Shown here in pieces: positions 1 to 51,953 of a DNA stretch of 51,953 bases (the first letter of the stretch is position 1; each line of letters opens with the position of its first letter). Position numbers and translations under genes: made by a program. The notes beneath the pieces are model-generated. The model saw nothing but the letters and a program-made list of their open reading frames with translations. It was not told the DNA's origin and did not search any database. The DNA comes from a virus, in IMG/VR virus record IMGVR_UViG_3300036670_000017, positions 1-51,953 of that record, one strand, 5' to 3'.

Positions 1-72
1 GTCGATGTCATGGCGTAGGGCGGTTTCGCTTTTGGTCATCTCCGCAAGGGAGAAGTTGGCGGTTAGTTTCAT
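1..72 (-). CDS. M15 peptidase, 5' fragment duplicated by the terminal overlap
   Basis: The first 24 codons of the lysis peptidase are repeated here and run off the left edge of the window. The complete gene is at 51469-51933. The ATG at 72-70 overlaps the stop codon of the upstream small secreted-protein gene (69-71), so the two are translationally coupled on the circular genome. This is an artefact of linear display, not a second or broken gene. Confidence 0.9.
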   Translation of the reverse strand, partial: MKLTANFSLAEMTKSETALRHDID

Positions 73-92
73 ATAAACTCTTCTTTAGGTAT
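1..92. repeat. Terminal direct repeat, left copy (circular assembly overlap)
   Basis: These 92 bases are identical to 51862-51953 at the other end of the window. The simplest reading is that a circular or circularly permuted genome was assembled with its ends overlapping, giving a unit of about 51,861 bp. A true short terminal repeat of the packaged DNA cannot be excluded from sequence alone. The overlap falls inside the M15 peptidase gene, so no gene is really interrupted here. Confidence 0.95.
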
Positions 93-263
93 CTGTACGC
101 ATGTAAGCTCAAAAGCGTCAACGCTTAAGTCTGTGGATAGTTTGTGTCTGACCGCGTAATTTTTCTGTTCGCATTGGCTGGCGGTTGCCGTTAAAGTGCC
201 GTTAGCAAACCCGCAGGCACCGTTAGTAAAACAAATAAACGCAACAGGCACCCAGAAAGACAT
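69..263 (-). CDS. Small secreted or membrane-anchored protein of the lysis cassette
   Basis: A 64-residue protein with a short hydrophobic N-terminus (about residues 3-20) followed by a small polar domain containing two cysteines (Cys31, Cys55) that could form a disulfide in the periplasm. It lies between the holin gene and the M15 peptidase gene and overlaps the latter's start, so it belongs to the lysis cassette. A GGGGGT ribosome site precedes the ATG. A spanin-like or accessory lysis role is possible from position and export signal, but no family is recognised and the function is unproven. Confidence 0.6.
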   Translation of the reverse strand: MSFWVPVAFICFTNGACGFANGTLTATASQCEQKNYAVRHKLSTDLSVDAFELTCVQIPKEEFI

Positions 264-277
264 AGCGTACCCCCAAA

Positions 278-775
278 CTATTTTACAACGGACCTCAACT
301 GCTCACCTTTATCTTTACTACCAACGCTAGAGCCGAAGTAGTAGCTTAGGATTTGTGTTACGGCGGCGGATAGCACGCCCAAGATGTAAATCAGGATGTC
401 CTTGGCCTCGGGCTTCACTTCCACAAAGATGAGCACTGCGAACAGCAGAAACGATAAACCCACAACGCCTAGCGCCAAAGCGGGTGTCACAATTTTGTTA
501 AGGAGAGGCGCATTTGCGCTTGAAGCAATGGCCATTTCGCGCTCACGAGCGCTGTTTTTATCTGCAAGAATAGCTTTAAATTTGTCGTGTTCGAGTTGCT
601 TGATTTTGGCTTCCGCTTCGGGGTCTTTGTTAATTGCCTGCATTACAGCGTCTACTTCGTCTTTGACGCCAAGCTGTTTAGAAAGCGCACTAACTGCCAT
701 GCCAGCCAGAGGACCACCAAGTACAGTAGCAATACCGGGCGCGAAGCCTTTAACCATTGAAATAAGTTCATCCAT
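278..775 (-). CDS. Holin, GTA/3TM-like family
   Basis: A 165-residue protein. The N-terminus (residues 3-35) is glycine/alanine-rich and amphipathic to hydrophobic. A charged, helical middle follows, then two clear transmembrane segments (about residues 98-120 and 126-148), ending with a YFGSS-x-GSKDK-type tail. This layout and the C-terminal motif match phage and gene-transfer-agent holins of the three-transmembrane type, which permeabilise the inner membrane so that the lysis enzyme can reach the cell wall. The gene overlaps the upstream membrane-protein gene by 8 bases and precedes the small secreted protein and the M15 peptidase. The ribosome site is GGGGCGG. Another phage membrane-protein role is possible but less likely. 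Confidence 0.75.
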   Translation of the reverse strand: MDELISMVKGFAPGIATVLGGPLAGMAVSALSKQLGVKDEVDAVMQAINKDPEAEAKIKQLEHDKFKAILADKNSAREREMAIASSANAPLLNKIVTPALALGVVGLSFLLFAVLIFVEVKPEAKDILIYILGVLSAAVTQILSYYFGSSVGSKDKGEQLRSVVK

Positions 776-1214
776 TTCCGCCCCTTGTGTATATGGCCCA
801 CACCAATACGGCGATAACTATTACACCAGTCACCACCGATATAACAATCAGAAAGCCATTTATCCAAGCCCAAATCGTTTGTTTGCGCTTATATCTAGCT
901 AGCGCTTCAGCCTTGACCGCCGCATCTCGTTTTCGCTTGGCATCAGCTTGAAACTGCAACCAATCGTCCCACAACCCGGCCCGCCCGCAGTAGATCATTA
1001 GCTCTTGCAGCTCTTGTTCGTTTCGTTTGATAGCCTCTAGTGCAAAGAACGCTTCTGAATCAGAGCCTGATTGACTAGCTTTTTTAGCTATCGCGGCTTT
1101 GTTGTCAAAGAAGCTGAACAAGTGCTGCCCCGCTGCCATGATGTCTCCACCATTGGCAACCGTTTCTTTAATAACTGCAAAGGCAGCGTTGGCGATAGCC
1201 AGTTCAGCAAGCAC
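768..1214 (-). CDS. Membrane protein next to holin, possible lysis accessory or virion protein
   Basis: A 148-residue protein starting with GTG. Residues 1-35 are mildly hydrophobic. The middle (about 60-110) is a charged helix rich in Lys, Ala and Glu containing a LxELMIYCGxAGLWDDW-type stretch, and there is one strong transmembrane segment at about residues 113-140. No good ribosome site precedes the GTG, but the stop of the upstream small basic gene is only 5 bases away, so translation is probably coupled. It overlaps the holin gene by 8 bases. It could be an inner-membrane spanin-like or holin-regulating protein; the family is seen in phages without a settled function. Confidence 0.6.
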   Translation of the reverse strand: MLAELAIANAAFAVIKETVANGGDIMAAGQHLFSFFDNKAAIAKKASQSGSDSEAFFALEAIKRNEQELQELMIYCGRAGLWDDWLQFQADAKRKRDAAVKAEALARYKRKQTIWAWINGFLIVISVVTGVIVIAVLVWAIYTRGGNG

Positions 1215-1218
1215 GAGG

Positions 1219-1386
1219 CTACTTCGCTTTCTTGGCTGTCTTGGCTGTCTTGGCGGACTTTTTAAAGTCGTTCGCCGTAGGGGCGGCCTTAGAGCCGGGC
1301 TTGTTCATGCGTTCGCCACTGCCCGCCTTAATGCGGGCCTGCTTGGCATTGATATTGGCGTAGAGGCCTTGTTTCTTAGCGGGCAT
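1219..1386 (-). CDS. Small lysine-rich phage protein (MPAKKQGLYANI type)
   Basis: A 55-residue, strongly basic protein beginning MPAKKQGLYANI, with a central GSGERMNKPGSK segment and a C-terminal lysine/alanine/threonine repeat (SAKTAKTAKKAK). Small proteins of this look are widespread near the tail or lysis genes of podovirus-like phages, where they remain uncharacterised. An AAGGAAAA ribosome site lies just upstream of the ATG, and the gene fits neatly in the gap between the RCC1-repeat protein (starts upstream) and the membrane protein (downstream). The basic character would suit nucleic-acid or membrane-phosphate binding, but that is a guess. Confidence 0.75.
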   Translation of the reverse strand: MPAKKQGLYANINAKQARIKAGSGERMNKPGSKAAPTANDFKKSAKTAKTAKKAK

Positions 1387-1395
1387 GGTTTTCCT

Positions 1396-3060
1396 TTAGA
1401 ACGGTACGGGCATGGGAACGTATGAGTTCTCGTCATCGTCCTCTGGCAACGAAGATTCGCCTGCATAGCCGCCCACAAAGAGCTGCCCGTCAGAGGCGAG
1501 TAGCCCGACTGAGCCTTCAGAGGTGTGCCCCCAGCAGGCGATATCAACAATCGTCGCGTTGCCCGTAGGGACAGTGTTAACCGCGCTGAGCAGACGGTTC
1601 GTAGTGTCCCCAGTCAGCAGCTGTCCGTTGCCGTTATAACCCCACGAGCGGCAAGTACCATCGGCGAGTAGCGCCATAGCCCAGTTGTTCGAGCCTGAGC
1701 CCCCATGGACAACCTTTTGCACGGTTTGGCCAAGATCGATCTGTTGGAACGTCGTCCGGTCGCCAATAGGCTCAGAGCCGTTCGCGCCGTAGTCGCCCGC
1801 TCCGCAGGCCCACAGCGTGCCGTCTGTCTTGATAATCATGACAACGGGGTAGTCGTAGCCGCCCGCAAACACCTGCGCAACGTCAGTCGTCGCTTGTGCG
1901 TAAGAAAGGCTGACGGTGGTGTTTCCGATGCCTAGCTGTCCGTCAGAGTTGCGTCCCGCGCTGTGCAGCGTGTTGTCACTGTCCAGCGCATACGACGACC
2001 CGGGGCCGCAAAAGACCTTGACGATGGTCTTGCCACTAATCGAGCCTGTTGTCCGGGCAACGGCCAAGTTAGACTGCGTTGTGCTGCCTGAGCCAAGCTG
2101 CCCCTCGTCGTTCCTGCCCCATGAGTACAGCGTGCCGTTTGCCTTGACAGCAAAGACCGCCATGTGCGTCTCTCGCGTGGCCGCAACGTCGACAATGTCG
2201 GTCACGGCAGGTACGAGGTTAAAGTTGGTGCGCTGGGTGGTGTCGCCTTGGCCGAGCTGCCCATACCCGTTGTATCCGCATGAGTGGACGGTGCCGTCGT
2301 CGCACAGAGCAATAACTGTGTGCGAATTCTGAGTGCCGCCGGGCATGGCTAGATGGGTAACCACTTTGCCGTTGATGGAGTTTAGCGCGTTGGCGCTAGC
2401 GTTATATGGCACGCGTGGGTCTGATAAGTCTCCTGTGCCTATTTGTCCCTGTGGGTTGTCACCCCAGCCCCACAGCTCGCCGTTCTTGTCGATACAGTAC
2501 ATCGAGGCGTTCCACGTTAAGTACAGCTTTTCCGCGCCGGGAAAACCCGCCGGGAACCCCGGACGCTGTGGGTAAGAGCGGTCGTTAGTAGTGCCGTCGC
2601 CGAGCTTGTAGATCGCGTTGTCGCCCCACATCCGAACGCTGTCGTCGTTCATGATAACGCCGAACGTGCGGTACGTATTCACCTGCGAGTGCTTCTCAGT
2701 TACGCTGGCTGGAAACGCTTTGACGCGGGTAGACGAGCGTACGTCAGCGGGGCCCCACACAGGAAGCAGCGTGTCTTTGTCTACCTGTAACACTTCACCC
2801 GCAGCACCTATAGGTAGTGCGACTAGCCCGGTTCCGTTGTTGTATATCAGTTCCCCTGCGGCGGTGGTAACACTACTTGTTCCTTGCGCGAATAGGGCCC
2901 AGTTCGCGCCCACCACTGGCACAACGCCCACTGTACCGTCGAGGAGGCAGATAAAGCTGCTGCCGCCGGACTCGACGACGTCTTGCTTGGCGTAGGTTGT
3001 TGCGGCATTGTAAGGGCCTTTCCAGCTAAAGGCGATCTTGCCTAGATTGATGCTTGCCAT
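1396..3060 (-). CDS. RCC1-repeat beta-propeller tail protein, copy 2
   Basis: A 554-residue protein. A short N-terminal segment with WKG-Y...TTY...DVV (about residues 14-31) resembles attachment modules found at the start of phage tail-fibre proteins. From about residue 110 to the end there are about seven to eight repeats of the RCC1 type, with the signature (S/C)WG-N--GQLG-G, so the chain should fold as a seven-bladed beta-propeller. It lies directly downstream of a second RCC1-repeat gene with the same architecture and the same C-terminal DDD-E--YVP motif, so the pair arose by duplication. Position after the tail-fibre genes suggests a receptor-binding or tail-tip role. The ribosome site is AAGAGG. 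Confidence 0.8.
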   Translation of the reverse strand: MASINLGKIAFSWKGPYNAATTYAKQDVVESGGSSFICLLDGTVGVVPVVGANWALFAQGTSSVTTAAGELIYNNGTGLVALPIGAAGEVLQVDKDTLLPVWGPADVRSSTRVKAFPASVTEKHSQVNTYRTFGVIMNDDSVRMWGDNAIYKLGDGTTNDRSYPQRPGFPAGFPGAEKLYLTWNASMYCIDKNGELWGWGDNPQGQIGTGDLSDPRVPYNASANALNSINGKVVTHLAMPGGTQNSHTVIALCDDGTVHSCGYNGYGQLGQGDTTQRTNFNLVPAVTDIVDVAATRETHMAVFAVKANGTLYSWGRNDEGQLGSGSTTQSNLAVARTTGSISGKTIVKVFCGPGSSYALDSDNTLHSAGRNSDGQLGIGNTTVSLSYAQATTDVAQVFAGGYDYPVVMIIKTDGTLWACGAGDYGANGSEPIGDRTTFQQIDLGQTVQKVVHGGSGSNNWAMALLADGTCRSWGYNGNGQLLTGDTTNRLLSAVNTVPTGNATIVDIACWGHTSEGSVGLLASDGQLFVGGYAGESSLPEDDDENSYVPMPVPF

Positions 3061-3072
3061 TGTATGTACCTC

Positions 3073-4722
3073 TTAAAAAATGATTTGGCGGGGGACGTAT
3101 GTGTCTTCGGAATCGTCGTCGCCGTTGATGCCGTAGGCACCATAGCCACAGGAGTAGACCTGTCCGTCCGAAGTTAGGCAGTGCAACGTGCAATCATACG
3201 TAGCGTCATAAACATTACCGGAGACCTGAAAGTCGACAATGGTCTTGTTCAGCAGGACATCGCCGCCTTCTGGTATCTTGTTGTTGTTGTTCCCCACGCC
3301 ATGGGCGCCCCTGCTGTTGCCGCCCCACCCAACCATTGTGCCGTCGGTACGCAGCGCGAACGCCGTACCACCGTACCGTGCGCCGAACGCTTTCATGCGG
3401 GCTACGTTTGTTAGCGCAGACCCGCCTATGGTCGCCCACGTGGTGCGGTTGCCGCCGCCGCCGCCGAGGCCGACGCTGTCGTGGCCAGTGTGCTGCACAG
3501 TGCCATCAGTCATACGAGCCAGCATGCGTTCGTAGCCGCCAGTAATCAGGACTGCTTCTGCAACGCCAGATAGAATTTTCGGCGGGTAGTCCGCGTAGTT
3601 GGTGTACCATAGAGAAACGTTATAGTCGATGCCGAAGCCGTGGCTGACTTGGGCGCCGTTGCTCCCGTACGCGTACAGGTCGCCATTCTCTAGAAGAATA
3701 GTGCCGCCACGGTAGTACTGGGCCGCCGCGTCCCAGTGGCCGTCCGACTCCGCATAGGTAACCTCCTTAACTGCTTTGTCAAACCCCCACGGGTGAAACA
3801 GCTGGTGCGGGTACTCTATGGGCCCGTGCGACATGTTATCCTCACCTGCTGTCCACATCTGCCCTTCGCGGCTGATAAACGCCGAAACCCCGTAGGTGCC
3901 GCCGCCGCAGAAAACCTTGGCGATAGGTGTGTCGATGGTGAACGGGATAATCCGAGGCGTAGGGGACGTGCCCGTGATACCCTGCGAGTTGTTGTTGTTG
4001 CTCCCGATACCATACACGCGGCCTTGGTCATCGATTGCAAACGCCTGTCGTATGCCATACCAGTCCATGGCGCCGACAATATCGACGATCTTGGTGGAAG
4101 ATGCGATGTCGCCGTACCCGTTTATCTTGGTCGGGATATTGTTCTGTGCGCCAGTCCCCGCCATGTTCTGCACGTTAGCGCCGCTGTGCCAAAGACCGCC
4201 TTCAGCATCGACGTAGTACCACATGTCCCACACAATGAGCATCTTGACAACGCGCGGAGTAAACGGGGGAAAAGCGACTCTGGTGGGACTCGTCCGGCCT
4301 ATGTCGCCTGCGTCACCGGCGCCGCCTTGGCCGTTGTCCGCCGCGCCCCAAGAGCGCATAGAGCCATCGTGCATAAACGCGGCCATAGAGTGACGCGACT
4401 GGTAGTACTGGCCGGGGCGGTAGCAGTCAGCTAGGCCGGTTGCTAGCGTGCCATTGCGGGTGTCTTGGAACCGAAACTCGACTCCGCCAGCGCCATTAGA
4501 GTGCAGAGCCATGTTGCCAAAGCCGCCAACGGATACCCCGCCTGTGAGCAGATGCCCCTTCGCTGTAGCTTCCTGCTGACCCAGCGCAAACGCCTCAAGC
4601 ACACCGTTGCGCACGACATACGCGCCGCCGTTCTTGTACACGACGTCATTATCGCTGTACGTTAGGAACTCACTGTAGAGCCCCTTCCAGCGGTACCCGA
4701 TTTGGCTAATGTCTATGTTCAT
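3073..4722 (-). CDS. RCC1-repeat beta-propeller tail protein, copy 1
   Basis: A 549-residue paralogue of the next gene downstream. The N-terminus has the same WKG-Y...TY...DVV signature (about residues 13-29), followed by about eight degenerate RCC1-type repeats (for example MRSWGAADNGQGGAG and MVGWGGNSRGAHGVG) and the same C-terminal DDD-E--YVP ending. The two proteins differ strongly between repeats, so they may bind different surface ligands. The ATG overlaps the stop of the upstream fibre gene (ATGA), so the set is translated together. The RCC1 fold is clear from the repeats; the adhesin role is inferred from position. Confidence 0.8.
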   Translation of the reverse strand: MNIDISQIGYRWKGLYSEFLTYSDNDVVYKNGGAYVVRNGVLEAFALGQQEATAKGHLLTGGVSVGGFGNMALHSNGAGGVEFRFQDTRNGTLATGLADCYRPGQYYQSRHSMAAFMHDGSMRSWGAADNGQGGAGDAGDIGRTSPTRVAFPPFTPRVVKMLIVWDMWYYVDAEGGLWHSGANVQNMAGTGAQNNIPTKINGYGDIASSTKIVDIVGAMDWYGIRQAFAIDDQGRVYGIGSNNNNSQGITGTSPTPRIIPFTIDTPIAKVFCGGGTYGVSAFISREGQMWTAGEDNMSHGPIEYPHQLFHPWGFDKAVKEVTYAESDGHWDAAAQYYRGGTILLENGDLYAYGSNGAQVSHGFGIDYNVSLWYTNYADYPPKILSGVAEAVLITGGYERMLARMTDGTVQHTGHDSVGLGGGGGNRTTWATIGGSALTNVARMKAFGARYGGTAFALRTDGTMVGWGGNSRGAHGVGNNNNKIPEGGDVLLNKTIVDFQVSGNVYDATYDCTLHCLTSDGQVYSCGYGAYGINGDDDSEDTYVPRQIIF

Positions 4723-5570
4723 AGGTTAATCACCAGATTGTTGTTCACGATACTGTAGGAGACGCCGTCGCCGATAGCCCACGTAGTATACTCCGCCACA
4801 TCGTAGTCGTCGGTACCCACAGTGTGCACTAGCGACGCCTTATCCGCACTCAGCTTGAAGCCGTAAAACGTGGGGCGCGCGACAGAGGAAACAAGTTCGT
4901 ACCCAGTCTCGTCGACCTTGACGCGCAGAAAGTTCGAGCTTTCGCCCGCTAGCGAGTTGGGGATGTTGATAGACGCGGCTGCGGTCTCCGCAGCAGTCTG
5001 AGCGGCGGTTGCAGCTCCTTCTGCAGCTTCTGCGGCGGCCTGTGCTGCCTCGGCCTCATCACGAGCCGCGCGGGCCTCTAGCTCGGCGTTAGTGGCGTCA
5101 CCACCTATGCGGCCCCAACCAGTCAGGTTACTGTAGCCCTCGAACTGCTCTAGGTCGGTGTTGTACCGAAGGTAGCCTGCTGCGGGGGTTAGGCCACGTT
5201 CTGCGGTCGTGCCCTGTGGAATCAGCGCTGAGCCATCTACATCTGCACGACGGACCACTTGGTTGAACATCTGCTCAATCGCAGCGGCGTTCATGCGCAA
5301 AGCAATTGGGTCACCAGCGTTCCACATGCGCGCGTAGGTGCCATCCTGCCCACGAACTACTGTCATGGCATCGTTCAAGCGCGCCGTAACCTTAACGATC
5401 TCGCGGTCTAGGGAGGCGTTTTCCAACGTCAGGTAGAAGAAGTCGCCGACAACGGTCAGCGCAGGGAAACGCGCGCCCTGCCCCGGCTCAACGGCGATAG
5501 TGACCGCCTCGTCGTCAACACCGGCAGCCAGCGTTGACTGGGCAAAGTTTGTAAATTTAATGTCAGCCAT
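4719..5570 (-). CDS. Tail fibre protein with alanine-rich coiled coil
   Basis: A 283-residue protein. The N-terminal part (about 1-100) carries the AMTVVRGQDGT motif common at the base of phage tail-fibre proteins. The middle (about 165-205) is an Ala/Glu-rich helix with heptad character, likely a trimeric coiled coil, followed by a small beta-rich C-terminal domain. It lies between a neck/tail protein and the RCC1-repeat proteins and overlaps the next gene by 4 bases. The short C-terminus suggests that it acts as a stalk or adaptor carrying other receptor-binding proteins, perhaps the RCC1 propellers. The ribosome site is AAGGCA. Confidence 0.7.
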   Translation of the reverse strand: MADIKFTNFAQSTLAAGVDDEAVTIAVEPGQGARFPALTVVGDFFYLTLENASLDREIVKVTARLNDAMTVVRGQDGTYARMWNAGDPIALRMNAAAIEQMFNQVVRRADVDGSALIPQGTTAERGLTPAAGYLRYNTDLEQFEGYSNLTGWGRIGGDATNAELEARAARDEAEAAQAAAEAAEGAATAAQTAAETAAASINIPNSLAGESSNFLRVKVDETGYELVSSVARPTFYGFKLSADKASLVHTVGTDDYDVAEYTTWAIGDGVSYSIVNNNLVINL

Positions 5571-5578
5571 AGAGTGCC

Positions 5579-6265
5579 TTATGCGAAAGGTTGCATCTGG
5601 ACGGCTAAGTCGTCCGTGTTGTAGCCGCGTAGTGCGCGGTCACGTGCTGAGGCGAGAAGATGCGTCCAGTGTTTGCCGTGGAGCGCTGCCAGTTTTGGCT
5701 CGGCCCACGCGCGTCCGTTCATCAGCATAAGGTCGTACATCGTGCCGTGAAAGATTACGCGCTGAAACTCGTTGTAGAGGTCCAAGTCCCACCCAGTAGC
5801 CGTAGCAGAGGGGCGGAGATACCCGCGCAAGTTCAGCGTGCCGACTGCGTCCGGTACTGGTGCCAGCAGCACCTCGCCCAGCGTGGCGCTAGTGACGTGG
5901 CGCGGAGAACCACTCGAGCCCTCGGGCCAGTCGGCAAAACGCTGCTTGACGGCGGTCAGCTTTTCCCACGTGAGCACCGTCTTGCGTCCCCCGATAAGCG
6001 TGTACGCCGAGGTAACGTCCGTGCACACGGCGTTCGCCACGGGTGGCAGCAGGGGGTAGGCTACCTGCCCAACCTTAATGTCGACCGGCAGGAAGTCCTC
6101 GTGCCATACCTTGGCGCGTTGGCACATGTCAGAGATGACTTTGTGTGCCGTGCGCGCTATTACAGGGTCGGGGCAAGCTGGGACGTATGGAGCGATATCG
6201 TCCACCATGTCGTCGAACAAAATCGACTGGGTGGTGTTGACGGTGGGAGTTAAGACAATAGCCAT
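5579..6265 (-). CDS. Conserved neck/tail virion protein
   Basis: A 228-residue soluble protein with no membrane segment. The C-terminal half contains an EFQRVIFHGTMYDLMLMNGRAW stretch followed by a helix with WTHLLASARDRALRG. Proteins with this pattern are found among the structural genes of many podovirus-like phages between the adaptor and the fibre genes, and are annotated as virion or tail proteins of unknown detail. It sits between the jelly-roll-ended fibre protein and the coiled-coil fibre. A role in the neck or in completing the tail is likely by position. The ribosome site AAGGCACC matches those of its neighbours. Confidence 0.55.
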   Translation of the reverse strand: MAIVLTPTVNTTQSILFDDMVDDIAPYVPACPDPVIARTAHKVISDMCQRAKVWHEDFLPVDIKVGQVAYPLLPPVANAVCTDVTSAYTLIGGRKTVLTWEKLTAVKQRFADWPEGSSGSPRHVTSATLGEVLLAPVPDAVGTLNLRGYLRPSATATGWDLDLYNEFQRVIFHGTMYDLMLMNGRAWAEPKLAALHGKHWTHLLASARDRALRGYNTDDLAVQMQPFA

Positions 6266-6274
6266 CGTGGTGCC

Positions 6275-7798
6275 TTACTGAATCTGCTGCATGCTTACGC
6301 TTACAGACGGAATTGAGGGGCAGAACGCCTGCGGCGCGGCTGCTTCGAGGATACTCGTAGCGTCGTCAGAAGCCCACACCAACTCGTAGTACGCGCCAGC
6401 CGTAACGGCGAGCGTGTACCCCCAAGCGGCTACAACGTGCCCTTGCCCACCCTTCTCAGTCAGCGTCTTAGTGCTGCCGGGAACGTCTACCCCATTCCTA
6501 CGCAGCCACACCCAGAACTGGGCGGTTGAGCCGCCCGGCTTGTTCAGCTGCGCGCGAAAGTCGAGGCGGTACAGCCCGGGTCGGTTAGGTGTGATGCGCG
6601 ACGCGCTAATCAGTGCGATGCCGCTGGCGATGTCGATAGTGTTGTACGTTATTACGGAGGCCGTGTTATCCGCAGGTAGCGTCTGGCTTACACTGCTGCT
6701 AAATGCGCCGTAGTGGTGGTGGTCTGACAAGTACGGGCGCACAAGCAGCGTGCCCGTCGTGGCGCCGACGCGTAGGACGACGCCTATCAGGATGTGTTGG
6801 TTCGGGACCGCAGGCTCGAGATTCGTGAGTCCGCCCGGCACCGTGGGGCTGGCGTAGACAAGGTCGCCCGCTGCCCACACTTCACCAAACTGAAATCCTG
6901 TGGTGTTGACGCTGCGGACCTTGCCCAGCGTCGTAGCCCGCCCGTAGGAGTTTGGCGCTACATCTTGCGTCACCACGCCGATGGTGTACATCGGCTCGTA
7001 CGTGTCAGTAGCTGTTACCAGCCGCCCATAGGGGATAGAGTTGGTGTTGTCCACGCCGTCAAACGACACCACTTGACCCGAGGTCATTAGCGTGGATGTA
7101 TTATTGGTGAACGCGATAAATGTCTCTTCAAACATCTGGCCCACTACGCCGCCGCTGAGGCCAACGTCAAGCGTTAGCTCGTTGGTGTTTAGGCGAATCT
7201 CACCAAAGCCGATAGTGCCGGTCGCACCAGAGGCAAGCTGCACGGAGGTAAAGCGCCCCCGGTCGGGTGCGCTAATGCCAACAGGGGAGCTATTGACAGT
7301 GCTGCCAGTGACTGCCACCCCGGACGCCGTGCCGCCAGTAATGGCTGACGTAGCTATCGTGGAGCCGCTAATACCCACGCCGCTGACGGTTGTACCTGCC
7401 AGCGTGCCGCCAACAATCGTGTTGGCAGAGAGTGTGGAGCTCTGAACCGCGCTACCGACGACAGTGCCGTTGCTAAACGAACTGTCTATGATGGCTGCGT
7501 TGGAGATGTCTGTTACTACGCTGTCGTCGATGTCTTCTAAGATGACGTCAGCCACGGTTACGGGACTAAACCCCGCCTTTGTAACGACGATGTCGTACCG
7601 ATCATCCGGCGCATAGAACGCCACCGCTCCCGTGGCTGTGCTGGTAAACGGGTTCGACTTCGCAGTAACGCCGTTATCGCTGTACAACGAAGCGCGGGTG
7701 GTTGTGCCCGTGATAAACACGTCTACGGTGGCGTTACCGAGGGGCGTCAGTACACCGCCGTTCCCGGCGGCTGTTGCCGTATCAATAAACTTCTGCAT
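6275..7798 (-). CDS. Tail or head fibre protein with repeat stalk and jelly-roll-like end
   Basis: A 507-residue protein. Residues 1-85 form a domain of the phage-fibre N-terminal type (VDVFITGTTTRASLYSDNG, then YDIVVTKAGFS). Residues about 95-185 are short hydrophobic repeats of the form GS-I--S-I-GGT, ending in a PVGISAPDRGRFTSVQL motif typical of fibre shafts. The C-terminal third (about 365-507) is beta-rich with GLYRLDFRAQLN and FWVWLRRNGVDV stretches, resembling C1q/TNF-like jelly rolls that trimerise and bind ligands. It lies just downstream of the head-tail adaptor gene. Whether it decorates the tail or the neck/head cannot be told from sequence. Confidence 0.7.
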   Translation of the reverse strand: MQKFIDTATAAGNGGVLTPLGNATVDVFITGTTTRASLYSDNGVTAKSNPFTSTATGAVAFYAPDDRYDIVVTKAGFSPVTVADVILEDIDDSVVTDISNAAIIDSSFSNGTVVGSAVQSSTLSANTIVGGTLAGTTVSGVGISGSTIATSAITGGTASGVAVTGSTVNSSPVGISAPDRGRFTSVQLASGATGTIGFGEIRLNTNELTLDVGLSGGVVGQMFEETFIAFTNNTSTLMTSGQVVSFDGVDNTNSIPYGRLVTATDTYEPMYTIGVVTQDVAPNSYGRATTLGKVRSVNTTGFQFGEVWAAGDLVYASPTVPGGLTNLEPAVPNQHILIGVVLRVGATTGTLLVRPYLSDHHHYGAFSSSVSQTLPADNTASVITYNTIDIASGIALISASRITPNRPGLYRLDFRAQLNKPGGSTAQFWVWLRRNGVDVPGSTKTLTEKGGQGHVVAAWGYTLAVTAGAYYELVWASDDATSILEAAAPQAFCPSIPSVSVSMQQIQ

Positions 7799-7806
7799 GG
7801 TGCGCC

Positions 7807-8448
7807 TTATTTAGTGGTCTTGCTTGCGCCGCCGTCAGCCGTGTCTGCAACTGCACGAGACAACAAGCCGCTAGCCAGCGAAGTAGTGTAGGACTCTTGG
7901 AACATACGTGCGCGGCCTGACTCGACGTGCTCAGCGTCAAGTGACTCCATCAGCCAGCAAACACCGTCTAGGATGGTTGGCAAGTACGCGTCGCTTAGCT
8001 CAATCGCCTGCGCGAGCGTGTAGTTCGGCAGTGTTTGCGCGTAGGCAACCGTTAGCTGCTCGCCACCCGCCGAAGCTGGATACACGTAGAATCGGTTGGG
8101 GTCGCGCGGCGCGCGCATCCATATGGTCGTTGGGCCAGTATAGCCGTTACGCCACTTGGGGAACATGACGTCCAGCACCTGCTGATCTACTTCTTTGGGC
8201 ACAAGGCCCTGCGAGTTGGCCAGCACGTCCATGAAACGCATGGACTCCGTAGGAGCGCTCTGCAGCGCCCCGGGCACGGTAATTAGTGGTGTGATCTTAA
8301 TAAATAAATCCGGGCGCACAACCAGCATCCGCTTTAGGACTTGGTTTACTTTGCGCACGATGTAGTCGTCGCTGTACCGGTATGGCGTCATCTCGTCGAG
8401 CAGGAGCTCGCGCGCCTCAATTACGATGTCAGCGACGGTAAAGCTCAT
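7807..8448 (-). CDS. Head-tail adaptor protein (DUF6682-like)
   Basis: A 213-residue, mainly helical protein. The opening (VADIVIEARELLLDE...RYSDDYIVRKVNQVLKRMLVVRPDLF) matches the pattern of phage connector/adaptor proteins that form a ring beneath the portal. The later YVYPASAGGEQLTVAYAQTLPNYT region is also typical of that group, which I relate to DUF6682. Position directly after coat and a small conserved protein supports the call. The ATG overlaps the upstream stop (ATGA), with GAGG as ribosome site. Confidence 0.65.
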   Translation of the reverse strand: MSFTVADIVIEARELLLDEMTPYRYSDDYIVRKVNQVLKRMLVVRPDLFIKITPLITVPGALQSAPTESMRFMDVLANSQGLVPKEVDQQVLDVMFPKWRNGYTGPTTIWMRAPRDPNRFYVYPASAGGEQLTVAYAQTLPNYTLAQAIELSDAYLPTILDGVCWLMESLDAEHVESGRARMFQESYTTSLASGLLSRAVADTADGGASKTTK

Positions 8449-8669
8449 GGCATGCCTCGTGAGGCCTCGGCTAGTAGGTCTTCCTCGGTGTACTGCGACA
8501 CCGTGCCAGTGGCCTTCTTCTTGATAGGCTTGGCGACAGCCTTAGCAGCTACGGGTGCTCGATCAGGATAGGCCTGTGCTTCGGTGACCTCTTCACAGAG
8601 CGTGTCTTTGGCGAGAATGGGGTTCCACTCGTATATCGTGCCGTCTTGTGTATGTCGGAGATACCGCAT
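8445..8669 (-). CDS. Small conserved protein between coat and adaptor genes
   Basis: A 74-residue protein starting MRYLRHTQDGTIYEWNPILA, followed by a CEEVTEAQAYPDR segment and a lysine/alanine-rich linker. Such proteins commonly follow the coat gene in podovirus-like phages and have no assigned function. It has its own AAGGAC ribosome site and starts only 19 bases after the first of two terminators, so its mRNA must come from read-through of the coat transcript or from a promoter I cannot see. It overlaps the adaptor gene by 4 bases. Confidence 0.7.
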   Translation of the reverse strand: MRYLRHTQDGTIYEWNPILAKDTLCEEVTEAQAYPDRAPVAAKAVAKPIKKKATGTVSQYTEEDLLAEASRGMP

Positions 8670-8687
8670 ATTTTGTCCTTCGTGTGC

Positions 8688-8714
8688 AAAAAAGCACGGC
8701 TGCTATAGCCGTGC
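8688..8714 (-). terminator. Rho-independent terminator, second of a tandem pair after coat gene
   Basis: On the minus strand, GCACGGC (8714-8708) pairs with GCCGTGC (8700-8694) around a 7-base loop and is followed by six U residues (8693-8688). It lies downstream of a second terminator at 8758-8780. The pair would sharply reduce transcription from the coat gene into the tail genes. Confidence 0.8.
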
Positions 8715-8757
8715 CTTATTCTACATCTGCGACAGTCGGGCGTATAGCCCCAGTGCC

Positions 8758-8780
8758 AAAAAAGGGGCCGAAGCCCCTTT
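8758..8780 (-). terminator. Rho-independent terminator directly after coat gene
   Basis: Four bases after the coat stop codon (8786-8784) the minus-strand RNA reads AAAGGGGC-UUCG-GCCCCUUU followed by more U residues. It is a perfect 8-bp stem with a stable UUCG tetraloop and a U-tract. This is a textbook intrinsic terminator and ends the high-level scaffold/coat transcript. Confidence 0.9.
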
Positions 8781-8783
8781 CTC

Positions 8784-9695
8784 TTACAGCGTTACTACAG
8801 CAGTAGCAAGAGCTTCGCCCTTGACGACTTTGTAGCCATACACTTGCAAACCACGGATGATGTTGCCGAATGTAGACTCTGCGCGCAGGCTTTCCATCTC
8901 AGTCATCTGTGATGCGAAAGTCAAGCCCATCTTGTGGCCCGCGATGATGTCGAACTTACCGCTAGACACGTTTAAGTTGTGGCTGGTGTACACGGTAAAG
9001 CGGTCGATCATGCCCAAGCGACCGTTACGGACGATGGAAGCGCCATCACCAGTAATAGACGCGTCTTTCAGGTCAGACTTCTTGATAAGACCTGCCATCT
9101 TGGCGGGAATAACGAGAAAGCGGCCAGACTCGGGTGCGTTGGCTTCGTCCAACACAGTACCCATGTCAACCAACAAGTCGATGACGTTGGTCTTGGTGAC
9201 GGCTACAGGAGCTGCGGTGGTACCCAAGTTGATGTCGCCAGAGATACGGCCAGCGGTTGCGCCTTTGTTGGTGGCGGCAACGCCAGTCAACATACCAGCC
9301 AACACGTTTTGATCGATCTTGATCTTCATCTTCTCAGATGCGTCCTTAGCCCATGTGTCCATCAAGTTGATGTCCGCCTGAACCTTGTCCACGTCGTCTT
9401 CGATGGCAGCGAAGTATTCGCCTTGGTCGATAAGCAACTGGACTTTTGCCTTGTCTGGGCGCTCCAACTGCAGAGTCATACCCTTTTCGTACGAACGGAT
9501 GGTCAAGTCAGGGGTGGTACGGATGTTAACCGTGTCACCCATAGACTTGATGTCACCTTCGTAGTCGGTGTTAGAGATAGCTGCTAAGACGGTGGCGTCG
9601 TAGAAGTTCTCGATCAGCTTAGCTGACCAAATCTCAGGGATAAAATTGCCGGTGTAAGCGGCGGCGCCGTTGGCGGCGTTTACTGGAAAAGCCAT
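8784..9695 (-). CDS. Major capsid (coat) protein
   Basis: A 303-residue protein of a size and style typical of podovirus coat proteins with the HK97/P22 fold. It begins MAFPVNAANGAAAYTGNFIPEIWSA, has the GDTVNIRTTPDLTIRSYEKG strand region near residues 50-75, a long helix (about 90-125) rich in acidic residues, and a C-terminal IDRFTVYTSHNL domain with no membrane segment. It follows the scaffold gene, has a strong AGGAG ribosome site, and is followed by two terminators, as expected for the most highly expressed structural gene. The family call rests on position plus sequence style. Confidence 0.85.
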   Translation of the reverse strand: MAFPVNAANGAAAYTGNFIPEIWSAKLIENFYDATVLAAISNTDYEGDIKSMGDTVNIRTTPDLTIRSYEKGMTLQLERPDKAKVQLLIDQGEYFAAIEDDVDKVQADINLMDTWAKDASEKMKIKIDQNVLAGMLTGVAATNKGATAGRISGDINLGTTAAPVAVTKTNVIDLLVDMGTVLDEANAPESGRFLVIPAKMAGLIKKSDLKDASITGDGASIVRNGRLGMIDRFTVYTSHNLNVSSGKFDIIAGHKMGLTFASQMTEMESLRAESTFGNIIRGLQVYGYKVVKGEALATAVVTL

Positions 9696-9731
9696 TTTAG
9701 ACTCCTAAAAACAAAAAATGATAAGCGGCGT

Positions 9732-10724
9732 TTAGGACACTCGTCCCTCACGCTGGGCCAAAAAGATGTCGCTCTCCAAGCTGCGTGCTTCGTCCTCGCG
9801 GCCCTTGTACTTGCCATCCAACTTATCTTTGTAGAACGTGGCAATCGCTGCGCGAGACCACTGCTTCTTCTCAGGAGATGAAGGGGGCGTAGTTCCACCG
9901 GTGCGACCCGGTGCAATCTGCCGCTCAAGTTTTGAGGCGTTGTTTGGACGTGCAGCCCCCTGAGGAGCCGGTGCAATGCCGTTCTCGCGCTTCCACGTCG
10001 AAAAGATACTCACTACACGTTGGAGGTCGAGACTGTCGTGCGCGTCGGTCAAGAGCGTCTGGCGTTGAAAACCCGATATCGGGTCTGTAGACAACAACCA
10101 GTTGTGAAAACCTTGGTTCTCGTTGATGCTCTGCCAATCAGGCACACTGTTACCCAGCGCTGCGTAAAACTTCTCGTGCGTCGTTGCAGCCTGCTGTTGT
10201 ACAACCTGTTGTACGGCTGGTGCAAGACCCTGAAGTTGGTCGATTCGACCCATTAGCTGCTGCACTGCCTGAGCCAAAGGCACGACTTCTTCGCGGGTGA
10301 CGCGGCGAGCGAACTCTACCATGTCCTGCCCGTACTCGGAGACGTCTGTGTCTGTGACGTGCGACGGGCGCTGTGCGCTCGCCTGCGGTGCCATCTGCAT
10401 CTGGGAAACCAACTGCTCCATATTCGACAGGCGGCTAGTAGTCTCGTCCAACGTGCGTTTCTGCGCGTTGTAGACACCCTGTAGCGAACGCCAGCGTTGA
10501 GCATACGTGCTGTTATTCTCTTCCTCGCCCGGAGTGGACTCAGATTCGCGGGTTGCAACTGCTTGAGTTTGTGACTCAGCCGAATTGTCCTCTTGTGAGC
10601 CGCCGTCAGCATCGCCAGCATCGCCCGCAGACTCGTCTGCAGTGTCGCTGTCCTTGCCATAAAGCTGCTCCGCGAGTACTTTCGCGTTGTCGACTTGCTC
10701 TTGTAGTTGAGATGGTAATGCCAT
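9732..10724 (-). CDS. Scaffolding protein
   Basis: A 330-residue, highly charged and mostly helical protein without membrane segments. The N-terminal 75 residues are acidic and low complexity. Coiled-coil-forming helices rich in Gln and Glu occupy about residues 85-115 and 150-190, and the C-terminus is basic and helical (AIATFYKDKLDGKYKG), as in scaffolds whose C-terminal tail contacts the coat protein. It lies between the small 10752-10949 gene and the coat gene, which is the usual place. It has no visible protease domain. Confidence 0.75.
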   Translation of the reverse strand: MALPSQLQEQVDNAKVLAEQLYGKDSDTADESAGDAGDADGGSQEDNSAESQTQAVATRESESTPGEEENNSTYAQRWRSLQGVYNAQKRTLDETTSRLSNMEQLVSQMQMAPQASAQRPSHVTDTDVSEYGQDMVEFARRVTREEVVPLAQAVQQLMGRIDQLQGLAPAVQQVVQQQAATTHEKFYAALGNSVPDWQSINENQGFHNWLLSTDPISGFQRQTLLTDAHDSLDLQRVVSIFSTWKRENGIAPAPQGAARPNNASKLERQIAPGRTGGTTPPSSPEKKQWSRAAIATFYKDKLDGKYKGREDEARSLESDIFLAQREGRVS

Positions 10725-10751
10725 TTTGAACCTTGCTTTCTTGCTAAGGAG

Positions 10752-10949
10752 TTAGGACCGTACGATCTGCCGAATTTCGGTCAGACACTGCACCCGGCCT
10801 TTGTAGGTGCTGAAGTGTTCGTCGGTGCCGGTTGCCATCAGCTCCAGCTCGGCGGTGCGCATAGACTCAAGCATAGGTAGGAAGCGGGGGTATTGCTTCC
10901 CAATCTGCTTGAGCATTACTGCTTCGTCGTCTGAAAGTTTCAGTCTCAC
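10752..10949 (-). CDS. Small helical protein of the capsid operon
   Basis: A 65-residue protein beginning with GTG (MRLKLSDDEAVMLKQIGKQYPRF), preceded by an AGAGGTG ribosome site about 8 bases upstream. It is the first gene behind the promoter at 10976-11003 and precedes scaffold and coat. It is rich in charged residues and probably helical. No function is recognised; its place between portal and scaffold is commonly filled by uncharacterised head-assembly proteins. Confidence 0.65.
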   Translation of the reverse strand: MRLKLSDDEAVMLKQIGKQYPRFLPMLESMRTAELELMATGTDEHFSTYKGRVQCLTEIRQIVRS

Positions 10950-10975
10950 GGTTGAAACACCTCTAAAGTTGGTTA

Positions 10976-11003
10976 ACTATACAACAAAACAGCACTGTGT
11001 CAA
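10976..11003 (-). promoter_or_regulatory. Sigma70-type promoter for the scaffold/coat genes
   Basis: On the minus strand, a perfect TTGACA (11003-10998) and TATAGT (10981-10976) are separated by 16 bases. The -35 box overlaps the portal stop codon and the start site would fall about 20 bases before the GTG of the 65-residue gene. It is one of the few intergenic gaps in the head genes. Together with the tandem terminators after the coat gene it makes a self-contained capsid transcription unit. Confidence 0.75.
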
Positions 11004-13066
11004 GCGCCGCCGTTGCCCGTTATTTGATTTGACACTGTATTGCCCATGTCGCCGCCGCCCTGTGGGTTGCCGTCCGCGCCGACTTCGGCTGGGGCTTTTG
11101 TTGGGGCTTGCGCCTGCATGGCCTGCTGCTGCTCCTGCTGCTTTTGCTGCAGAGCTTGGCGGACCTCCAGTGACTCGTTCGTAGGTACGATGTCGTCCAC
11201 GGGCATTGAGAGGCCCTTGGCAACTTCGCGCAGGATAGCCGCGCGTCCCATGGGGCCCACAATTTGCGAGTCGATTGGGTTGGCTGTTGCCTGCAAGAAC
11301 TCGACTCGGCGTACGTTGAGCTGTTCGCGGTTTGCCAGTGTGACAGCGCCACGTGGAACGACTTCGCAGTCGCCCTTGATCGAGGGGTCGTCGATGTACT
11401 GCATGTTCCAGTTGTATTGGGCGCGCACGATGGGGCCGATTACGTCGAAGTCGATGTGCATAATGGTCTGGCGGATGCCTTTACCGGCGGAGCCCATAAG
11501 CATGGACAGCCCTGAAGCCGTGCGGCCTGCGCCACCCACTGCTCCGTCGCCGTACACGTATGCGGGTATACCCGACTGCTCATCGGCCATCCGCGCGAAC
11601 TGCCCGTAGACACCTAGCAGCGCACCGCTACGGTCGTCAGGCTGGTTAAAGCGAACCGCCGCTTGGCCAGAACCAAGGGGGTCAGACACAGTCTGCCATA
11701 TCTTCCAAGGGTATACCTTAGTGACTTTCTCGCCTTCAGCTAGACGGTCGACGCTGACCTCGACCTGCGGGCCAGAGGCCAGACCCATGTTGTTCGCCAG
11801 CGCACGAGCCGCTGCGTTACACATGGCCTGTACGTCCTCGATCAACTCAGGGTAGCTAACGCCCCACAAAGCGCCGGGGCGCTTGACGGCTGACGTCATG
11901 TGGTACGGGTTTTGTCCTAGCGGGTCGTAGTTCAGTGTCGCTTTGATAACCCAGCGACCGACGAGCCACACACATGCGTCGTACATCTTAGCGGTGTCTG
12001 GCACTTCGTCGGCATCAAGGCCGAAGTCTATCAAGTCTTGGCCGCTTACAGCGCCCCAGAACTCTAGCGCGTCGAACTTGTTGCTGTCTTCGCGCCAGAT
12101 ACTGAACTTGTTCTCAAGGTCAGACTTGGTATACTCTGCGCTCCACAGCCACTCGTTGTTGCTGCCCTCGGACAATACTGCGCGAATGGCTCCATCATCA
12201 TACCCGGGCACGCCCAAGAGGTCTGACAGATCGGCTTTGGTGAGGCGGTGGTGTTCGAGGCAGTAGCCGTCTTTCAGGCGTGTGACGCCCGGCTCAGGGT
12301 AGAAGCGAAACGGGTCAACGCGACCATAGGTCGGAATCAACTTCTCGGTGACCTTGGGCTGGTAGCTGCCGTCTGGGTCCTGCGCCCAATCAAGTTGGCG
12401 TGCGCGACGAACCGTTGGGCCTTTGAGAATAGCCGCAGGGTATGTAGCCAGATCGCTGATAAAGGCGTTAAAGCCATCTACCATGCCACCCTCAACGAAC
12501 TGGTCCGTGATCTGACGCTTCATGCGCTCCATGCGGTCTGCTGCGTCTTCCATCAGCTTGACGCGCACGTCTTCTTCCGCCTGCTCGCGGAACGTATCCA
12601 TCAGGACCTCGTCCAGCGGCTGGTTGCTCTGGATGGCCTCGATCACGTTCTTCGACACCAGTTCTGTCACCTTCTTAGTGAAGTCTGGTGGCATATCCGG
12701 CAGAGGTGTTGCCTTGACGTCAAACGGTACCATGCCTTCGTCAAGCAAGATGTCGCGCAGCCAAGACTCAGCCCCGCGACACTTGGTCTCGGTCAGCATC
12801 ATGAAAATTTCAGAGCCGCCCGTCTTGCGAATCTCGTTAAGTTTGTCCGGCTCGTACTCACCCGTGCGCTGGCGTAGCGCGCGCAACATGGCTCGCTCAA
12901 TGGGCTGCTTCGCGTCCCGCGCTGACTCCCAGCACCGGCGCACGTGCCCGGCTAAACCCGACAATACTGGAATCTGCTGGCGCGCGGCGGCCTGTGTCGC
13001 GGACACCTTAGCAGCGTCCTCCGAGTCAAGCTGGCTGTTTGATTTTACTACGATGAGTCCGGCCAT
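11000..13066 (-). CDS. Portal protein
   Basis: A 688-residue protein located between the terminase genes and the scaffold, the usual portal position. It contains a helical N-terminal region, a middle with FRFYPEPG and a DALEFWGAVSG strand, and the GRTASGLSMLMGSAGKGIRQTI helix near residue 530 that is typical of podovirus portals. The last 70 residues are Gln/Ala/Gly-rich and probably disordered. The protein would form the dodecameric ring through which DNA is packaged and ejected. It starts 3 bases after the upstream gene's stop, with a weak ribosome site, so translation is probably coupled. Confidence 0.85.
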   Translation of the reverse strand: MAGLIVVKSNSQLDSEDAAKVSATQAAARQQIPVLSGLAGHVRRCWESARDAKQPIERAMLRALRQRTGEYEPDKLNEIRKTGGSEIFMMLTETKCRGAESWLRDILLDEGMVPFDVKATPLPDMPPDFTKKVTELVSKNVIEAIQSNQPLDEVLMDTFREQAEEDVRVKLMEDAADRMERMKRQITDQFVEGGMVDGFNAFISDLATYPAAILKGPTVRRARQLDWAQDPDGSYQPKVTEKLIPTYGRVDPFRFYPEPGVTRLKDGYCLEHHRLTKADLSDLLGVPGYDDGAIRAVLSEGSNNEWLWSAEYTKSDLENKFSIWREDSNKFDALEFWGAVSGQDLIDFGLDADEVPDTAKMYDACVWLVGRWVIKATLNYDPLGQNPYHMTSAVKRPGALWGVSYPELIEDVQAMCNAAARALANNMGLASGPQVEVSVDRLAEGEKVTKVYPWKIWQTVSDPLGSGQAAVRFNQPDDRSGALLGVYGQFARMADEQSGIPAYVYGDGAVGGAGRTASGLSMLMGSAGKGIRQTIMHIDFDVIGPIVRAQYNWNMQYIDDPSIKGDCEVVPRGAVTLANREQLNVRRVEFLQATANPIDSQIVGPMGRAAILREVAKGLSMPVDDIVPTNESLEVRQALQQKQQEQQQAMQAQAPTKAPAEVGADGNPQGGGDMGNTVSNQITGNGGA

Positions 13067-13068
13067 AA

Positions 13069-13365
13069 TCAGTCGGCTCTGTCGTAGTGGCGACTGCCCG
13101 TGACGGCCTCGACGGCGCTAGAGCTCCCAAAACCTTCACCAACAAGTTTGGCTGCTTCTTTTAGCTTGGCTGGGCTGGAGGCTGCGCCGACTTTGCCGCC
13201 TGCGTCCTTAATGGCTTCCATGTACAGTTTACCGCCAGTCACAACAGTCGGCGCTGCTGGCTTGCCAAAAAAGGCGTAAGAGGGACGGGATGCACGGATT
13301 CCAGACGTATCCATCTTTGGATTTTCGGAATACACGGTGCTAGATTTTGTGATCTTAGTAGCCAT
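13069..13365 (-). CDS. Small protein between large terminase and portal
   Basis: A 98-residue protein, start chosen at the ATG (13365) that follows a strong GGAGG site rather than a further upstream in-frame codon. It is Ser/Ala/Lys-rich with short motifs SRPSYAFFGKP and KLKEAAKLVGEG, and shows no membrane segment. It fills the usual terminase-portal gap in this phage type and probably helps head assembly, but no family is recognised. Confidence 0.65.
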   Translation of the reverse strand: MATKITKSSTVYSENPKMDTSGIRASRPSYAFFGKPAAPTVVTGGKLYMEAIKDAGGKVGAASSPAKLKEAAKLVGEGFGSSSAVEAVTGSRHYDRAD

Positions 13366-13397
13366 ACGGCCTCCACAGTTGGGGTGTACCTCGCTAG

Positions 13398-13425
13398 ATT
13401 CTACACCCACAACCCCTTTTGTCCA
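13398..13425 (-). promoter_or_regulatory. Possible sigma70-type promoter upstream of the 98-residue gene and portal
   Basis: On the minus strand, TGGACA (13425-13420) and TAGAAT (13403-13398) are 16 bases apart, each matching five of six consensus positions. It lies in the 63-base gap after the large terminase gene. It could raise portal expression independently of the terminase transcript. The match could still be chance. Confidence 0.45.
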
Positions 13426-13428
13426 ACT

Positions 13429-14871
13429 TTATATCCAGCCGTTCATGCTAGCTTCCTCAACAACATGTGCCTTGCGCTTGGAAAACTTCCCGCCTTGTTG
13501 CGCATCGGCGTGCAGGGCTAGGTACTGCATAGCGTCAGCGATGTGCGACGCGTCGTTCTTCTCGGGCTTGTCTTCCAGCTCGCCGTTGGTCTTTAGCTTA
13601 TAGCGGTACTGGCCACGAAACGCGTTAATGAGCGGTCTGCAGGACGGGTCTACCAGAAAGCCAGCGCGGGTATCAACCTGCCTGTTGAGGAACTGCTCCA
13701 CCGCTGTAATACGCGCAATGATGCTGTTGGTGTATGCCGGTTGCGCTTGGAGGCCTTCTTGGTCTAAGATGTCATACACGGTTTTCTCGTCTGTCTGCGA
13801 ACGTGCGGTGCCAGCCGGGTCCCCGATAACTAGGATGGGCGCGCCCGGAAATGTCATCGACAGCTCGGGCTTCAGTATCGTGCGCAAGAAGCGCAGCAGC
13901 CCCATACCGTCTGCCGTTAGTGAGCGGTATATCAGCAGCCTACCCAGCGCGTCTATCTGCCCGACTACTGCCGACGGGTTCAGGCCGAAGTCCATGCCGA
14001 TAAGCACAGGCCGTAGGCCGTTTAGTATGGGTATTAGCGGCTTCTTGGCGACGTGGAAGTCCGCGTCAAAGCTACGGAACACGGGCTGTCCGGCAAGTGA
14101 CTTGCCGAACTTCGAGTGGATGTAGACGTCGACGTAGTCCTGCGTCTTGCCTTTGGCCAAGTTGTCGTAGTAGTTGCTGGGGAGAAGGTGAATCCAGTCC
14201 GCCTCTGGGCTCATACCCGACGGCTGAATCGTTACGTGGCAGTTATCTGGCGGGTCAATCAACAGCTTTTCCCAGAACGTGTCCATGTCTGGCGGGTTGC
14301 TCATCCCCCACAAGTGGCTGTTGGGTTTGCCGTCGTCAGTCACGCAGCCCTGTATGGGGTTGCCCTTTGCGTCATTACCCCACCCGGGCTTATGCGGCAC
14401 CATCATACCGTCAGGATAACGTCCCAGACGACCTTGGAGCGCCTCAAACACGTCCTTGTTAATCTCTCGAAACTCGTCAAGCACGGCAAAACTGGCCTGC
14501 AAAGACAACAGTCGGCGCACGTCGTTGGAGTCGTCCAAACCTCGAAACAATATCTCGCACTCTACGTCGTCTAGCTTCAGGAAGAACTTGTACTCGGTCT
14601 TGAGGAACGAGCCTGCCATACCATCCGGGAACCACTTGAGCACGTCGGGGATGCTCGTGTCTCGCAGCTGCTCGCGTGTGTTACGAACCCACACACAGCG
14701 AGAACGCCTGACACCATCCTTACACGGCGCCATGCGCTTAGCGTGGTACAGAATCTTAACGATACCGGCTGTCGTCTTGGTGGAGCCTACTGGTCCACAT
14801 ACCAGAGACAAGAAGTCTTCAGCCAAGAAAAACGGCACGAGAGTTTCGACCGGTGCGTATTGTGTGCTCAT
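13429..14871 (-). CDS. terL: Terminase large subunit
   Basis: A 480-residue DNA-packaging motor protein. The N-terminal ATPase has a Walker A variant GPVGSTKT (residues 26-33) and Walker B AVLDE (129-133). The C-terminal nuclease domain has an RNase H-like set of acidic residues: D294 in GMDFGLNPS, D351 in GDPAG and D446 in HIADAMQY. These cut the concatemer, and the ATPase pumps DNA through the portal. It overlaps the small-subunit gene by 4 bases (ATGA) and is followed by the portal-side genes, confirming the packaging cluster. Confidence 0.95.
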   Translation of the reverse strand: MSTQYAPVETLVPFFLAEDFLSLVCGPVGSTKTTAGIVKILYHAKRMAPCKDGVRRSRCVWVRNTREQLRDTSIPDVLKWFPDGMAGSFLKTEYKFFLKLDDVECEILFRGLDDSNDVRRLLSLQASFAVLDEFREINKDVFEALQGRLGRYPDGMMVPHKPGWGNDAKGNPIQGCVTDDGKPNSHLWGMSNPPDMDTFWEKLLIDPPDNCHVTIQPSGMSPEADWIHLLPSNYYDNLAKGKTQDYVDVYIHSKFGKSLAGQPVFRSFDADFHVAKKPLIPILNGLRPVLIGMDFGLNPSAVVGQIDALGRLLIYRSLTADGMGLLRFLRTILKPELSMTFPGAPILVIGDPAGTARSQTDEKTVYDILDQEGLQAQPAYTNSIIARITAVEQFLNRQVDTRAGFLVDPSCRPLINAFRGQYRYKLKTNGELEDKPEKNDASHIADAMQYLALHADAQQGGKFSKRKAHVVEEASMNGWI

Positions 14872-15425
14872 AGGTGGTCTTCCCCAGCGTACTGGTAGTC
14901 CTCTGGCTCATCTAAAAAGATATTGCTCAGAGCTTTCTTCTTTGCGCTGGGTAGCGTGATCGTGGGTACGTCTACAACATCTGCCTTGGCTATGTGCATG
15001 CCTTTGGCGGTTGTCGGCGCGGAACCGGGTATGTTGATGGTGATGCTGTACCCTGCACCAGTCTGTGTCTCCACAGTCTTGCGCGGCTCTAGGTCGCCCC
15101 ACTTGACCAAGTTCTCGACGATCTTAGCCCGCACTGCTGCAGGTATGTCGACATCTTTAGCCATCTGGTAGCTGTCTTTGAGCAGGTCTTCAGCAAGTAG
15201 TCGACACTTCGCGGCAAACGAAAAGCCGGAGTCGGTCAGCTCATTGACGTACGTCGTCACATACCCTGTGAACGTGGGGTTGGTTTTTATGGCGTCGTAT
15301 TCTTGCTGGGATATACCCTCAGCAGCTAGCACTTCATGCACCGGGGCATTGGCCCCGACCTGATTTCTTGCGACAGCTAAAGCTAAATCCCTAAGAAATA
15401 CGTCCGCGCTAATGGAGCGGTTCAT
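14868..15425 (-). CDS. terS: Terminase small subunit (probable)
   Basis: A 185-residue soluble protein directly upstream of, and overlapping, the large-subunit gene, as expected for the DNA-recognition subunit. The N-terminal region contains FLRDLALAVARNQVGANAPVHEVLAAEGISQQEYDAI (residues 10-46, listed here in part), which looks like a helix-turn-helix. A helical central region and a disordered tail follow. I chose the ATG at 15425; a TTG nine bases upstream is also in frame. Neither has a clear ribosome site, and the predicted promoter (15433-15460) would start RNA at about the ATG, so the mRNA may be leaderless. Confidence 0.75.
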   Translation of the reverse strand: MNRSISADVFLRDLALAVARNQVGANAPVHEVLAAEGISQQEYDAIKTNPTFTGYVTTYVNELTDSGFSFAAKCRLLAEDLLKDSYQMAKDVDIPAAVRAKIVENLVKWGDLEPRKTVETQTGAGYSITINIPGSAPTTAKGMHIAKADVVDVPTITLPSAKKKALSNIFLDEPEDYQYAGEDHL

Positions 15426-15432
15426 GGCTGCC

Positions 15433-15460
15433 AATGTACCACATGTTCGTGGTGTGTCAA
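15433..15460 (-). promoter_or_regulatory. Candidate late promoter for the terminase genes
   Basis: On the minus strand, a perfect TTGACA (15460-15455) is followed 16 bases later by TACATT (15438-15433), four of six matches. The transcript would begin at or within a base or two of the ATG at 15425. It is the only good -35 box upstream of the late genes in this gap. Confidence 0.5.
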
Positions 15461-15608
15461 TGGGGGCGTGGCTGGATAAACAATTTATGTGGCTGGGATG
15501 TTGTGGAAAAGATAGACTTGTAAAAATTAGGGGTCGCGTTACGCGGAACAGATCATATACCCCGGGGGGTACCCCCTATGGACGGGTGGAGGGGGTGGGG
15601 GTACCACC

Positions 15609-15661
15609 AACTACTGTCATGATGTCCGCGCCTCGCGACCGCGCCGCTGAACTACTGTCAT
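15609..15661 (+). repeat. Iterons, two copies of AACTACTGTCAT
   Basis: AACTACTGTCATG at 15609-15621 and AACTACTGTCAT at 15650-15661, 41 bases apart. The same 13-mer occurs four more times at 16504-16594 on the other side of the 213-residue gene. Flanking of one gene by the same iterons suggests that its product, or a host protein, binds them to control replication or transcription. Confidence 0.85.
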
Positions 15662-15670
15662 AAACTCCAG

Positions 15671-15686
15671 TAATTCCACGGGATTA
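15671..15686. promoter_or_regulatory. 16-bp palindrome, variant copy (TAATTCCACGGGATTA)
   Basis: First copy of the dispersed element and the only one with an arm change (C to T at position 5). The change would leave a G-U pair in an RNA stem but breaks perfect DNA symmetry. It lies about 37 bases upstream of the -10 box at 15724, unlike most other copies, which follow genes or promoters. Confidence 0.8.
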
Positions 15687-15699
15687 CGATAATATTATG

Positions 15700-15729
15700 T
15701 TGCACACGTGGCGCGTTTGGCGTTATAAT
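15700..15729 (+). promoter_or_regulatory. Candidate early promoter for the 213-residue gene
   Basis: A perfect TATAAT at 15724-15729 with a weak -35 (TTGCAC, 15700-15705) 18 bases upstream. Transcription would start near 15736, in front of a structured leader and the gene at 15805. The perfect -10 and position in the divergent control region favour it; the poor -35 suggests that it may need an activator. Confidence 0.6.
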
Positions 15730-15734
15730 AACTC

Positions 15735-15765
15735 ATGCCAACGAAAAGAGAACCTTTGTTGGCAT
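15735..15765 (+). promoter_or_regulatory. Leader hairpin upstream of the 213-residue gene
   Basis: ATGCCAAC (15735-15742) is complementary to GTTGGCAT (15758-15765), with further pairing possible inside (AAAG with CTTT). It would form at the very 5' end of the early transcript. A 4-bp GGCG/CGCC hairpin follows. It may stabilise the mRNA or bind a regulator; there is no U-tract right after it, so it is not a terminator. Confidence 0.6.
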
Positions 15766-15804
15766 GCGGCGCTTTCGCCAATACTTGTTTAAGGAAAATT
15801 TATC

Positions 15805-16446
15805 ATGACATCCGTTATCAACGCTAAAGTCACGCCCGCTGCTGCGGTCAAAGTCACGCCCGTTTTGCCAGCGGTGGCACGCGCCATAAACAGTGCAGTG
15901 ACCGCGAGCGCGTCTATGTTGTCCAAGACGCGCGAAGCTGCGCGCATGGCCAGCGAACAATTAGACGCCACGCTACCCTTGCGCGAGCGCATCGGCGCTA
16001 TCATGAGCGCGTACAGCTCAGAATTGTCTAAAGACCATAACGTCAAGGCTATATTCAGTGACACGTTGACCCTGTTGGCATGCGGACAAACTGAAGTTGT
16101 CGTTACCGTAGTAGGCAAAGAGGGCAAGATGGAAACCAGCACAACCGCAGCGCAAGCCGTAGACATGAGCAAGCACAACTTAAAAGCTGCTGCGCGTCAA
16201 GTTCGCGAAGCCCATGACATCGGGCGCACGGTCAAACCTCGCGAAGCCAAACCCGCCAGCGAAGCCAAACCAAAAGCGCAAAGCGCGCCTGACATGTTAT
16301 CCGTTGACGCGTTTTCTGAGTGGCTTGACATGTTGCCAGAATATTTAGGCGATAGCGTATTTCACCCGCGCATCGTGGCGGCGCTTATTGGCAAAGGCTA
16401 TACCCTCAACAAAGCCCTCAAGGGTCGCGCCATAACTGGAGTCTAA
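15805..16446 (+). CDS. First early protein, unknown function, flanked by iterons
   Basis: A 213-residue soluble protein with an alanine/threonine-rich N-terminus, a helical centre (about residues 40-85), a Lys/Pro/Ala/Glu-rich linker of short repeats (REAKPASEAKPKA, about 147-160) and a compact C-terminal domain (about 166-213). No catalytic or known DNA-binding motif is visible. It has its own promoter and a strong terminator, so it is a single-gene unit, and iterons lie on both sides. By analogy with iteron-bound initiators or repressors, it is the best candidate to bind them, but that is only context. The ribosome site is AAGGAAA. Confidence 0.7.
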   Translation: MTSVINAKVTPAAAVKVTPVLPAVARAINSAVTASASMLSKTREAARMASEQLDATLPLRERIGAIMSAYSSELSKDHNVKAIFSDTLTLLACGQTEVVVTVVGKEGKMETSTTAAQAVDMSKHNLKAAARQVREAHDIGRTVKPREAKPASEAKPKAQSAPDMLSVDAFSEWLDMLPEYLGDSVFHPRIVAALIGKGYTLNKALKGRAITGV

Positions 16447-16451
16447 ACCCA

Positions 16452-16478
16452 AGACCGCCCGCAAGGGCGGTCTCTTTT
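16452..16478 (+). terminator. Rho-independent terminator after the first early gene
   Basis: AGACCGCCC (16452-16460) pairs with GGGCGGTCT (16465-16473) around a GCAA tetraloop, followed by CTTTT. The perfect GC-rich 9-bp stem and position 5 bases after the stop codon make this a confident intrinsic terminator. It isolates the first gene from the origin-like region. Confidence 0.95.
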
Positions 16479-16479
16479 C

Positions 16480-16496
16480 GCTCAAAATTTTTGAGC
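16480..16496. repeat. 17-base inverted repeat after the terminator
   Basis: GCTCAAAA and TTTTGAGC flank a single T, giving a perfect inverted repeat directly behind the terminator. It would form an AT-rich cruciform or a protein-binding site, and marks the left edge of the iteron array. Confidence 0.6.
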
Positions 16497-16503
16497 CTAA
16501 CCA

Positions 16504-16594
16504 AACTACTGTCATGCTGCGCAGGCACTAACTACTGTCATGGTTGGGACGCATGAACTACTGTCATGGTTGGGACGCATGAACTACTGTCATG
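16504..16594 (+). repeat. Iteron array, four copies of AACTACTGTCATG at exact 26-bp period
   Basis: The 13-mer starts at 16504, 16530, 16556 and 16582, exactly 26 bases apart. Between the second, third and fourth copies the spacer is also identical (GTTGGGACGCATG), so the repeat unit is 26 bp there. The next element, the 16-bp palindrome, starts 25 bases after the last copy. Same-face spacing of about 2.5 helical turns and the adjacent AT-rich DNA resemble iteron origins. Confidence 0.9.
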
Positions 16595-16606
16595 GTGTCG
16601 AGGCAC

Positions 16607-16622
16607 TAATCCCACGGGATTA
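16607..16622. promoter_or_regulatory. 16-bp palindrome, copy 2 (AC centre)
   Basis: TAATCCCACGGGATTA directly after the iteron array, in DNA with no coding gene. This shows that the element is not simply a by-product of stop codons. Confidence 0.85.
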
Positions 16623-17162
16623 CGCAGCCCACTTGATGCATGAGGCCACGTCGAAAACAAGTTCGATACATGAGCCCGATGCATGCGCTGGATACTCCCC
16701 CCAGTATGCGAAAGCGGCAGTGAGAAGCGTGCAAGAAAAATTTAGACGGGAAAAAAAATAGACAGCGTAACCCGCATGAAACCTAGGTTCTTGTTTTCTG
16801 TCTATGGATTTTCAGCAACTATTTTCCGAAAACGTGCACTGACCAACATACCCACAACTTATAAAACTGTCTAATCCTTTAAAATCAACGATGTATCGGG
16901 GGTGGGGGGTATGCAAAAAGCAACTGACTCTTATATATATATTTTTAATAGTTAAATAGATAGATAGATGGCTATTTTAGAACTCGGATTTCTCAAAATC
17001 CCCCAATCTCAAAATAGTTCAGACCCCAGATTTCCGAACTTCTCTCTTCTCCAAAAAACAATCTATTTGTCTATTCCTAGCAAAATCAACGGTCTATTTT
17101 TTCAATTCTGTCTATTTTGCCGCCAGCCCCGCTACCAAGCCATCTATCCACCCTCACTCGAC
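16623..17162. other. AT-rich gene-free region, candidate replication origin
   Basis: About 540 bases without a convincing gene. It contains an AT tract with TATATATATA (near 16932), TAGATAGATAGATGG, several short TGTCTAT repeats (near 16798, 17068 and 17108), two AAAATCAACG repeats (about 16880 and 17081) and two TCTCAAAAT repeats (about 16991 and 17007). It adjoins the 26-bp iteron array. An iteron array plus an easily melted AT-rich stretch is the classic arrangement of a replication origin, so this is the best origin candidate in the genome. I see no perfect DnaA box. Confidence 0.6.
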
Positions 17163-17191
17163 TTGACACGTGGCCAATATAATGCTACAAT
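17163..17191 (+). promoter_or_regulatory. Sigma70 promoter for the second early operon
   Basis: A perfect TTGACA (17163-17168), a 17-base spacer and TACAAT (17186-17191). The 16-bp palindrome begins at 17244, with exactly 52 bases between it and the -10 box. The same distance is found at the 19941 promoter. It would transcribe the genes from 17303 onwards. Confidence 0.85.
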
Positions 17192-17243
17192 GTACTCATA
17201 CATCGAGAAACCCTTAGCGGCCACCTCGGTGTGTGCAGGTGCT

Positions 17244-17259
17244 TAATCCCACGGGATTA
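17244..17259. promoter_or_regulatory. 16-bp palindrome, copy 3 (AC centre), downstream of promoter
   Basis: TAATCCCACGGGATTA in the 5' leader of the second early operon, about 45 bases after the expected start of RNA. It is followed by two overlapping copies of ACTTGTTCACT (17271-17281 and 17279-17289) and the ribosome site of the 17303 gene. Confidence 0.85.
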
Positions 17260-17302
17260 ACTGCCTACTAACTTGTTCACTTGTTCACTTAGGAAAATCA
17301 CT

Positions 17303-17929
17303 ATGACTATAGCAAACCACGCTGTTGCGCAGGGCTTCGTTCGCGGTCGCACCGCCAAAGGCTCTAACTTCAAGAGCGTAATCGCCAGCTCCACGGCCTC
17401 GCTTTCCAGCAGCGCATACGACACGTTCGAGGCGTGCCGCACCATATACAGCTACAGCACCGCAATTGCGCACATTGTGCTAAACAAAGTGTCAGACTGC
17501 ACCGAGCTGTGGCTAAGCCCCGAGGACTACAGCATGACAACACGCCAACACAAAGCGCACATCAGGTCTGCGTGGCGCGAGCTGTGCCACAAGCAAGGGC
17601 GAGACCCTGCAAACTACTTGTACCCCACACTTAACCGCAACCGCCCGCTCGACCTGATACCACCAGCTATAAAGCTACAGGGCGTGAACCACCCGCGCAT
17701 CAGGGAGAACACACGGCGTTGTGTCGTGAAGTCGTACCTGCACACCCTTAACGAGAACATAACCATAGCGACGCGAGACCTGCCCGAAGATAAGTGGGGC
17801 ACACCTGCCCGCGCGCAGTGGGGCAATGCCGTGGAGCTACGCACCAGTCTTATGAGCTGGCTCGAGTTGCCAGTGGACGATATGCGCGCTACCGTGACGG
17901 GGTATCTGGCACTTGAGGCCACGGCCTAA
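17303..17929 (+). CDS. Early phage protein with YS-TTxxH motif (DUF8033-like)
   Basis: A 208-residue protein, start chosen at the ATG following AGGAAAA; an upstream in-frame TTG lies within the leader repeats and is unlikely. Residues about 47-92 contain TIYSYSTAIAH and then EDYSMTTRQHKAHIR, a pattern seen in many small phage proteins grouped around DUF8033, whose function is unknown. The rest is helical and basic, with an arginine-rich centre. It is the first gene behind the 17163 promoter. Its stop codon is the first three bases of a 16-bp palindrome. Confidence 0.65.
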   Translation: MTIANHAVAQGFVRGRTAKGSNFKSVIASSTASLSSSAYDTFEACRTIYSYSTAIAHIVLNKVSDCTELWLSPEDYSMTTRQHKAHIRSAWRELCHKQGRDPANYLYPTLNRNRPLDLIPPAIKLQGVNHPRIRENTRRCVVKSYLHTLNENITIATRDLPEDKWGTPARAQWGNAVELRTSLMSWLELPVDDMRATVTGYLALEATA

Positions 17930-17942
17930 TCCCGTGGGATTA
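17927..17942. promoter_or_regulatory. 16-bp palindrome, copy 4 (GT centre), overlapping a stop codon
   Basis: TAATCCCGTGGGATTA. The first TAA is the stop codon of the 17303 gene. It is the only copy with GT in the middle, which is the same site read from the other strand. Confidence 0.85.
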
Positions 17943-17968
17943 ACCACACAACACACTGGAGAGATGAC

Positions 17969-18106
17969 ATGACACAGCACAAACTAACAACACGCCAAGA
18001 CCAGCAAGACAGCGACAACAAGCTGTTCGCACTGCTGACCTACGTCGTACTAATAGTATCCGGCGTTGTTGCGCTGGCAACATACTTCGACGTGTTAACC
18101 AAATAA
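17969..18106 (+). CDS. Small single-pass membrane protein
   Basis: A 45-residue protein beginning MTQHKLTTRQDQQDSDNK, with a polar N-terminus and one transmembrane helix (about residues 19-38, rich in Leu, Val and Ala). A GGAGAG ribosome site lies 6 bases upstream. It starts 26 bases after the palindrome, and the AAGGAG for the next gene follows its stop. Early phage membrane miniproteins of this type often alter host functions, but nothing specific can be assigned. Confidence 0.65.
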   Translation: MTQHKLTTRQDQQDSDNKLFALLTYVVLIVSGVVALATYFDVLTK

Positions 18107-18117
18107 GGAGAAACGAC

Positions 18118-18297
18118 ATGACACAAGTAGTAGTTAGCAAAGAACTATTGGAGCGGGTAATCAACTACCTGCAGGACGCCGAAGAAACCCACTACGAGGA
18201 GACCATAGACACCTACGGCGTTGACTCGGACGAAGTCAACTGGCACATATACGAGACCTGCCGCATCCTACGGTGCGAGATGGGAGAAATGGCATGA
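18118..18297 (+). CDS. Small acidic early protein
   Basis: A 59-residue acidic, probably helical protein (MTQVVVSKELLERVINYLQD..., then EETHYEETIDTYG), preceded by AAGGAG. It overlaps the next gene by 4 bases (ATGA). No family is recognised with certainty. The VSKELLERVINYLQDAE opening is common among tiny phage proteins of unknown role. Confidence 0.65.
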   Translation: MTQVVVSKELLERVINYLQDAEETHYEETIDTYGVDSDEVNWHIYETCRILRCEMGEMA

Positions 18298-18461
18298 AGA
18301 AGTACACAGCCACGCTTGTCGTTACACACAAGCAAAACGTAGAAGTAGAAGTAGCCGACGACTGCACCCCAAAACAGTTACTCGCTCAGATAGGGGGCGA
18401 GTTCGACCTGTTCGCCTCAGAAGCAACCATAGCCATCGAAGATGTAGAGGAGTTGACATGA
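18294..18461 (+). CDS. Small early protein, unknown function
   Basis: A 55-residue protein (MKKYTATLVVTHKQNVEVEVADD...) with alternating hydrophobic residues that suggest beta strands and an acidic C-terminus. Start at the ATG that overlaps the upstream stop, with GGGAGAA as ribosome site. It overlaps the next gene by 4 bases. It is similar in style to its downstream neighbour, so both may share a small alpha/beta fold. Confidence 0.65.
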   Translation: MKKYTATLVVTHKQNVEVEVADDCTPKQLLAQIGGEFDLFASEATIAIEDVEELT

Positions 18462-18631
18462 AAACCTACGCAGTAGAACTTAAGAGAACATCGTACGTCA
18501 CGCTAACCGTAGAGGCCGACACCCATGGAGAAGCCGAAGATTTGGCATGGGAGGAACTAGAGTCAGGCGAATCCTATGGCATTTCAGACGACGCCGACTG
18601 GGAAGTAAACGCTATTGACATAACCGACTAA
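18458..18631 (+). CDS. Small acidic early protein, unknown function
   Basis: A 57-residue protein starting MKTYAVELKRTSYVTLTVEAD, followed by an acidic helix (GEAEDLAWEELESG) and an acidic end. A beta-strand pair followed by a helix is common in phage and plasmid miniproteins of unknown role. It overlaps the upstream gene (ATGA) and has GAGGAG as ribosome site. Confidence 0.65.
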   Translation: MKTYAVELKRTSYVTLTVEADTHGEAEDLAWEELESGESYGISDDADWEVNAIDITD

Positions 18632-18648
18632 CCGACGGGAGAACAAGT

Positions 18649-18864
18649 ATGACTGAGACCAACCAACGATACATAGAGGCGCAGCTCTTTGGGGCGGCCC
18701 CGCTGCCAGTGGACGAGATGAAAACCCTGCGCATCAAGCTCAGAACCGAGAAAGGCGAGACCAACTGGCTCAGCGTCAGCGCCACTGCGTACCGCGAGAT
18801 AGAGTCCAAGCTGATTCTGGACGCGCTGGCTAAAGACGGGGAGGCTAAGCATGACCGCGACTAA
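18649..18864 (+). CDS. Small early protein, unknown function
   Basis: A 71-residue soluble protein (MTETNQRYIEAQLFGAAPLP...) with a basic KTLRIKLRTEKGETNWLSVS central strand region and a C-terminal helix. A GGGAGAA ribosome site precedes it. The stop codon forms the start of a 16-bp palindrome, and the next gene begins 14 bases before this stop. Confidence 0.6.
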   Translation: MTETNQRYIEAQLFGAAPLPVDEMKTLRIKLRTEKGETNWLSVSATAYREIESKLILDALAKDGEAKHDRD

Positions 18865-19072
18865 TCCCATGGGATTACCGCAAGGCGTAGCCGAGCTAGA
18901 GCTTGCAGCGACGGCGCAAATGGCTAAGATAGCAGACACGTTAGCCCTGCTGCAGCAGGTGGACGTGAGCAGCGGCGTGGTGGAGGACTTGTGCGACATG
19001 TACGCCCACGTCGCCGTTGTCAGAGCGCGCTGTAGTTCGACACTATATATAAGGAGTAAACGAGATGTATGA
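18851..19072 (+). CDS. Small helical early protein whose start spans a palindrome
   Basis: A 73-residue, mostly helical protein. The ATG at 18851 follows a GGGGAGG site, so translation runs through the palindrome at 18862-18877, which here encodes TNPMGL. A second in-frame ATG lies in the centre of that palindrome. It overlaps both neighbours (14 and 8 bases). No function is recognised. Confidence 0.6.
   Translation: MTATNPMGLPQGVAELELAATAQMAKIADTLALLQQVDVSSGVVEDLCDMYAHVAVVRARCSSTLYIRSKRDV
18862..18877. promoter_or_regulatory. 16-bp palindrome, copy 5 (AT centre), inside overlapping genes
   Basis: TAATCCCATGGGATTA, a fully symmetric copy. Its TAA stops the 18649 gene while the whole site is read through in another frame by the 18851 gene. 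Retention of the perfect sequence inside coding DNA argues for selection on the site itself. Confidence 0.85.
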
Positions 19073-19664
19073 CGACACCATCAAAACGTACGACGTGGCA
19101 GGCGCGGACGGCTTGCAGTACCGCGTGCGCGTATCACCTGACGACGACAGGCATCCGCTAGAGGACGCAGGTGACGACGCACTACCCATCATGGACACCG
19201 ACACGGACTGGGACACAAGCGACGCAGAAGAGTTCGAGGAGCACTGCACCGAGTACGAGCCCTCACTGGAGGAGGTCGCACGCTTGCGCATGCTGGAGCC
19301 AGTCGGGCGGTGGGCACGACACGCGCCGCGTCAGTATGTCGACGTAATGCGCACAGCGCACGCACTAGAGCGCGAGGGTGTGGAGCCTGCCTACGCGCTG
19401 GAGATTGCACGGGGCATGACCAAGTGGCTACAGGGCTGGTACAACGACGACTGGCACTACGTCGGCATCACTGTGACTGCACTGGACGAGCGTGGGGACG
19501 AGACAGACGACGAGCAAAGCCTGTGCGGCATCGAGTGGGACGAGTCCGCCGACGACCACGAGAAGGACGTCGCCGAATACGTCACTGACTTAGTGTACGA
19601 GTGCAGCCACGCAAGGCGCAGGGCTGCACACCCAAACCAGATGGAACTGAACTTTTACGCCTAA
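19065..19664 (+). CDS. Acidic early protein with YVGI-SLCGIE motif
   Basis: A 199-residue, strongly acidic protein. The first 70 residues are rich in Asp and Glu. The central part is helical (RQYVDVMRTAHALEREG). The C-terminal part contains WHYVGITVTALDERG followed by SLCGIEWDE, a pair of strands seen in several unassigned phage proteins. High acidity could indicate DNA mimicry or binding to a basic partner, but that is a guess. It is preceded by AAGGAG, and its stop codon starts the next palindrome. Confidence 0.65.
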   Translation: MYDDTIKTYDVAGADGLQYRVRVSPDDDRHPLEDAGDDALPIMDTDTDWDTSDAEEFEEHCTEYEPSLEEVARLRMLEPVGRWARHAPRQYVDVMRTAHALEREGVEPAYALEIARGMTKWLQGWYNDDWHYVGITVTALDERGDETDDEQSLCGIEWDESADDHEKDVAEYVTDLVYECSHARRRAAHPNQMELNFYA

Positions 19665-19677
19665 TCCCATGGGATTA
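19662..19677. promoter_or_regulatory. 16-bp palindrome, copy 6 (AT centre), overlapping a stop codon
   Basis: TAATCCCATGGGATTA. TAA terminates the 19065 gene, and the ribosome site (AGGAG) of the next gene lies 6 bases after the palindrome. Confidence 0.85.
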
Positions 19678-19695
19678 ACACACAGGAGAAACAAC

Positions 19696-19929
19696 ATGCT
19701 TCCAGCAGAACACAACCGCCGTACGCCCTACAACACAGGCAAAGTCCTGATTGGGCGCGACTACACCCCCGTAACGCGCCCAGCGCCAGCGTCTCAGGAT
19801 ATGGAGAACCTGCAGCTCGCACTGCTAAACAAGCCTAAGCTGCGCACCATAGAGCGCATCGCCTTGGGATTACTGTCATGCCTCGCGCTGGTCGTGCTCG
19901 CGCTCGACTTGTTCGTGTGGCGGCCATAA
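19696..19929 (+). CDS. Small C-terminally anchored membrane protein
   Basis: A 77-residue protein with a polar, Pro/Arg-rich N-terminal 45 residues and one C-terminal transmembrane helix (about residues 53-74). The start was placed at the ATG after AGGAG. It is the last gene before the promoter at 19941. Its function is unknown; a tail-anchored early membrane protein could act at the host inner membrane. Confidence 0.6.
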   Translation: MLPAEHNRRTPYNTGKVLIGRDYTPVTRPAPASQDMENLQLALLNKPKLRTIERIALGLLSCLALVVLALDLFVWRP

Positions 19930-19940
19930 TAGCCAAGAGC

Positions 19941-19969
19941 TTGACAGTGTAAGCCATTTAGGTTATAAT
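19941..19969 (+). promoter_or_regulatory. Consensus sigma70 promoter for the third early operon
   Basis: Perfect TTGACA (19941-19946), a 17-base spacer and perfect TATAAT (19964-19969). This is the strongest promoter seen in the window. A GTAGCG/CGCTAC inverted repeat lies in the leader, and the 16-bp palindrome starts 52 bases after the -10 box. It would drive the 20055 gene and the ATPase/VWA module. Confidence 0.92.
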
Positions 19970-20021
19970 AATACCTGTAGCGACACAAAACGCCGCTACG
20001 TTACTCGTTCACTTCAATACT

Positions 20022-20037
20022 TAATCCCACGGGATTA
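20022..20037. promoter_or_regulatory. 16-bp palindrome, copy 7 (AC centre), downstream of promoter
   Basis: TAATCCCACGGGATTA in the leader of the third early operon, preceded by ACTCGTTCACT (20003-20013) and followed by the AAGGAAA site of the 20055 gene. Its spacing from the -10 box is identical to that of the 17244 copy. Confidence 0.85.
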
Positions 20038-20054
20038 GCAACCAAGGAAATCAT

Positions 20055-20936
20055 ATGTCTATCAAAGACCACGCATTGCTTGTGTCACTCACTGTGTCCA
20101 AGCCTCAGATGACTGCCAAAGACGGCAAGGCGACTCGCGACGCAGAAAACGCCAACAACGCCTCAGGCGCTGGGCACTACCGCAAAGACTTGTACCCCAA
20201 GACGCTAGTTGCACCCATCATGGCTGTAGAGTCCGCAACCCGCGCCTACATCGACAGCCAGACCTACATGTGGGTTCGCGGCGAGTACTTACTGCCGACC
20301 ACGCGCTTTATGGTGTTCGCAGAGCGCATCGGCAAGTTCGAGGTCGAGTTTAGCCAAGCCGTCACAGCGTTTCTTAACAACTGGGCGCAGGTGATGCAGA
20401 TGGCACAGAGTCACCAAGGTGACTTGTTCGACGCCTCAGCGTACCCCGACCTTGAAGACCTCAAGAGCGACTTCCGCTTCCGTGTGCACTACCGCCCAGT
20501 CACTGACCAGCACGACTTCCGTGTCGAGTTGCAAGAGGCTGAGCTTGACTTGCTGCGTACGCAGGTCGAGGCGGCCACCAAAGACAGCATGGAGTCCATG
20601 TTGCGCCATCCGCTCGAGCGACTGCGCGACGTAGTAACCCGTCTAAACGAGGTCGCCAAGAAGCAAGACCGCACTGTTGTCAACAAACGCACGGGCGTCG
20701 CTGACATCAAGGCGCCGATATTTCGTGACTCGGTGGTCGACAACATCGTAGAGGAGATTGGGTTGTTGCACGACTTCGCGGCCATTCTGCCAGACAACAT
20801 ACTGGCCATGGCTCAAGATGTCGCGGCTGCGACACCAAACGCAAACCATTTACGTGATGACCCCACCGCGCGCACTGCTGTCGGCATCAAGACTGACGCG
20901 TTGCTCGAATCCATTAACAGCATGCTGGAGAACTAA
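20055..20936 (+). CDS. DUF3150-like protein of the ATPase/VWA module
   Basis: A 293-residue soluble protein starting MSIKDHALLVSLTVSKPQ. The body is mostly helical, with a coiled-coil-prone region at about residues 150-205. It resembles the DUF3150-type proteins that precede MoxR-like ATPase and VWA genes in phages and plasmids, and here the same three genes occur in this order (20055, 21618, 22919). It is probably a partner or substrate of that ATPase system. It is the first gene behind the strongest promoter, so it should be abundant. The resemblance is by pattern and context. Confidence 0.6.
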   Translation: MSIKDHALLVSLTVSKPQMTAKDGKATRDAENANNASGAGHYRKDLYPKTLVAPIMAVESATRAYIDSQTYMWVRGEYLLPTTRFMVFAERIGKFEVEFSQAVTAFLNNWAQVMQMAQSHQGDLFDASAYPDLEDLKSDFRFRVHYRPVTDQHDFRVELQEAELDLLRTQVEAATKDSMESMLRHPLERLRDVVTRLNEVAKKQDRTVVNKRTGVADIKAPIFRDSVVDNIVEEIGLLHDFAAILPDNILAMAQDVAAATPNANHLRDDPTARTAVGIKTDALLESINSMLEN

Positions 20937-20938
20937 CC

Positions 20939-21163
20939 ATGGCCAACACACTCGCAGTACTCAGCTTTAACTCGGTAGAGTACTTGCTCGACGCCGATGA
21001 CGCATGCGCCGCATTTGCTCTGATTAGCAAGGGCCGCCGCGTCGATTATTCGTATGGCAAAGAGGGATACGTGTACAAGGAGTCGACGCGGCATGACACT
21101 CTTACAGTCCGCATGTTTTCTGAGGTCGAGCTGGGTAAGCTAAACCTCGAAGCCCCAGAGTAA
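20939..21163 (+). CDS. Small early protein, unknown function
   Basis: A 74-residue protein (MANTLAVLSFNSVEYLLDADD...) two bases downstream of the DUF3150-like gene, so probably translated by coupling. It has a predicted beta-alpha-beta character and a Tyr-rich centre (VDYSYGKEGYVYKE). Its stop codon begins a palindrome. No family is recognised. Confidence 0.6.
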   Translation: MANTLAVLSFNSVEYLLDADDACAAFALISKGRRVDYSYGKEGYVYKESTRHDTLTVRMFSEVELGKLNLEAPE

Positions 21164-21176
21164 TCCCACGGGATTA
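21161..21176. promoter_or_regulatory. 16-bp palindrome, copy 8 (AC centre), overlapping a stop codon
   Basis: TAATCCCACGGGATTA. The following leader (ACACACCACTAACTAAGGAAC) is almost the same as that after the next copy at 21562, showing that the whole palindrome-leader unit has been duplicated. Confidence 0.85.
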
Positions 21177-21201
21177 ACACACCACTAACTAAGGAACTAC
21201 C

Positions 21202-21564
21202 ATGTCAATTATCGGAACCACTGTGTCACTTAAAAAAGCAACCATTAAAAAGTACGCCCGACACCTCGCCGCGCTAGGCTGCACGTTCAAGGTCATCGAA
21301 GATGATGGCACTGAGCACGGCACACTCGTCGCGACTGCGCCAACCAAAGGTCGCGCCGATGTTATCGGTCGCATTGACTACAAGACAGCCCTCGCTAAAC
21401 TAGCAGTGGGCGAGCTTATAGAGCTACCCATACCGGAAGGCCTCACAGGCGTAACGGTGCAGTCGACAGTCTCAGCGTGCGCAAACGCCATGTACGGCGC
21501 TGGCGCAATCACGTCGTCCGTAAACAGAAAGACAAACCGCCTCGAAGTGCTACGCCTTCAGTAA
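21202..21564 (+). CDS. Early protein of unknown function between DUF3150-like and ATPase genes
   Basis: A 120-residue basic protein. The N-terminal half (TIKKYARHLAALGCTFKVIEDDG) looks alpha/beta; the C-terminal half has a GVTVQSTVSACANAMYGAG segment and ends LEVLRLQ, a pattern present in several unassigned phage proteins. It is preceded by AAGGAAC and ends in a palindrome. A nucleic-acid-binding role would fit the charge but is not shown. Confidence 0.6.
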   Translation: MSIIGTTVSLKKATIKKYARHLAALGCTFKVIEDDGTEHGTLVATAPTKGRADVIGRIDYKTALAKLAVGELIELPIPEGLTGVTVQSTVSACANAMYGAGAITSSVNRKTNRLEVLRLQ

Positions 21565-21577
21565 TCCCACGGGATTA
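21562..21577. promoter_or_regulatory. 16-bp palindrome, copy 9 (AC centre), overlapping a stop codon
   Basis: TAATCCCACGGGATTA, followed by a leader matching that after copy 8 but carrying an inserted ACTTGTTCACT (21593-21603) before the ribosome site of the ATPase gene. Confidence 0.85.
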
Positions 21578-21617
21578 ACACACCACTAACTAACTTGTTC
21601 ACTACTAAGGAATCATC

Positions 21618-22625
21618 ATGCGTATCAAAAACATCACCCCAGTATTAGCCAAGCGCTACCTCAACGACAGCGTGCGTGCCCGCACAGTGTTCTTGCGTGG
21701 CCCATCAGGCATCGGCAAATCACAGGTCGTCTTTCAAGCCAGCGACTTGCTCCGCGAGCACGTCAAAGACTGGCAGGGCGTCGTCGACTTGCGCCTTGCG
21801 CAGATGGAGCCCACCGACTTGCGCGGCGTGCCATACATCGAGAAAGGTCGCACTGTGTGGGGTCGTCCAGACTTCCTGCCCCAGACCGGCGCCGGTATTT
21901 TGTTCTTAGACGAGCTTACATCAGCCCCGCCGTCAGTACAGGCAGCTGCGTACCAGCTGTGCCTGACGCCAGAAGACTTCGGCATCCCATCGACGTGGAT
22001 GGTGGTAGCCGCAGGTAACCGCAAGACAGACCGAGGCGTGACGTTTAACCTAGCTGCGCCACTGCAGAACCGCATGTGTGATGTCGAGGTGTCCACATCG
22101 CTCGACGACTTCACAGACCACGCCATCACCAAGGGTGTGCGTCCAGAGGTGCTGTCGTTCTTGCGTGACCGCCCCGACTTGCTGCACAAGTTTGAGCCTG
22201 CTGGTGAGATTCGTGCGTTCCCTAGCCCACGCTCGTGGTTTGCTGTATCCGACTTGCTGGCTTGTGACATGCCCAGCGCCGAGCGGCTGGAGCAGGTGTG
22301 CGGTGACATTGGCGAGGAAGCTGGCAAAGTGTTCGAGACGCACTTGCGAGTGTGGGAGACCATGCCACGCATAGACGACATACTGGCAGGCAAAGACTTG
22401 CCAGTCCCCAAGGAGCTAAACGTGCGGTACTGTGTCGCTATGGGCTTGGCCGCACGCATTGATTCTAAGAACTTTGACAACGCGTGGAAGTTCTTATCTC
22501 AGATGCCCGGCGACATTCAGACGCTAGTCATGCGACTGGCTTACAAGCGAGACCGAAAAATCGCAGTGAGCCCAGCGTTCGCGAAGTGGTGCACGGCTAA
22601 CGCCGATGCGTTCCGACGTGATTAA
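21618..22625 (+). CDS. MoxR-like AAA+ ATPase
   Basis: A 335-residue AAA+ ATPase. Walker A GPSGIGKS is at residues 28-35 and Walker B ILFLDEL at 94-100. A sensor-type MVVAAGN motif follows, then the helical lid region. Enzymes of the MoxR/RavA group use ATP to remodel partners and pair with VWA proteins to insert metals or activate complexes. A VWA protein is encoded two genes downstream, so they probably form such a pair. The ATG has an AAGGAA site. The exact substrate in the infected cell is unknown. Confidence 0.88.
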   Translation: MRIKNITPVLAKRYLNDSVRARTVFLRGPSGIGKSQVVFQASDLLREHVKDWQGVVDLRLAQMEPTDLRGVPYIEKGRTVWGRPDFLPQTGAGILFLDELTSAPPSVQAAAYQLCLTPEDFGIPSTWMVVAAGNRKTDRGVTFNLAAPLQNRMCDVEVSTSLDDFTDHAITKGVRPEVLSFLRDRPDLLHKFEPAGEIRAFPSPRSWFAVSDLLACDMPSAERLEQVCGDIGEEAGKVFETHLRVWETMPRIDDILAGKDLPVPKELNVRYCVAMGLAARIDSKNFDNAWKFLSQMPGDIQTLVMRLAYKRDRKIAVSPAFAKWCTANADAFRRD

Positions 22626-22881
22626 GGACTTGCACCCCGACTTGCGCGTGTCTAAGACGTCGAGCGGGTACGACATACGCCGCGTAGTGAAGCAACACAC
22701 CACAGCCAACCAGCTGTGGATGACAAACTTTGCAACAGTGCGGTACGGGCGCAGCGCTATGCACGACAGCGGGTCGGGGTGGGTACTTAGTGTCGGTGTG
22801 TTCGACGACATTACTATGCACGACACGCTTGACGCGGCGCTGCTGCACGCAGTTGCGCTATATAATTTACAGCACGGCTAA
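22606..22881 (+). CDS. Small protein between ATPase and VWA genes
   Basis: A 91-residue protein whose start overlaps the ATPase gene by 20 bases. It appears alpha/beta, with strands around WLMTNFATVRYG-like and WVLSVGVFDD stretches and a C-terminal helix. No ribosome site is strong, so it probably depends on coupling to the ATPase. Its stop begins a palindrome. The function is unknown. Confidence 0.55.
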   Translation: MRSDVIKDLHPDLRVSKTSSGYDIRRVVKQHTTANQLWMTNFATVRYGRSAMHDSGSGWVLSVGVFDDITMHDTLDAALLHAVALYNLQHG

Positions 22882-22894
22882 TCCCACGGGATTA
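22879..22894. promoter_or_regulatory. 16-bp palindrome, copy 10 (AC centre), overlapping a stop codon
   Basis: TAATCCCACGGGATTA. It is followed by ACTTGTTTACT (22898-22908) and the GGAG site of the VWA gene. A TATAAT at 22861-22866 lies just upstream but lacks a -35 box at a proper distance. Confidence 0.85.
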
Positions 22895-22918
22895 GCAACT
22901 TGTTTACTGGAGAATACG

Positions 22919-24082
22919 ATGACAACTTTAGAGAGCCGCCTAGATACTGCGTACAGCAAGCTAGGCCTACGCGAGCCGTTTATTGCGGCAGTCATGACCA
23001 AAGTTAAGCGCGAGGTCAGCGACAAGATACCCACGGCTGGAACCAACGGCACATGGGCGAAGTTCAACCCAACTTTCTGCGAGCCCTTGAGCGCAGAGCA
23101 GTTGTTTGGCCTCGTGCTCCACGAGTCCTGCCACGTCATACTTCAGCATATGTGGAGGCGGGATGGGCGCGACGCCAAGCTATGGAACATCGCCAACGAC
23201 GCCATCATCAACCGCTACATAGCCAACCGAGGGTACGTGTTGCCTGACGGCGGTGTAGACCTGCGCTGGGTCACAGAAGAGCACAGCTCAGACTACGTGT
23301 ACAACAAACTAAAGCAGCAGCAGCCGCAGCAGCAGCAGCAGCAGCAGGGTAACGGTAACGGTAACGGTGACGGTGACGGTGACGACGAGGGTACTGGTGA
23401 CGCAGGTGGCTTTGACGGCACCGGCGACTTGTACGAGCCAGACGGCGCTGTGAGCGAGGCGGACATGCAGGTGACCATCGCCGCCGCAGCGCAGATGGCG
23501 AAGGACTGCGGGCACGGCACATCGATGACTGCGCGCGTACTGGGTGCACTAGGTGTGCCCAACGTACCGTGGTCTGACGTGCTGCGCTCCATGCTCACCG
23601 ACAGCTCAGCAGCCGACTATTCGTACAGGCGACCATCGCGTCGGTTCATAGGACAAGGGTTGTACCTACCTTCACTGCGCACAGACGCACTAGGCGGGTT
23701 AGCCATTGGCTTTGACACGTCAGGCTCGGTCAGTCCCAGCGACTGCGACAAGATGGCCACAGAGATTCGTGCCATTGTGTCTGACTTGCGCCCAGCGTTT
23801 GTCGAGGTCATATACTGCGACTCTAGTGTGTCGTCAGTGGAGCGCTTTGAGCAAGACGACGACGTAGTGCTGCACCCCACTGGCGGTGGCGGCACTAGGT
23901 TCAAGCCGGTGTTTGACCACGTTGCGCAGTCAGATGACTTCTACGCAGGCATGGTGTTCTTTACAGACATGGAGGGCAACCTCGCAGAGTGCGAGGAGCC
24001 GGAGTTTCCAGTGATATGGGCTAACGTCGGATACGCCGACTACGCGCCGCCATTTGGCACAGTGACAAAAGTAACTTTATAG
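22919..24082 (+). CDS. VWA-domain protein with HExxH metallopeptidase-like motif (DUF2201-like)
   Basis: A 387-residue protein. The N-terminal domain has H68-E69-S-C-H72 (an HExxH zinc motif) within LHESCHVILQHMWRR. A low-complexity linker of poly-Gln and Gly/Asn/Asp repeats occupies about residues 132-165, and the C-terminal VWA-like domain carries a MIDAS motif D266-T-S268-G-S270. This matches the DUF2201 arrangement (putative metallopeptidase plus VWA). With the MoxR-like ATPase upstream it forms an ATPase-VWA pair resembling RavA-ViaA. I place the start at the ATG after GGAG; an upstream in-frame extension crosses another gene. Whether it is an active protease is unknown. Confidence 0.85.
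   Translation: MTTLESRLDTAYSKLGLREPFIAAVMTKVKREVSDKIPTAGTNGTWAKFNPTFCEPLSAEQLFGLVLHESCHVILQHMWRRDGRDAKLWNIANDAIINRYIANRGYVLPDGGVDLRWVTEEHSSDYVYNKLKQQQPQQQQQQQGNGNGNGDGDGDDEGTGDAGGFDGTGDLYEPDGAVSEADMQVTIAAAAQMAKDCGHGTSMTARVLGALGVPNVPWSDVLRSMLTDSSAADYSYRRPSRRFIGQGLYLPSLRTDALGGLAIGFDTSGSVSPSDCDKMATEIRAIVSDLRPAFVEVIYCDSSVSSVERFEQDDDVVLHPTGGGGTRFKPVFDHVAQSDDFYAGMVFFTDMEGNLAECEEPEFPVIWANVGYADYAPPFGTVTKVTL
23314..23390 (+). repeat. Codon repeats (CAG and GGTAAC/GGTGAC) in the VWA gene
   Basis: A run of mostly CAG codons (poly-Gln) is followed by repeated GGTAAC and GGTGAC hexamers (Gly-Asn, Gly-Asp). It encodes the flexible linker between the HExxH and VWA domains. Such runs change length by slippage, always in multiples of three here, so linker length may vary between relatives. 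Confidence 0.85.
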
Positions 24083-24090
24083 AGACCGAC

Positions 24091-24372
24091 ATGAGCAACA
24101 CATTTGACAAAGACCTTTACAACCGCATGGCCCGCATCGAGAGCAAACTGGTGCGCGGCTTCGAAGAGCTGGGCGTAAACATCGCCACAGCGCCTGACTG
24201 GCTCACAGTGGACGACACATCACGCGTGGTGTACATATCGTCAATGGGCCGGTCCCTCATGGTCATCATGAGCGACATGGCGCGGCGCGGCGCATCGCAG
24301 TACGGCAACGAGTACACGCTGGTGCACCAAGGTGACGAGGTGGGCACACTCGTTTTCGCCAAAGCACGATAG
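24091..24372 (+). CDS. Small early protein, unknown function
   Basis: A 93-residue soluble protein starting MSNTFDKDLYNRMARIESKLV. A charged N-terminal helix is followed by a beta-rich part (RVVYISSMGRSLMVIMSD, EYTLVHQGDEVGTLVF). It starts 9 bases after the VWA stop and belongs to the same transcript. No family is recognised. Confidence 0.6.
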   Translation: MSNTFDKDLYNRMARIESKLVRGFEELGVNIATAPDWLTVDDTSRVVYISSMGRSLMVIMSDMARRGASQYGNEYTLVHQGDEVGTLVFAKAR

Positions 24373-24383
24373 GAAATACTATC

Positions 24384-24893
24384 ATGAGCAAGCTAATCGA
24401 CAAGATACAAGGCCTAGCCGTAGAAGATGACGGCTGCTGGGTTTGGCAAGGCGCCGTGCAAAGCAGCGGTGCGCCAGTCATGAAATTTAATGGCTCAGTA
24501 AGCACTGTGCGCCGACTTATCGTGCTGGCCAGAGGCCTTGCCTTACCTGCTAGCAAAGTAGCGACATACACGTGCCACAACAAGTTGTGTGTGCACCCAA
24601 ACCACACAGCAATGCGCGACAAAGGGGCCGTAATCAAGCGCGGGCACAAAGAGAAGGACGAAGGCCACCGGCTTGCGCTAAACCATAAGCGCGCGCTGTC
24701 AAAACGCAAGGGCGCCAAGCTAGACATGGACAAAGCACGCGAAATACGTGCGTCGAGTGAGAGCACAGCGGAACTGGCGCGGAAGTACGGCGTTACAAAG
24801 TACTGCGTGTGGCAAGTACGGCGCGGGGAGTCTTGGAAAGAGTACGGCGCGGCCAACCCATTCGCAGCGCTGGTCCAGTGCGCACACAAATAG
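24384..24893 (+). CDS. HNH endonuclease with C-terminal helix-turn-helix
   Basis: A 169-residue protein. CWVWQGA (residues 18-24) and T-C64-H65-N66-K-L-C69-V-H71-P-N73-H74 form the HNH (His-Me finger) nuclease core found in free-standing phage endonucleases. Residues about 117-150 (AREIRASSESTAELARKYGVTK, listed here in part) look like a helix-turn-helix that guides DNA binding. It has no palindrome in front. It may be a homing endonuclease that has moved into the early region, or a nuclease of host DNA. Confidence 0.8.
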   Translation: MSKLIDKIQGLAVEDDGCWVWQGAVQSSGAPVMKFNGSVSTVRRLIVLARGLALPASKVATYTCHNKLCVHPNHTAMRDKGAVIKRGHKEKDEGHRLALNHKRALSKRKGAKLDMDKAREIRASSESTAELARKYGVTKYCVWQVRRGESWKEYGAANPFAALVQCAHK

Positions 24894-24908
24894 CCCGACA
24901 GGCAACAT

Positions 24909-25394
24909 ATGAGAAAACGAAGCAAATACCGCCCCAAACACGTACTGCAGAACCCGTTGGAGTATGTGCGCGAGAACATGGCACCGATTGCCCAGCACGG
25001 GAGCTACTTGGTGACACTAAAGATACGCAACAGCGACGCGATGGTTAAGCTGTTGCGTGGTCAAGCTAGCGTGCCCGACATGAACACGTTGGTGGCGATG
25101 AGCAACATCACAGAGGCCCTATGCTTTATGAACTTCGGCAAGGAGCACGTAGACATCGCTGAGCGCGGACGGCACGCCATTATCGCGATTGTGGAGCGCG
25201 CTAAGACAACGAACCGATTTACGCCAACAGGGTTAGAGGTGCAAGCACTGAACGAGCTAATGGAGTTGCACGACGCCCAGATGGATGTGCTGACAGTGAA
25301 AGACATGGACGCAGCGATACATTACGCGAGGCGTGCGCAGAACCGACCCAATGTGGTCAGGCTGCCCGTCGTCAACGTAACCCCTGTAACTTAG
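24909..25394 (+). CDS. Conserved phage protein (MRKRSKYRPK type)
   Basis: A 161-residue, basic N-terminal, largely helical protein starting MRKRSKYRPKHVLQNPLEYV. Proteins with this opening occur in phages of beta- and gammaproteobacteria and have no known function. The helices around residues 40-75 and 85-130 contain many charged residues and no membrane segment. It sits between the HNH nuclease and the MazG-like enzyme in a continuous early transcript. Confidence 0.65.
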   Translation: MRKRSKYRPKHVLQNPLEYVRENMAPIAQHGSYLVTLKIRNSDAMVKLLRGQASVPDMNTLVAMSNITEALCFMNFGKEHVDIAERGRHAIIAIVERAKTTNRFTPTGLEVQALNELMELHDAQMDVLTVKDMDAAIHYARRAQNRPNVVRLPVVNVTPVT

Positions 25395-25402
25395 GAACCA
25401 AC

Positions 25403-25852
25403 ATGAGTATCGACACAATTAACTTGTGGCACAAACGTGCCCGCCCCGAGCCAACTTACGCAGACTTTAACGTGCAGCTGGGCTGCCACTTCGAGGAGAT
25501 AGCAGAGATGCTTGTTGCCTTAGAGGGTGACAACGCGCCGACACGCAACCAGCTAAGCAACGCGCGCATGACCATCATGACGCTGGCCGAAGGATTTAAG
25601 TCGGGCCGGTTTGAGGCGTTCGCGAGTCCCCGTGCCGAGTTCTTGGACTCGCTCGCCGACCAAGTGGTGACGGCTATTGGCACAGGACATTGTGATGGGT
25701 TCGACATGGTGGAGGCGCTGCGCATTGTTGACGAGAGCAACTGGTCGAAGTTCGACTTCAATGGCTTGCCGACGTTTAACGAAGCGGGCAAGATAACAAA
25801 AGGGCCAAGATACAAAGCGCCTGACTTAACCGACGTCGTAGGCGTCAAGTAA
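25403..25852 (+). CDS. MazG-like NTP pyrophosphatase
   Basis: A 149-residue all-alpha NTP pyrophosphatase. Metal-binding acids are E31-E32-x-x-E35 in the first helix and D82/D86 in EFLDSLADQVV. The conserved tail follows: AIGTGHCDGFDMVEAL, SNWSKFD, GKITKGPRYKAPDL. Enzymes of this superfamily cleave nucleoside triphosphates to monophosphate and pyrophosphate. In phages they may clean nucleotide pools or interfere with host (p)ppGpp-type or nucleotide-depletion responses. It has an AGGAAC site and a palindrome one base after its stop. Confidence 0.85.
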   Translation: MSIDTINLWHKRARPEPTYADFNVQLGCHFEEIAEMLVALEGDNAPTRNQLSNARMTIMTLAEGFKSGRFEAFASPRAEFLDSLADQVVTAIGTGHCDGFDMVEALRIVDESNWSKFDFNGLPTFNEAGKITKGPRYKAPDLTDVVGVK

Positions 25853-25853
25853 C

Positions 25854-25869
25854 TAATCCCATGGGATTA
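25854..25869. promoter_or_regulatory. 16-bp palindrome, copy 11 (AT centre), last copy
   Basis: TAATCCCATGGGATTA begins one base after the stop codon of the MazG-like gene. It is the rightmost copy; I saw none beyond it in the replication genes or in the late genes. GAGGAG of the next gene follows. Confidence 0.85.
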
Positions 25870-25886
25870 GACCGAGGAGAAATGGA

Positions 25887-26228
25887 ATGAGCACTGAAGC
25901 CGAACAAGGAGAAGAACACATGACCATCGACAACACCACAGGTAAAGATAAAGAGTTTTACGAACTTGGCCAAAGAATGTTTGATAGGTTAAAACCACTC
26001 AAGCCCAGCAAACCGCAAGAAGATATTGACTTGCTGTACCAAGTAAGCAGTGCAGACATTGAAGCGTTGGAAGACGCAAAGATTACGCTGAATGTCATCA
26101 AAGAAGTAGAACCCGGCGTTTACGACGAAATCATTGATTCGTCTTTGTCGTTGATAGACAAAGCATTAGGTATGAGCTACGGCGACGCGATGGAACGAGT
26201 TGCAATCAGAGCAGGGAGTAAGTCATGA
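25887..26228 (+). CDS. Early protein of unknown function
   Basis: A 113-residue acidic helical protein. Two in-frame starts are possible: 25887 with GAGGAGAAA, and 25920 with AAGGAG, giving 113 or 102 residues. Its codon use is a little more AT-rich than its neighbours, suggesting a recent arrival. It overlaps the next gene by 4 bases. No family is recognised. Confidence 0.6.
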   Translation: MSTEAEQGEEHMTIDNTTGKDKEFYELGQRMFDRLKPLKPSKPQEDIDLLYQVSSADIEALEDAKITLNVIKEVEPGVYDEIIDSSLSLIDKALGMSYGDAMERVAIRAGSKS

Positions 26229-26536
26229 CACGAGAAGAATTGATGGCAGACGACACGCAGTATTGCTGCTACTGCGGGTGCGAGGTAAATGCACGGTTCC
26301 AATGCTGTGGTGAGAACCACTTCCATACCTTTGCTCAAATGTCTGCCGAGGAGCAGGACGAGTTCTTGGACAACGAGGAGTGCGCCCCGCTTTACACATC
26401 AACACAACCACACAAGCCTTGGGTTGGACTGACGGATGATGAGATATGGAGTGTTTACAAGCAAGTGGACTCAATGCAATATGTAGAATTTGCACACGCC
26501 GTTGAAGCCAAACTCAAGGAGAAGAACAATGGCTAA
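26225..26536 (+). CDS. Small zinc-binding-like protein
   Basis: A 103-residue protein with a Cys/His cluster at residues 14-34 (C14, C15, C17, C19, C27, C28, H32, H34), probably a zinc finger, and a C-terminal PWVGLTDDEIW helix common in phage proteins. It overlaps its neighbours by 4 and 8 bases. A DNA- or protein-binding role is likely, but its partner is unknown. Confidence 0.65.
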   Translation: MTREELMADDTQYCCYCGCEVNARFQCCGENHFHTFAQMSAEEQDEFLDNEECAPLYTSTQPHKPWVGLTDDEIWSVYKQVDSMQYVEFAHAVEAKLKEKNNG

Positions 26537-26768
26537 GCTAATCGACTTCCCCCTTGGCCTCGATGCAGGCGAGACGCGCCTTGAACTTGACCCCGACGAG
26601 GTGCTCACTGGAGCAGTGGGCAAGCTAACGGAAGTGGTCATTGTTGGCTACGAGGCCGACGGCTCATTGTATTTTGCGTCTACTGGAACACATGGGCCGG
26701 ATGTGCTGTGGCTACTGAAACAGGCTGAGCAGAGCCTCTTGGCTATTGAAAGGGAGATGAGGACATGA
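26529..26768 (+). CDS. Small conserved phage protein
   Basis: A 79-residue protein (MAKLIDFPLGLDAGETRLEL...) with a hydrophobic beta-rich middle and a helix DVLWLLKQAEQSLL near the C-terminus, a pattern repeated in unassigned phage proteins. The start was put at the ATG inside the previous gene's end, behind AAGGAGAAG. It overlaps the next gene by 4 bases. Confidence 0.65.
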   Translation: MAKLIDFPLGLDAGETRLELDPDEVLTGAVGKLTEVVIVGYEADGSLYFASTGTHGPDVLWLLKQAEQSLLAIEREMRT

Positions 26769-26989
26769 GCGCAAACAACGCGCTACGCAGCCGGATTAGC
26801 AGCGACGGGTCTACGTGTATAGACCCAGACTACTACTGGCAAGAGCTGGACAACGCACCCCACGGCGTTAAAGTACAACTGCTGTCTATCTACGGCGTGG
26901 CGGTGTACGGCACGCTTAGCGGGGCAGCGATTAAGACGGGGTTTTGGCAGTACTGGGCCCCACTACCTAAAGTAAAGAAGGAGCAGTGA
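26765..26989 (+). CDS. Small conserved phage protein with WAPLPK end
   Basis: A 74-residue protein. The middle, GVKVQLLSIYGVAVYGTLS, and the end, FWQYWAPLPK, match small phage proteins that are very common and still uncharacterised. It overlaps the upstream gene (ATGA). GAAGGAG at its end serves the next small gene. Confidence 0.7.
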   Translation: MSANNALRSRISSDGSTCIDPDYYWQELDNAPHGVKVQLLSIYGVAVYGTLSGAAIKTGFWQYWAPLPKVKKEQ

Positions 26990-26990
26990 T

Positions 26991-27092
26991 ATGTTGATAT
27001 GGACAGGCGAAGTCGTGCTTGGGCAGCGGCGATACGGAGTGAGCTTTCGCAGTGGGTGGTTTATAGGCGTCACCCGCACAACCTTCATCTAA
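26991..27092 (+). CDS. Very small early protein
   Basis: A 33-residue frame (MLIWTGEVVLGQRRYGVSFR...) with an AAGGAG ribosome site 8 bases before ATG, tightly fitted between two genes. It is hydrophobic and aromatic with several arginines. The strong ribosome site and lack of other use for the gap support it, though so short a frame could be fortuitous. Confidence 0.5.
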   Translation: MLIWTGEVVLGQRRYGVSFRSGWFIGVTRTTFI

Positions 27093-27102
27093 AGGAGCAG
27101 AC

Positions 27103-27366
27103 ATGGCAATCGATTTATTAGAGCACGGCGCTAGCGCGGACGATATTCAGTTCGGCGGTTCGCACTACAAAGACATGGCAGTGCAGCCATGGACCGTTAT
27201 GGAGGCGGTGCTGACACACGAAGAGTTTGTAGGCTATCTCAAGGGCAACTGCATCAAGTACGCAATGCGCAACGGCAAGAAAGACGAGCACGACACAAAC
27301 AAGTTCTTTCACTACTCACAAAAACTAGAGGAGATATTACATGGACACGATAACGATAGACTTTGA
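27103..27366 (+). CDS. DUF3310 / SaV-like protein
   Basis: An 87-residue protein with FGGSHYKDMAVQPWTVMEA and GNCIKYAMRNGKKDEHD, the signature of the DUF3310 (SaV-like) family found next to DNA polymerase genes in many phages. Its role is not settled; a link to nucleotide metabolism has been suggested by annotation only. It overlaps the polymerase start by 26 bases, so expression is coupled to replication genes. The ribosome site is AAGGAG. Confidence 0.85.
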   Translation: MAIDLLEHGASADDIQFGGSHYKDMAVQPWTVMEAVLTHEEFVGYLKGNCIKYAMRNGKKDEHDTNKFFHYSQKLEEILHGHDNDRL

Positions 27367-29179
27367 GACGTACTACGACAAAGACTTCTCACTGAGCAAG
27401 ATGCAAACGGACGCGTACATAAAAGACGCCCGCTTTGAGGTTATTGGCGTATCGACTAGCGTGAACGGCGCAGAGGCACAGTGGTGTAGTGGCGATATGT
27501 TGGAGGTGTCTGCATGGCTGCACGTCCACCACGACTGGGACAACAGCGCAGTACGCTGCCACAACACGCTGTTTGATGGATTTATTCTGACGCAGGTGTT
27601 CGGCATAAAGCCCCGGTTGTGGAAGGACACGTTGTCACAGGCGCGCATGCTACACCCATACTGGACGTCGCACTCGCTTGCCAACACTGCGAAGAACCTT
27701 AGCCTGCCTGCGAAGGGCACTGCCGTCCACAACGCTATTGGCAAGCGCCGCTGTGACTTCTCACATGCGGAGTTGGCTGAGTACGCGTCGTACTGCAAGC
27801 ACGACACATGGCTATGTAGCCAGATGGGAGAGGAGTTTGACGCGTTTACCCCGCCTCTCGAGACGCTGCTGATCGACATGACGGTGCGCATGTTTACTGA
27901 GCCTGCGCTTGTGGGTGACGTGGACGAGATGCAGCGCCTGTACGACGACGAGGTAGTTCGCAAAGAGCGCCTAATGGCGTTGGCTGAGACCAACCGCGAA
28001 GTGATTATGTCCAACGACAAGTTCGCCGAGGCACTAGAAAAACTGGGTGTGACTCCGCCGCGCAAGGTAAGCAAGACCACGGGCAAGGAGACATACGCGT
28101 TCGCGAAGTCCGACAAGCAGTTCACTGAGCTTCTTGACCACGAGGATTCGGAGGTTCAAGCTCTCGTGGCTGCACGCCTAGGTGTGAAGACCACGATTGC
28201 TGAGACGCGTGCGTTGCGGTTCGTGGACGCTGCCAAGCGTGGACCTCTACCTGTGTACCTGAACTTCTGGGGCGCGAAGACGACTGGGCGGTATTCCGGC
28301 GGCAACCAAGTGAACTGGCAGAACCTGCCTGCCCGTGGCCCGTCCGCTGGTTTGCGTAAAGCACTGATGGCTCCACCCGGGCACACAGTGCTTGTGGGTG
28401 ACTCGTCCAACATCGAGCTGCGTGTCATCATGGCGGCAGCTGGGCAGACAGACGTGCTGGAAAAGCTCCGCAAGGGTGTCGACCTGTACTGCGACTTCGC
28501 GACAAAGCTGTTCGGACGAACTATCACGAAGGCCGACGTATCAGAGCGTATGCTTGGTAAGGTCGCTATGTTGTCACTGCAGTACGGCGCAGGTGCTGAA
28601 CGGTTTCAAGAGATGGTGCGCATCACCGCGCGTACGCTCCCCGCCCTTACGCCGATCTCACTAGAGCGGGCTAAAGAAATTGTGCACCTGTACCGTGCGA
28701 CATACAGCCAAGTCGTTAAGCTGTGGAGATACTGCAATGACGTGGTGCTACCAGCTATTGCCAATAAGCAAGACATGGTGGCTGTGGACATAAATGGTTG
28801 GTGTGTGACGCAGGGCGAAGGCTTTGGAAAGTTGGGCGAGCCGGGCGTGGTGTATCACGACCTACGCAACGACGAGGGCGACTGGTCTTACTTGATGGGC
28901 AAGATGCGAGTGCGCATCCACGGACCGAAGATGGTAGAGAATCTGTGTCAGCACCTTGCGATGAAGATTGTTATGTGGCAAACTGCACGCATCCACACAA
29001 AACACCCAGTCGCACTTTCCGTGCATGACGAAGCGGTTTGTGTGGTACCTGATAAATTACTTAATGACGCACGTAGTTACATGGAAGAGTGTCTGTCGCT
29101 GGCCCCGAAGTGGTGCCGCGAGCAGCTCCCCGTAGCATGTGAAACTGGTATAGGAGCCTCGTATGGCGACGCAAAGTGA
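27341..29179 (+). CDS. DNA polymerase, family A, with 3'-5' exonuclease domain
   Basis: A 612-residue polymerase. The N-terminal exonuclease domain starts with D7-F-E9-T and has HNTLFDGFIL and YCKHDTWL motifs. The polymerase domain has motif A D354-SSNIELR, motif B K407...Y415-G and motif C H562-D563-E564. These identify a family A (Pol I/T7-like) replicase. There is no 5'-3' exonuclease domain, as usual in phages. It follows the DUF3310 gene and precedes nuclease and helicase genes of the replication block. Confidence 0.95.
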   Translation: MDTITIDFETYYDKDFSLSKMQTDAYIKDARFEVIGVSTSVNGAEAQWCSGDMLEVSAWLHVHHDWDNSAVRCHNTLFDGFILTQVFGIKPRLWKDTLSQARMLHPYWTSHSLANTAKNLSLPAKGTAVHNAIGKRRCDFSHAELAEYASYCKHDTWLCSQMGEEFDAFTPPLETLLIDMTVRMFTEPALVGDVDEMQRLYDDEVVRKERLMALAETNREVIMSNDKFAEALEKLGVTPPRKVSKTTGKETYAFAKSDKQFTELLDHEDSEVQALVAARLGVKTTIAETRALRFVDAAKRGPLPVYLNFWGAKTTGRYSGGNQVNWQNLPARGPSAGLRKALMAPPGHTVLVGDSSNIELRVIMAAAGQTDVLEKLRKGVDLYCDFATKLFGRTITKADVSERMLGKVAMLSLQYGAGAERFQEMVRITARTLPALTPISLERAKEIVHLYRATYSQVVKLWRYCNDVVLPAIANKQDMVAVDINGWCVTQGEGFGKLGEPGVVYHDLRNDEGDWSYLMGKMRVRIHGPKMVENLCQHLAMKIVMWQTARIHTKHPVALSVHDEAVCVVPDKLLNDARSYMEECLSLAPKWCREQLPVACETGIGASYGDAK

Positions 29180-29438
29180 AACAGTTGTCTTGTACGACAA
29201 CGAGATACCTGTCTGGCTAGACATCTCTGCTGTTAAAGCAGCAGGCGAGGCAACGACGATGTTGTCAGTACGACTGCACTGCAAAGACGCCGACGTACAA
29301 GCGGTATATATCCCAGTTGAGGTGCTGCACCAGCCGGGCAGGTCTGAGCGCATAGCGATGACAAAGCGTGACGTCCTTGAGATGATTCAGAGCAACATAA
29401 CCCATCAACTGGCCGTCATAGCCTTGGAAGGTAAATAA
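29163..29438 (+). CDS. Small replication-block protein, unknown function
   Basis: A 91-residue soluble protein starting MATQSETVVLYDNEIPVWLDI. Alternating hydrophobic residues suggest a beta-rich N-terminus, and a C-terminal helix (RDVLEMIQSNIT) follows. It overlaps the polymerase by 17 bases and the nuclease start by one base (TAATG). Its location suggests an accessory factor for the polymerase or nuclease, but no family is known to me. Confidence 0.6.
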   Translation: MATQSETVVLYDNEIPVWLDISAVKAAGEATTMLSVRLHCKDADVQAVYIPVEVLHQPGRSERIAMTKRDVLEMIQSNITHQLAVIALEGK

Positions 29439-30130
29439 TGAGTAGTGTGATGCCCCTGTCGTTTAGTCGGCTGTCGACGTTCGAGCAGTGCCCTGCGCAG
29501 TTTGACTATCAGTACGTTTCTAAGCGGGTAAAGAACTCGTCCAACGAGGCGTCTGAGTATGGCGACCGCGTGCACAAACTGCTTGAGGCCTATGGTGACG
29601 GCTCCCTCGACCAGTCGGCGCTAAGCCTTGAAGGCCAGCAAACGCTGGACAAGTGGGGCAGCGTTGTGGACCGCATCATGGCGCGCAGCGGCGACAAGCT
29701 GTTCGAGTACCAGATGGCGGTCAACGCTGACCTGCAGCCAGTCGACTGGTTCGCAGCAGACGTGTGGATTCGGTCTATCGCTGACGTGCTGATTGTGGAC
29801 GGCGACACAGCCTACTGCCTCGACTACAAGACTGGCAAAGTAAAAGACAACCCGACACAGTTGCAGCTCTTCGCCGCGATGGTGATGTGGCAGTTTCCGC
29901 AGGTGAACACGGTCAAGACCTCGTTCATCTGGCTTAGGTTCGACGAGGTGACCAACTCTAAGTACGAGCGCCGGTTCTTAGCCCCTTTGTGGGCGGCGCT
30001 GGCACCGCGCTTTCACGCGGTGCAGGAAACGGTTGACTTAGGCGTATTCAAGACCAAACCCTCGGGCCTATGCCCGTGGTGCCCAGCAAAAGATATTTGC
30101 CCAGATGCAAGACTAAAAGGACGGCGATAG
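29438..30130 (+). CDS. Cas4/RecB-like PD-(D/E)XK exonuclease with Fe-S cysteines
   Basis: A 230-residue nuclease. SFSRLSTFEQCP (C18), GDRVH (H46), D116 in IADVLIVD, D129-Y-K131 and Q141 are the PD-(D/E)XK catalytic set of the RecB/Cas4 family. C18 plus C212, C215 and C221 form the four-cysteine pattern that binds an Fe-S cluster. Such phage enzymes resect DNA ends in recombination and can also act against or in CRISPR adaptation. It overlaps its neighbours by a single base at each end, next to the VRR-NUC and SNF2 genes. Confidence 0.88.
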   Translation: MSSVMPLSFSRLSTFEQCPAQFDYQYVSKRVKNSSNEASEYGDRVHKLLEAYGDGSLDQSALSLEGQQTLDKWGSVVDRIMARSGDKLFEYQMAVNADLQPVDWFAADVWIRSIADVLIVDGDTAYCLDYKTGKVKDNPTQLQLFAAMVMWQFPQVNTVKTSFIWLRFDEVTNSKYERRFLAPLWAALAPRFHAVQETVDLGVFKTKPSGLCPWCPAKDICPDARLKGRR

Positions 30131-30432
30131 TGAAAAACGAAGGCGATGTAAAAAAGGTAGTGTCCAAGACCCTAGCGACCCAACCCGGCTGTTGGTTCTT
30201 CATGCCGCCAGCCAACGGCTACGGGCGTGCAGGCATTCCAGACTTTCTTGGCTGTGTTAACGGGCACATGTTTGCAGTTGAGACCAAGTTCGGCAAAGGT
30301 ACGACGACAGCCAACCAAGAGCGAGAGATTGCGGGCCTAATGCGCAACGGCGCCAGAGTGTGGATTGTCAGAGAGACCACGCTAAGCAGCTGGGACGTGG
30401 AGTTCAAAGGGTGGGCGGCGCTATGCTCGTAA
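30130..30432 (+). CDS. VRR-NUC nuclease
   Basis: A 100-residue protein starting with GTG that overlaps the upstream stop by one base, behind AAAGGACGG. GIPDFLGC (D38) and FAVE51-T-K53-FGKG make the PD-(D/E)XK core of the VRR-NUC family, and a TANQEREIAGLMRNGA helix follows. Stand-alone VRR-NUC proteins in phages can cut branched DNA such as Holliday junctions. It is overlapped by the SNF2 helicase gene, implying joint action in recombination-linked replication. Confidence 0.88.
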   Translation: MKNEGDVKKVVSKTLATQPGCWFFMPPANGYGRAGIPDFLGCVNGHMFAVETKFGKGTTTANQEREIAGLMRNGARVWIVRETTLSSWDVEFKGWAALCS

Positions 30433-31970
30433 TACCGGAGAAGCGGCGCATCGTGCTAAGCAGCACAGAGAACGCGGCTGTTACGCAGTACATACCGCAC
30501 GCCAAGGCGTTTGTGCACGAAGGGCAAGACCTCGTCGCACTAAACTACGGCGTAGAGGAGTCACTGGTGTTGCGCAACTTAGGATTCAGCGTTCCGCCGC
30601 CGATTCTGCAGTACTACAACTGGCCAGCTAGATTCGAGCCAATGTTTCACCAGAAAGAAACAGCGGCGTTTCTTACAACACACAAGCGTGCCTTGTGCCT
30701 TAACGCACCGGGCACTGGAAAGTCGATTAGCGCTTTGTGGGCGGCTGACTTCTTGATAGATGAAGGAGTCGCAAAGAAGGTGCTTATCATCGCACCGCTG
30801 TCTACGCTAAAAGTTGTGTGGGCGCGAGAAATACGCCAGCACTTGTCGCACCGCTCGTTTGTAATCTGCACAGGGTCGCGCGAAAAGCGCCAGCAGCTAT
30901 TGGATACGCCCGGAGTGCAGTACGTCATCATTAACCACGACGGCTTTACAAATATGCAGAGCAAGCTGGCAGGGTTCGACGTGGTTATCTACGACGAAGC
31001 GACTGCACTGAAGTCGGCCAGCTCGCAACGGTACAAGATATTTTCTAAGTGGATGCAGCAGCACCAGCCATGGTTGTGGCTGCTAACGGGTACGCCGATC
31101 TCGCAGACTCCCGCTGACGCGTGGACGCTTGCTAGGTTAGTGGACTCGTCCGCTTGCCCCAAGAGCTTCACCACGTTCAAGGACTTGGTGATGCAGAAGG
31201 TTACGCAGTTCAAGTGGTCCCCAAGACCCAACGCGCTGGAGACATGCAAGAAGGTACTTCAGCCGTCAATTCGGTTTTCGCTAGACGAGTGCAAGGACTT
31301 GCCACAGACAAACTTTGTCGGGCGCAAGACTGAGCTAACCGCGCAGCAACAGAAAGCGTTTAAGGAGATGAAGGACAAGGCGGTGACAACCTTTGCCGCT
31401 GGAGAGGTAACCGCTGCTAACGCGGCGGTGGTGTTGAGTAAGCTACTGCAGATATCGTGTGGCGTGGTGTATTCGGAGTCCGGTACGCTTGCCATCGATG
31501 CCTCAGAGCGATACAATACACTCACTGACTTACTTAAAGAGATTGGCGACAAAGCAATCATCTTTGTACCACTGCGTGGTGTGCAAGACTGGCTTGAACA
31601 GAAGCTAGTTGCAGACGGCTTTAGTGTTGCATCGGTGCATGGCAGTGTCAGCAAGACTGCACGCGATCAGATATTTAATGACTTCCAGCACACAGACAGC
31701 CCGACTATTTTGCTTGCTCACCCCAAGGTGGCGGCACACGGGTTGACGCTGACTAGAGCTAAAGACATTATATGGTTCGCCCCCATTTACTCACTGGAGC
31801 AGTACGAGCAAGCCAATGCACGCATACGCCGACTGACGACGACAGGCAAGACTAGCGTGTGGCACATCTGGGCCACACCATTCGAGGCTGAGTTGTATAG
31901 GCGACTGCGCGCTAAGCAGAACACGCTGGTTGAGTTTTTAAACTTGGTAAATGGCATAAACGAAGAGTAG
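30423..31970 (+). CDS. SNF2-type DEAD/H helicase
   Basis: A 515-residue superfamily 2 helicase. Motif I is N94-APGTGKS101, motif II VVIYD191-E-A-T, motif III WLLTGTP, a HGSVS motif lies in domain 2, and motif VI is Q463-ANARIRR470. The SNF2 family translocates on double-stranded DNA and remodels protein-DNA complexes or forks. The start is the ATG 10 bases before the VRR-NUC stop. The neighbourhood (Cas4-like, VRR-NUC, SSB) indicates recombination-dependent replication or displacement of host proteins. Confidence 0.92.
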   Translation: MLVIPEKRRIVLSSTENAAVTQYIPHAKAFVHEGQDLVALNYGVEESLVLRNLGFSVPPPILQYYNWPARFEPMFHQKETAAFLTTHKRALCLNAPGTGKSISALWAADFLIDEGVAKKVLIIAPLSTLKVVWAREIRQHLSHRSFVICTGSREKRQQLLDTPGVQYVIINHDGFTNMQSKLAGFDVVIYDEATALKSASSQRYKIFSKWMQQHQPWLWLLTGTPISQTPADAWTLARLVDSSACPKSFTTFKDLVMQKVTQFKWSPRPNALETCKKVLQPSIRFSLDECKDLPQTNFVGRKTELTAQQQKAFKEMKDKAVTTFAAGEVTAANAAVVLSKLLQISCGVVYSESGTLAIDASERYNTLTDLLKEIGDKAIIFVPLRGVQDWLEQKLVADGFSVASVHGSVSKTARDQIFNDFQHTDSPTILLAHPKVAAHGLTLTRAKDIIWFAPIYSLEQYEQANARIRRLTTTGKTSVWHIWATPFEAELYRRLRAKQNTLVEFLNLVNGINEE

Positions 31971-31978
31971 GAGTAGAG

Positions 31979-32368
31979 ATGAATTACGAAGAAGCAGGTC
32001 AGAAATACACGCAGGTGCGCGACGAGATAGACGCGCTGGAGCGAGCACACAAAGCAACGAAGGCGGCGATGACTGAGAAGTTACGCGCGCTTGAGAGCTG
32101 GTTCACAGCCAAGGCACAAGAAGACGGTCTCGAGACCATCAAGACCACTGCTGGCACTGGCTACTGGTCAACACATAACTCGGCGACAGTGTCGTCTCGC
32201 GCTGACTTCTTTGACTTCTGCGTGGCCAACGGGCAACTAGACATGCTTGAGTCGCGGGCCTCGAAGGTCGCCGTGAAGAGCTACATTGACGCAAACGGTG
32301 CGCCGCCCCCGGGCGTCGACTTCAAGTCCGTGAGCGTGTTTAATTTCAGACGAAACACAGCGTCTTAG
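31979..32368 (+). CDS. Helical protein upstream of the ssDNA-binding protein
   Basis: A 129-residue protein. Residues 1-50 form a charged coiled coil (QVRDEIDALERAHKATKAAM...). The rest contains TIKTTAGTGYWSTHNSATV, ADFFDFCVANGQLDMLESR and KVAVKSYIDANGAPPPGVDF, a set that recurs in phages next to SSB genes. It may load or accompany the SSB, but its action is not established. It starts 9 bases after the helicase gene behind GGAGTAGAG. Confidence 0.65.
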   Translation: MNYEEAGQKYTQVRDEIDALERAHKATKAAMTEKLRALESWFTAKAQEDGLETIKTTAGTGYWSTHNSATVSSRADFFDFCVANGQLDMLESRASKVAVKSYIDANGAPPPGVDFKSVSVFNFRRNTAS

Positions 32369-32440
32369 TCACCACACACGGTGGCTGGCACCGGGCATAT
32401 CGCCAAACACCAGCACCTTTTTAACCCTCAGGAGTTTCAC

Positions 32441-33340
32441 ATGAGCAACGCTCTTACCACCGTCCCAGCACACATCGCCGCTCGAATCGCTGCGCGTCAG
32501 CAATCAGGCACCAAGTCAGCCGTAACATCTGCCGTTGTCGGCGAAGGCGGCGGCGGTATCCCCCGCATTAGCATCAAGGCTGCACGATACCGATTGGTAG
32601 AAGACGGCGTGGAAACCACAGTCGGCACCACGCTAGACACCATCATCATCGGCGCCAATCCACGTGTGTCTAAGATATTCTACGGCCGTGCATACGACTC
32701 TGCTGCAGACGGCGTGCGCCCAGCCTGCTTCTCCAACGACGGCCTGAAGCCTGACAGCAGTGTCGAAGACCCAGTGCACGCAGCGTGCGCCACCTGCCCG
32801 AACAACGTCCTCGGCTCAAAGATTCTGCCGTCTGGTGCCCGTTCTAAGCTGTGCGCAGACCAACGTCACTTGGCTGTCGTGGCTGCTGCAGACCCCACCA
32901 AGGTGTACAGCCTCACTGTCCCTGTGTCTGGCATGAAAGGTATGCGCGAGTACTTTAAAGAGCTGGACAACTACGGCATCATCCCCGAAGAGGCGATTAC
33001 GCAGCTCGGCTTTGACGAACAGACTAGCTACCCCAAGATCACATTCAAGCAGAATGGCTACGTGGGTGAGAAGGCTGCCGCGCGCATCGACGAGATGGCA
33101 CAGGGCGATGCGGCCAAGATCGCTACTCGCCAGATGGCACCAACGGGTGGCTCGGTAGCGCTAGCCGCGCCACCAGCGCAGGCTAAGATTACCGCTCCCG
33201 CAGTAGACGATGCCTACGAAGATGAGGGGGCTGCCGCCCCCGTTGCCGCTACGCCAGCCAAGCCAGCCAAGCCAGCGGTCGCACAAGTGAAGGCTTCCAG
33301 CGAGTTGGCAGATAAGATCGACAACCTGTTTGACGAGTAG
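32441..33340 (+). CDS. ssb: Phage single-stranded DNA-binding protein
   Basis: A 299-residue protein, start at the ATG after CAGGAG. It has an OB-like beta-rich core with four cysteines (C96, C116, C119, C138) fit to bind zinc, as in gp32-type and related phage SSBs. A disordered Ala/Pro/Lys linker and an acidic C-terminal tail (KIDNLFDE) follow; such tails recruit replication partners. It lies between helicase and primase genes and is followed by a strong terminator. The family call rests on these features and context. Confidence 0.78.
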   Translation: MSNALTTVPAHIAARIAARQQSGTKSAVTSAVVGEGGGGIPRISIKAARYRLVEDGVETTVGTTLDTIIIGANPRVSKIFYGRAYDSAADGVRPACFSNDGLKPDSSVEDPVHAACATCPNNVLGSKILPSGARSKLCADQRHLAVVAAADPTKVYSLTVPVSGMKGMREYFKELDNYGIIPEEAITQLGFDEQTSYPKITFKQNGYVGEKAAARIDEMAQGDAAKIATRQMAPTGGSVALAAPPAQAKITAPAVDDAYEDEGAAAPVAATPAKPAKPAVAQVKASSELADKIDNLFDE

Positions 33341-33364
33341 TAAACTGGTTAGCTAAAAACGACG

Positions 33365-33388
33365 CCCCCGGCTCGACCGGGGGTTTTT
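33365..33388 (+). terminator. Rho-independent terminator after the SSB gene
   Basis: CCCCCGG (33365-33371) and CCGGGGG (33377-33383) enclose a CTCGA loop and are followed by five T residues. The stem is perfect and GC-rich. The primase-helicase gene starts 18 bases later, so it is reached only by read-through, or by a promoter I cannot identify. Confidence 0.92.
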
Positions 33389-33406
33389 ATTTAAGGGGCA
33401 CCGGCA

Positions 33407-36403
33407 TTGGACACTAAAACATTTTTAACCCGCGTCACTGCTAGGCAGGACGAGTTGGTTATCTGCATACATAGACCTGACGCATCAGGCAAAAACCCCC
33501 GAGGCATCTTTTGGAATCGCGGCTCGTTCGCAGACATAGATGACGCTGTCGCAGCAGTACAGGCATGGGACGCAGAACCCAAATCCACGGTTTACTTCTC
33601 AGTTGGTACGTTCGCCAACCACCACGAAGTAGACGAGAGCGGCAAGACAAAGTACAAACGAACACAAGCAAACGCCACGCTCTTCAAAGCGTTGGCACTA
33701 GATTTAGATATTGGCGATGACAAGCCCTACGCCACGCAACGCGAAGGCTGGGGAGCGCTGCAGAGCGCGATTAAAGCGGTAGGCCTACCTGCCCCCATGG
33801 TCATATCGTCTGGCAAAGGCATACACTGCTATTGGCCACTCACAGAGGCTGTTAAGTCGGAGCACTGGGTCAAGGCATCTATTGCCCTGCGCTTGGCGCT
33901 AGAAGAGAAGGGCGTGGAGATCGATACCAGCAAGATTCATGACCCGTCCATGGTCCTGCGCCCAGTTGGCTCGCACCACAAGAAGCAGCAGCCATGGAAG
34001 CTGGTTGAGTGCAAGGCTGATTGTCCTGACTACGAGCCGATCTCGCTGTTTGGCATCCTGCGCCCATGGTTTCACAAGGCTGTGCAGGCCGCGCCGTCCA
34101 AACGCTTAGGCGCTCCGGTGCGCAAGTCGGCAGTCATGGACGCGCTGCTAGGTTCAGGCGATATAGTGCTGGAGAGCGTTATCGCAAAGTGCAACCAGCT
34201 TCACGCTATTGCGGAGAGCGGCGGCATGGAAGACGCCATGGGTAACCGCGTGGAAGAGCCAATGTGGCGCGCTACCATGGGCTTGGCGAAGTACTGCCAA
34301 GACGTGCCTGTCGCCATTGTGCGTTTAGCTGGCGCGCACCCAGACTTTGACCTAGACCACAGCATGGAAAAGATCAGCCGCTGGGGCGGCACTGGCCCAA
34401 CGACGTGCGCCAAGTTCGAGCAGTTCTGCGGCACTGGCTGTGATGGCTGCCCGTACCGTGGGAATATTCGTAGTCCGGCACAGTTGTCAGGCGAGGAAGT
34501 TGTGTCGGTGCCGGTACCGCCCGCAGCTGCACGGCTGTCGGACGAAGTTGCAGAGATGACATTCTCTGTGCCTAAGCCATACCTGATACGCGACCACAAA
34601 GTCGTCCAAGAGGTGACTACGGAAAGCACGGTGGTAGACGCCTCTGGTGCCGAGATTGCTGTAACAAGCACTGACCTGCAGGTTGTCTGCAACTACGAGG
34701 TTCATGTCACAGGCATCTACACAGATAGCAAGGCCACATCTGCGACAGCCACGCTGGCCGTGCGGTACGACCATGACGGGTGGAAGTTCTTTGACATGCC
34801 TATGACCACCATATCGCTGGCTGGGCGCGACTTCGCCGACTATTTAATGGGTAAGCTGATTCTGGTGGGTAGCCCCCAGCAGCAGGAGAAACTGAGGCAA
34901 TACATAATGAGATACCTAGAGCAAGTGCAGCGCGAGGCGCCAAGCGGTGCCGAGTTTGTGTCGTTTGGTTGGCAGGATGATGGCTCGTTCCTTTGTGGCT
35001 CGACGCTAATAAACTCACCAACTGGCAACAACAACCGCCGCCTGAAGGGCCCAGCCGAGCGGTACACCAACATCCTGTGCCCGCATGGTGAACGTGATAA
35101 GTGGGTAGAGGCCATGGCCATGCTAGACACCGAAGGGGCGGACAACATCCGCGCGGCAGTGCTCATCGCCACGACAGGTTTGCTCGGTCGTGTGTCGGGC
35201 AACTCGTCGCTAATCATGTCTATCTACTCGACCAAGACGACTACGGGCAAGTCATTGGCGCTGGCTGCGGCCAACAGCCTTATCGGTGTGCCCAAGCTGC
35301 TTATGATGGGCGACCGGGACACAGCCAACGCGATGTACAAGCTGCGCGGCACGCTGAACAATCTGCCTGCGACCATGGACGAGCTGACTATGCAGGACGG
35401 CGAAGCGGCGACCTCGCTCGCGTACAACCTGAGCATGGGCCGAGAGAAATTGGCCATGACACCCGGGCGTGAGATTCGTGACCCGGTTACTTGGGAGGGG
35501 CCGACACTAATTACAACCAACCAGTCTTTGCACGGCAAGTATGACGAGTTCATGTCACAGAACGAAGCGGTCAAGGCGCGGTGTTTAGAGGTTGAGCAGA
35601 GTGACCGCATCTTTATCGGTGGTGAGCGCAGCGAGCGTGGCACAGCGTTCTACAACCTGCTGGACGAGCACAACGGCTGGGCCATGCCCGAGTTAGCCGA
35701 AGCTATTGTGGCAATGGGCGGTGCCAAGGTTGTGTGGGAAAAAGGGCTTGCGTCGTTTGAGAAGAAGATCGGCTTTAGCTTCGCTCCACCTGAGCGCTTC
35801 TACAAAGCGGCGATCATTAGCGGCTGGATTCTGGGCAGCATCGGCAAACGTCTGGGCTTGTTCCCGTTCGACATAGAGGCAACCACCAACTACTTGTGTG
35901 CGTGCGTAACCAAGTACCGCAAGGCTGCAGAGGATAGCAAGCAAGACGCGTTCGACATTCTGGGCCAGTTCTTGCAGGAGCACAACGACCAGCTGATTGA
36001 GTGCAAAGAGGAGTACTGCGCCAGCCCTACCAAGAACCCGGAGACTGTAGTGTTCCCCGTACCAGACCGCGCAGTCGCGCGGATAAAGGTGGTTTACGAC
36101 GCTAGCAACGCGGTGCTTCCGGGCAGCGCGCTCTCGATCAACCACTCGGCCCTGAAGCGATGGTTGGCGAAGACTAAGGACAGTATTGGGCGCGTGCTTG
36201 ACGAGTTAGAAGATGCAGGTGCGCTCATCCACGCCAGAGAGCGCGTAACGTTGTTCAAGGGCTGCCAGAAAGGCAATCCGGGTCAGGCGTTCTGTACGGT
36301 CGTGAACCTGAACCACCCACGCTTTATCGAGGCGATTACATCCCCTCGTGCACGAACACAGAGCCAAGTGACTCTGGCCGTGCTACACAACACTGGTTCT
36401 TAG
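33407..36403 (+). CDS. Bifunctional primase-helicase (AEP-type primase plus DUF927-like helicase)
   Basis: A 998-residue protein starting with TTG, with AAGGGG 8 bases upstream. The N-terminal primase-like domain has D99-L-D101 in ALDLDIG, SSGKGIHCYW (134-143) and a later RPVGSHHKK motif, matching archaeo-eukaryotic primases. A four-cysteine CGTGCDGCP region follows in the middle. The C-terminal half carries Walker A TKTTTGKS (609-616) and a Walker B-like region (ATMDELT), typical of DUF927-type helicases in phages and plasmids. It would prime and unwind at the fork with the family A polymerase. The gene ends 11 bases before a terminator. Confidence 0.85.
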   Translation: MDTKTFLTRVTARQDELVICIHRPDASGKNPRGIFWNRGSFADIDDAVAAVQAWDAEPKSTVYFSVGTFANHHEVDESGKTKYKRTQANATLFKALALDLDIGDDKPYATQREGWGALQSAIKAVGLPAPMVISSGKGIHCYWPLTEAVKSEHWVKASIALRLALEEKGVEIDTSKIHDPSMVLRPVGSHHKKQQPWKLVECKADCPDYEPISLFGILRPWFHKAVQAAPSKRLGAPVRKSAVMDALLGSGDIVLESVIAKCNQLHAIAESGGMEDAMGNRVEEPMWRATMGLAKYCQDVPVAIVRLAGAHPDFDLDHSMEKISRWGGTGPTTCAKFEQFCGTGCDGCPYRGNIRSPAQLSGEEVVSVPVPPAAARLSDEVAEMTFSVPKPYLIRDHKVVQEVTTESTVVDASGAEIAVTSTDLQVVCNYEVHVTGIYTDSKATSATATLAVRYDHDGWKFFDMPMTTISLAGRDFADYLMGKLILVGSPQQQEKLRQYIMRYLEQVQREAPSGAEFVSFGWQDDGSFLCGSTLINSPTGNNNRRLKGPAERYTNILCPHGERDKWVEAMAMLDTEGADNIRAAVLIATTGLLGRVSGNSSLIMSIYSTKTTTGKSLALAAANSLIGVPKLLMMGDRDTANAMYKLRGTLNNLPATMDELTMQDGEAATSLAYNLSMGREKLAMTPGREIRDPVTWEGPTLITTNQSLHGKYDEFMSQNEAVKARCLEVEQSDRIFIGGERSERGTAFYNLLDEHNGWAMPELAEAIVAMGGAKVVWEKGLASFEKKIGFSFAPPERFYKAAIISGWILGSIGKRLGLFPFDIEATTNYLCACVTKYRKAAEDSKQDAFDILGQFLQEHNDQLIECKEEYCASPTKNPETVVFPVPDRAVARIKVVYDASNAVLPGSALSINHSALKRWLAKTKDSIGRVLDELEDAGALIHARERVTLFKGCQKGNPGQAFCTVVNLNHPRFIEAITSPRARTQSQVTLAVLHNTGS

Positions 36404-36654
36404 CGCATACCAGCGGTCTTCGTCCTAGCGAACGACCGATTTTTTGAGGCGGGAACTACGCGCAGGTTCCCGCTAGAGTTAGTGCCCCCCTTGGCTAGTG
36501 GCTTTTTATGGTCGACATCTTTTCCGTCGCCCTTGGTCACTAGCCCTTTTTTCGTGGCCTCGGCTCTTGCAGCGTTACGCATCGCACGCTTCTTCTTCTG
36601 CTCTTCCGAGCCTTGGTAGTTCGCGTACTCGCTTTTGTAGTTTCGGGTAGCCAT
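36400..36654 (-). CDS. Small HNH-like protein at the end of the late transcript
   Basis: An 84-residue basic protein. VDHKKPLAKGGTNSSGNLRVV and the following ASKNRSFAR form an HNH-like core, as in small HNH proteins of marine and freshwater podoviruses. The first metal-binding cysteines are absent, so activity is uncertain. I start at the ATG of the GTG-ATG pair; it overlaps the giant gene's stop, behind AAAGGAGAAGA. Its 3' end overlaps the primase gene by 4 bases on the opposite strand. Confidence 0.72.
   Translation of the reverse strand: MATRNYKSEYANYQGSEEQKKKRAMRNAARAEATKKGLVTKGDGKDVDHKKPLAKGGTNSSGNLRVVPASKNRSFARTKTAGMR
36414..36445 (+). terminator. Rho-independent terminator for the early transcript
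   Basis: CGGTC-TTCG (36414-36422) pairs with CGAA-(C)-GACCG (36429-36438) with one bulged base and a TCCTAG loop, followed by A and six T residues (36440-36445). It is 11 bases past the primase stop and lies inside the oppositely oriented HNH gene. It would stop early transcripts before they run into the late genes. Confidence 0.8.
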
Positions 36655-39600
36655 CACTCTTCTCCTTTAAGTTTTTTTAGTTCCTCGCGCATGCGCACCA
36701 ACAGTTCATCTTGCTTCGTGCGGAACGCTTCCCAGTCTGGGTTCTCAAACCTTGCCTCAGCGCGGCGCAGAGTTCCGATCTCGCGCTGGTACTCGCCCAT
36801 GATTGCTTTGTACGCGCGCCCCTGCGCGACGACTGCCTGATCGACATTGTAGTCATACATCTTGAGGCCTGCGTAGCGCGCCATCTGCAACGCACCGTAG
36901 TTTTCACTGCGGTCACTTCGCCCCTTGACGATCTCGTCTACCTTGGACCATGTGGTCGGGTTAACCAGCGGGATGTTGGGCGTGAACTGCCCGCCCATAT
37001 ACTTGGCGCGGTCTACGAACTTCTCCCATGCCGTGTCGGTCGGCGGACTCAGCGGCTTACCCATGAACGGGTCGACGCCACCAACCAGCGCTAGGATGGT
37101 AGACACGAACGGGCCAGTAGGTGATGCAAACGACGGCCACCAGTCGATACCCATAAAGGCGTTTGGCCCCTGCCCACGAGCCAGTGAGGCCATTGGAATG
37201 TAGTCACCCAAGCGGTAGTAGACAGGGTTCTTGTCGTCACCCAAGAAAGGTAGCCGCACGTGCATGAAAGGACCAAAGCCACCAAACATGCGCTCTCGGA
37301 TGTACTCTGGCGCAACACTGCGCAAGCGCTCGTCTTCGTCGTCTCCGCCGCCTATCTCTTGGAGGATGTGCTCCATGACAGTATATGCAAGCAAGACATT
37401 GGCGATCTTCCAAGGCTGGTGCACAGCCATGCGGCCAATCAGGGGGGTGACCGCGTACGCCCAAGACACAAACGGCAGTACCGTTTGGCGTGCAATTCGC
37501 ACGGCCTTGGCGTCGATGTCGTAGTCGAGGAACGCCGCACGGGCGATGTTACCTGCCTGCTCCAAGTCCGCCTGAGTTGGTGCCTTGCCAGTCTGCGCAG
37601 AGATATCCGCCGCCGTCTTCAAGAACATAGCTAGACGGAAGATGTTGTCTTCTGCGGAGTATATTTCTGTGACGATGTTGTCAGCGTGCCCGGCAAACTT
37701 CTTGGTTTTCGAGAGCGCGCTTATGGCCTGCGCCTTGTTTTTCTCCATCTGCATGAACGCGGACACACGGCCCATGGTGCTGTTGGGGTCTACAGCTTTG
37801 CCGTCCTTGTCGTTAAGCGACAGCAGCATCGCGTTAGAGATGGCTTCTTTGACCTCCGTGCTCGAGAAGTCACCCAGCATCGCGTTAGAGTTCATGAACG
37901 CACGAACAAGCGCCCGGTCCTGCGCAGACATCGCGTTGGGGGAGGTTTCGTACCGCACAAACATCTTGCCCGCAGCCAGCACGGTTCCGAACGGTATGTC
38001 GTGCATCATGGCCAGCGTCACGTTAGTCGCGACGTTGGTCAGGTGGGTGCCGGGGTTGTAGATAGTCTTAGACTTCTTAAACCAGCGCATTGCAGTGTTG
38101 GCAGGGAGCAGCTCGATAACTGGCTTGCGGTCACTCATGTCCGTCATGGCCGACCACACAGACGCCTTTACAATCTTGCCTGCCATGGCGCCGTACGTGC
38201 CGCCCTTAGGCACCCGAATCCACTGCCTAGCATTGCGGTACGCGTGGCCGATGGCCTTGGAGCGAGCGTCGTCGGAGTCGCCGGTTATGACGGTGTCCGA
38301 GTTGATCTTGATGCCCAACACCTTGTTTGCCTGCTCAATGCTGTCAAACACCACTGAGGTAGCGTCCCGCACGCCGTCTTCCCCAGCACCATAGTTGGCG
38401 ATGCTGTCCGAGAAGTGTTTCGCCGCATATGTGCTGGAAAGCGCTGACATGGTGTTGCGTAGCGCGTTGGCCAAGTCCTCCGCTTTGTTTTCGGCGAGTG
38501 CCTGCTTCGCTGTCATGTTGGCGACAAAGCGGTGTCCACCCTTACCCTTGCTGGTGTGGTACCAGAGGTACGTCGGGTCAACTGTAAACCCTGCGGGGTC
38601 GCCGTCAGCGGCAAACTTGGACTCCGCAATAAAACCAGCGGGGACTTGCACGCCGTTAACGAGCTGCAGGACTTGCAGGAAGCGCTGGTCGTCTAGAACC
38701 GGGTCGCCGTTGTTATCTAGGTTTAGCCAGCCCTCTTCAAGTGTCTCCTCTGTGCGGCTCTTCTGCCCTAGCAGCGTGCTTAGCTTGCGCACGCCGAAGC
38801 CAGAGCCAGCTACTTGGCTGCGTTTCGTGACAAACAGCATCGTCTCAGAAAACTTGCCGCGTGAAAAGAACTCTTTGGCTTTGGTGTCGCCCAACTCTTG
38901 CACGTAGAAGTCGCGCCACGCCTTAACGTCGTCGGCCAGCTCACGCATAGCTACGTCGTCTTTTAGGGCACTCTTGTTGCCGTCTAGGTAGGCAAACAGA
39001 CCTGTAACTTTGTCAGCTGGCTGGTACTGGATAAAGTTTGCCAGACGCTCAGCCACTTTATAGCCAGCTTGCTTGTCGTTCTTAAACCGCTGGAACGTGT
39101 TGCGTAGTTCGTGTGGGACGTTGAACTGCGCGTGCAGGTATGTGACCCACTTGGCCACGCCGGGGAAGTCCTCACGCACGAAGTTGGCCAGCTTCTCCGT
39201 CTGCTTTGTGAGAGCACCCGATAAACGACCCCAGCCTAGCAAGTCGAACAGAACTTTGCTGCTGACCATGGTGGGCAGGACACGCTTGTTAAAGCGAGCA
39301 ACATCCGCACCGCTAGGCAAAGAAGCACCGGGGCGCTGCAGTAGGTCAGCCTGCGGAGCGGTTACGGGGTTCATGCCGCCCATAACTTCGACGTTCAAGA
39401 CGTTGCCTACGCGGGCACGCTTGCCGCCTACAGGGGCTTCGCCAGACTTGGCGAGCAACTCCCACGTGCGGTTAATGACGTTCGCCGCCTCGGTGTTGTT
39501 CTTGGCGCCGGTCAGTCGGCGGATAAGCGCCATGGTGTAGGTCCACACGTCTTTGACGGCAGTGTAGAACGTCTTGGGTGTGCCCTTGGTCGGGATGCCG

Positions 39601-42600
39601 TCCAATGCTTTGCGGAACTCGTTTAGCGTGTTGCCGTAAGACATCAGCTCTAGCACTGCGTCTAGCTCGTTGCCCTCTTGCACAAGGTTCTTGAGTAGCT
39701 GCTGCACTTGGTTGGCTTTGTCGCCCAAGCCGCCCTTGTACCCAATGATTGCTTTTACAGACTTCTTTAGCTCGACGACGATAGGGTCGTTAGGGTTGGC
39801 GTACACGAAGTGCTGAAGCGCCGCGTGCAGTGCCTCGTGCAGCACAACGGATGGGCTATCCGTCTCGCGGATGTACACGGTGTTTGTCTTGGGGTCAAAG
39901 CGCGATTTGCCGCCCTGAGAGAACTTGACCTTGGGTAAGTTTACGTTCTTCTTAGCTTCGACGCGCGCTTCTTTGCTCTCTGGACTGCCCAGCATAGACT
40001 CGCGAATGGCGCGGGCCAAGGCTTTGTCGTAGCCAGTGCCGTGGTGGCGGATGTACTGCAATACACCCAAGAAGCCCTTGTAGATATCCGCAGGGCCCGC
40101 CGTCTCGTTTGGGTTGCCGTAGCCGTCGGTAGCAGCGCGGACAAGCTGAGGGGCCAGACCTTGCTCAGCGGCCTCTCTTGATGGGCGTGTATCAGTCGCG
40201 CGGGACACGAACAAGTCTGTGGCCCCCAAAAACTGGTCCTGCTTGGCAGCAGTCCAGCCACGGCCAAACGCTGTGTCGAGGCGCTTGTACGCGTCGTACA
40301 TCTGCTTGTCGGCAGGGGAAAGCGCGGACACATTGACACCCGCAACCATTGGCTGCACAGCGTCTTTAATTAGTTTTACCAGTGCCTGCACGTCCTGCGG
40401 GCTGTTGCCAGCGGCAGCACCCAAATCCGCTAGCGCTTGACGCGTTGTTGCGGCAGCGGTCTCGGCACGGGTCACCGTGCGGTTCGCGCGCTCGGCGGCG
40501 GCGCTGGTAGCCTCACCCTTTAGGGGGTCTGCGAATCGCTGGATGTTGCTGAACGCGTTCTCGAACTCGCTATATGCTTTGGCGTAAGCACGGGCGGCAC
40601 GGGCAATGTTTGTAGCCACGGCATCGCCCTCGACCTGTGCGTTTGCATCAGGGTTCAGGAGCAGGTCGCGAGCGCCCTTTAGCGTTCTCTGGGTCGCTGC
40701 AATTTTGCCGGTTACTGCGCCGGGCTGCGACGCAACGCGCGACTCTAGCTCGTTCAGGCCAAGGTCGTCAGCTACTTGTTGGGCAGAAAAAACACCCCCA
40801 GCAGCCTGAGCTGCGGGGGATGAAAGGGTGGCAGGAGAGGGACCACCCGAGGAGAGCTGTCGACCAAACGCTGCCTGCTCAACGGCTGCGCTGGGTGTAG
40901 GAAGAACTAGGGCTGGCGGCACGATGGCGTCCATCTCAGCAGCTAGCGCGCCGAAATCCAGCCCGCCAATAGCGGGGGAAGCGGCTGGCGCAGGACGTGC
41001 AGGGGGCTGCAGCGCGCCGCGCTGTAAGGGGGTTAGCGCTCCTGTAACACCGCCCACCTGAACAGGGTTTGTTGGTAAAGCACCCAGACCAGACAGCTGG
41101 TCGTTTAGGTTTGCGGCCTGTACTGCAAAACGTGCCTGCGGCGTATCCAGCGTAGGGCCTTGGAACGACGCATCGGCTTCGCCCTGCGTCATTGTGAAGC
41201 TGGGGTCAGCGGAGTATGTTGGTGTACCGGTCTCGTCGAACAAACTGCCTTGGTTGGGGTCTGTCTGCTGTATTGGCACGCCAGTTTCTTCAGGGGCTGC
41301 CTCCGGCACAGATTCTGTGACACGGTTGAACATATCTCCTTGCGGGGCGGTGTCCATCAGGTTGACAGGCGTGCCGTCGGCAAGTGCTTGCTGTGTTGCG
41401 AGACGCGTTATCTCTGTGTCGATGAACCCCAGCTTTTGGCGGAACTCGCCAAGCTGCTGGTTAAACTGCGGGTCTTCAGAAGAGCCACGCAGCACATCTT
41501 GCACGCGTCTGGCCGACTGCAGGCGGACTGCACTGGGCACTGTAGTGTCAGCGGCCAAAGCCATGTCGGCTTGCAGGCTCTCTACGAAGTTCTTTGCGTC
41601 GCGGAACTCGGCGTACGATGCAAGCGGGCTAGCGGCTGCGCCACCGATGCCGCCTTTTACGCCAGCAATCGCAAACTCGTCTAGTGCATCAGCAGATGTC
41701 AGGTCGTCGAACGCGCCAAGACGCTCCATGCCGGTTTGCACGACCTCTGTACCACCTTCGATGCCGAAGTCGCGGGCTGCCCTTGTAGCTCCGCGCTTAA
41801 ACTGCCCTTGGGTCAGCAAGTCGCGAGCGCTTTTGGCGGCACCTTTTTCTAAAAACTCTTTGCCAGCTAGCTGGGCAGTTTTCTTTGCGACAGCCGTGCC
41901 TAGGCGGGCCTCTGGACCAAACAGCGCCTCAAGAGCGGCGGAACCAGTACCTGCTGCGAGCGCTGCGCCTTTGGCGTCGATGCCCTTGGCACGCTGCTCG
42001 GTTCGCACACTACCATAGGTCTCGAACAACGTAGGCAGAAAACGAGCGGTAAGGCCGCCCAACACGGCGCCAAGTGGAATACTCAGGCCGCCCGTGACTG
42101 GGGCAAACGCGGCGCCTACCTTAGCGCCTGCTGCTGCGCCGAGGGCCGTGGTGCCGATTGCGACCGGGATGTCATACCCCAGCTCACCAACGGCTTCGGA
42201 TATCGTAGTACCGGGCTTGTCGATAATGTCTGCAGCAGTGTTAATCTTGCTTGGATTGCGCGCCGCTTGCGCGTTACCAGCGCTCTGTAAAAAAGCACCG
42301 GCAGATTCCGCACCTATGTCTTGTAGTGTGCTTCCGTAGTTGGCGGCTGCTTGCCCCACACGACGCTGCATCGAGTCGACCATGCCGAGGTTGTCATACT
42401 CCCGCTGCAGGTAGCCCTTTATGTCAGAGCTAGCAACACGGCGAAATCCTGCGGGCAGCTCGTCGTTGTTCTGGTCAAGCAACGAGGCGTTCTTGACGCC
42501 TTCGTTCAGGTCGAGCGCAAAGACTTTGCCTGCGCTAAATACCTGTTTTGTGTCGGGGTTAAAGCCGACATACGAGCCCGCTGATTCGGCAGGGGCTGTG

Positions 42601-42791
42601 CGCTGCTGCGCCATAGCGTCGGTCTGCGCTTGGTACTGCTCGAGTAGGGCGCGTCCGGTATCATTGGAGCCACCCGGCGCGAGCGTGCCCGGCAAAGGTT
42701 GCGCAGTAGGCAGGCCCACAGCGCGTGCCGCAGGCTCACCACCAAACACAGCCTCGTCCGCAGTCGAGTTCGTGTCGAATATGTTCTTCAT
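36654..42791 (-). CDS. Giant internal virion / polyvalent-type protein with HExxH motif
   Basis: A 2,045-residue protein, the largest in the genome. The N-terminal 250 residues include a hydrophobic Ala/Gly-rich region (about 195-260) that could insert into membranes. Near residue 980, VVLH985-E986-A-L-H989 is an HExxH zinc-peptidase motif. The last third (helical, with NPGTHLTNVATNVTLAMMHD and LPFVSWAYAVTPLIGR) resembles LPD38-type domains of large phage polyvalent proteins. It probably travels in the capsid and is ejected with DNA, acting like podovirus internal core proteins. It starts after a 59-base gap with an 8-bp inverted repeat. Confidence 0.78.
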   Translation of the reverse strand: MKNIFDTNSTADEAVFGGEPAARAVGLPTAQPLPGTLAPGGSNDTGRALLEQYQAQTDAMAQQRTAPAESAGSYVGFNPDTKQVFSAGKVFALDLNEGVKNASLLDQNNDELPAGFRRVASSDIKGYLQREYDNLGMVDSMQRRVGQAAANYGSTLQDIGAESAGAFLQSAGNAQAARNPSKINTAADIIDKPGTTISEAVGELGYDIPVAIGTTALGAAAGAKVGAAFAPVTGGLSIPLGAVLGGLTARFLPTLFETYGSVRTEQRAKGIDAKGAALAAGTGSAALEALFGPEARLGTAVAKKTAQLAGKEFLEKGAAKSARDLLTQGQFKRGATRAARDFGIEGGTEVVQTGMERLGAFDDLTSADALDEFAIAGVKGGIGGAAASPLASYAEFRDAKNFVESLQADMALAADTTVPSAVRLQSARRVQDVLRGSSEDPQFNQQLGEFRQKLGFIDTEITRLATQQALADGTPVNLMDTAPQGDMFNRVTESVPEAAPEETGVPIQQTDPNQGSLFDETGTPTYSADPSFTMTQGEADASFQGPTLDTPQARFAVQAANLNDQLSGLGALPTNPVQVGGVTGALTPLQRGALQPPARPAPAASPAIGGLDFGALAAEMDAIVPPALVLPTPSAAVEQAAFGRQLSSGGPSPATLSSPAAQAAGGVFSAQQVADDLGLNELESRVASQPGAVTGKIAATQRTLKGARDLLLNPDANAQVEGDAVATNIARAARAYAKAYSEFENAFSNIQRFADPLKGEATSAAAERANRTVTRAETAAATTRQALADLGAAAGNSPQDVQALVKLIKDAVQPMVAGVNVSALSPADKQMYDAYKRLDTAFGRGWTAAKQDQFLGATDLFVSRATDTRPSREAAEQGLAPQLVRAATDGYGNPNETAGPADIYKGFLGVLQYIRHHGTGYDKALARAIRESMLGSPESKEARVEAKKNVNLPKVKFSQGGKSRFDPKTNTVYIRETDSPSVVLHEALHAALQHFVYANPNDPIVVELKKSVKAIIGYKGGLGDKANQVQQLLKNLVQEGNELDAVLELMSYGNTLNEFRKALDGIPTKGTPKTFYTAVKDVWTYTMALIRRLTGAKNNTEAANVINRTWELLAKSGEAPVGGKRARVGNVLNVEVMGGMNPVTAPQADLLQRPGASLPSGADVARFNKRVLPTMVSSKVLFDLLGWGRLSGALTKQTEKLANFVREDFPGVAKWVTYLHAQFNVPHELRNTFQRFKNDKQAGYKVAERLANFIQYQPADKVTGLFAYLDGNKSALKDDVAMRELADDVKAWRDFYVQELGDTKAKEFFSRGKFSETMLFVTKRSQVAGSGFGVRKLSTLLGQKSRTEETLEEGWLNLDNNGDPVLDDQRFLQVLQLVNGVQVPAGFIAESKFAADGDPAGFTVDPTYLWYHTSKGKGGHRFVANMTAKQALAENKAEDLANALRNTMSALSSTYAAKHFSDSIANYGAGEDGVRDATSVVFDSIEQANKVLGIKINSDTVITGDSDDARSKAIGHAYRNARQWIRVPKGGTYGAMAGKIVKASVWSAMTDMSDRKPVIELLPANTAMRWFKKSKTIYNPGTHLTNVATNVTLAMMHDIPFGTVLAAGKMFVRYETSPNAMSAQDRALVRAFMNSNAMLGDFSSTEVKEAISNAMLLSLNDKDGKAVDPNSTMGRVSAFMQMEKNKAQAISALSKTKKFAGHADNIVTEIYSAEDNIFRLAMFLKTAADISAQTGKAPTQADLEQAGNIARAAFLDYDIDAKAVRIARQTVLPFVSWAYAVTPLIGRMAVHQPWKIANVLLAYTVMEHILQEIGGGDDEDERLRSVAPEYIRERMFGGFGPFMHVRLPFLGDDKNPVYYRLGDYIPMASLARGQGPNAFMGIDWWPSFASPTGPFVSTILALVGGVDPFMGKPLSPPTDTAWEKFVDRAKYMGGQFTPNIPLVNPTTWSKVDEIVKGRSDRSENYGALQMARYAGLKMYDYNVDQAVVAQGRAYKAIMGEYQREIGTLRRAEARFENPDWEAFRTKQDELLVRMREELKKLKGEE

Positions 42792-42824
42792 AGAATAGCC
42801 CCAATTTAATCTAAGACTATTCTA
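42791..42824 (-). promoter_or_regulatory. Inverted repeat before the giant virion-protein gene
   Basis: TAGAATAG (42791-42798) and CTATTCTA (42817-42824) are exact inverted repeats that flank AT-rich DNA immediately upstream of the start codon. In RNA the stem would pair near the ribosome-binding region and could limit initiation. A -10-like TAGAAT lies on the minus strand in the distal arm, but there is no good -35 box. Confidence 0.5.
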
Positions 42825-42850
42825 CCTCGCAGACCCGTTGTTTACTAGAC

Positions 42851-44725
<1,875 letters not shown>

Positions 44726-44738
44726 CGCTTAGTCCTTG

Positions 44739-46058
44739 TTAGGGGTAGTAGTACGCTGCCTGCTGCGCTCGGCGGTACGCATCGGCGCTGGTCTGGTACA
44801 CCGGGTTGCCTAAGTAGCTGTTAAGCATACCTGTCAGTTGCTGCGCAGTTTGCTGCCCGGCTTGCGCCACCCGATCTGCGCCAGAGTAGTCGGCGTTTGC
44901 ATTGTAGCTGGATGTTAGGTTTTTGGCGCTGGTAAGAGCGCTTTGTTGCGCTGCGCGCCCCCTGTCCAGACCAGTCATGTAGGCGGTAGTTGCGCCAGTA
45001 GTGCCGCCCAGCTTGGCGCGGCGCATCTCAGCGTCGATAGTCCCCACGCTCTTGCCAGCCCTCTGCATCTGGGTCCGCGCGTCGACCATGTTGCGCTGCT
45101 GCGCCATTTGCTGCTGCGCCATGCTGCGTATAGCCATCTCTTGGGGGTTATACAGGCTACGAGCTTCGTTAAACGACTGGTCTGCAATAGCGTTCATCTT
45201 GTCCGCTTGGGCAAAGTTGCGCTGCTGCGCCTGTTGCTGCATCGCCATCTGTCGGCTAGCCATAGCGCCAGCTTCTTTCTGGCTCTGACGCGCAAGTAAA
45301 AGTCCGCCAAGGTCTAGACCCAAGCGAGCTGTCTGCGCGTTCCTGCCCACCCAGTCTTGCACGCCGCCTATTTTTTGCTCTATCGGGCCCGACGGAGGGC
45401 GTGCAGGAGGTGTACCTGCTGAGCCCTGTCCGCCCAACAGGCTGTACTGGGATTGGCCGCCCTGTCGGTCTGGCGTAACGCCGAGGCCGCCGGTTGTGCC
45501 AACGCCCCCGCCTGTGGAGGTGTTAGCGTTCACCTGCGTGGTAAACGAGCCAGAGCCAAACGCGCCGTCAGGGATTGAGACGCCCTGCCCAGCTTGGAAC
45601 GCTGGGCTGCTTTGCCCCGCACCCAGTGGAGTGTTTAGGCCGCCGCTGCCTTGGCTGTTAAACGAGAGGTTGAGGCCACCACCGAACGGCGCCGAGCCAC
45701 CGCCACCGCCACCGCCACCGCCACCGCCACCAAAGTCCATGGTGCTATAGGGGGACTGATACGCGCCGTTGTCGTAAGAGGAGCCGGTGAGCGCGGAGCC
45801 AGAGCCAAACGCGCTAGTGTAGTCGTTCGTCGGCGCCGAGTACTCGTAAGAGTTTGGGGCTTGAAGCCCGTCACCAGCGCTGCCAGAGCCAAAGCCGTAG
45901 CTCGAGCCACTTTGCGTAGGCGCACTCAGGCTGGGGCCCGAGCTAGCCGGAGCGGCATAGAGGGCAGGGCTCGACAAGCCATAGTCAGCCCCAGCGCTGT
46001 AGCTGGCTGACGGCGTGTATGACGGCGTGTAGTTGCTCGTTGGTAACCACCAATCCAT
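44739..46058 (-). CDS. Low-complexity internal virion protein
   Basis: A 439-residue protein. I choose the second ATG (46058), 8 bases after GGGAG; the first ATG (46064) sits too close to that site. Residues 1-150 are Ser/Gly/Tyr-rich with a run of Gly. Residues about 230-435 are an Ala/Gln/Met-rich helical region (REAGAMASRQMAMQQQ-like) with coiled-coil character, ending in Tyr and Pro. This layout resembles podovirus core proteins that form the internal ejection channel. No enzymatic motif is visible. Confidence 0.6.
   Translation of the reverse strand: MDWWLPTSNYTPSYTPSASYSAGADYGLSSPALYAAPASSGPSLSAPTQSGSSYGFGSGSAGDGLQAPNSYEYSAPTNDYTSAFGSGSALTGSSYDNGAYQSPYSTMDFGGGGGGGGGGGGSAPFGGGLNLSFNSQGSGGLNTPLGAGQSSPAFQAGQGVSIPDGAFGSGSFTTQVNANTSTGGGVGTTGGLGVTPDRQGGQSQYSLLGGQGSAGTPPARPPSGPIEQKIGGVQDWVGRNAQTARLGLDLGGLLLARQSQKEAGAMASRQMAMQQQAQQRNFAQADKMNAIADQSFNEARSLYNPQEMAIRSMAQQQMAQQRNMVDARTQMQRAGKSVGTIDAEMRRAKLGGTTGATTAYMTGLDRGRAAQQSALTSAKNLTSSYNANADYSGADRVAQAGQQTAQQLTGMLNSYLGNPVYQTSADAYRRAQQAAYYYP
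45693..45734 (-). repeat. Poly-glycine codon run
   Basis: Tandem GGTGGC codons (seen on the plus strand as repeated GCCACC) encode a run of about a dozen glycines in the virion protein. It forms a flexible hinge and is a likely site of length variation. Confidence 0.75.
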
Positions 46059-46060
46059 AA

Positions 46061-47860
46061 TCATTCTCCCTTTGGCATTGACGTGTACTTGCGGAGCAAG
46101 CTGTCGAAGAAGTCTCGGCCCTTAGCACGAACCACATGCTCGGGGATAACGTACTCACCGTTTGCAACTTTAACAGGTGCAGCGGTGCTTGTGTTAAGCG
46201 TCCCGATGGAATCTGATCGACCGGTGCCGGGGCCACGCAAGTATCCGCCGTTCGCCATACCAACCGGATTCTCCATCTGCGCTTGGGCCATCAAGGGTAT
46301 TTGACCCGGCTGGGTATCACCCATCTGGCCTTGGCCCTGACCTTGCATCTGTTGTAGGCCGCGAGCGATTACGATAATATTCAATATTACAGAGGGGTCA
46401 AAGCTGGCTGGCAGGGGCGTCATGCCCTGCGCAGCGACGAACTGGCGCAGCTGGGGGTACAACGAGGGGTTGTAGATGGCCGCCTCGGCAACTCGACCCA
46501 TGGTTACGACTTCGTCTGGCGTTAGCTCTCCAGACTGCATGAGCTGCACTGGACGGGTTAGCAAGCGCTGCAACGTCTGCGGGTCACGCATCATCTGGCC
46601 AATTTGCGCCTGCATCATCTGAGCGTTTGGTTGCCCACCCATTGGCATCTGCATGTTGCTCTGGCCCATGACAGGGCCGCCGTCGGCGTAGCGCATTGTT
46701 AAGCCGGGCATGTCTGCACCGATCAAGCCGCCGTCTTTCATACCGCCGGGGGCGTCAGGGCCGAAGCCGCCGCCGTCAGGGCCGCCGCCGCCGCCGTCAG
46801 GGCCGCCGCCGCCGCCGTCAGGGCCGCCGCCGCCAAGCCCCAAGCCGCCAGACGAGGTGAAGCCAAAGCTGTCGCTGGTTTGTGCCGGGGCTGAGATGCC
46901 GCCGCCTGCGTTATCTGGGCCTGTGTTGGCTGAGACAGTGCCGCTATCCGGCGATGAGAAACCCATGCCGCCGCCGTCGGGGCTACTGAGGCCGTAGCCG
47001 CCGCTATTGGCGCCGTACCCCATGTTGCCGTTGGTGTTGTTGGTGTTGACCATCGACTGCGCAACTTCAGGCGTGACGTTTAGGCCAAACCCAAGCGCTT
47101 GCGCACCTGCTTGCGCTGCTGCGGGGTTGGCGGACACGTTGATACCCTGCGTGGCCGCAAACGCGCCTAGTGGGTCAGGGCTGTTGTTTATAGCCATACC
47201 CGCCTGCGCGGTATCGACCATTCCTTGGTTGCCGACTGCTGCAGTGCCTATCGAAGAGTTCATTGCGATATCGCCGAGCGTCGTTGGCGTGTCACCAAAC
47301 AAGCCAGTGCCTAAGCCCAGAGCCGCGTTAGCAATGGCCATGCTAGGGTTCGCCATGCCGATTACGCCGTTAATCGCGGACGCAGGTGACCCACCCGCCA
47401 ACGCTCCACCGGCAACTGCCCCCGCTGGGCCTGCCACCAAGCCTCCGAGAACAGAGCCGAGCGGGCCGTAGTTACCGTTTGCGGCAGCGAGGCCTGTGCC
47501 AGCCAAGTTGCCAGCCTGAGCCATTTGCTGCAGTGCGGTGTTGCCTGTAAGCGCGCCAGCCAGACCGACAGCCTGCGTACCTAGACCCAGCGCCTGCGCC
47601 TCGGCTGCTGACATGCCGATGGGCGACGCGCCCGGCGTGCCGCCGGAACTAATCGGCTGGCTAAAGCCCGACTCGCCACCACTCGGGTTTATGCTAATGC
47701 CCGTGCCCTGTGGCGCTGTCGCATCGACCTTCTTAATGCTCTCTACGCCCGGATTGACCCCGCCTTTAGCGCCTCTACCACCTTTGCGGAAGTAGTCGAC
47801 ACCTGCTGTCAGGCCAACGCCAGAGCCGGGTTGGAGGGCACGGTTAAGTAGTGATGCCAT
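46061..47860 (-). CDS. Glycine-rich virion protein with GGGPD repeats
   Basis: A 599-residue protein of very unusual composition. Residues 70-230 are Ala/Gly-rich and hydrophobic. Residues about 290-385 are Gly/Ser/Pro/Asp-rich with tandem GGGGGPD units. The C-terminal 200 residues are Met/Gln-rich and then form a compact GEYVIPEHVVRAKGRDFFDSLLRKY domain typical of phage virion proteins with the PGxVxGPGTGxSDSI motif (here YLRGPGTGRSDSI). It lies between a small coiled-coil protein and another low-complexity virion protein. It is likely a structural part of the ejection apparatus or stopper. The ribosome site is AAGGCG. Confidence 0.62.
   Translation of the reverse strand: MASLLNRALQPGSGVGLTAGVDYFRKGGRGAKGGVNPGVESIKKVDATAPQGTGISINPSGGESGFSQPISSGGTPGASPIGMSAAEAQALGLGTQAVGLAGALTGNTALQQMAQAGNLAGTGLAAANGNYGPLGSVLGGLVAGPAGAVAGGALAGGSPASAINGVIGMANPSMAIANAALGLGTGLFGDTPTTLGDIAMNSSIGTAAVGNQGMVDTAQAGMAINNSPDPLGAFAATQGINVSANPAAAQAGAQALGFGLNVTPEVAQSMVNTNNTNGNMGYGANSGGYGLSSPDGGGMGFSSPDSGTVSANTGPDNAGGGISAPAQTSDSFGFTSSGGLGLGGGGPDGGGGGPDGGGGGPDGGGFGPDAPGGMKDGGLIGADMPGLTMRYADGGPVMGQSNMQMPMGGQPNAQMMQAQIGQMMRDPQTLQRLLTRPVQLMQSGELTPDEVVTMGRVAEAAIYNPSLYPQLRQFVAAQGMTPLPASFDPSVILNIIVIARGLQQMQGQGQGQMGDTQPGQIPLMAQAQMENPVGMANGGYLRGPGTGRSDSIGTLNTSTAAPVKVANGEYVIPEHVVRAKGRDFFDSLLRKYTSMPKGE
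46754..46838 (-). repeat. 21-bp tandem repeat encoding GGGGGPD
   Basis: GTCAGGG recurs at 46754, 46775, 46796 and 46817, a period of 21 bases (seven codons), each followed by CCG/GCC runs. The first unit is diverged. The repeat encodes Gly5-Pro-Asp units. Its length is in frame, so copy-number change would lengthen or shorten the linker without disrupting the gene. Confidence 0.88.
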
Positions 47861-47862
47861 GA

Positions 47863-48198
47863 TTACGCCTTCATGTTGGTTAGGAGCGCGTTAAGCGCCG
47901 ATTGAATGTTACTTACGTCGATAGCCAACTGCTGCACATCGTTCAACAAGTTAATATAGTCGTCGATTGTCGGCACTTCGACACCAGATATTACGTAGTA
48001 GTTTCCACGCGCAGATATCTGCTTCATGGTTTGCCTGTCGGCAGCCTCTACACCCAGAGAGTCGTTCGTCACGACCCGCCCGGGGCCGCGCTGGCCGAGC
48101 ATAATCTCTACGTTCTCTTTCAGCGCCGACATAACGTCGTATTGCCACTGCTCGATTTTCTCTGGTGGTATCGCGGGTATACCCTGAAATTTAGGCAT
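47863..48198 (-). CDS. Small coiled-coil virion protein
   Basis: A 111-residue protein starting MPKFQGIPAIPPEKIEQWQYDVMSALKENVEIMLGQRG. It has a well conserved look (GNYYVISGVEVPTIDDYINLLNDVQQLAIDVSNIQSALNALL region), ending in a heptad helix. Small proteins of this type sit between the large tail protein and internal virion proteins in related podoviruses. The ATG overlaps the upstream stop by one base, behind AGAGGTG. A role in trimer or oligomer assembly is plausible but unproven. Confidence 0.6.
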   Translation of the reverse strand: MPKFQGIPAIPPEKIEQWQYDVMSALKENVEIMLGQRGPGRVVTNDSLGVEAADRQTMKQISARGNYYVISGVEVPTIDDYINLLNDVQQLAIDVSNIQSALNALLTNMKA

Positions 48199-50714
48199 TA
48201 CGCACCTCTCAGTCCGGCCATAGATTCAGCCATGATAATAGCACGCACCCTGACGTTAGTCGAGACACGCACCTCGAAGGTGTCCGCGCGGTACCCACCG
48301 GGCAGGCGAAACGCCGTGGCGTCATTCCGGGAGTTGCTGTATATCAGCTTCTTGTTCACAAAGAACTGAAAAGTTACAGACCCGGTGCTTACACGCAGGT
48401 CGCGCAGGTTGCTGCCCGCGACTTGTAGTTCATTCGCGGTTACCGTGCCTAGCGCGCCCAGCACATCGTTATTCGCGATAATAGCGGCGTTGTACGCCCT
48501 AATGTTCGTGTTCTCGAGTACAAGAGCGGCAGCGTCGTCTTCACTGTTGAAGTCTCCGACAATCTGCGCCGCGCCCAAGTTGAGGGGTGACTTGGTCGTG
48601 AAAACCTTAGACTTCCAGTCCAGAACCGCGTTACCGACCTGCAGGGAGTTCCACAGCCAGACTTGGTCGCCCGCAGCGTAAAAGAACCGATCAGTCTTAG
48701 CGTCGTAGTACGCAGCGGTAAAGCGAATGTCAGACTGCACCAAATGTCCGCCAACTTCCTCGTTGCGCTCGAACAAGAACGTGTTCAGGCCGTCCGAGCC
48801 AAAGTAGCGACCCCGGTAGTACGCTCCGTACAGATTTGTAGGGTCGTAATCTTGCGGCCAAGTCGCCCAACTGTGTACGTTCTTAGTGAGGTAGTCTGTG
48901 CCGATGGTGGTAGAGTAAACCGCCAGACCGCCAGCAGACGCCCAAACCACACCGAAACCGATGTTGATAACGGAGCGCTTTGACACACACGGCAAGATGT
49001 AGTCCGTGCGGGTGATGGACATCGCCGCAGGGTTGTTGCCGTCCAGCTTCCATGGTGTGCGGTCAGTCAGCGCTAGCAACGTGGTGCCGTAAGCACCCAG
49101 CGCCACAATCTTAGAGTCCACCTGTAGGCGGTACTTGATCGGCCAAGCGTGCGGAACACCCGGTTCAGCAAAGCAGATGGTGTTATCAAAAAAGCCGACC
49201 ATCATACTGTTGTGGATTGCCAGCAGCCCCTGCATGCGCTCGTCAGGTTGGTCGTAGTCCAGCGACTCCAAGATGTTGTCTAGCGTGCTCACATCCTGCT
49301 CGTCGACGAAGGACAGCGCCGCGCGGAACTCCAGCGCGCCAGTCAGAGCCTCGGCCTTAAGTGGGTCTTCGACGGATGTGTCCACAAAGCGAAATGTATT
49401 GTTGTCGATCTTCGTGATCTCGAACACCCCGGCGACCAGTCCTGAGTCGTCAGTGGGGCGGATGGCCAGCAGGTCACCGCTAATAAAGCCGTGTGCTGTG
49501 CGCGTAACGGTTACCACGTCGGTAGCTACGAGGCGCTCAAACGTGCCGGACACTGCGTCCACGGTGTAGCTGAGCTCGCCCGCCAGTGCCAAACCTTCGG
49601 TGGGGACGGCCAGCGAGGCGTCGATAAATGTGAAGCTGTCGTCGCTCACGCGAGTAACGGTAAACGTGCCTTCTACGAGGCCGCTCTCGTCTGTAACCGT
49701 GGTGCGGATGACGTACCCAGTCTGCAGATCGTGTGCGGTTTTGGTGACGGTTACCAGCGCGACTCCCGCGAGGCGCGCGTAGTCTGCCGCGATGCTGGGC
49801 ACCATGTCCAGCTCTGCAACGCGGAAGTAGTCAGAACCAGACACACCAGCCACTGTGCGATAGACACGCACCTGCAAGCCGGGCTCTTGGTAGCCTTCGC
49901 CGTGAGTCCACAGGCTCGGAATACTCGAGATCGTAGTGGTCTGGCCTTCTTTTAAGAAGATTGTGGGCGACGGCTCGGAAGGCACGGACTCTTCGCCCCA
50001 AGCGGTTAGATACGTGTATATGTAGCTGCGGGGCTTAGTGATGCCAGATAAGTCGACTTTGCCGTCTGTGTTAGCGGCGCTTACCTCAGCTGGTCCAAAG
50101 TTAAAGTAGCTAAACGATGTATCGTCGATAACAGTGACCTGCACGTTGGAAAGGTTGTACGCGACGTTCGCCCCGGTGAACCCAGTAACAGTGGCGAAGT
50201 CGCCAGTCGTCAGGCCGTGCGGCTCGCTGGTCACCAGTGTCGCGTTGTTGCCGGAGTCGCGCAGGCGTGACACAGTAGTCTTCTGCGTAAACGGGGTAGC
50301 CTCGGCCACGGGCACGACTGTTGGCAGGGGTAAACCCATGCGGTAACTGGCGCTGGGGAACTGGGTTCCGCTGGTCGCCAAGTCAAAGTCGGTAACACGA
50401 GGGTAATCTTGGCCAGTGTAGTAGACTCGCTGCGACTGGTCGCCTTCGACCTGCGCGGTTGCCACGTCGACATCGGTAGTCCAGTGCAACCAGTTCAGCT
50501 CGCCCGTCTCGGGGTCCTCCATCGGGTAGATGGTGCGGATGGTGCCCTCTTTATCCAGCGTAGACGTGCGCTCAGGGCGTCGGTATGGCAGCAGGTCACC
50601 AGACGAGAGGTCAAGGTTAAACGCATACTGCGCTACGGTGTCCGGCAGGAGTTCGCCAGAAATCTTTGGAGCTTCACCAAAGAATCTCTGGATTTTAAGG
50701 GCTACACCGGGCAT
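48198..50714 (-). CDS. Large tail protein (tubular/nozzle-like)
   Basis: An 838-residue soluble, beta-rich protein with many short repeated motifs such as VVTVTRTAHGFISGD and VTVTKTAHDLQTGY (residues 175-480), which are alternating beta-hairpin modules. The N-terminus (MPGVALKIQRFFGEAPKISGELLPDTVAQYA) and the region SKIVALGAYGTTLLALTDRTPWKLDG match the large nozzle-like tail proteins of podoviruses. It would form the tail tube tip or hub. It follows a small membrane protein gene and has an AGGTAAACC site. I see no tail-sheath or tape-measure gene, which supports a short-tailed virion. Confidence 0.72.
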   Translation of the reverse strand: MPGVALKIQRFFGEAPKISGELLPDTVAQYAFNLDLSSGDLLPYRRPERTSTLDKEGTIRTIYPMEDPETGELNWLHWTTDVDVATAQVEGDQSQRVYYTGQDYPRVTDFDLATSGTQFPSASYRMGLPLPTVVPVAEATPFTQKTTVSRLRDSGNNATLVTSEPHGLTTGDFATVTGFTGANVAYNLSNVQVTVIDDTSFSYFNFGPAEVSAANTDGKVDLSGITKPRSYIYTYLTAWGEESVPSEPSPTIFLKEGQTTTISSIPSLWTHGEGYQEPGLQVRVYRTVAGVSGSDYFRVAELDMVPSIAADYARLAGVALVTVTKTAHDLQTGYVIRTTVTDESGLVEGTFTVTRVSDDSFTFIDASLAVPTEGLALAGELSYTVDAVSGTFERLVATDVVTVTRTAHGFISGDLLAIRPTDDSGLVAGVFEITKIDNNTFRFVDTSVEDPLKAEALTGALEFRAALSFVDEQDVSTLDNILESLDYDQPDERMQGLLAIHNSMMVGFFDNTICFAEPGVPHAWPIKYRLQVDSKIVALGAYGTTLLALTDRTPWKLDGNNPAAMSITRTDYILPCVSKRSVINIGFGVVWASAGGLAVYSTTIGTDYLTKNVHSWATWPQDYDPTNLYGAYYRGRYFGSDGLNTFLFERNEEVGGHLVQSDIRFTAAYYDAKTDRFFYAAGDQVWLWNSLQVGNAVLDWKSKVFTTKSPLNLGAAQIVGDFNSEDDAAALVLENTNIRAYNAAIIANNDVLGALGTVTANELQVAGSNLRDLRVSTGSVTFQFFVNKKLIYSNSRNDATAFRLPGGYRADTFEVRVSTNVRVRAIIMAESMAGLRGA

Positions 50715-50725
50715 GGTTTACCTAA

Positions 50726-50911
50726 CTAGGAAGGGTCTCGCGGCTTGCGTGAGACAATGGACTGAACGGTCTCGGTTTCCCAGATGCGAATAAGCGTCCA
50801 CACAATGGTAAAACAGGCGGCCACGGCGGGTAAGAAATCCACAAGTGTTCCTAACACAGTAAAAACAGACGCGAAATCCACCACGGTTTTGGTTGAGTCG
50901 GATATGTTCAT
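50726..50911 (-). CDS. Small membrane protein, possible second holin-like protein
   Basis: A 61-residue protein with one strong hydrophobic segment (about residues 13-43, with a proline in the middle: FASVFTVLGTLVDFLPAVAACFTIVWTLIRIW), so one or two short transmembrane helices, and a charged C-terminus. Similar mini membrane proteins occur near the tail and lysis genes of T7-like phages, including class II holins. The circular genome places it a few genes after the M15 peptidase. A holin or antiholin role is possible. Confidence 0.6.
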   Translation of the reverse strand: MNISDSTKTVVDFASVFTVLGTLVDFLPAVAACFTIVWTLIRIWETETVQSIVSRKPRDPS

Positions 50912-50912
50912 G

Positions 50913-51167
50913 TTAGCAATTCCAAGCCTTAAGGCTCTTGTTTATACGACTGTTCGGGTCTTTCGCGGTCTTCTCGCTAGTGAGCTTCTTCTTCATGCCT
51001 TCCATGCGAGCGCAGAACGAGTCTTTACGCTTGCCGCCCTCTGGCTGGGGAGCCTTGAGGCCGGGCTTGCCGGGGTTGGCTTTGTTGTAAGAAGCACGGC
51101 CTTTAGCGTTCAAGCCGCCAGCCTCACTTTTACCCTCTTTACGCTGCCATGCAGCAGTCTTAGCCAC
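50913..51167 (-). CDS. Small basic phage protein (DUF6321-like)
   Basis: An 84-residue basic protein starting with GTG, with AWQRKEGKSEAGGLNAKGRASYN, RKDSFCARMEGMKKK and SRINKSLKAWNC, a highly conserved trio of motifs found in many tailed phages and in the family I relate to DUF6321. Its function is unknown. The start codon is immediately next to the upstream stop, so the genes are coupled. A cysteine ends the protein. Confidence 0.8.
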   Translation of the reverse strand: MAKTAAWQRKEGKSEAGGLNAKGRASYNKANPGKPGLKAPQPEGGKRKDSFCARMEGMKKKLTSEKTAKDPNSRINKSLKAWNC

Positions 51168-51410
51168 TTACTTACCTACTTTGTACGGCGTACACTTGAC
51201 TGTGCGTGCAGGAGCACCCACCATGCCGCCGTGCTTGTACGTGGTGACAGCTGCGTCGTAGGCCGCTGCGGTCTTCTTACGAGTTTCGGACTCATCCTTC
51301 TGGGCCTGCATTTTTTTGCGGTCGGCAGAAGAGACGTACAAGTCGCCATCAGCTTCAGGATTGCGGGACTTGTAGGCACCCATGGTGCCGGGTTTGGTAG
51401 ACGAAGGCAT
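51168..51410 (-). CDS. Small basic protein between peptidase and DUF6321-like genes
   Basis: An 80-residue protein starting MPSSTKPGTMGAYKSRNPEADGD. It is rich in Lys, Ala and Thr, has a helical central segment (SADRKKMQAQKDESETRKK), and ends KHGGMVGAPARTVKCTPYKVGK, a tail seen in other phage miniproteins. No membrane segment is present. The AGGAG site is strong. Its function is unknown. Confidence 0.65.
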   Translation of the reverse strand: MPSSTKPGTMGAYKSRNPEADGDLYVSSADRKKMQAQKDESETRKKTAAAYDAAVTTYKHGGMVGAPARTVKCTPYKVGK

Positions 51411-51433
51411 ATACGCTCCTAAGATGGTGTCTG

Positions 51434-51463
51434 ATTGTAATCTATAGGCCCCAAAGGGCGCAA
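51434..51463 (-). promoter_or_regulatory. Weak candidate promoter after the peptidase gene
   Basis: On the minus strand a TACAAT (51439-51434) lies about 24 bases before the 51410 start, with only a poor -35-like TTGCGC (51463-51458) 18 bases upstream. A GC-rich hairpin-like stretch (GCCC-TTTG-GGGC) sits between. It could re-initiate transcription of the second half of the late genes, but the evidence is thin. Confidence 0.35.
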
Positions 51464-51468
51464 CGCTT

Positions 51469-51933
51469 TTATGCCACTAGGCCGCTCAAGTAAACCGTCT
51501 TGCCGTTCTGTTTTGTGGCGGTAAGCGCCTGCTTCTTGTTATCCGCAGGGTTGTAGCTTACGTGCACCCAACCTGAATCTGGGACGCCGGGAGTGTAGAA
51601 CTCAAGAATGACTTGGCGGAAGTTCAGGTTATCTACGAGCCACTGTGCCAGCTCAGCGTTAGCCACCCCGGGAATCTCGATGTCCGCAGCCATACCCTTA
51701 CAGTGATCTGACGTTTTAGAGCCGCCCACTTTAGTGTTTACCTCAACACTGCGAAAGCCGGAGTTGACTTTAACGGGCATGCCGAAGCGCTCACGCACAG
51801 GCTGTAACACGCATTCACACAGGATGGTCAGGTTCTCTAGCTGGTCGGCATCGGGGGTATTGTCGATGTCATGGCGTAGGGCGGTTTCGCTTTTGGTCAT
51901 CTCCGCAAGGGAGAAGTTGGCGGTTAGTTTCAT
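51469..51933 (-). CDS. M15-family peptidase (endolysin)
   Basis: A 154-residue zinc peptidase of the M15 (D-Ala-D-Ala carboxypeptidase/endopeptidase) type. VNSGFRS-VEVN (residues 57-66), GGSKTSDH77-CKGMAAD84-IEI and W-V-H124-VS provide the zinc ligands H77, D84 and H124. It cleaves peptide cross-links of peptidoglycan and has no signal peptide, so a holin should release it. The holin and a small secreted protein precede it across the circle junction. Its first 24 codons also appear at 1-72. Confidence 0.92.
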   Translation of the reverse strand: MKLTANFSLAEMTKSETALRHDIDNTPDADQLENLTILCECVLQPVRERFGMPVKVNSGFRSVEVNTKVGGSKTSDHCKGMAADIEIPGVANAELAQWLVDNLNFRQVILEFYTPGVPDSGWVHVSYNPADNKKQALTATKQNGKTVYLSGLVA

Positions 51934-51953
51934 ATAAACTCTTCTTTAGGTAT
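51862..51953. repeat. Terminal direct repeat, right copy (circular assembly overlap)
   Basis: Exact copy of positions 1-92. It contains the start of the M15 peptidase gene and the last bases of the upstream small secreted-protein gene. Position 51933 here corresponds to position 72 at the left end. Confidence 0.95.

Follow-up and report, generated by a model that had tools for sequence, protein, structure and literature searches.

Background

The ompA mRNA carries a 5'-terminal stem-loop which stabilises the message. In phage HK022, the putL element directly follows the promoter PL and comprises two stem-loops (PMC9378689). As for repeated DNA sites, the cluster A mycobacteriophages such as L5 and TipsytheTRex carry more than 20 repressor sites genome-wide, some at promoters and others in short intergenic spaces, and these stoperators are proposed to halt both initiation and elongation (PMC9283540). 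Repeated intergenic motifs were also suggested to be stoperators in the Nostoc cyanophages A-1 and N-1 (PMC4916379).

The early region of the window, that is, the whole 51,953-nt stretch of phage DNA analysed here, recalls these systems in different respects. As with the cluster A stoperators, many copies of one site lie in promoter regions and short intergenic spaces; however, the cluster A sites are 13 bp long, asymmetric, bound by a monomer and oriented with transcription, while the site here is a near-perfect 16-bp palindrome with a partial orientation bias and thus not an asymmetric 13-bp site that follows transcription. Moreover, the cluster A phages are temperate and have a known repressor with HTH and Stoperator domains, whereas neither a repressor nor an integrase was found among the genes scanned here, which are part of the ORFs, many genes being without assignment. 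The motifs of the Nostoc cyanophages, likened to ours by their description, are likewise present in multiple copies between ORFs of freshwater phages with no obvious repressor (PMC4916379), but they are asymmetric. As at putL and putR of HK022, structured RNA is predicted just 3' of the early promoters, with two or more predicted stem-loops in most leaders of the promoter P1; there is however no sequence or Rfam similarity to put, and the leaders of the promoters P2 and P3 mostly have one stem. A hairpin at or near the 5' end whose stem sequence is free to vary would resemble that of ompA, but the leaders here have, in addition, a conserved purine-rich motif some 15 nt behind the -10 box. A literature search on the palindrome itself returned no relevant paper.

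Results

Spacing of the early promoters and the palindrome

The promoters of the window and a motif upstream of P1 are as follows.

15650-15661, + strand: motif AACTACTGTCAT 5' of P1, with a second copy at 15609-15621 (from the repeats of the window)
15701-15729, + strand: promoter P1 of the first early gene, TGCACA-N17-TATAAT (from the sequence scan and relatives)
17163-17191, + strand: promoter P2, TTGACA (17163-17168), N17, TACAAT (17186-17191)
19941-19969, + strand: promoter P3, TTGACA (19941-19946), N17, TATAAT (19964-19969)

P3 (12/12) and P2 (11/12) are the top two promoter-like sites in a scan of positions 12000-31000. In general the sigma-70 type hexamers of such promoter units are better than chance and conserved in relatives, and the spacer is 17 nt in 50 of 57 non-redundant units and 16 nt in the other 7. 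Most relatives examined also have ACTACT[AG]TCA 5' of P1, about 20-25 nt ahead of a palindrome.

The palindrome in question has 16 bp, TAATCCCRYGGGATTA, and is found after P2 and P3 as TAATCCCACGGGATTA, starting at 17244 and 20022, each time with 52 bases after the -10 box. The preliminary description took this equal spacing over unrelated sequence as a hint of a geometric requirement, and stated that variable spacing in related phages would refute it. Its coordinates for both promoters, both palindromes and both gaps are correct, and the two 52-nt leaders do differ in sequence, with 12 of 52 positions identical against a shuffled mean of 12.9. The exact requirement, however, does not hold, as gaps anywhere between 38 and 84 nt are found in relatives with the same promoters and palindrome.

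In fact, when the complete IMG/VR was scanned for TTGACA-N16-18-TANAAT followed by the palindrome TAATCCCNNGGGATTA, the gap was 36-66 nt in 67 stretches, 67-97 nt in 4 and 5-35 nt in none. Reduced to 57 non-redundant promoter-palindrome units, these gaps range over 38-84 nt with a median of 51 and quartiles of 45 and 55, and two units taken at random have an equal gap in 3.9% of pairs. Besides the window, none of 12 two-unit loci has equal gaps (for example 38/52, 39/61, 44/55 and 49/78), and among the 57 units there is neither helical phasing of the gap nor a 10.5-bp periodicity. That both units of the window agree, that 52 lies near the family median and that the near-identical relative L212 keeps 52 nt at its P2 unit are the points in favour of a functional distance of 52 nt; set against the family spread, the twelve unequal loci and the missing helical phase, they leave such a rule extremely improbable. 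Because relatives vary the distance from 38 to 84, the double occurrence of 52 in the window is a coincidence, of about 4% given the spread of the family. A looser placement rule is real, since the palindrome never falls within the first 35 nt after the -10 box, and this lower bound is probably due to a leader hairpin that fills the first 30-40 nt.

Copies of the palindrome at promoters and gene junctions

The palindrome is no chance repeat. With up to 3 mismatches allowed, the window has 11 copies between 15671 and 25869, where 0.22 are expected, and the arms are exact in 10 of them.

15671-15686, + strand: copy O1 5' of P1, with one mismatch (TAATTCCACGGGATTA) and a copy at the equivalent place in relatives
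16607-16622, + strand: copy of the palindrome
17244-17259, + strand: copy 52 nt after the -10 box of P2
17927-17942, + strand: copy that opens with the stop codon of ORF 17303-17929
18862-18877, + strand: copy that opens with the stop codon of ORF 18649-18864
19662-19677, + strand: copy that opens with the stop codon of ORF 19065-19664
20022-20037, + strand: copy 52 nt after the -10 box of P3, ahead of the DUF3150-like gene 20055-20936
21161-21176, + strand: copy that opens with the stop codon of ORF 20939-21163
21562-21577, + strand: copy that opens with the stop codon of ORF 21202-21564
22879-22894, + strand: copy that opens with the stop codon of ORF 22606-22881
25854-25869, + strand: copy 1 nt past the stop codon of ORF 25403-25852

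These copies are confined to the early block, at promoters and gene junctions. Only 2 of the 11 have a promoter of this kind 52 nt upstream; in 6 of them the TAA of the upstream ORF forms the first three bases, one more lies 1 nt past the stop, and the palindrome is therefore not generally preceded by a promoter at 52 nt.

The phages concerned form one uncultured, aquatic and mostly metagenomic clade, and the collections searched contain no isolate close to it. Their long genomes have 6-11 copies each, as counted in whole-read records with the early region. All the multi-copy records tested encode a relative of the DNA polymerase of the window, and records without such a polymerase have single matches; there are also polymerase-bearing fragments without the palindrome, including one that has 7.9 kb upstream of the polymerase. 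The palindrome was absent from the stretches read of Rhizobium phage RHph_TM3_14A and of the Pseudomonas phages Rollin and KPP25.

Within the clade the palindrome is nearly invariant across phages whose polymerases are 30-40% different. Its arms are exact in 302 copies and have one mismatch in 40, most of which are look-alikes in conserved coding sequence or copies 5' of P1, and no compensatory changes are seen in the arms of more than 300 copies. One-mismatch copies with G12 changed to A, considered as evidence of pairing, lie mostly in the DNA polymerase gene and are apparent coding coincidences. Of 204 oriented non-redundant sites, 203 have RY at the centre, with all four combinations present (AC 86, AT 71, GT 36 and GC 10, besides a single AA), and the flanks are Y at -1 in 261 of 298 and R at +1 in 264 of 298, the favoured bases being C at -1 and A at +1. 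Arms, centre and flanks are all fitted by half-sites YTAATCCCR read on both strands. Moreover, the flanks pair less often than expected (117 against 140.2, sd 5.0), and therefore the stem lacks the extension that would be open to an RNA hairpin.

Regarding the gene context, 90 of the 204 oriented sites have a TAA that serves as stop codon of the ORF before them, taken as the longest open frame and with 35 codons or more, and a ribosome-binding-site-like sequence with a start follows within 80 nt in 156; behind the stop-codon palindromes the ribosome-binding site is often about 15 nt downstream. A copy 5' of P1 is found in 36 non-redundant contexts; in 20 of these its arms have 1-3 mismatches, which mostly fall in the half farther from the promoter, and from its start to the start of the P1 -10 box there are 37-64 bp in the 27 leaders measured; this P1-upstream palindrome lies in DNA absent from the P1 transcript. 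All other copies are in leaders or gene junctions.

Structured leaders of the early promoters

The preliminary description named, as one example of what the spacing might serve, a fixed-length leader RNA with the palindrome as its hairpin near position 45. The leader does have a hairpin, which is a different one that starts close behind the -10 box, and all three promoters of the window have their own:

15734-15766, + strand: predicted hairpin 1 of the P1 leader (CATGCCAACGAA...TTTGTTGGCATG), with equivalents showing compensatory changes in relatives
15768-15779, + strand: predicted hairpin 2 of the P1 leader (GGCG-CTTT-CGCC)
17197-17235, + strand: predicted hairpin of the P2 leader (CATACATCGAG...CTCGGTGTGTG)
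19976-20000, + strand: predicted hairpin of the P3 leader (TGTAGCG...CGCTACG)

The P1 hairpin has 12 bp and begins 5 nt after the -10 box, and no palindrome lies downstream of P1 at the distance seen after P2 and P3; the hairpin thus goes with the promoter and not with the palindrome. In L212 one C of the 3' arm of the P2 hairpin is changed to T, by which the pair is kept as G-U.

Among the 57 leaders, the first 45 nt fold better than dinucleotide shuffles, with a mean z of -2.5 and z below -2 in 37. The first paired base is 6-10 nt past the -10 box in 41 of 57, compared with about 12 in shuffles, and uninterrupted stems of at least 6 pairs starting at 5-10 occur in 32 of 57 where 16.9 are expected (sd 3.1). 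A purine-rich motif (GAGAA, GGAAA, GGGGA and similar) is present in 41 of 57 leaders versus 9.9, and in most leaders having one it is placed 13-17 nt after the -10 box. Two leader groups show compensatory changes in support of pairing, with 5 cells changed on both sides and shuffles as high in 0/500 and 2/500, counts which are inflated by the kinship of the sequences; the alignments of two other groups, A2 and A3, were left out of the pair counts, and for the P1 leaders only hairpin 1 was included because MAFFT misaligns the second. At least two hairpins are predicted in 25 of 27 P1 leaders of relatives, and mostly one in P2 and P3 leaders. A tRNA search found nothing, and Rfam 15 gave 0 matches at gathering score in the window. 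With a transcription start at the usual distance of about 7 nt from the -10 box, the hairpin would stand at or near the 5' end of the RNA. The conserved purine motif beside a freely varying stem suggests specific recognition.

Early genes and candidate binding proteins

The gene behind P1 is the following.

15805-16446, + strand: first early gene, 213 aa, conserved, with no known family or fold

A strong terminator-like site lies 3' of it at 16452-16473. Its product has a good AlphaFold model (pLDDT 86), for which Foldseek returned no DNA-binding relative in PDB and BFVD, and it has no Pfam family; as the model has no recognisable DNA-binding fold, the product is a doubtful candidate for binding the palindrome. 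The neighbouring genes scanned include ATPase, nuclease-like, MazG-like, polymerase, helicase and primase-like proteins, and among the genes scanned neither a DNA-binding protein for the palindrome nor a partition gene was found.

As for the host, YTAATCCCRYGGGATTAR matched in only 24 stretches of bacterial genomes (257 Gb), with one site each, which rules out a known host regulon site for the 84,980 species scanned. Because so few stretches match, and each with a single site, a host factor is unlikely to be the binder of the palindrome.

Discussion

The exact spacing is thus a coincidence on top of a real conserved module, which is a variant of operator arrays and structured early leaders. 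We read the palindrome as a DNA operator bound symmetrically by one putative regulator that is probably phage-encoded, forming a stoperator-like array, and give this reading a probability of about 0.6. A DNA operator is preferred over an RNA hairpin because of the invariant arms, the RY centre, the Y/R flanks, the lack of stem extension and the copy upstream of P1. The copies 5-20 bp 5' of the P1 -35 box would let the regulator touch P1; those about 40-60 bp 3' of the P2 and P3 -10 boxes would place it in the path of the departing RNA polymerase, and those in the short gaps between early genes would let it obstruct a polymerase crossing the early operons. Such an array would correspond to the cluster A stoperators, except that its sites are palindromic. 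Control of early elongation, as the preliminary description proposed, is then a reasonable guess for the palindrome, though as a protein-bound DNA site and not as RNA. Independently of the operator, the transcripts of these promoters would carry a 5' structured RNA, namely a hairpin with the purine-rich motif, or two hairpins at P1, whose role is probably to shield the mRNA or to alter the polymerase, and the distance from promoter to operator would be limited only to lying beyond this hairpin. A role in lysogeny as for stoperators is unsupported, since the genes scanned include no integrase or repressor.

What weighs against the operator is that the genes scanned yielded no DNA-binding protein for it, and also the partial orientation of the sites, with AC at the centre 86 times and GT 36 times, and a preference for C at -1 and A at +1. 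This bias and the overlap with stop codons are left unexplained by a symmetric operator, and on their account we keep alive, as a rather doubtful alternative, the view that the palindrome acts as an RNA hairpin with a 6-bp stem and a CRYG tetraloop, bound by an RNA-binding protein or a nuclease in translational control or mRNA processing. The palindromes do lie in transcribed gaps, often beginning at a stop codon with the ribosome-binding site some 15 nt on, and the isolated hairpin folds in prediction; the precise stop-codon overlap could have a role in RNA or translation. Yet the stem alone is worth only about -4 to -5 kcal/mol, more than 300 copies are free of compensatory changes whereas the leader hairpins covary, the RY centre is symmetric in the DNA sense, the flanks pair below expectation and a copy is conserved 5' of P1. 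The use of multi-copy 16-bp palindromes as centromere or origin sites brings up replication, packaging or partition in place of gene control, which we consider improbable, as the copies of the window are only in the early block and tied to promoters and gene junctions, and a partition gene was not seen among the genes scanned.

Concerning the leaders, a possible though still unlikely account is that of an antitermination RNA like HK022 put, in which nascent hairpins would bind the polymerase for read-through of terminators, the palindromes being a separate matter. The structured RNA close behind the -10 box at all three promoters of the window, the two or more hairpins predicted in nearly all P1 leaders, the fixed place of the purine motif, the terminator-like site after the first early gene and the position and two stem-loops of putL itself (PMC9378689) are consistent with it; against it stand the lack of an Rfam match in the window, the mostly single hairpin of P2 and P3 leaders, and the length of putRNA, about 70 nt, with leaders here mostly shorter. 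Speculatively, and at longer odds than either of the RNA-based accounts, both elements may form a two-layer early switch, where a 5' RNA element, protein-free or dependent on a phage factor, would reprogram the polymerase at every early promoter, palindromic roadblock operators downstream and at gene junctions would oppose it, and the weaker P1-upstream copy would set the level of the regulator itself.

Under the operator reading, the control module conserved in this clade would consist of a 5' structured RNA at each strong early promoter together with a palindromic operator array. Its interest lies mainly in the near-invariance of the palindrome in a large uncultured clade, which would not be expected with immunity repressors, as these diversify. 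It thereby becomes testable whether a DNA-binding protein with many sites is put to another use, for example to time the early genes of a lytic phage.

Repeated elements of the window

Besides the 16-bp palindrome of the early region, which is read from the sequence as a putative DNA operator, a second repeated motif, AACTACTGTCATG, is observed in the window, and a 26-bp tandem array located 3' of the first early gene belongs to it. Moreover, upstream of the first early promoter (P1), ACTACTRTCA is present again in most of the relatives examined.

1-92 and 51862-51953, identical 92-bp repeats, one at each end
5351, 15605 and 16504-16600, AACTACTGTCATG motif (repeat analysis)
15701..15729 (+), P1
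15805..16446 (+), first early gene, 213 aa
16452-16473, strong terminator-like stem of 9 pairs, predicted, immediately 3' of the first early gene

The product of the first early gene is conserved and its AlphaFold model is confident; no solved structure was found to resemble this model, and its match in BFVD is one uncultured phage protein only.

Palindromes in other genomes

In the relative L165, whose polymerase is 69% identical to that of the window, neither palindrome nor half-site was found in the 7.9 kb upstream of the polymerase. The distant relative Rhizobium phage RHph_TM3_14A (L198) carries another repeated palindrome of 18 bp, GTTACC-N6-GGTAAC, in 12 copies (for example at 8501, 8807, 10922 and 14052), some of which lie within genes, the DNA polymerase among them. 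In the bacterial genome scan, six species of Pseudidiomarina (L247, L249, L251, L253, L258 and L263) gave one match to the window's palindrome per genome.

The identical repeats at the two window ends are of the kind expected when an assembly is circular or has terminal redundancy.
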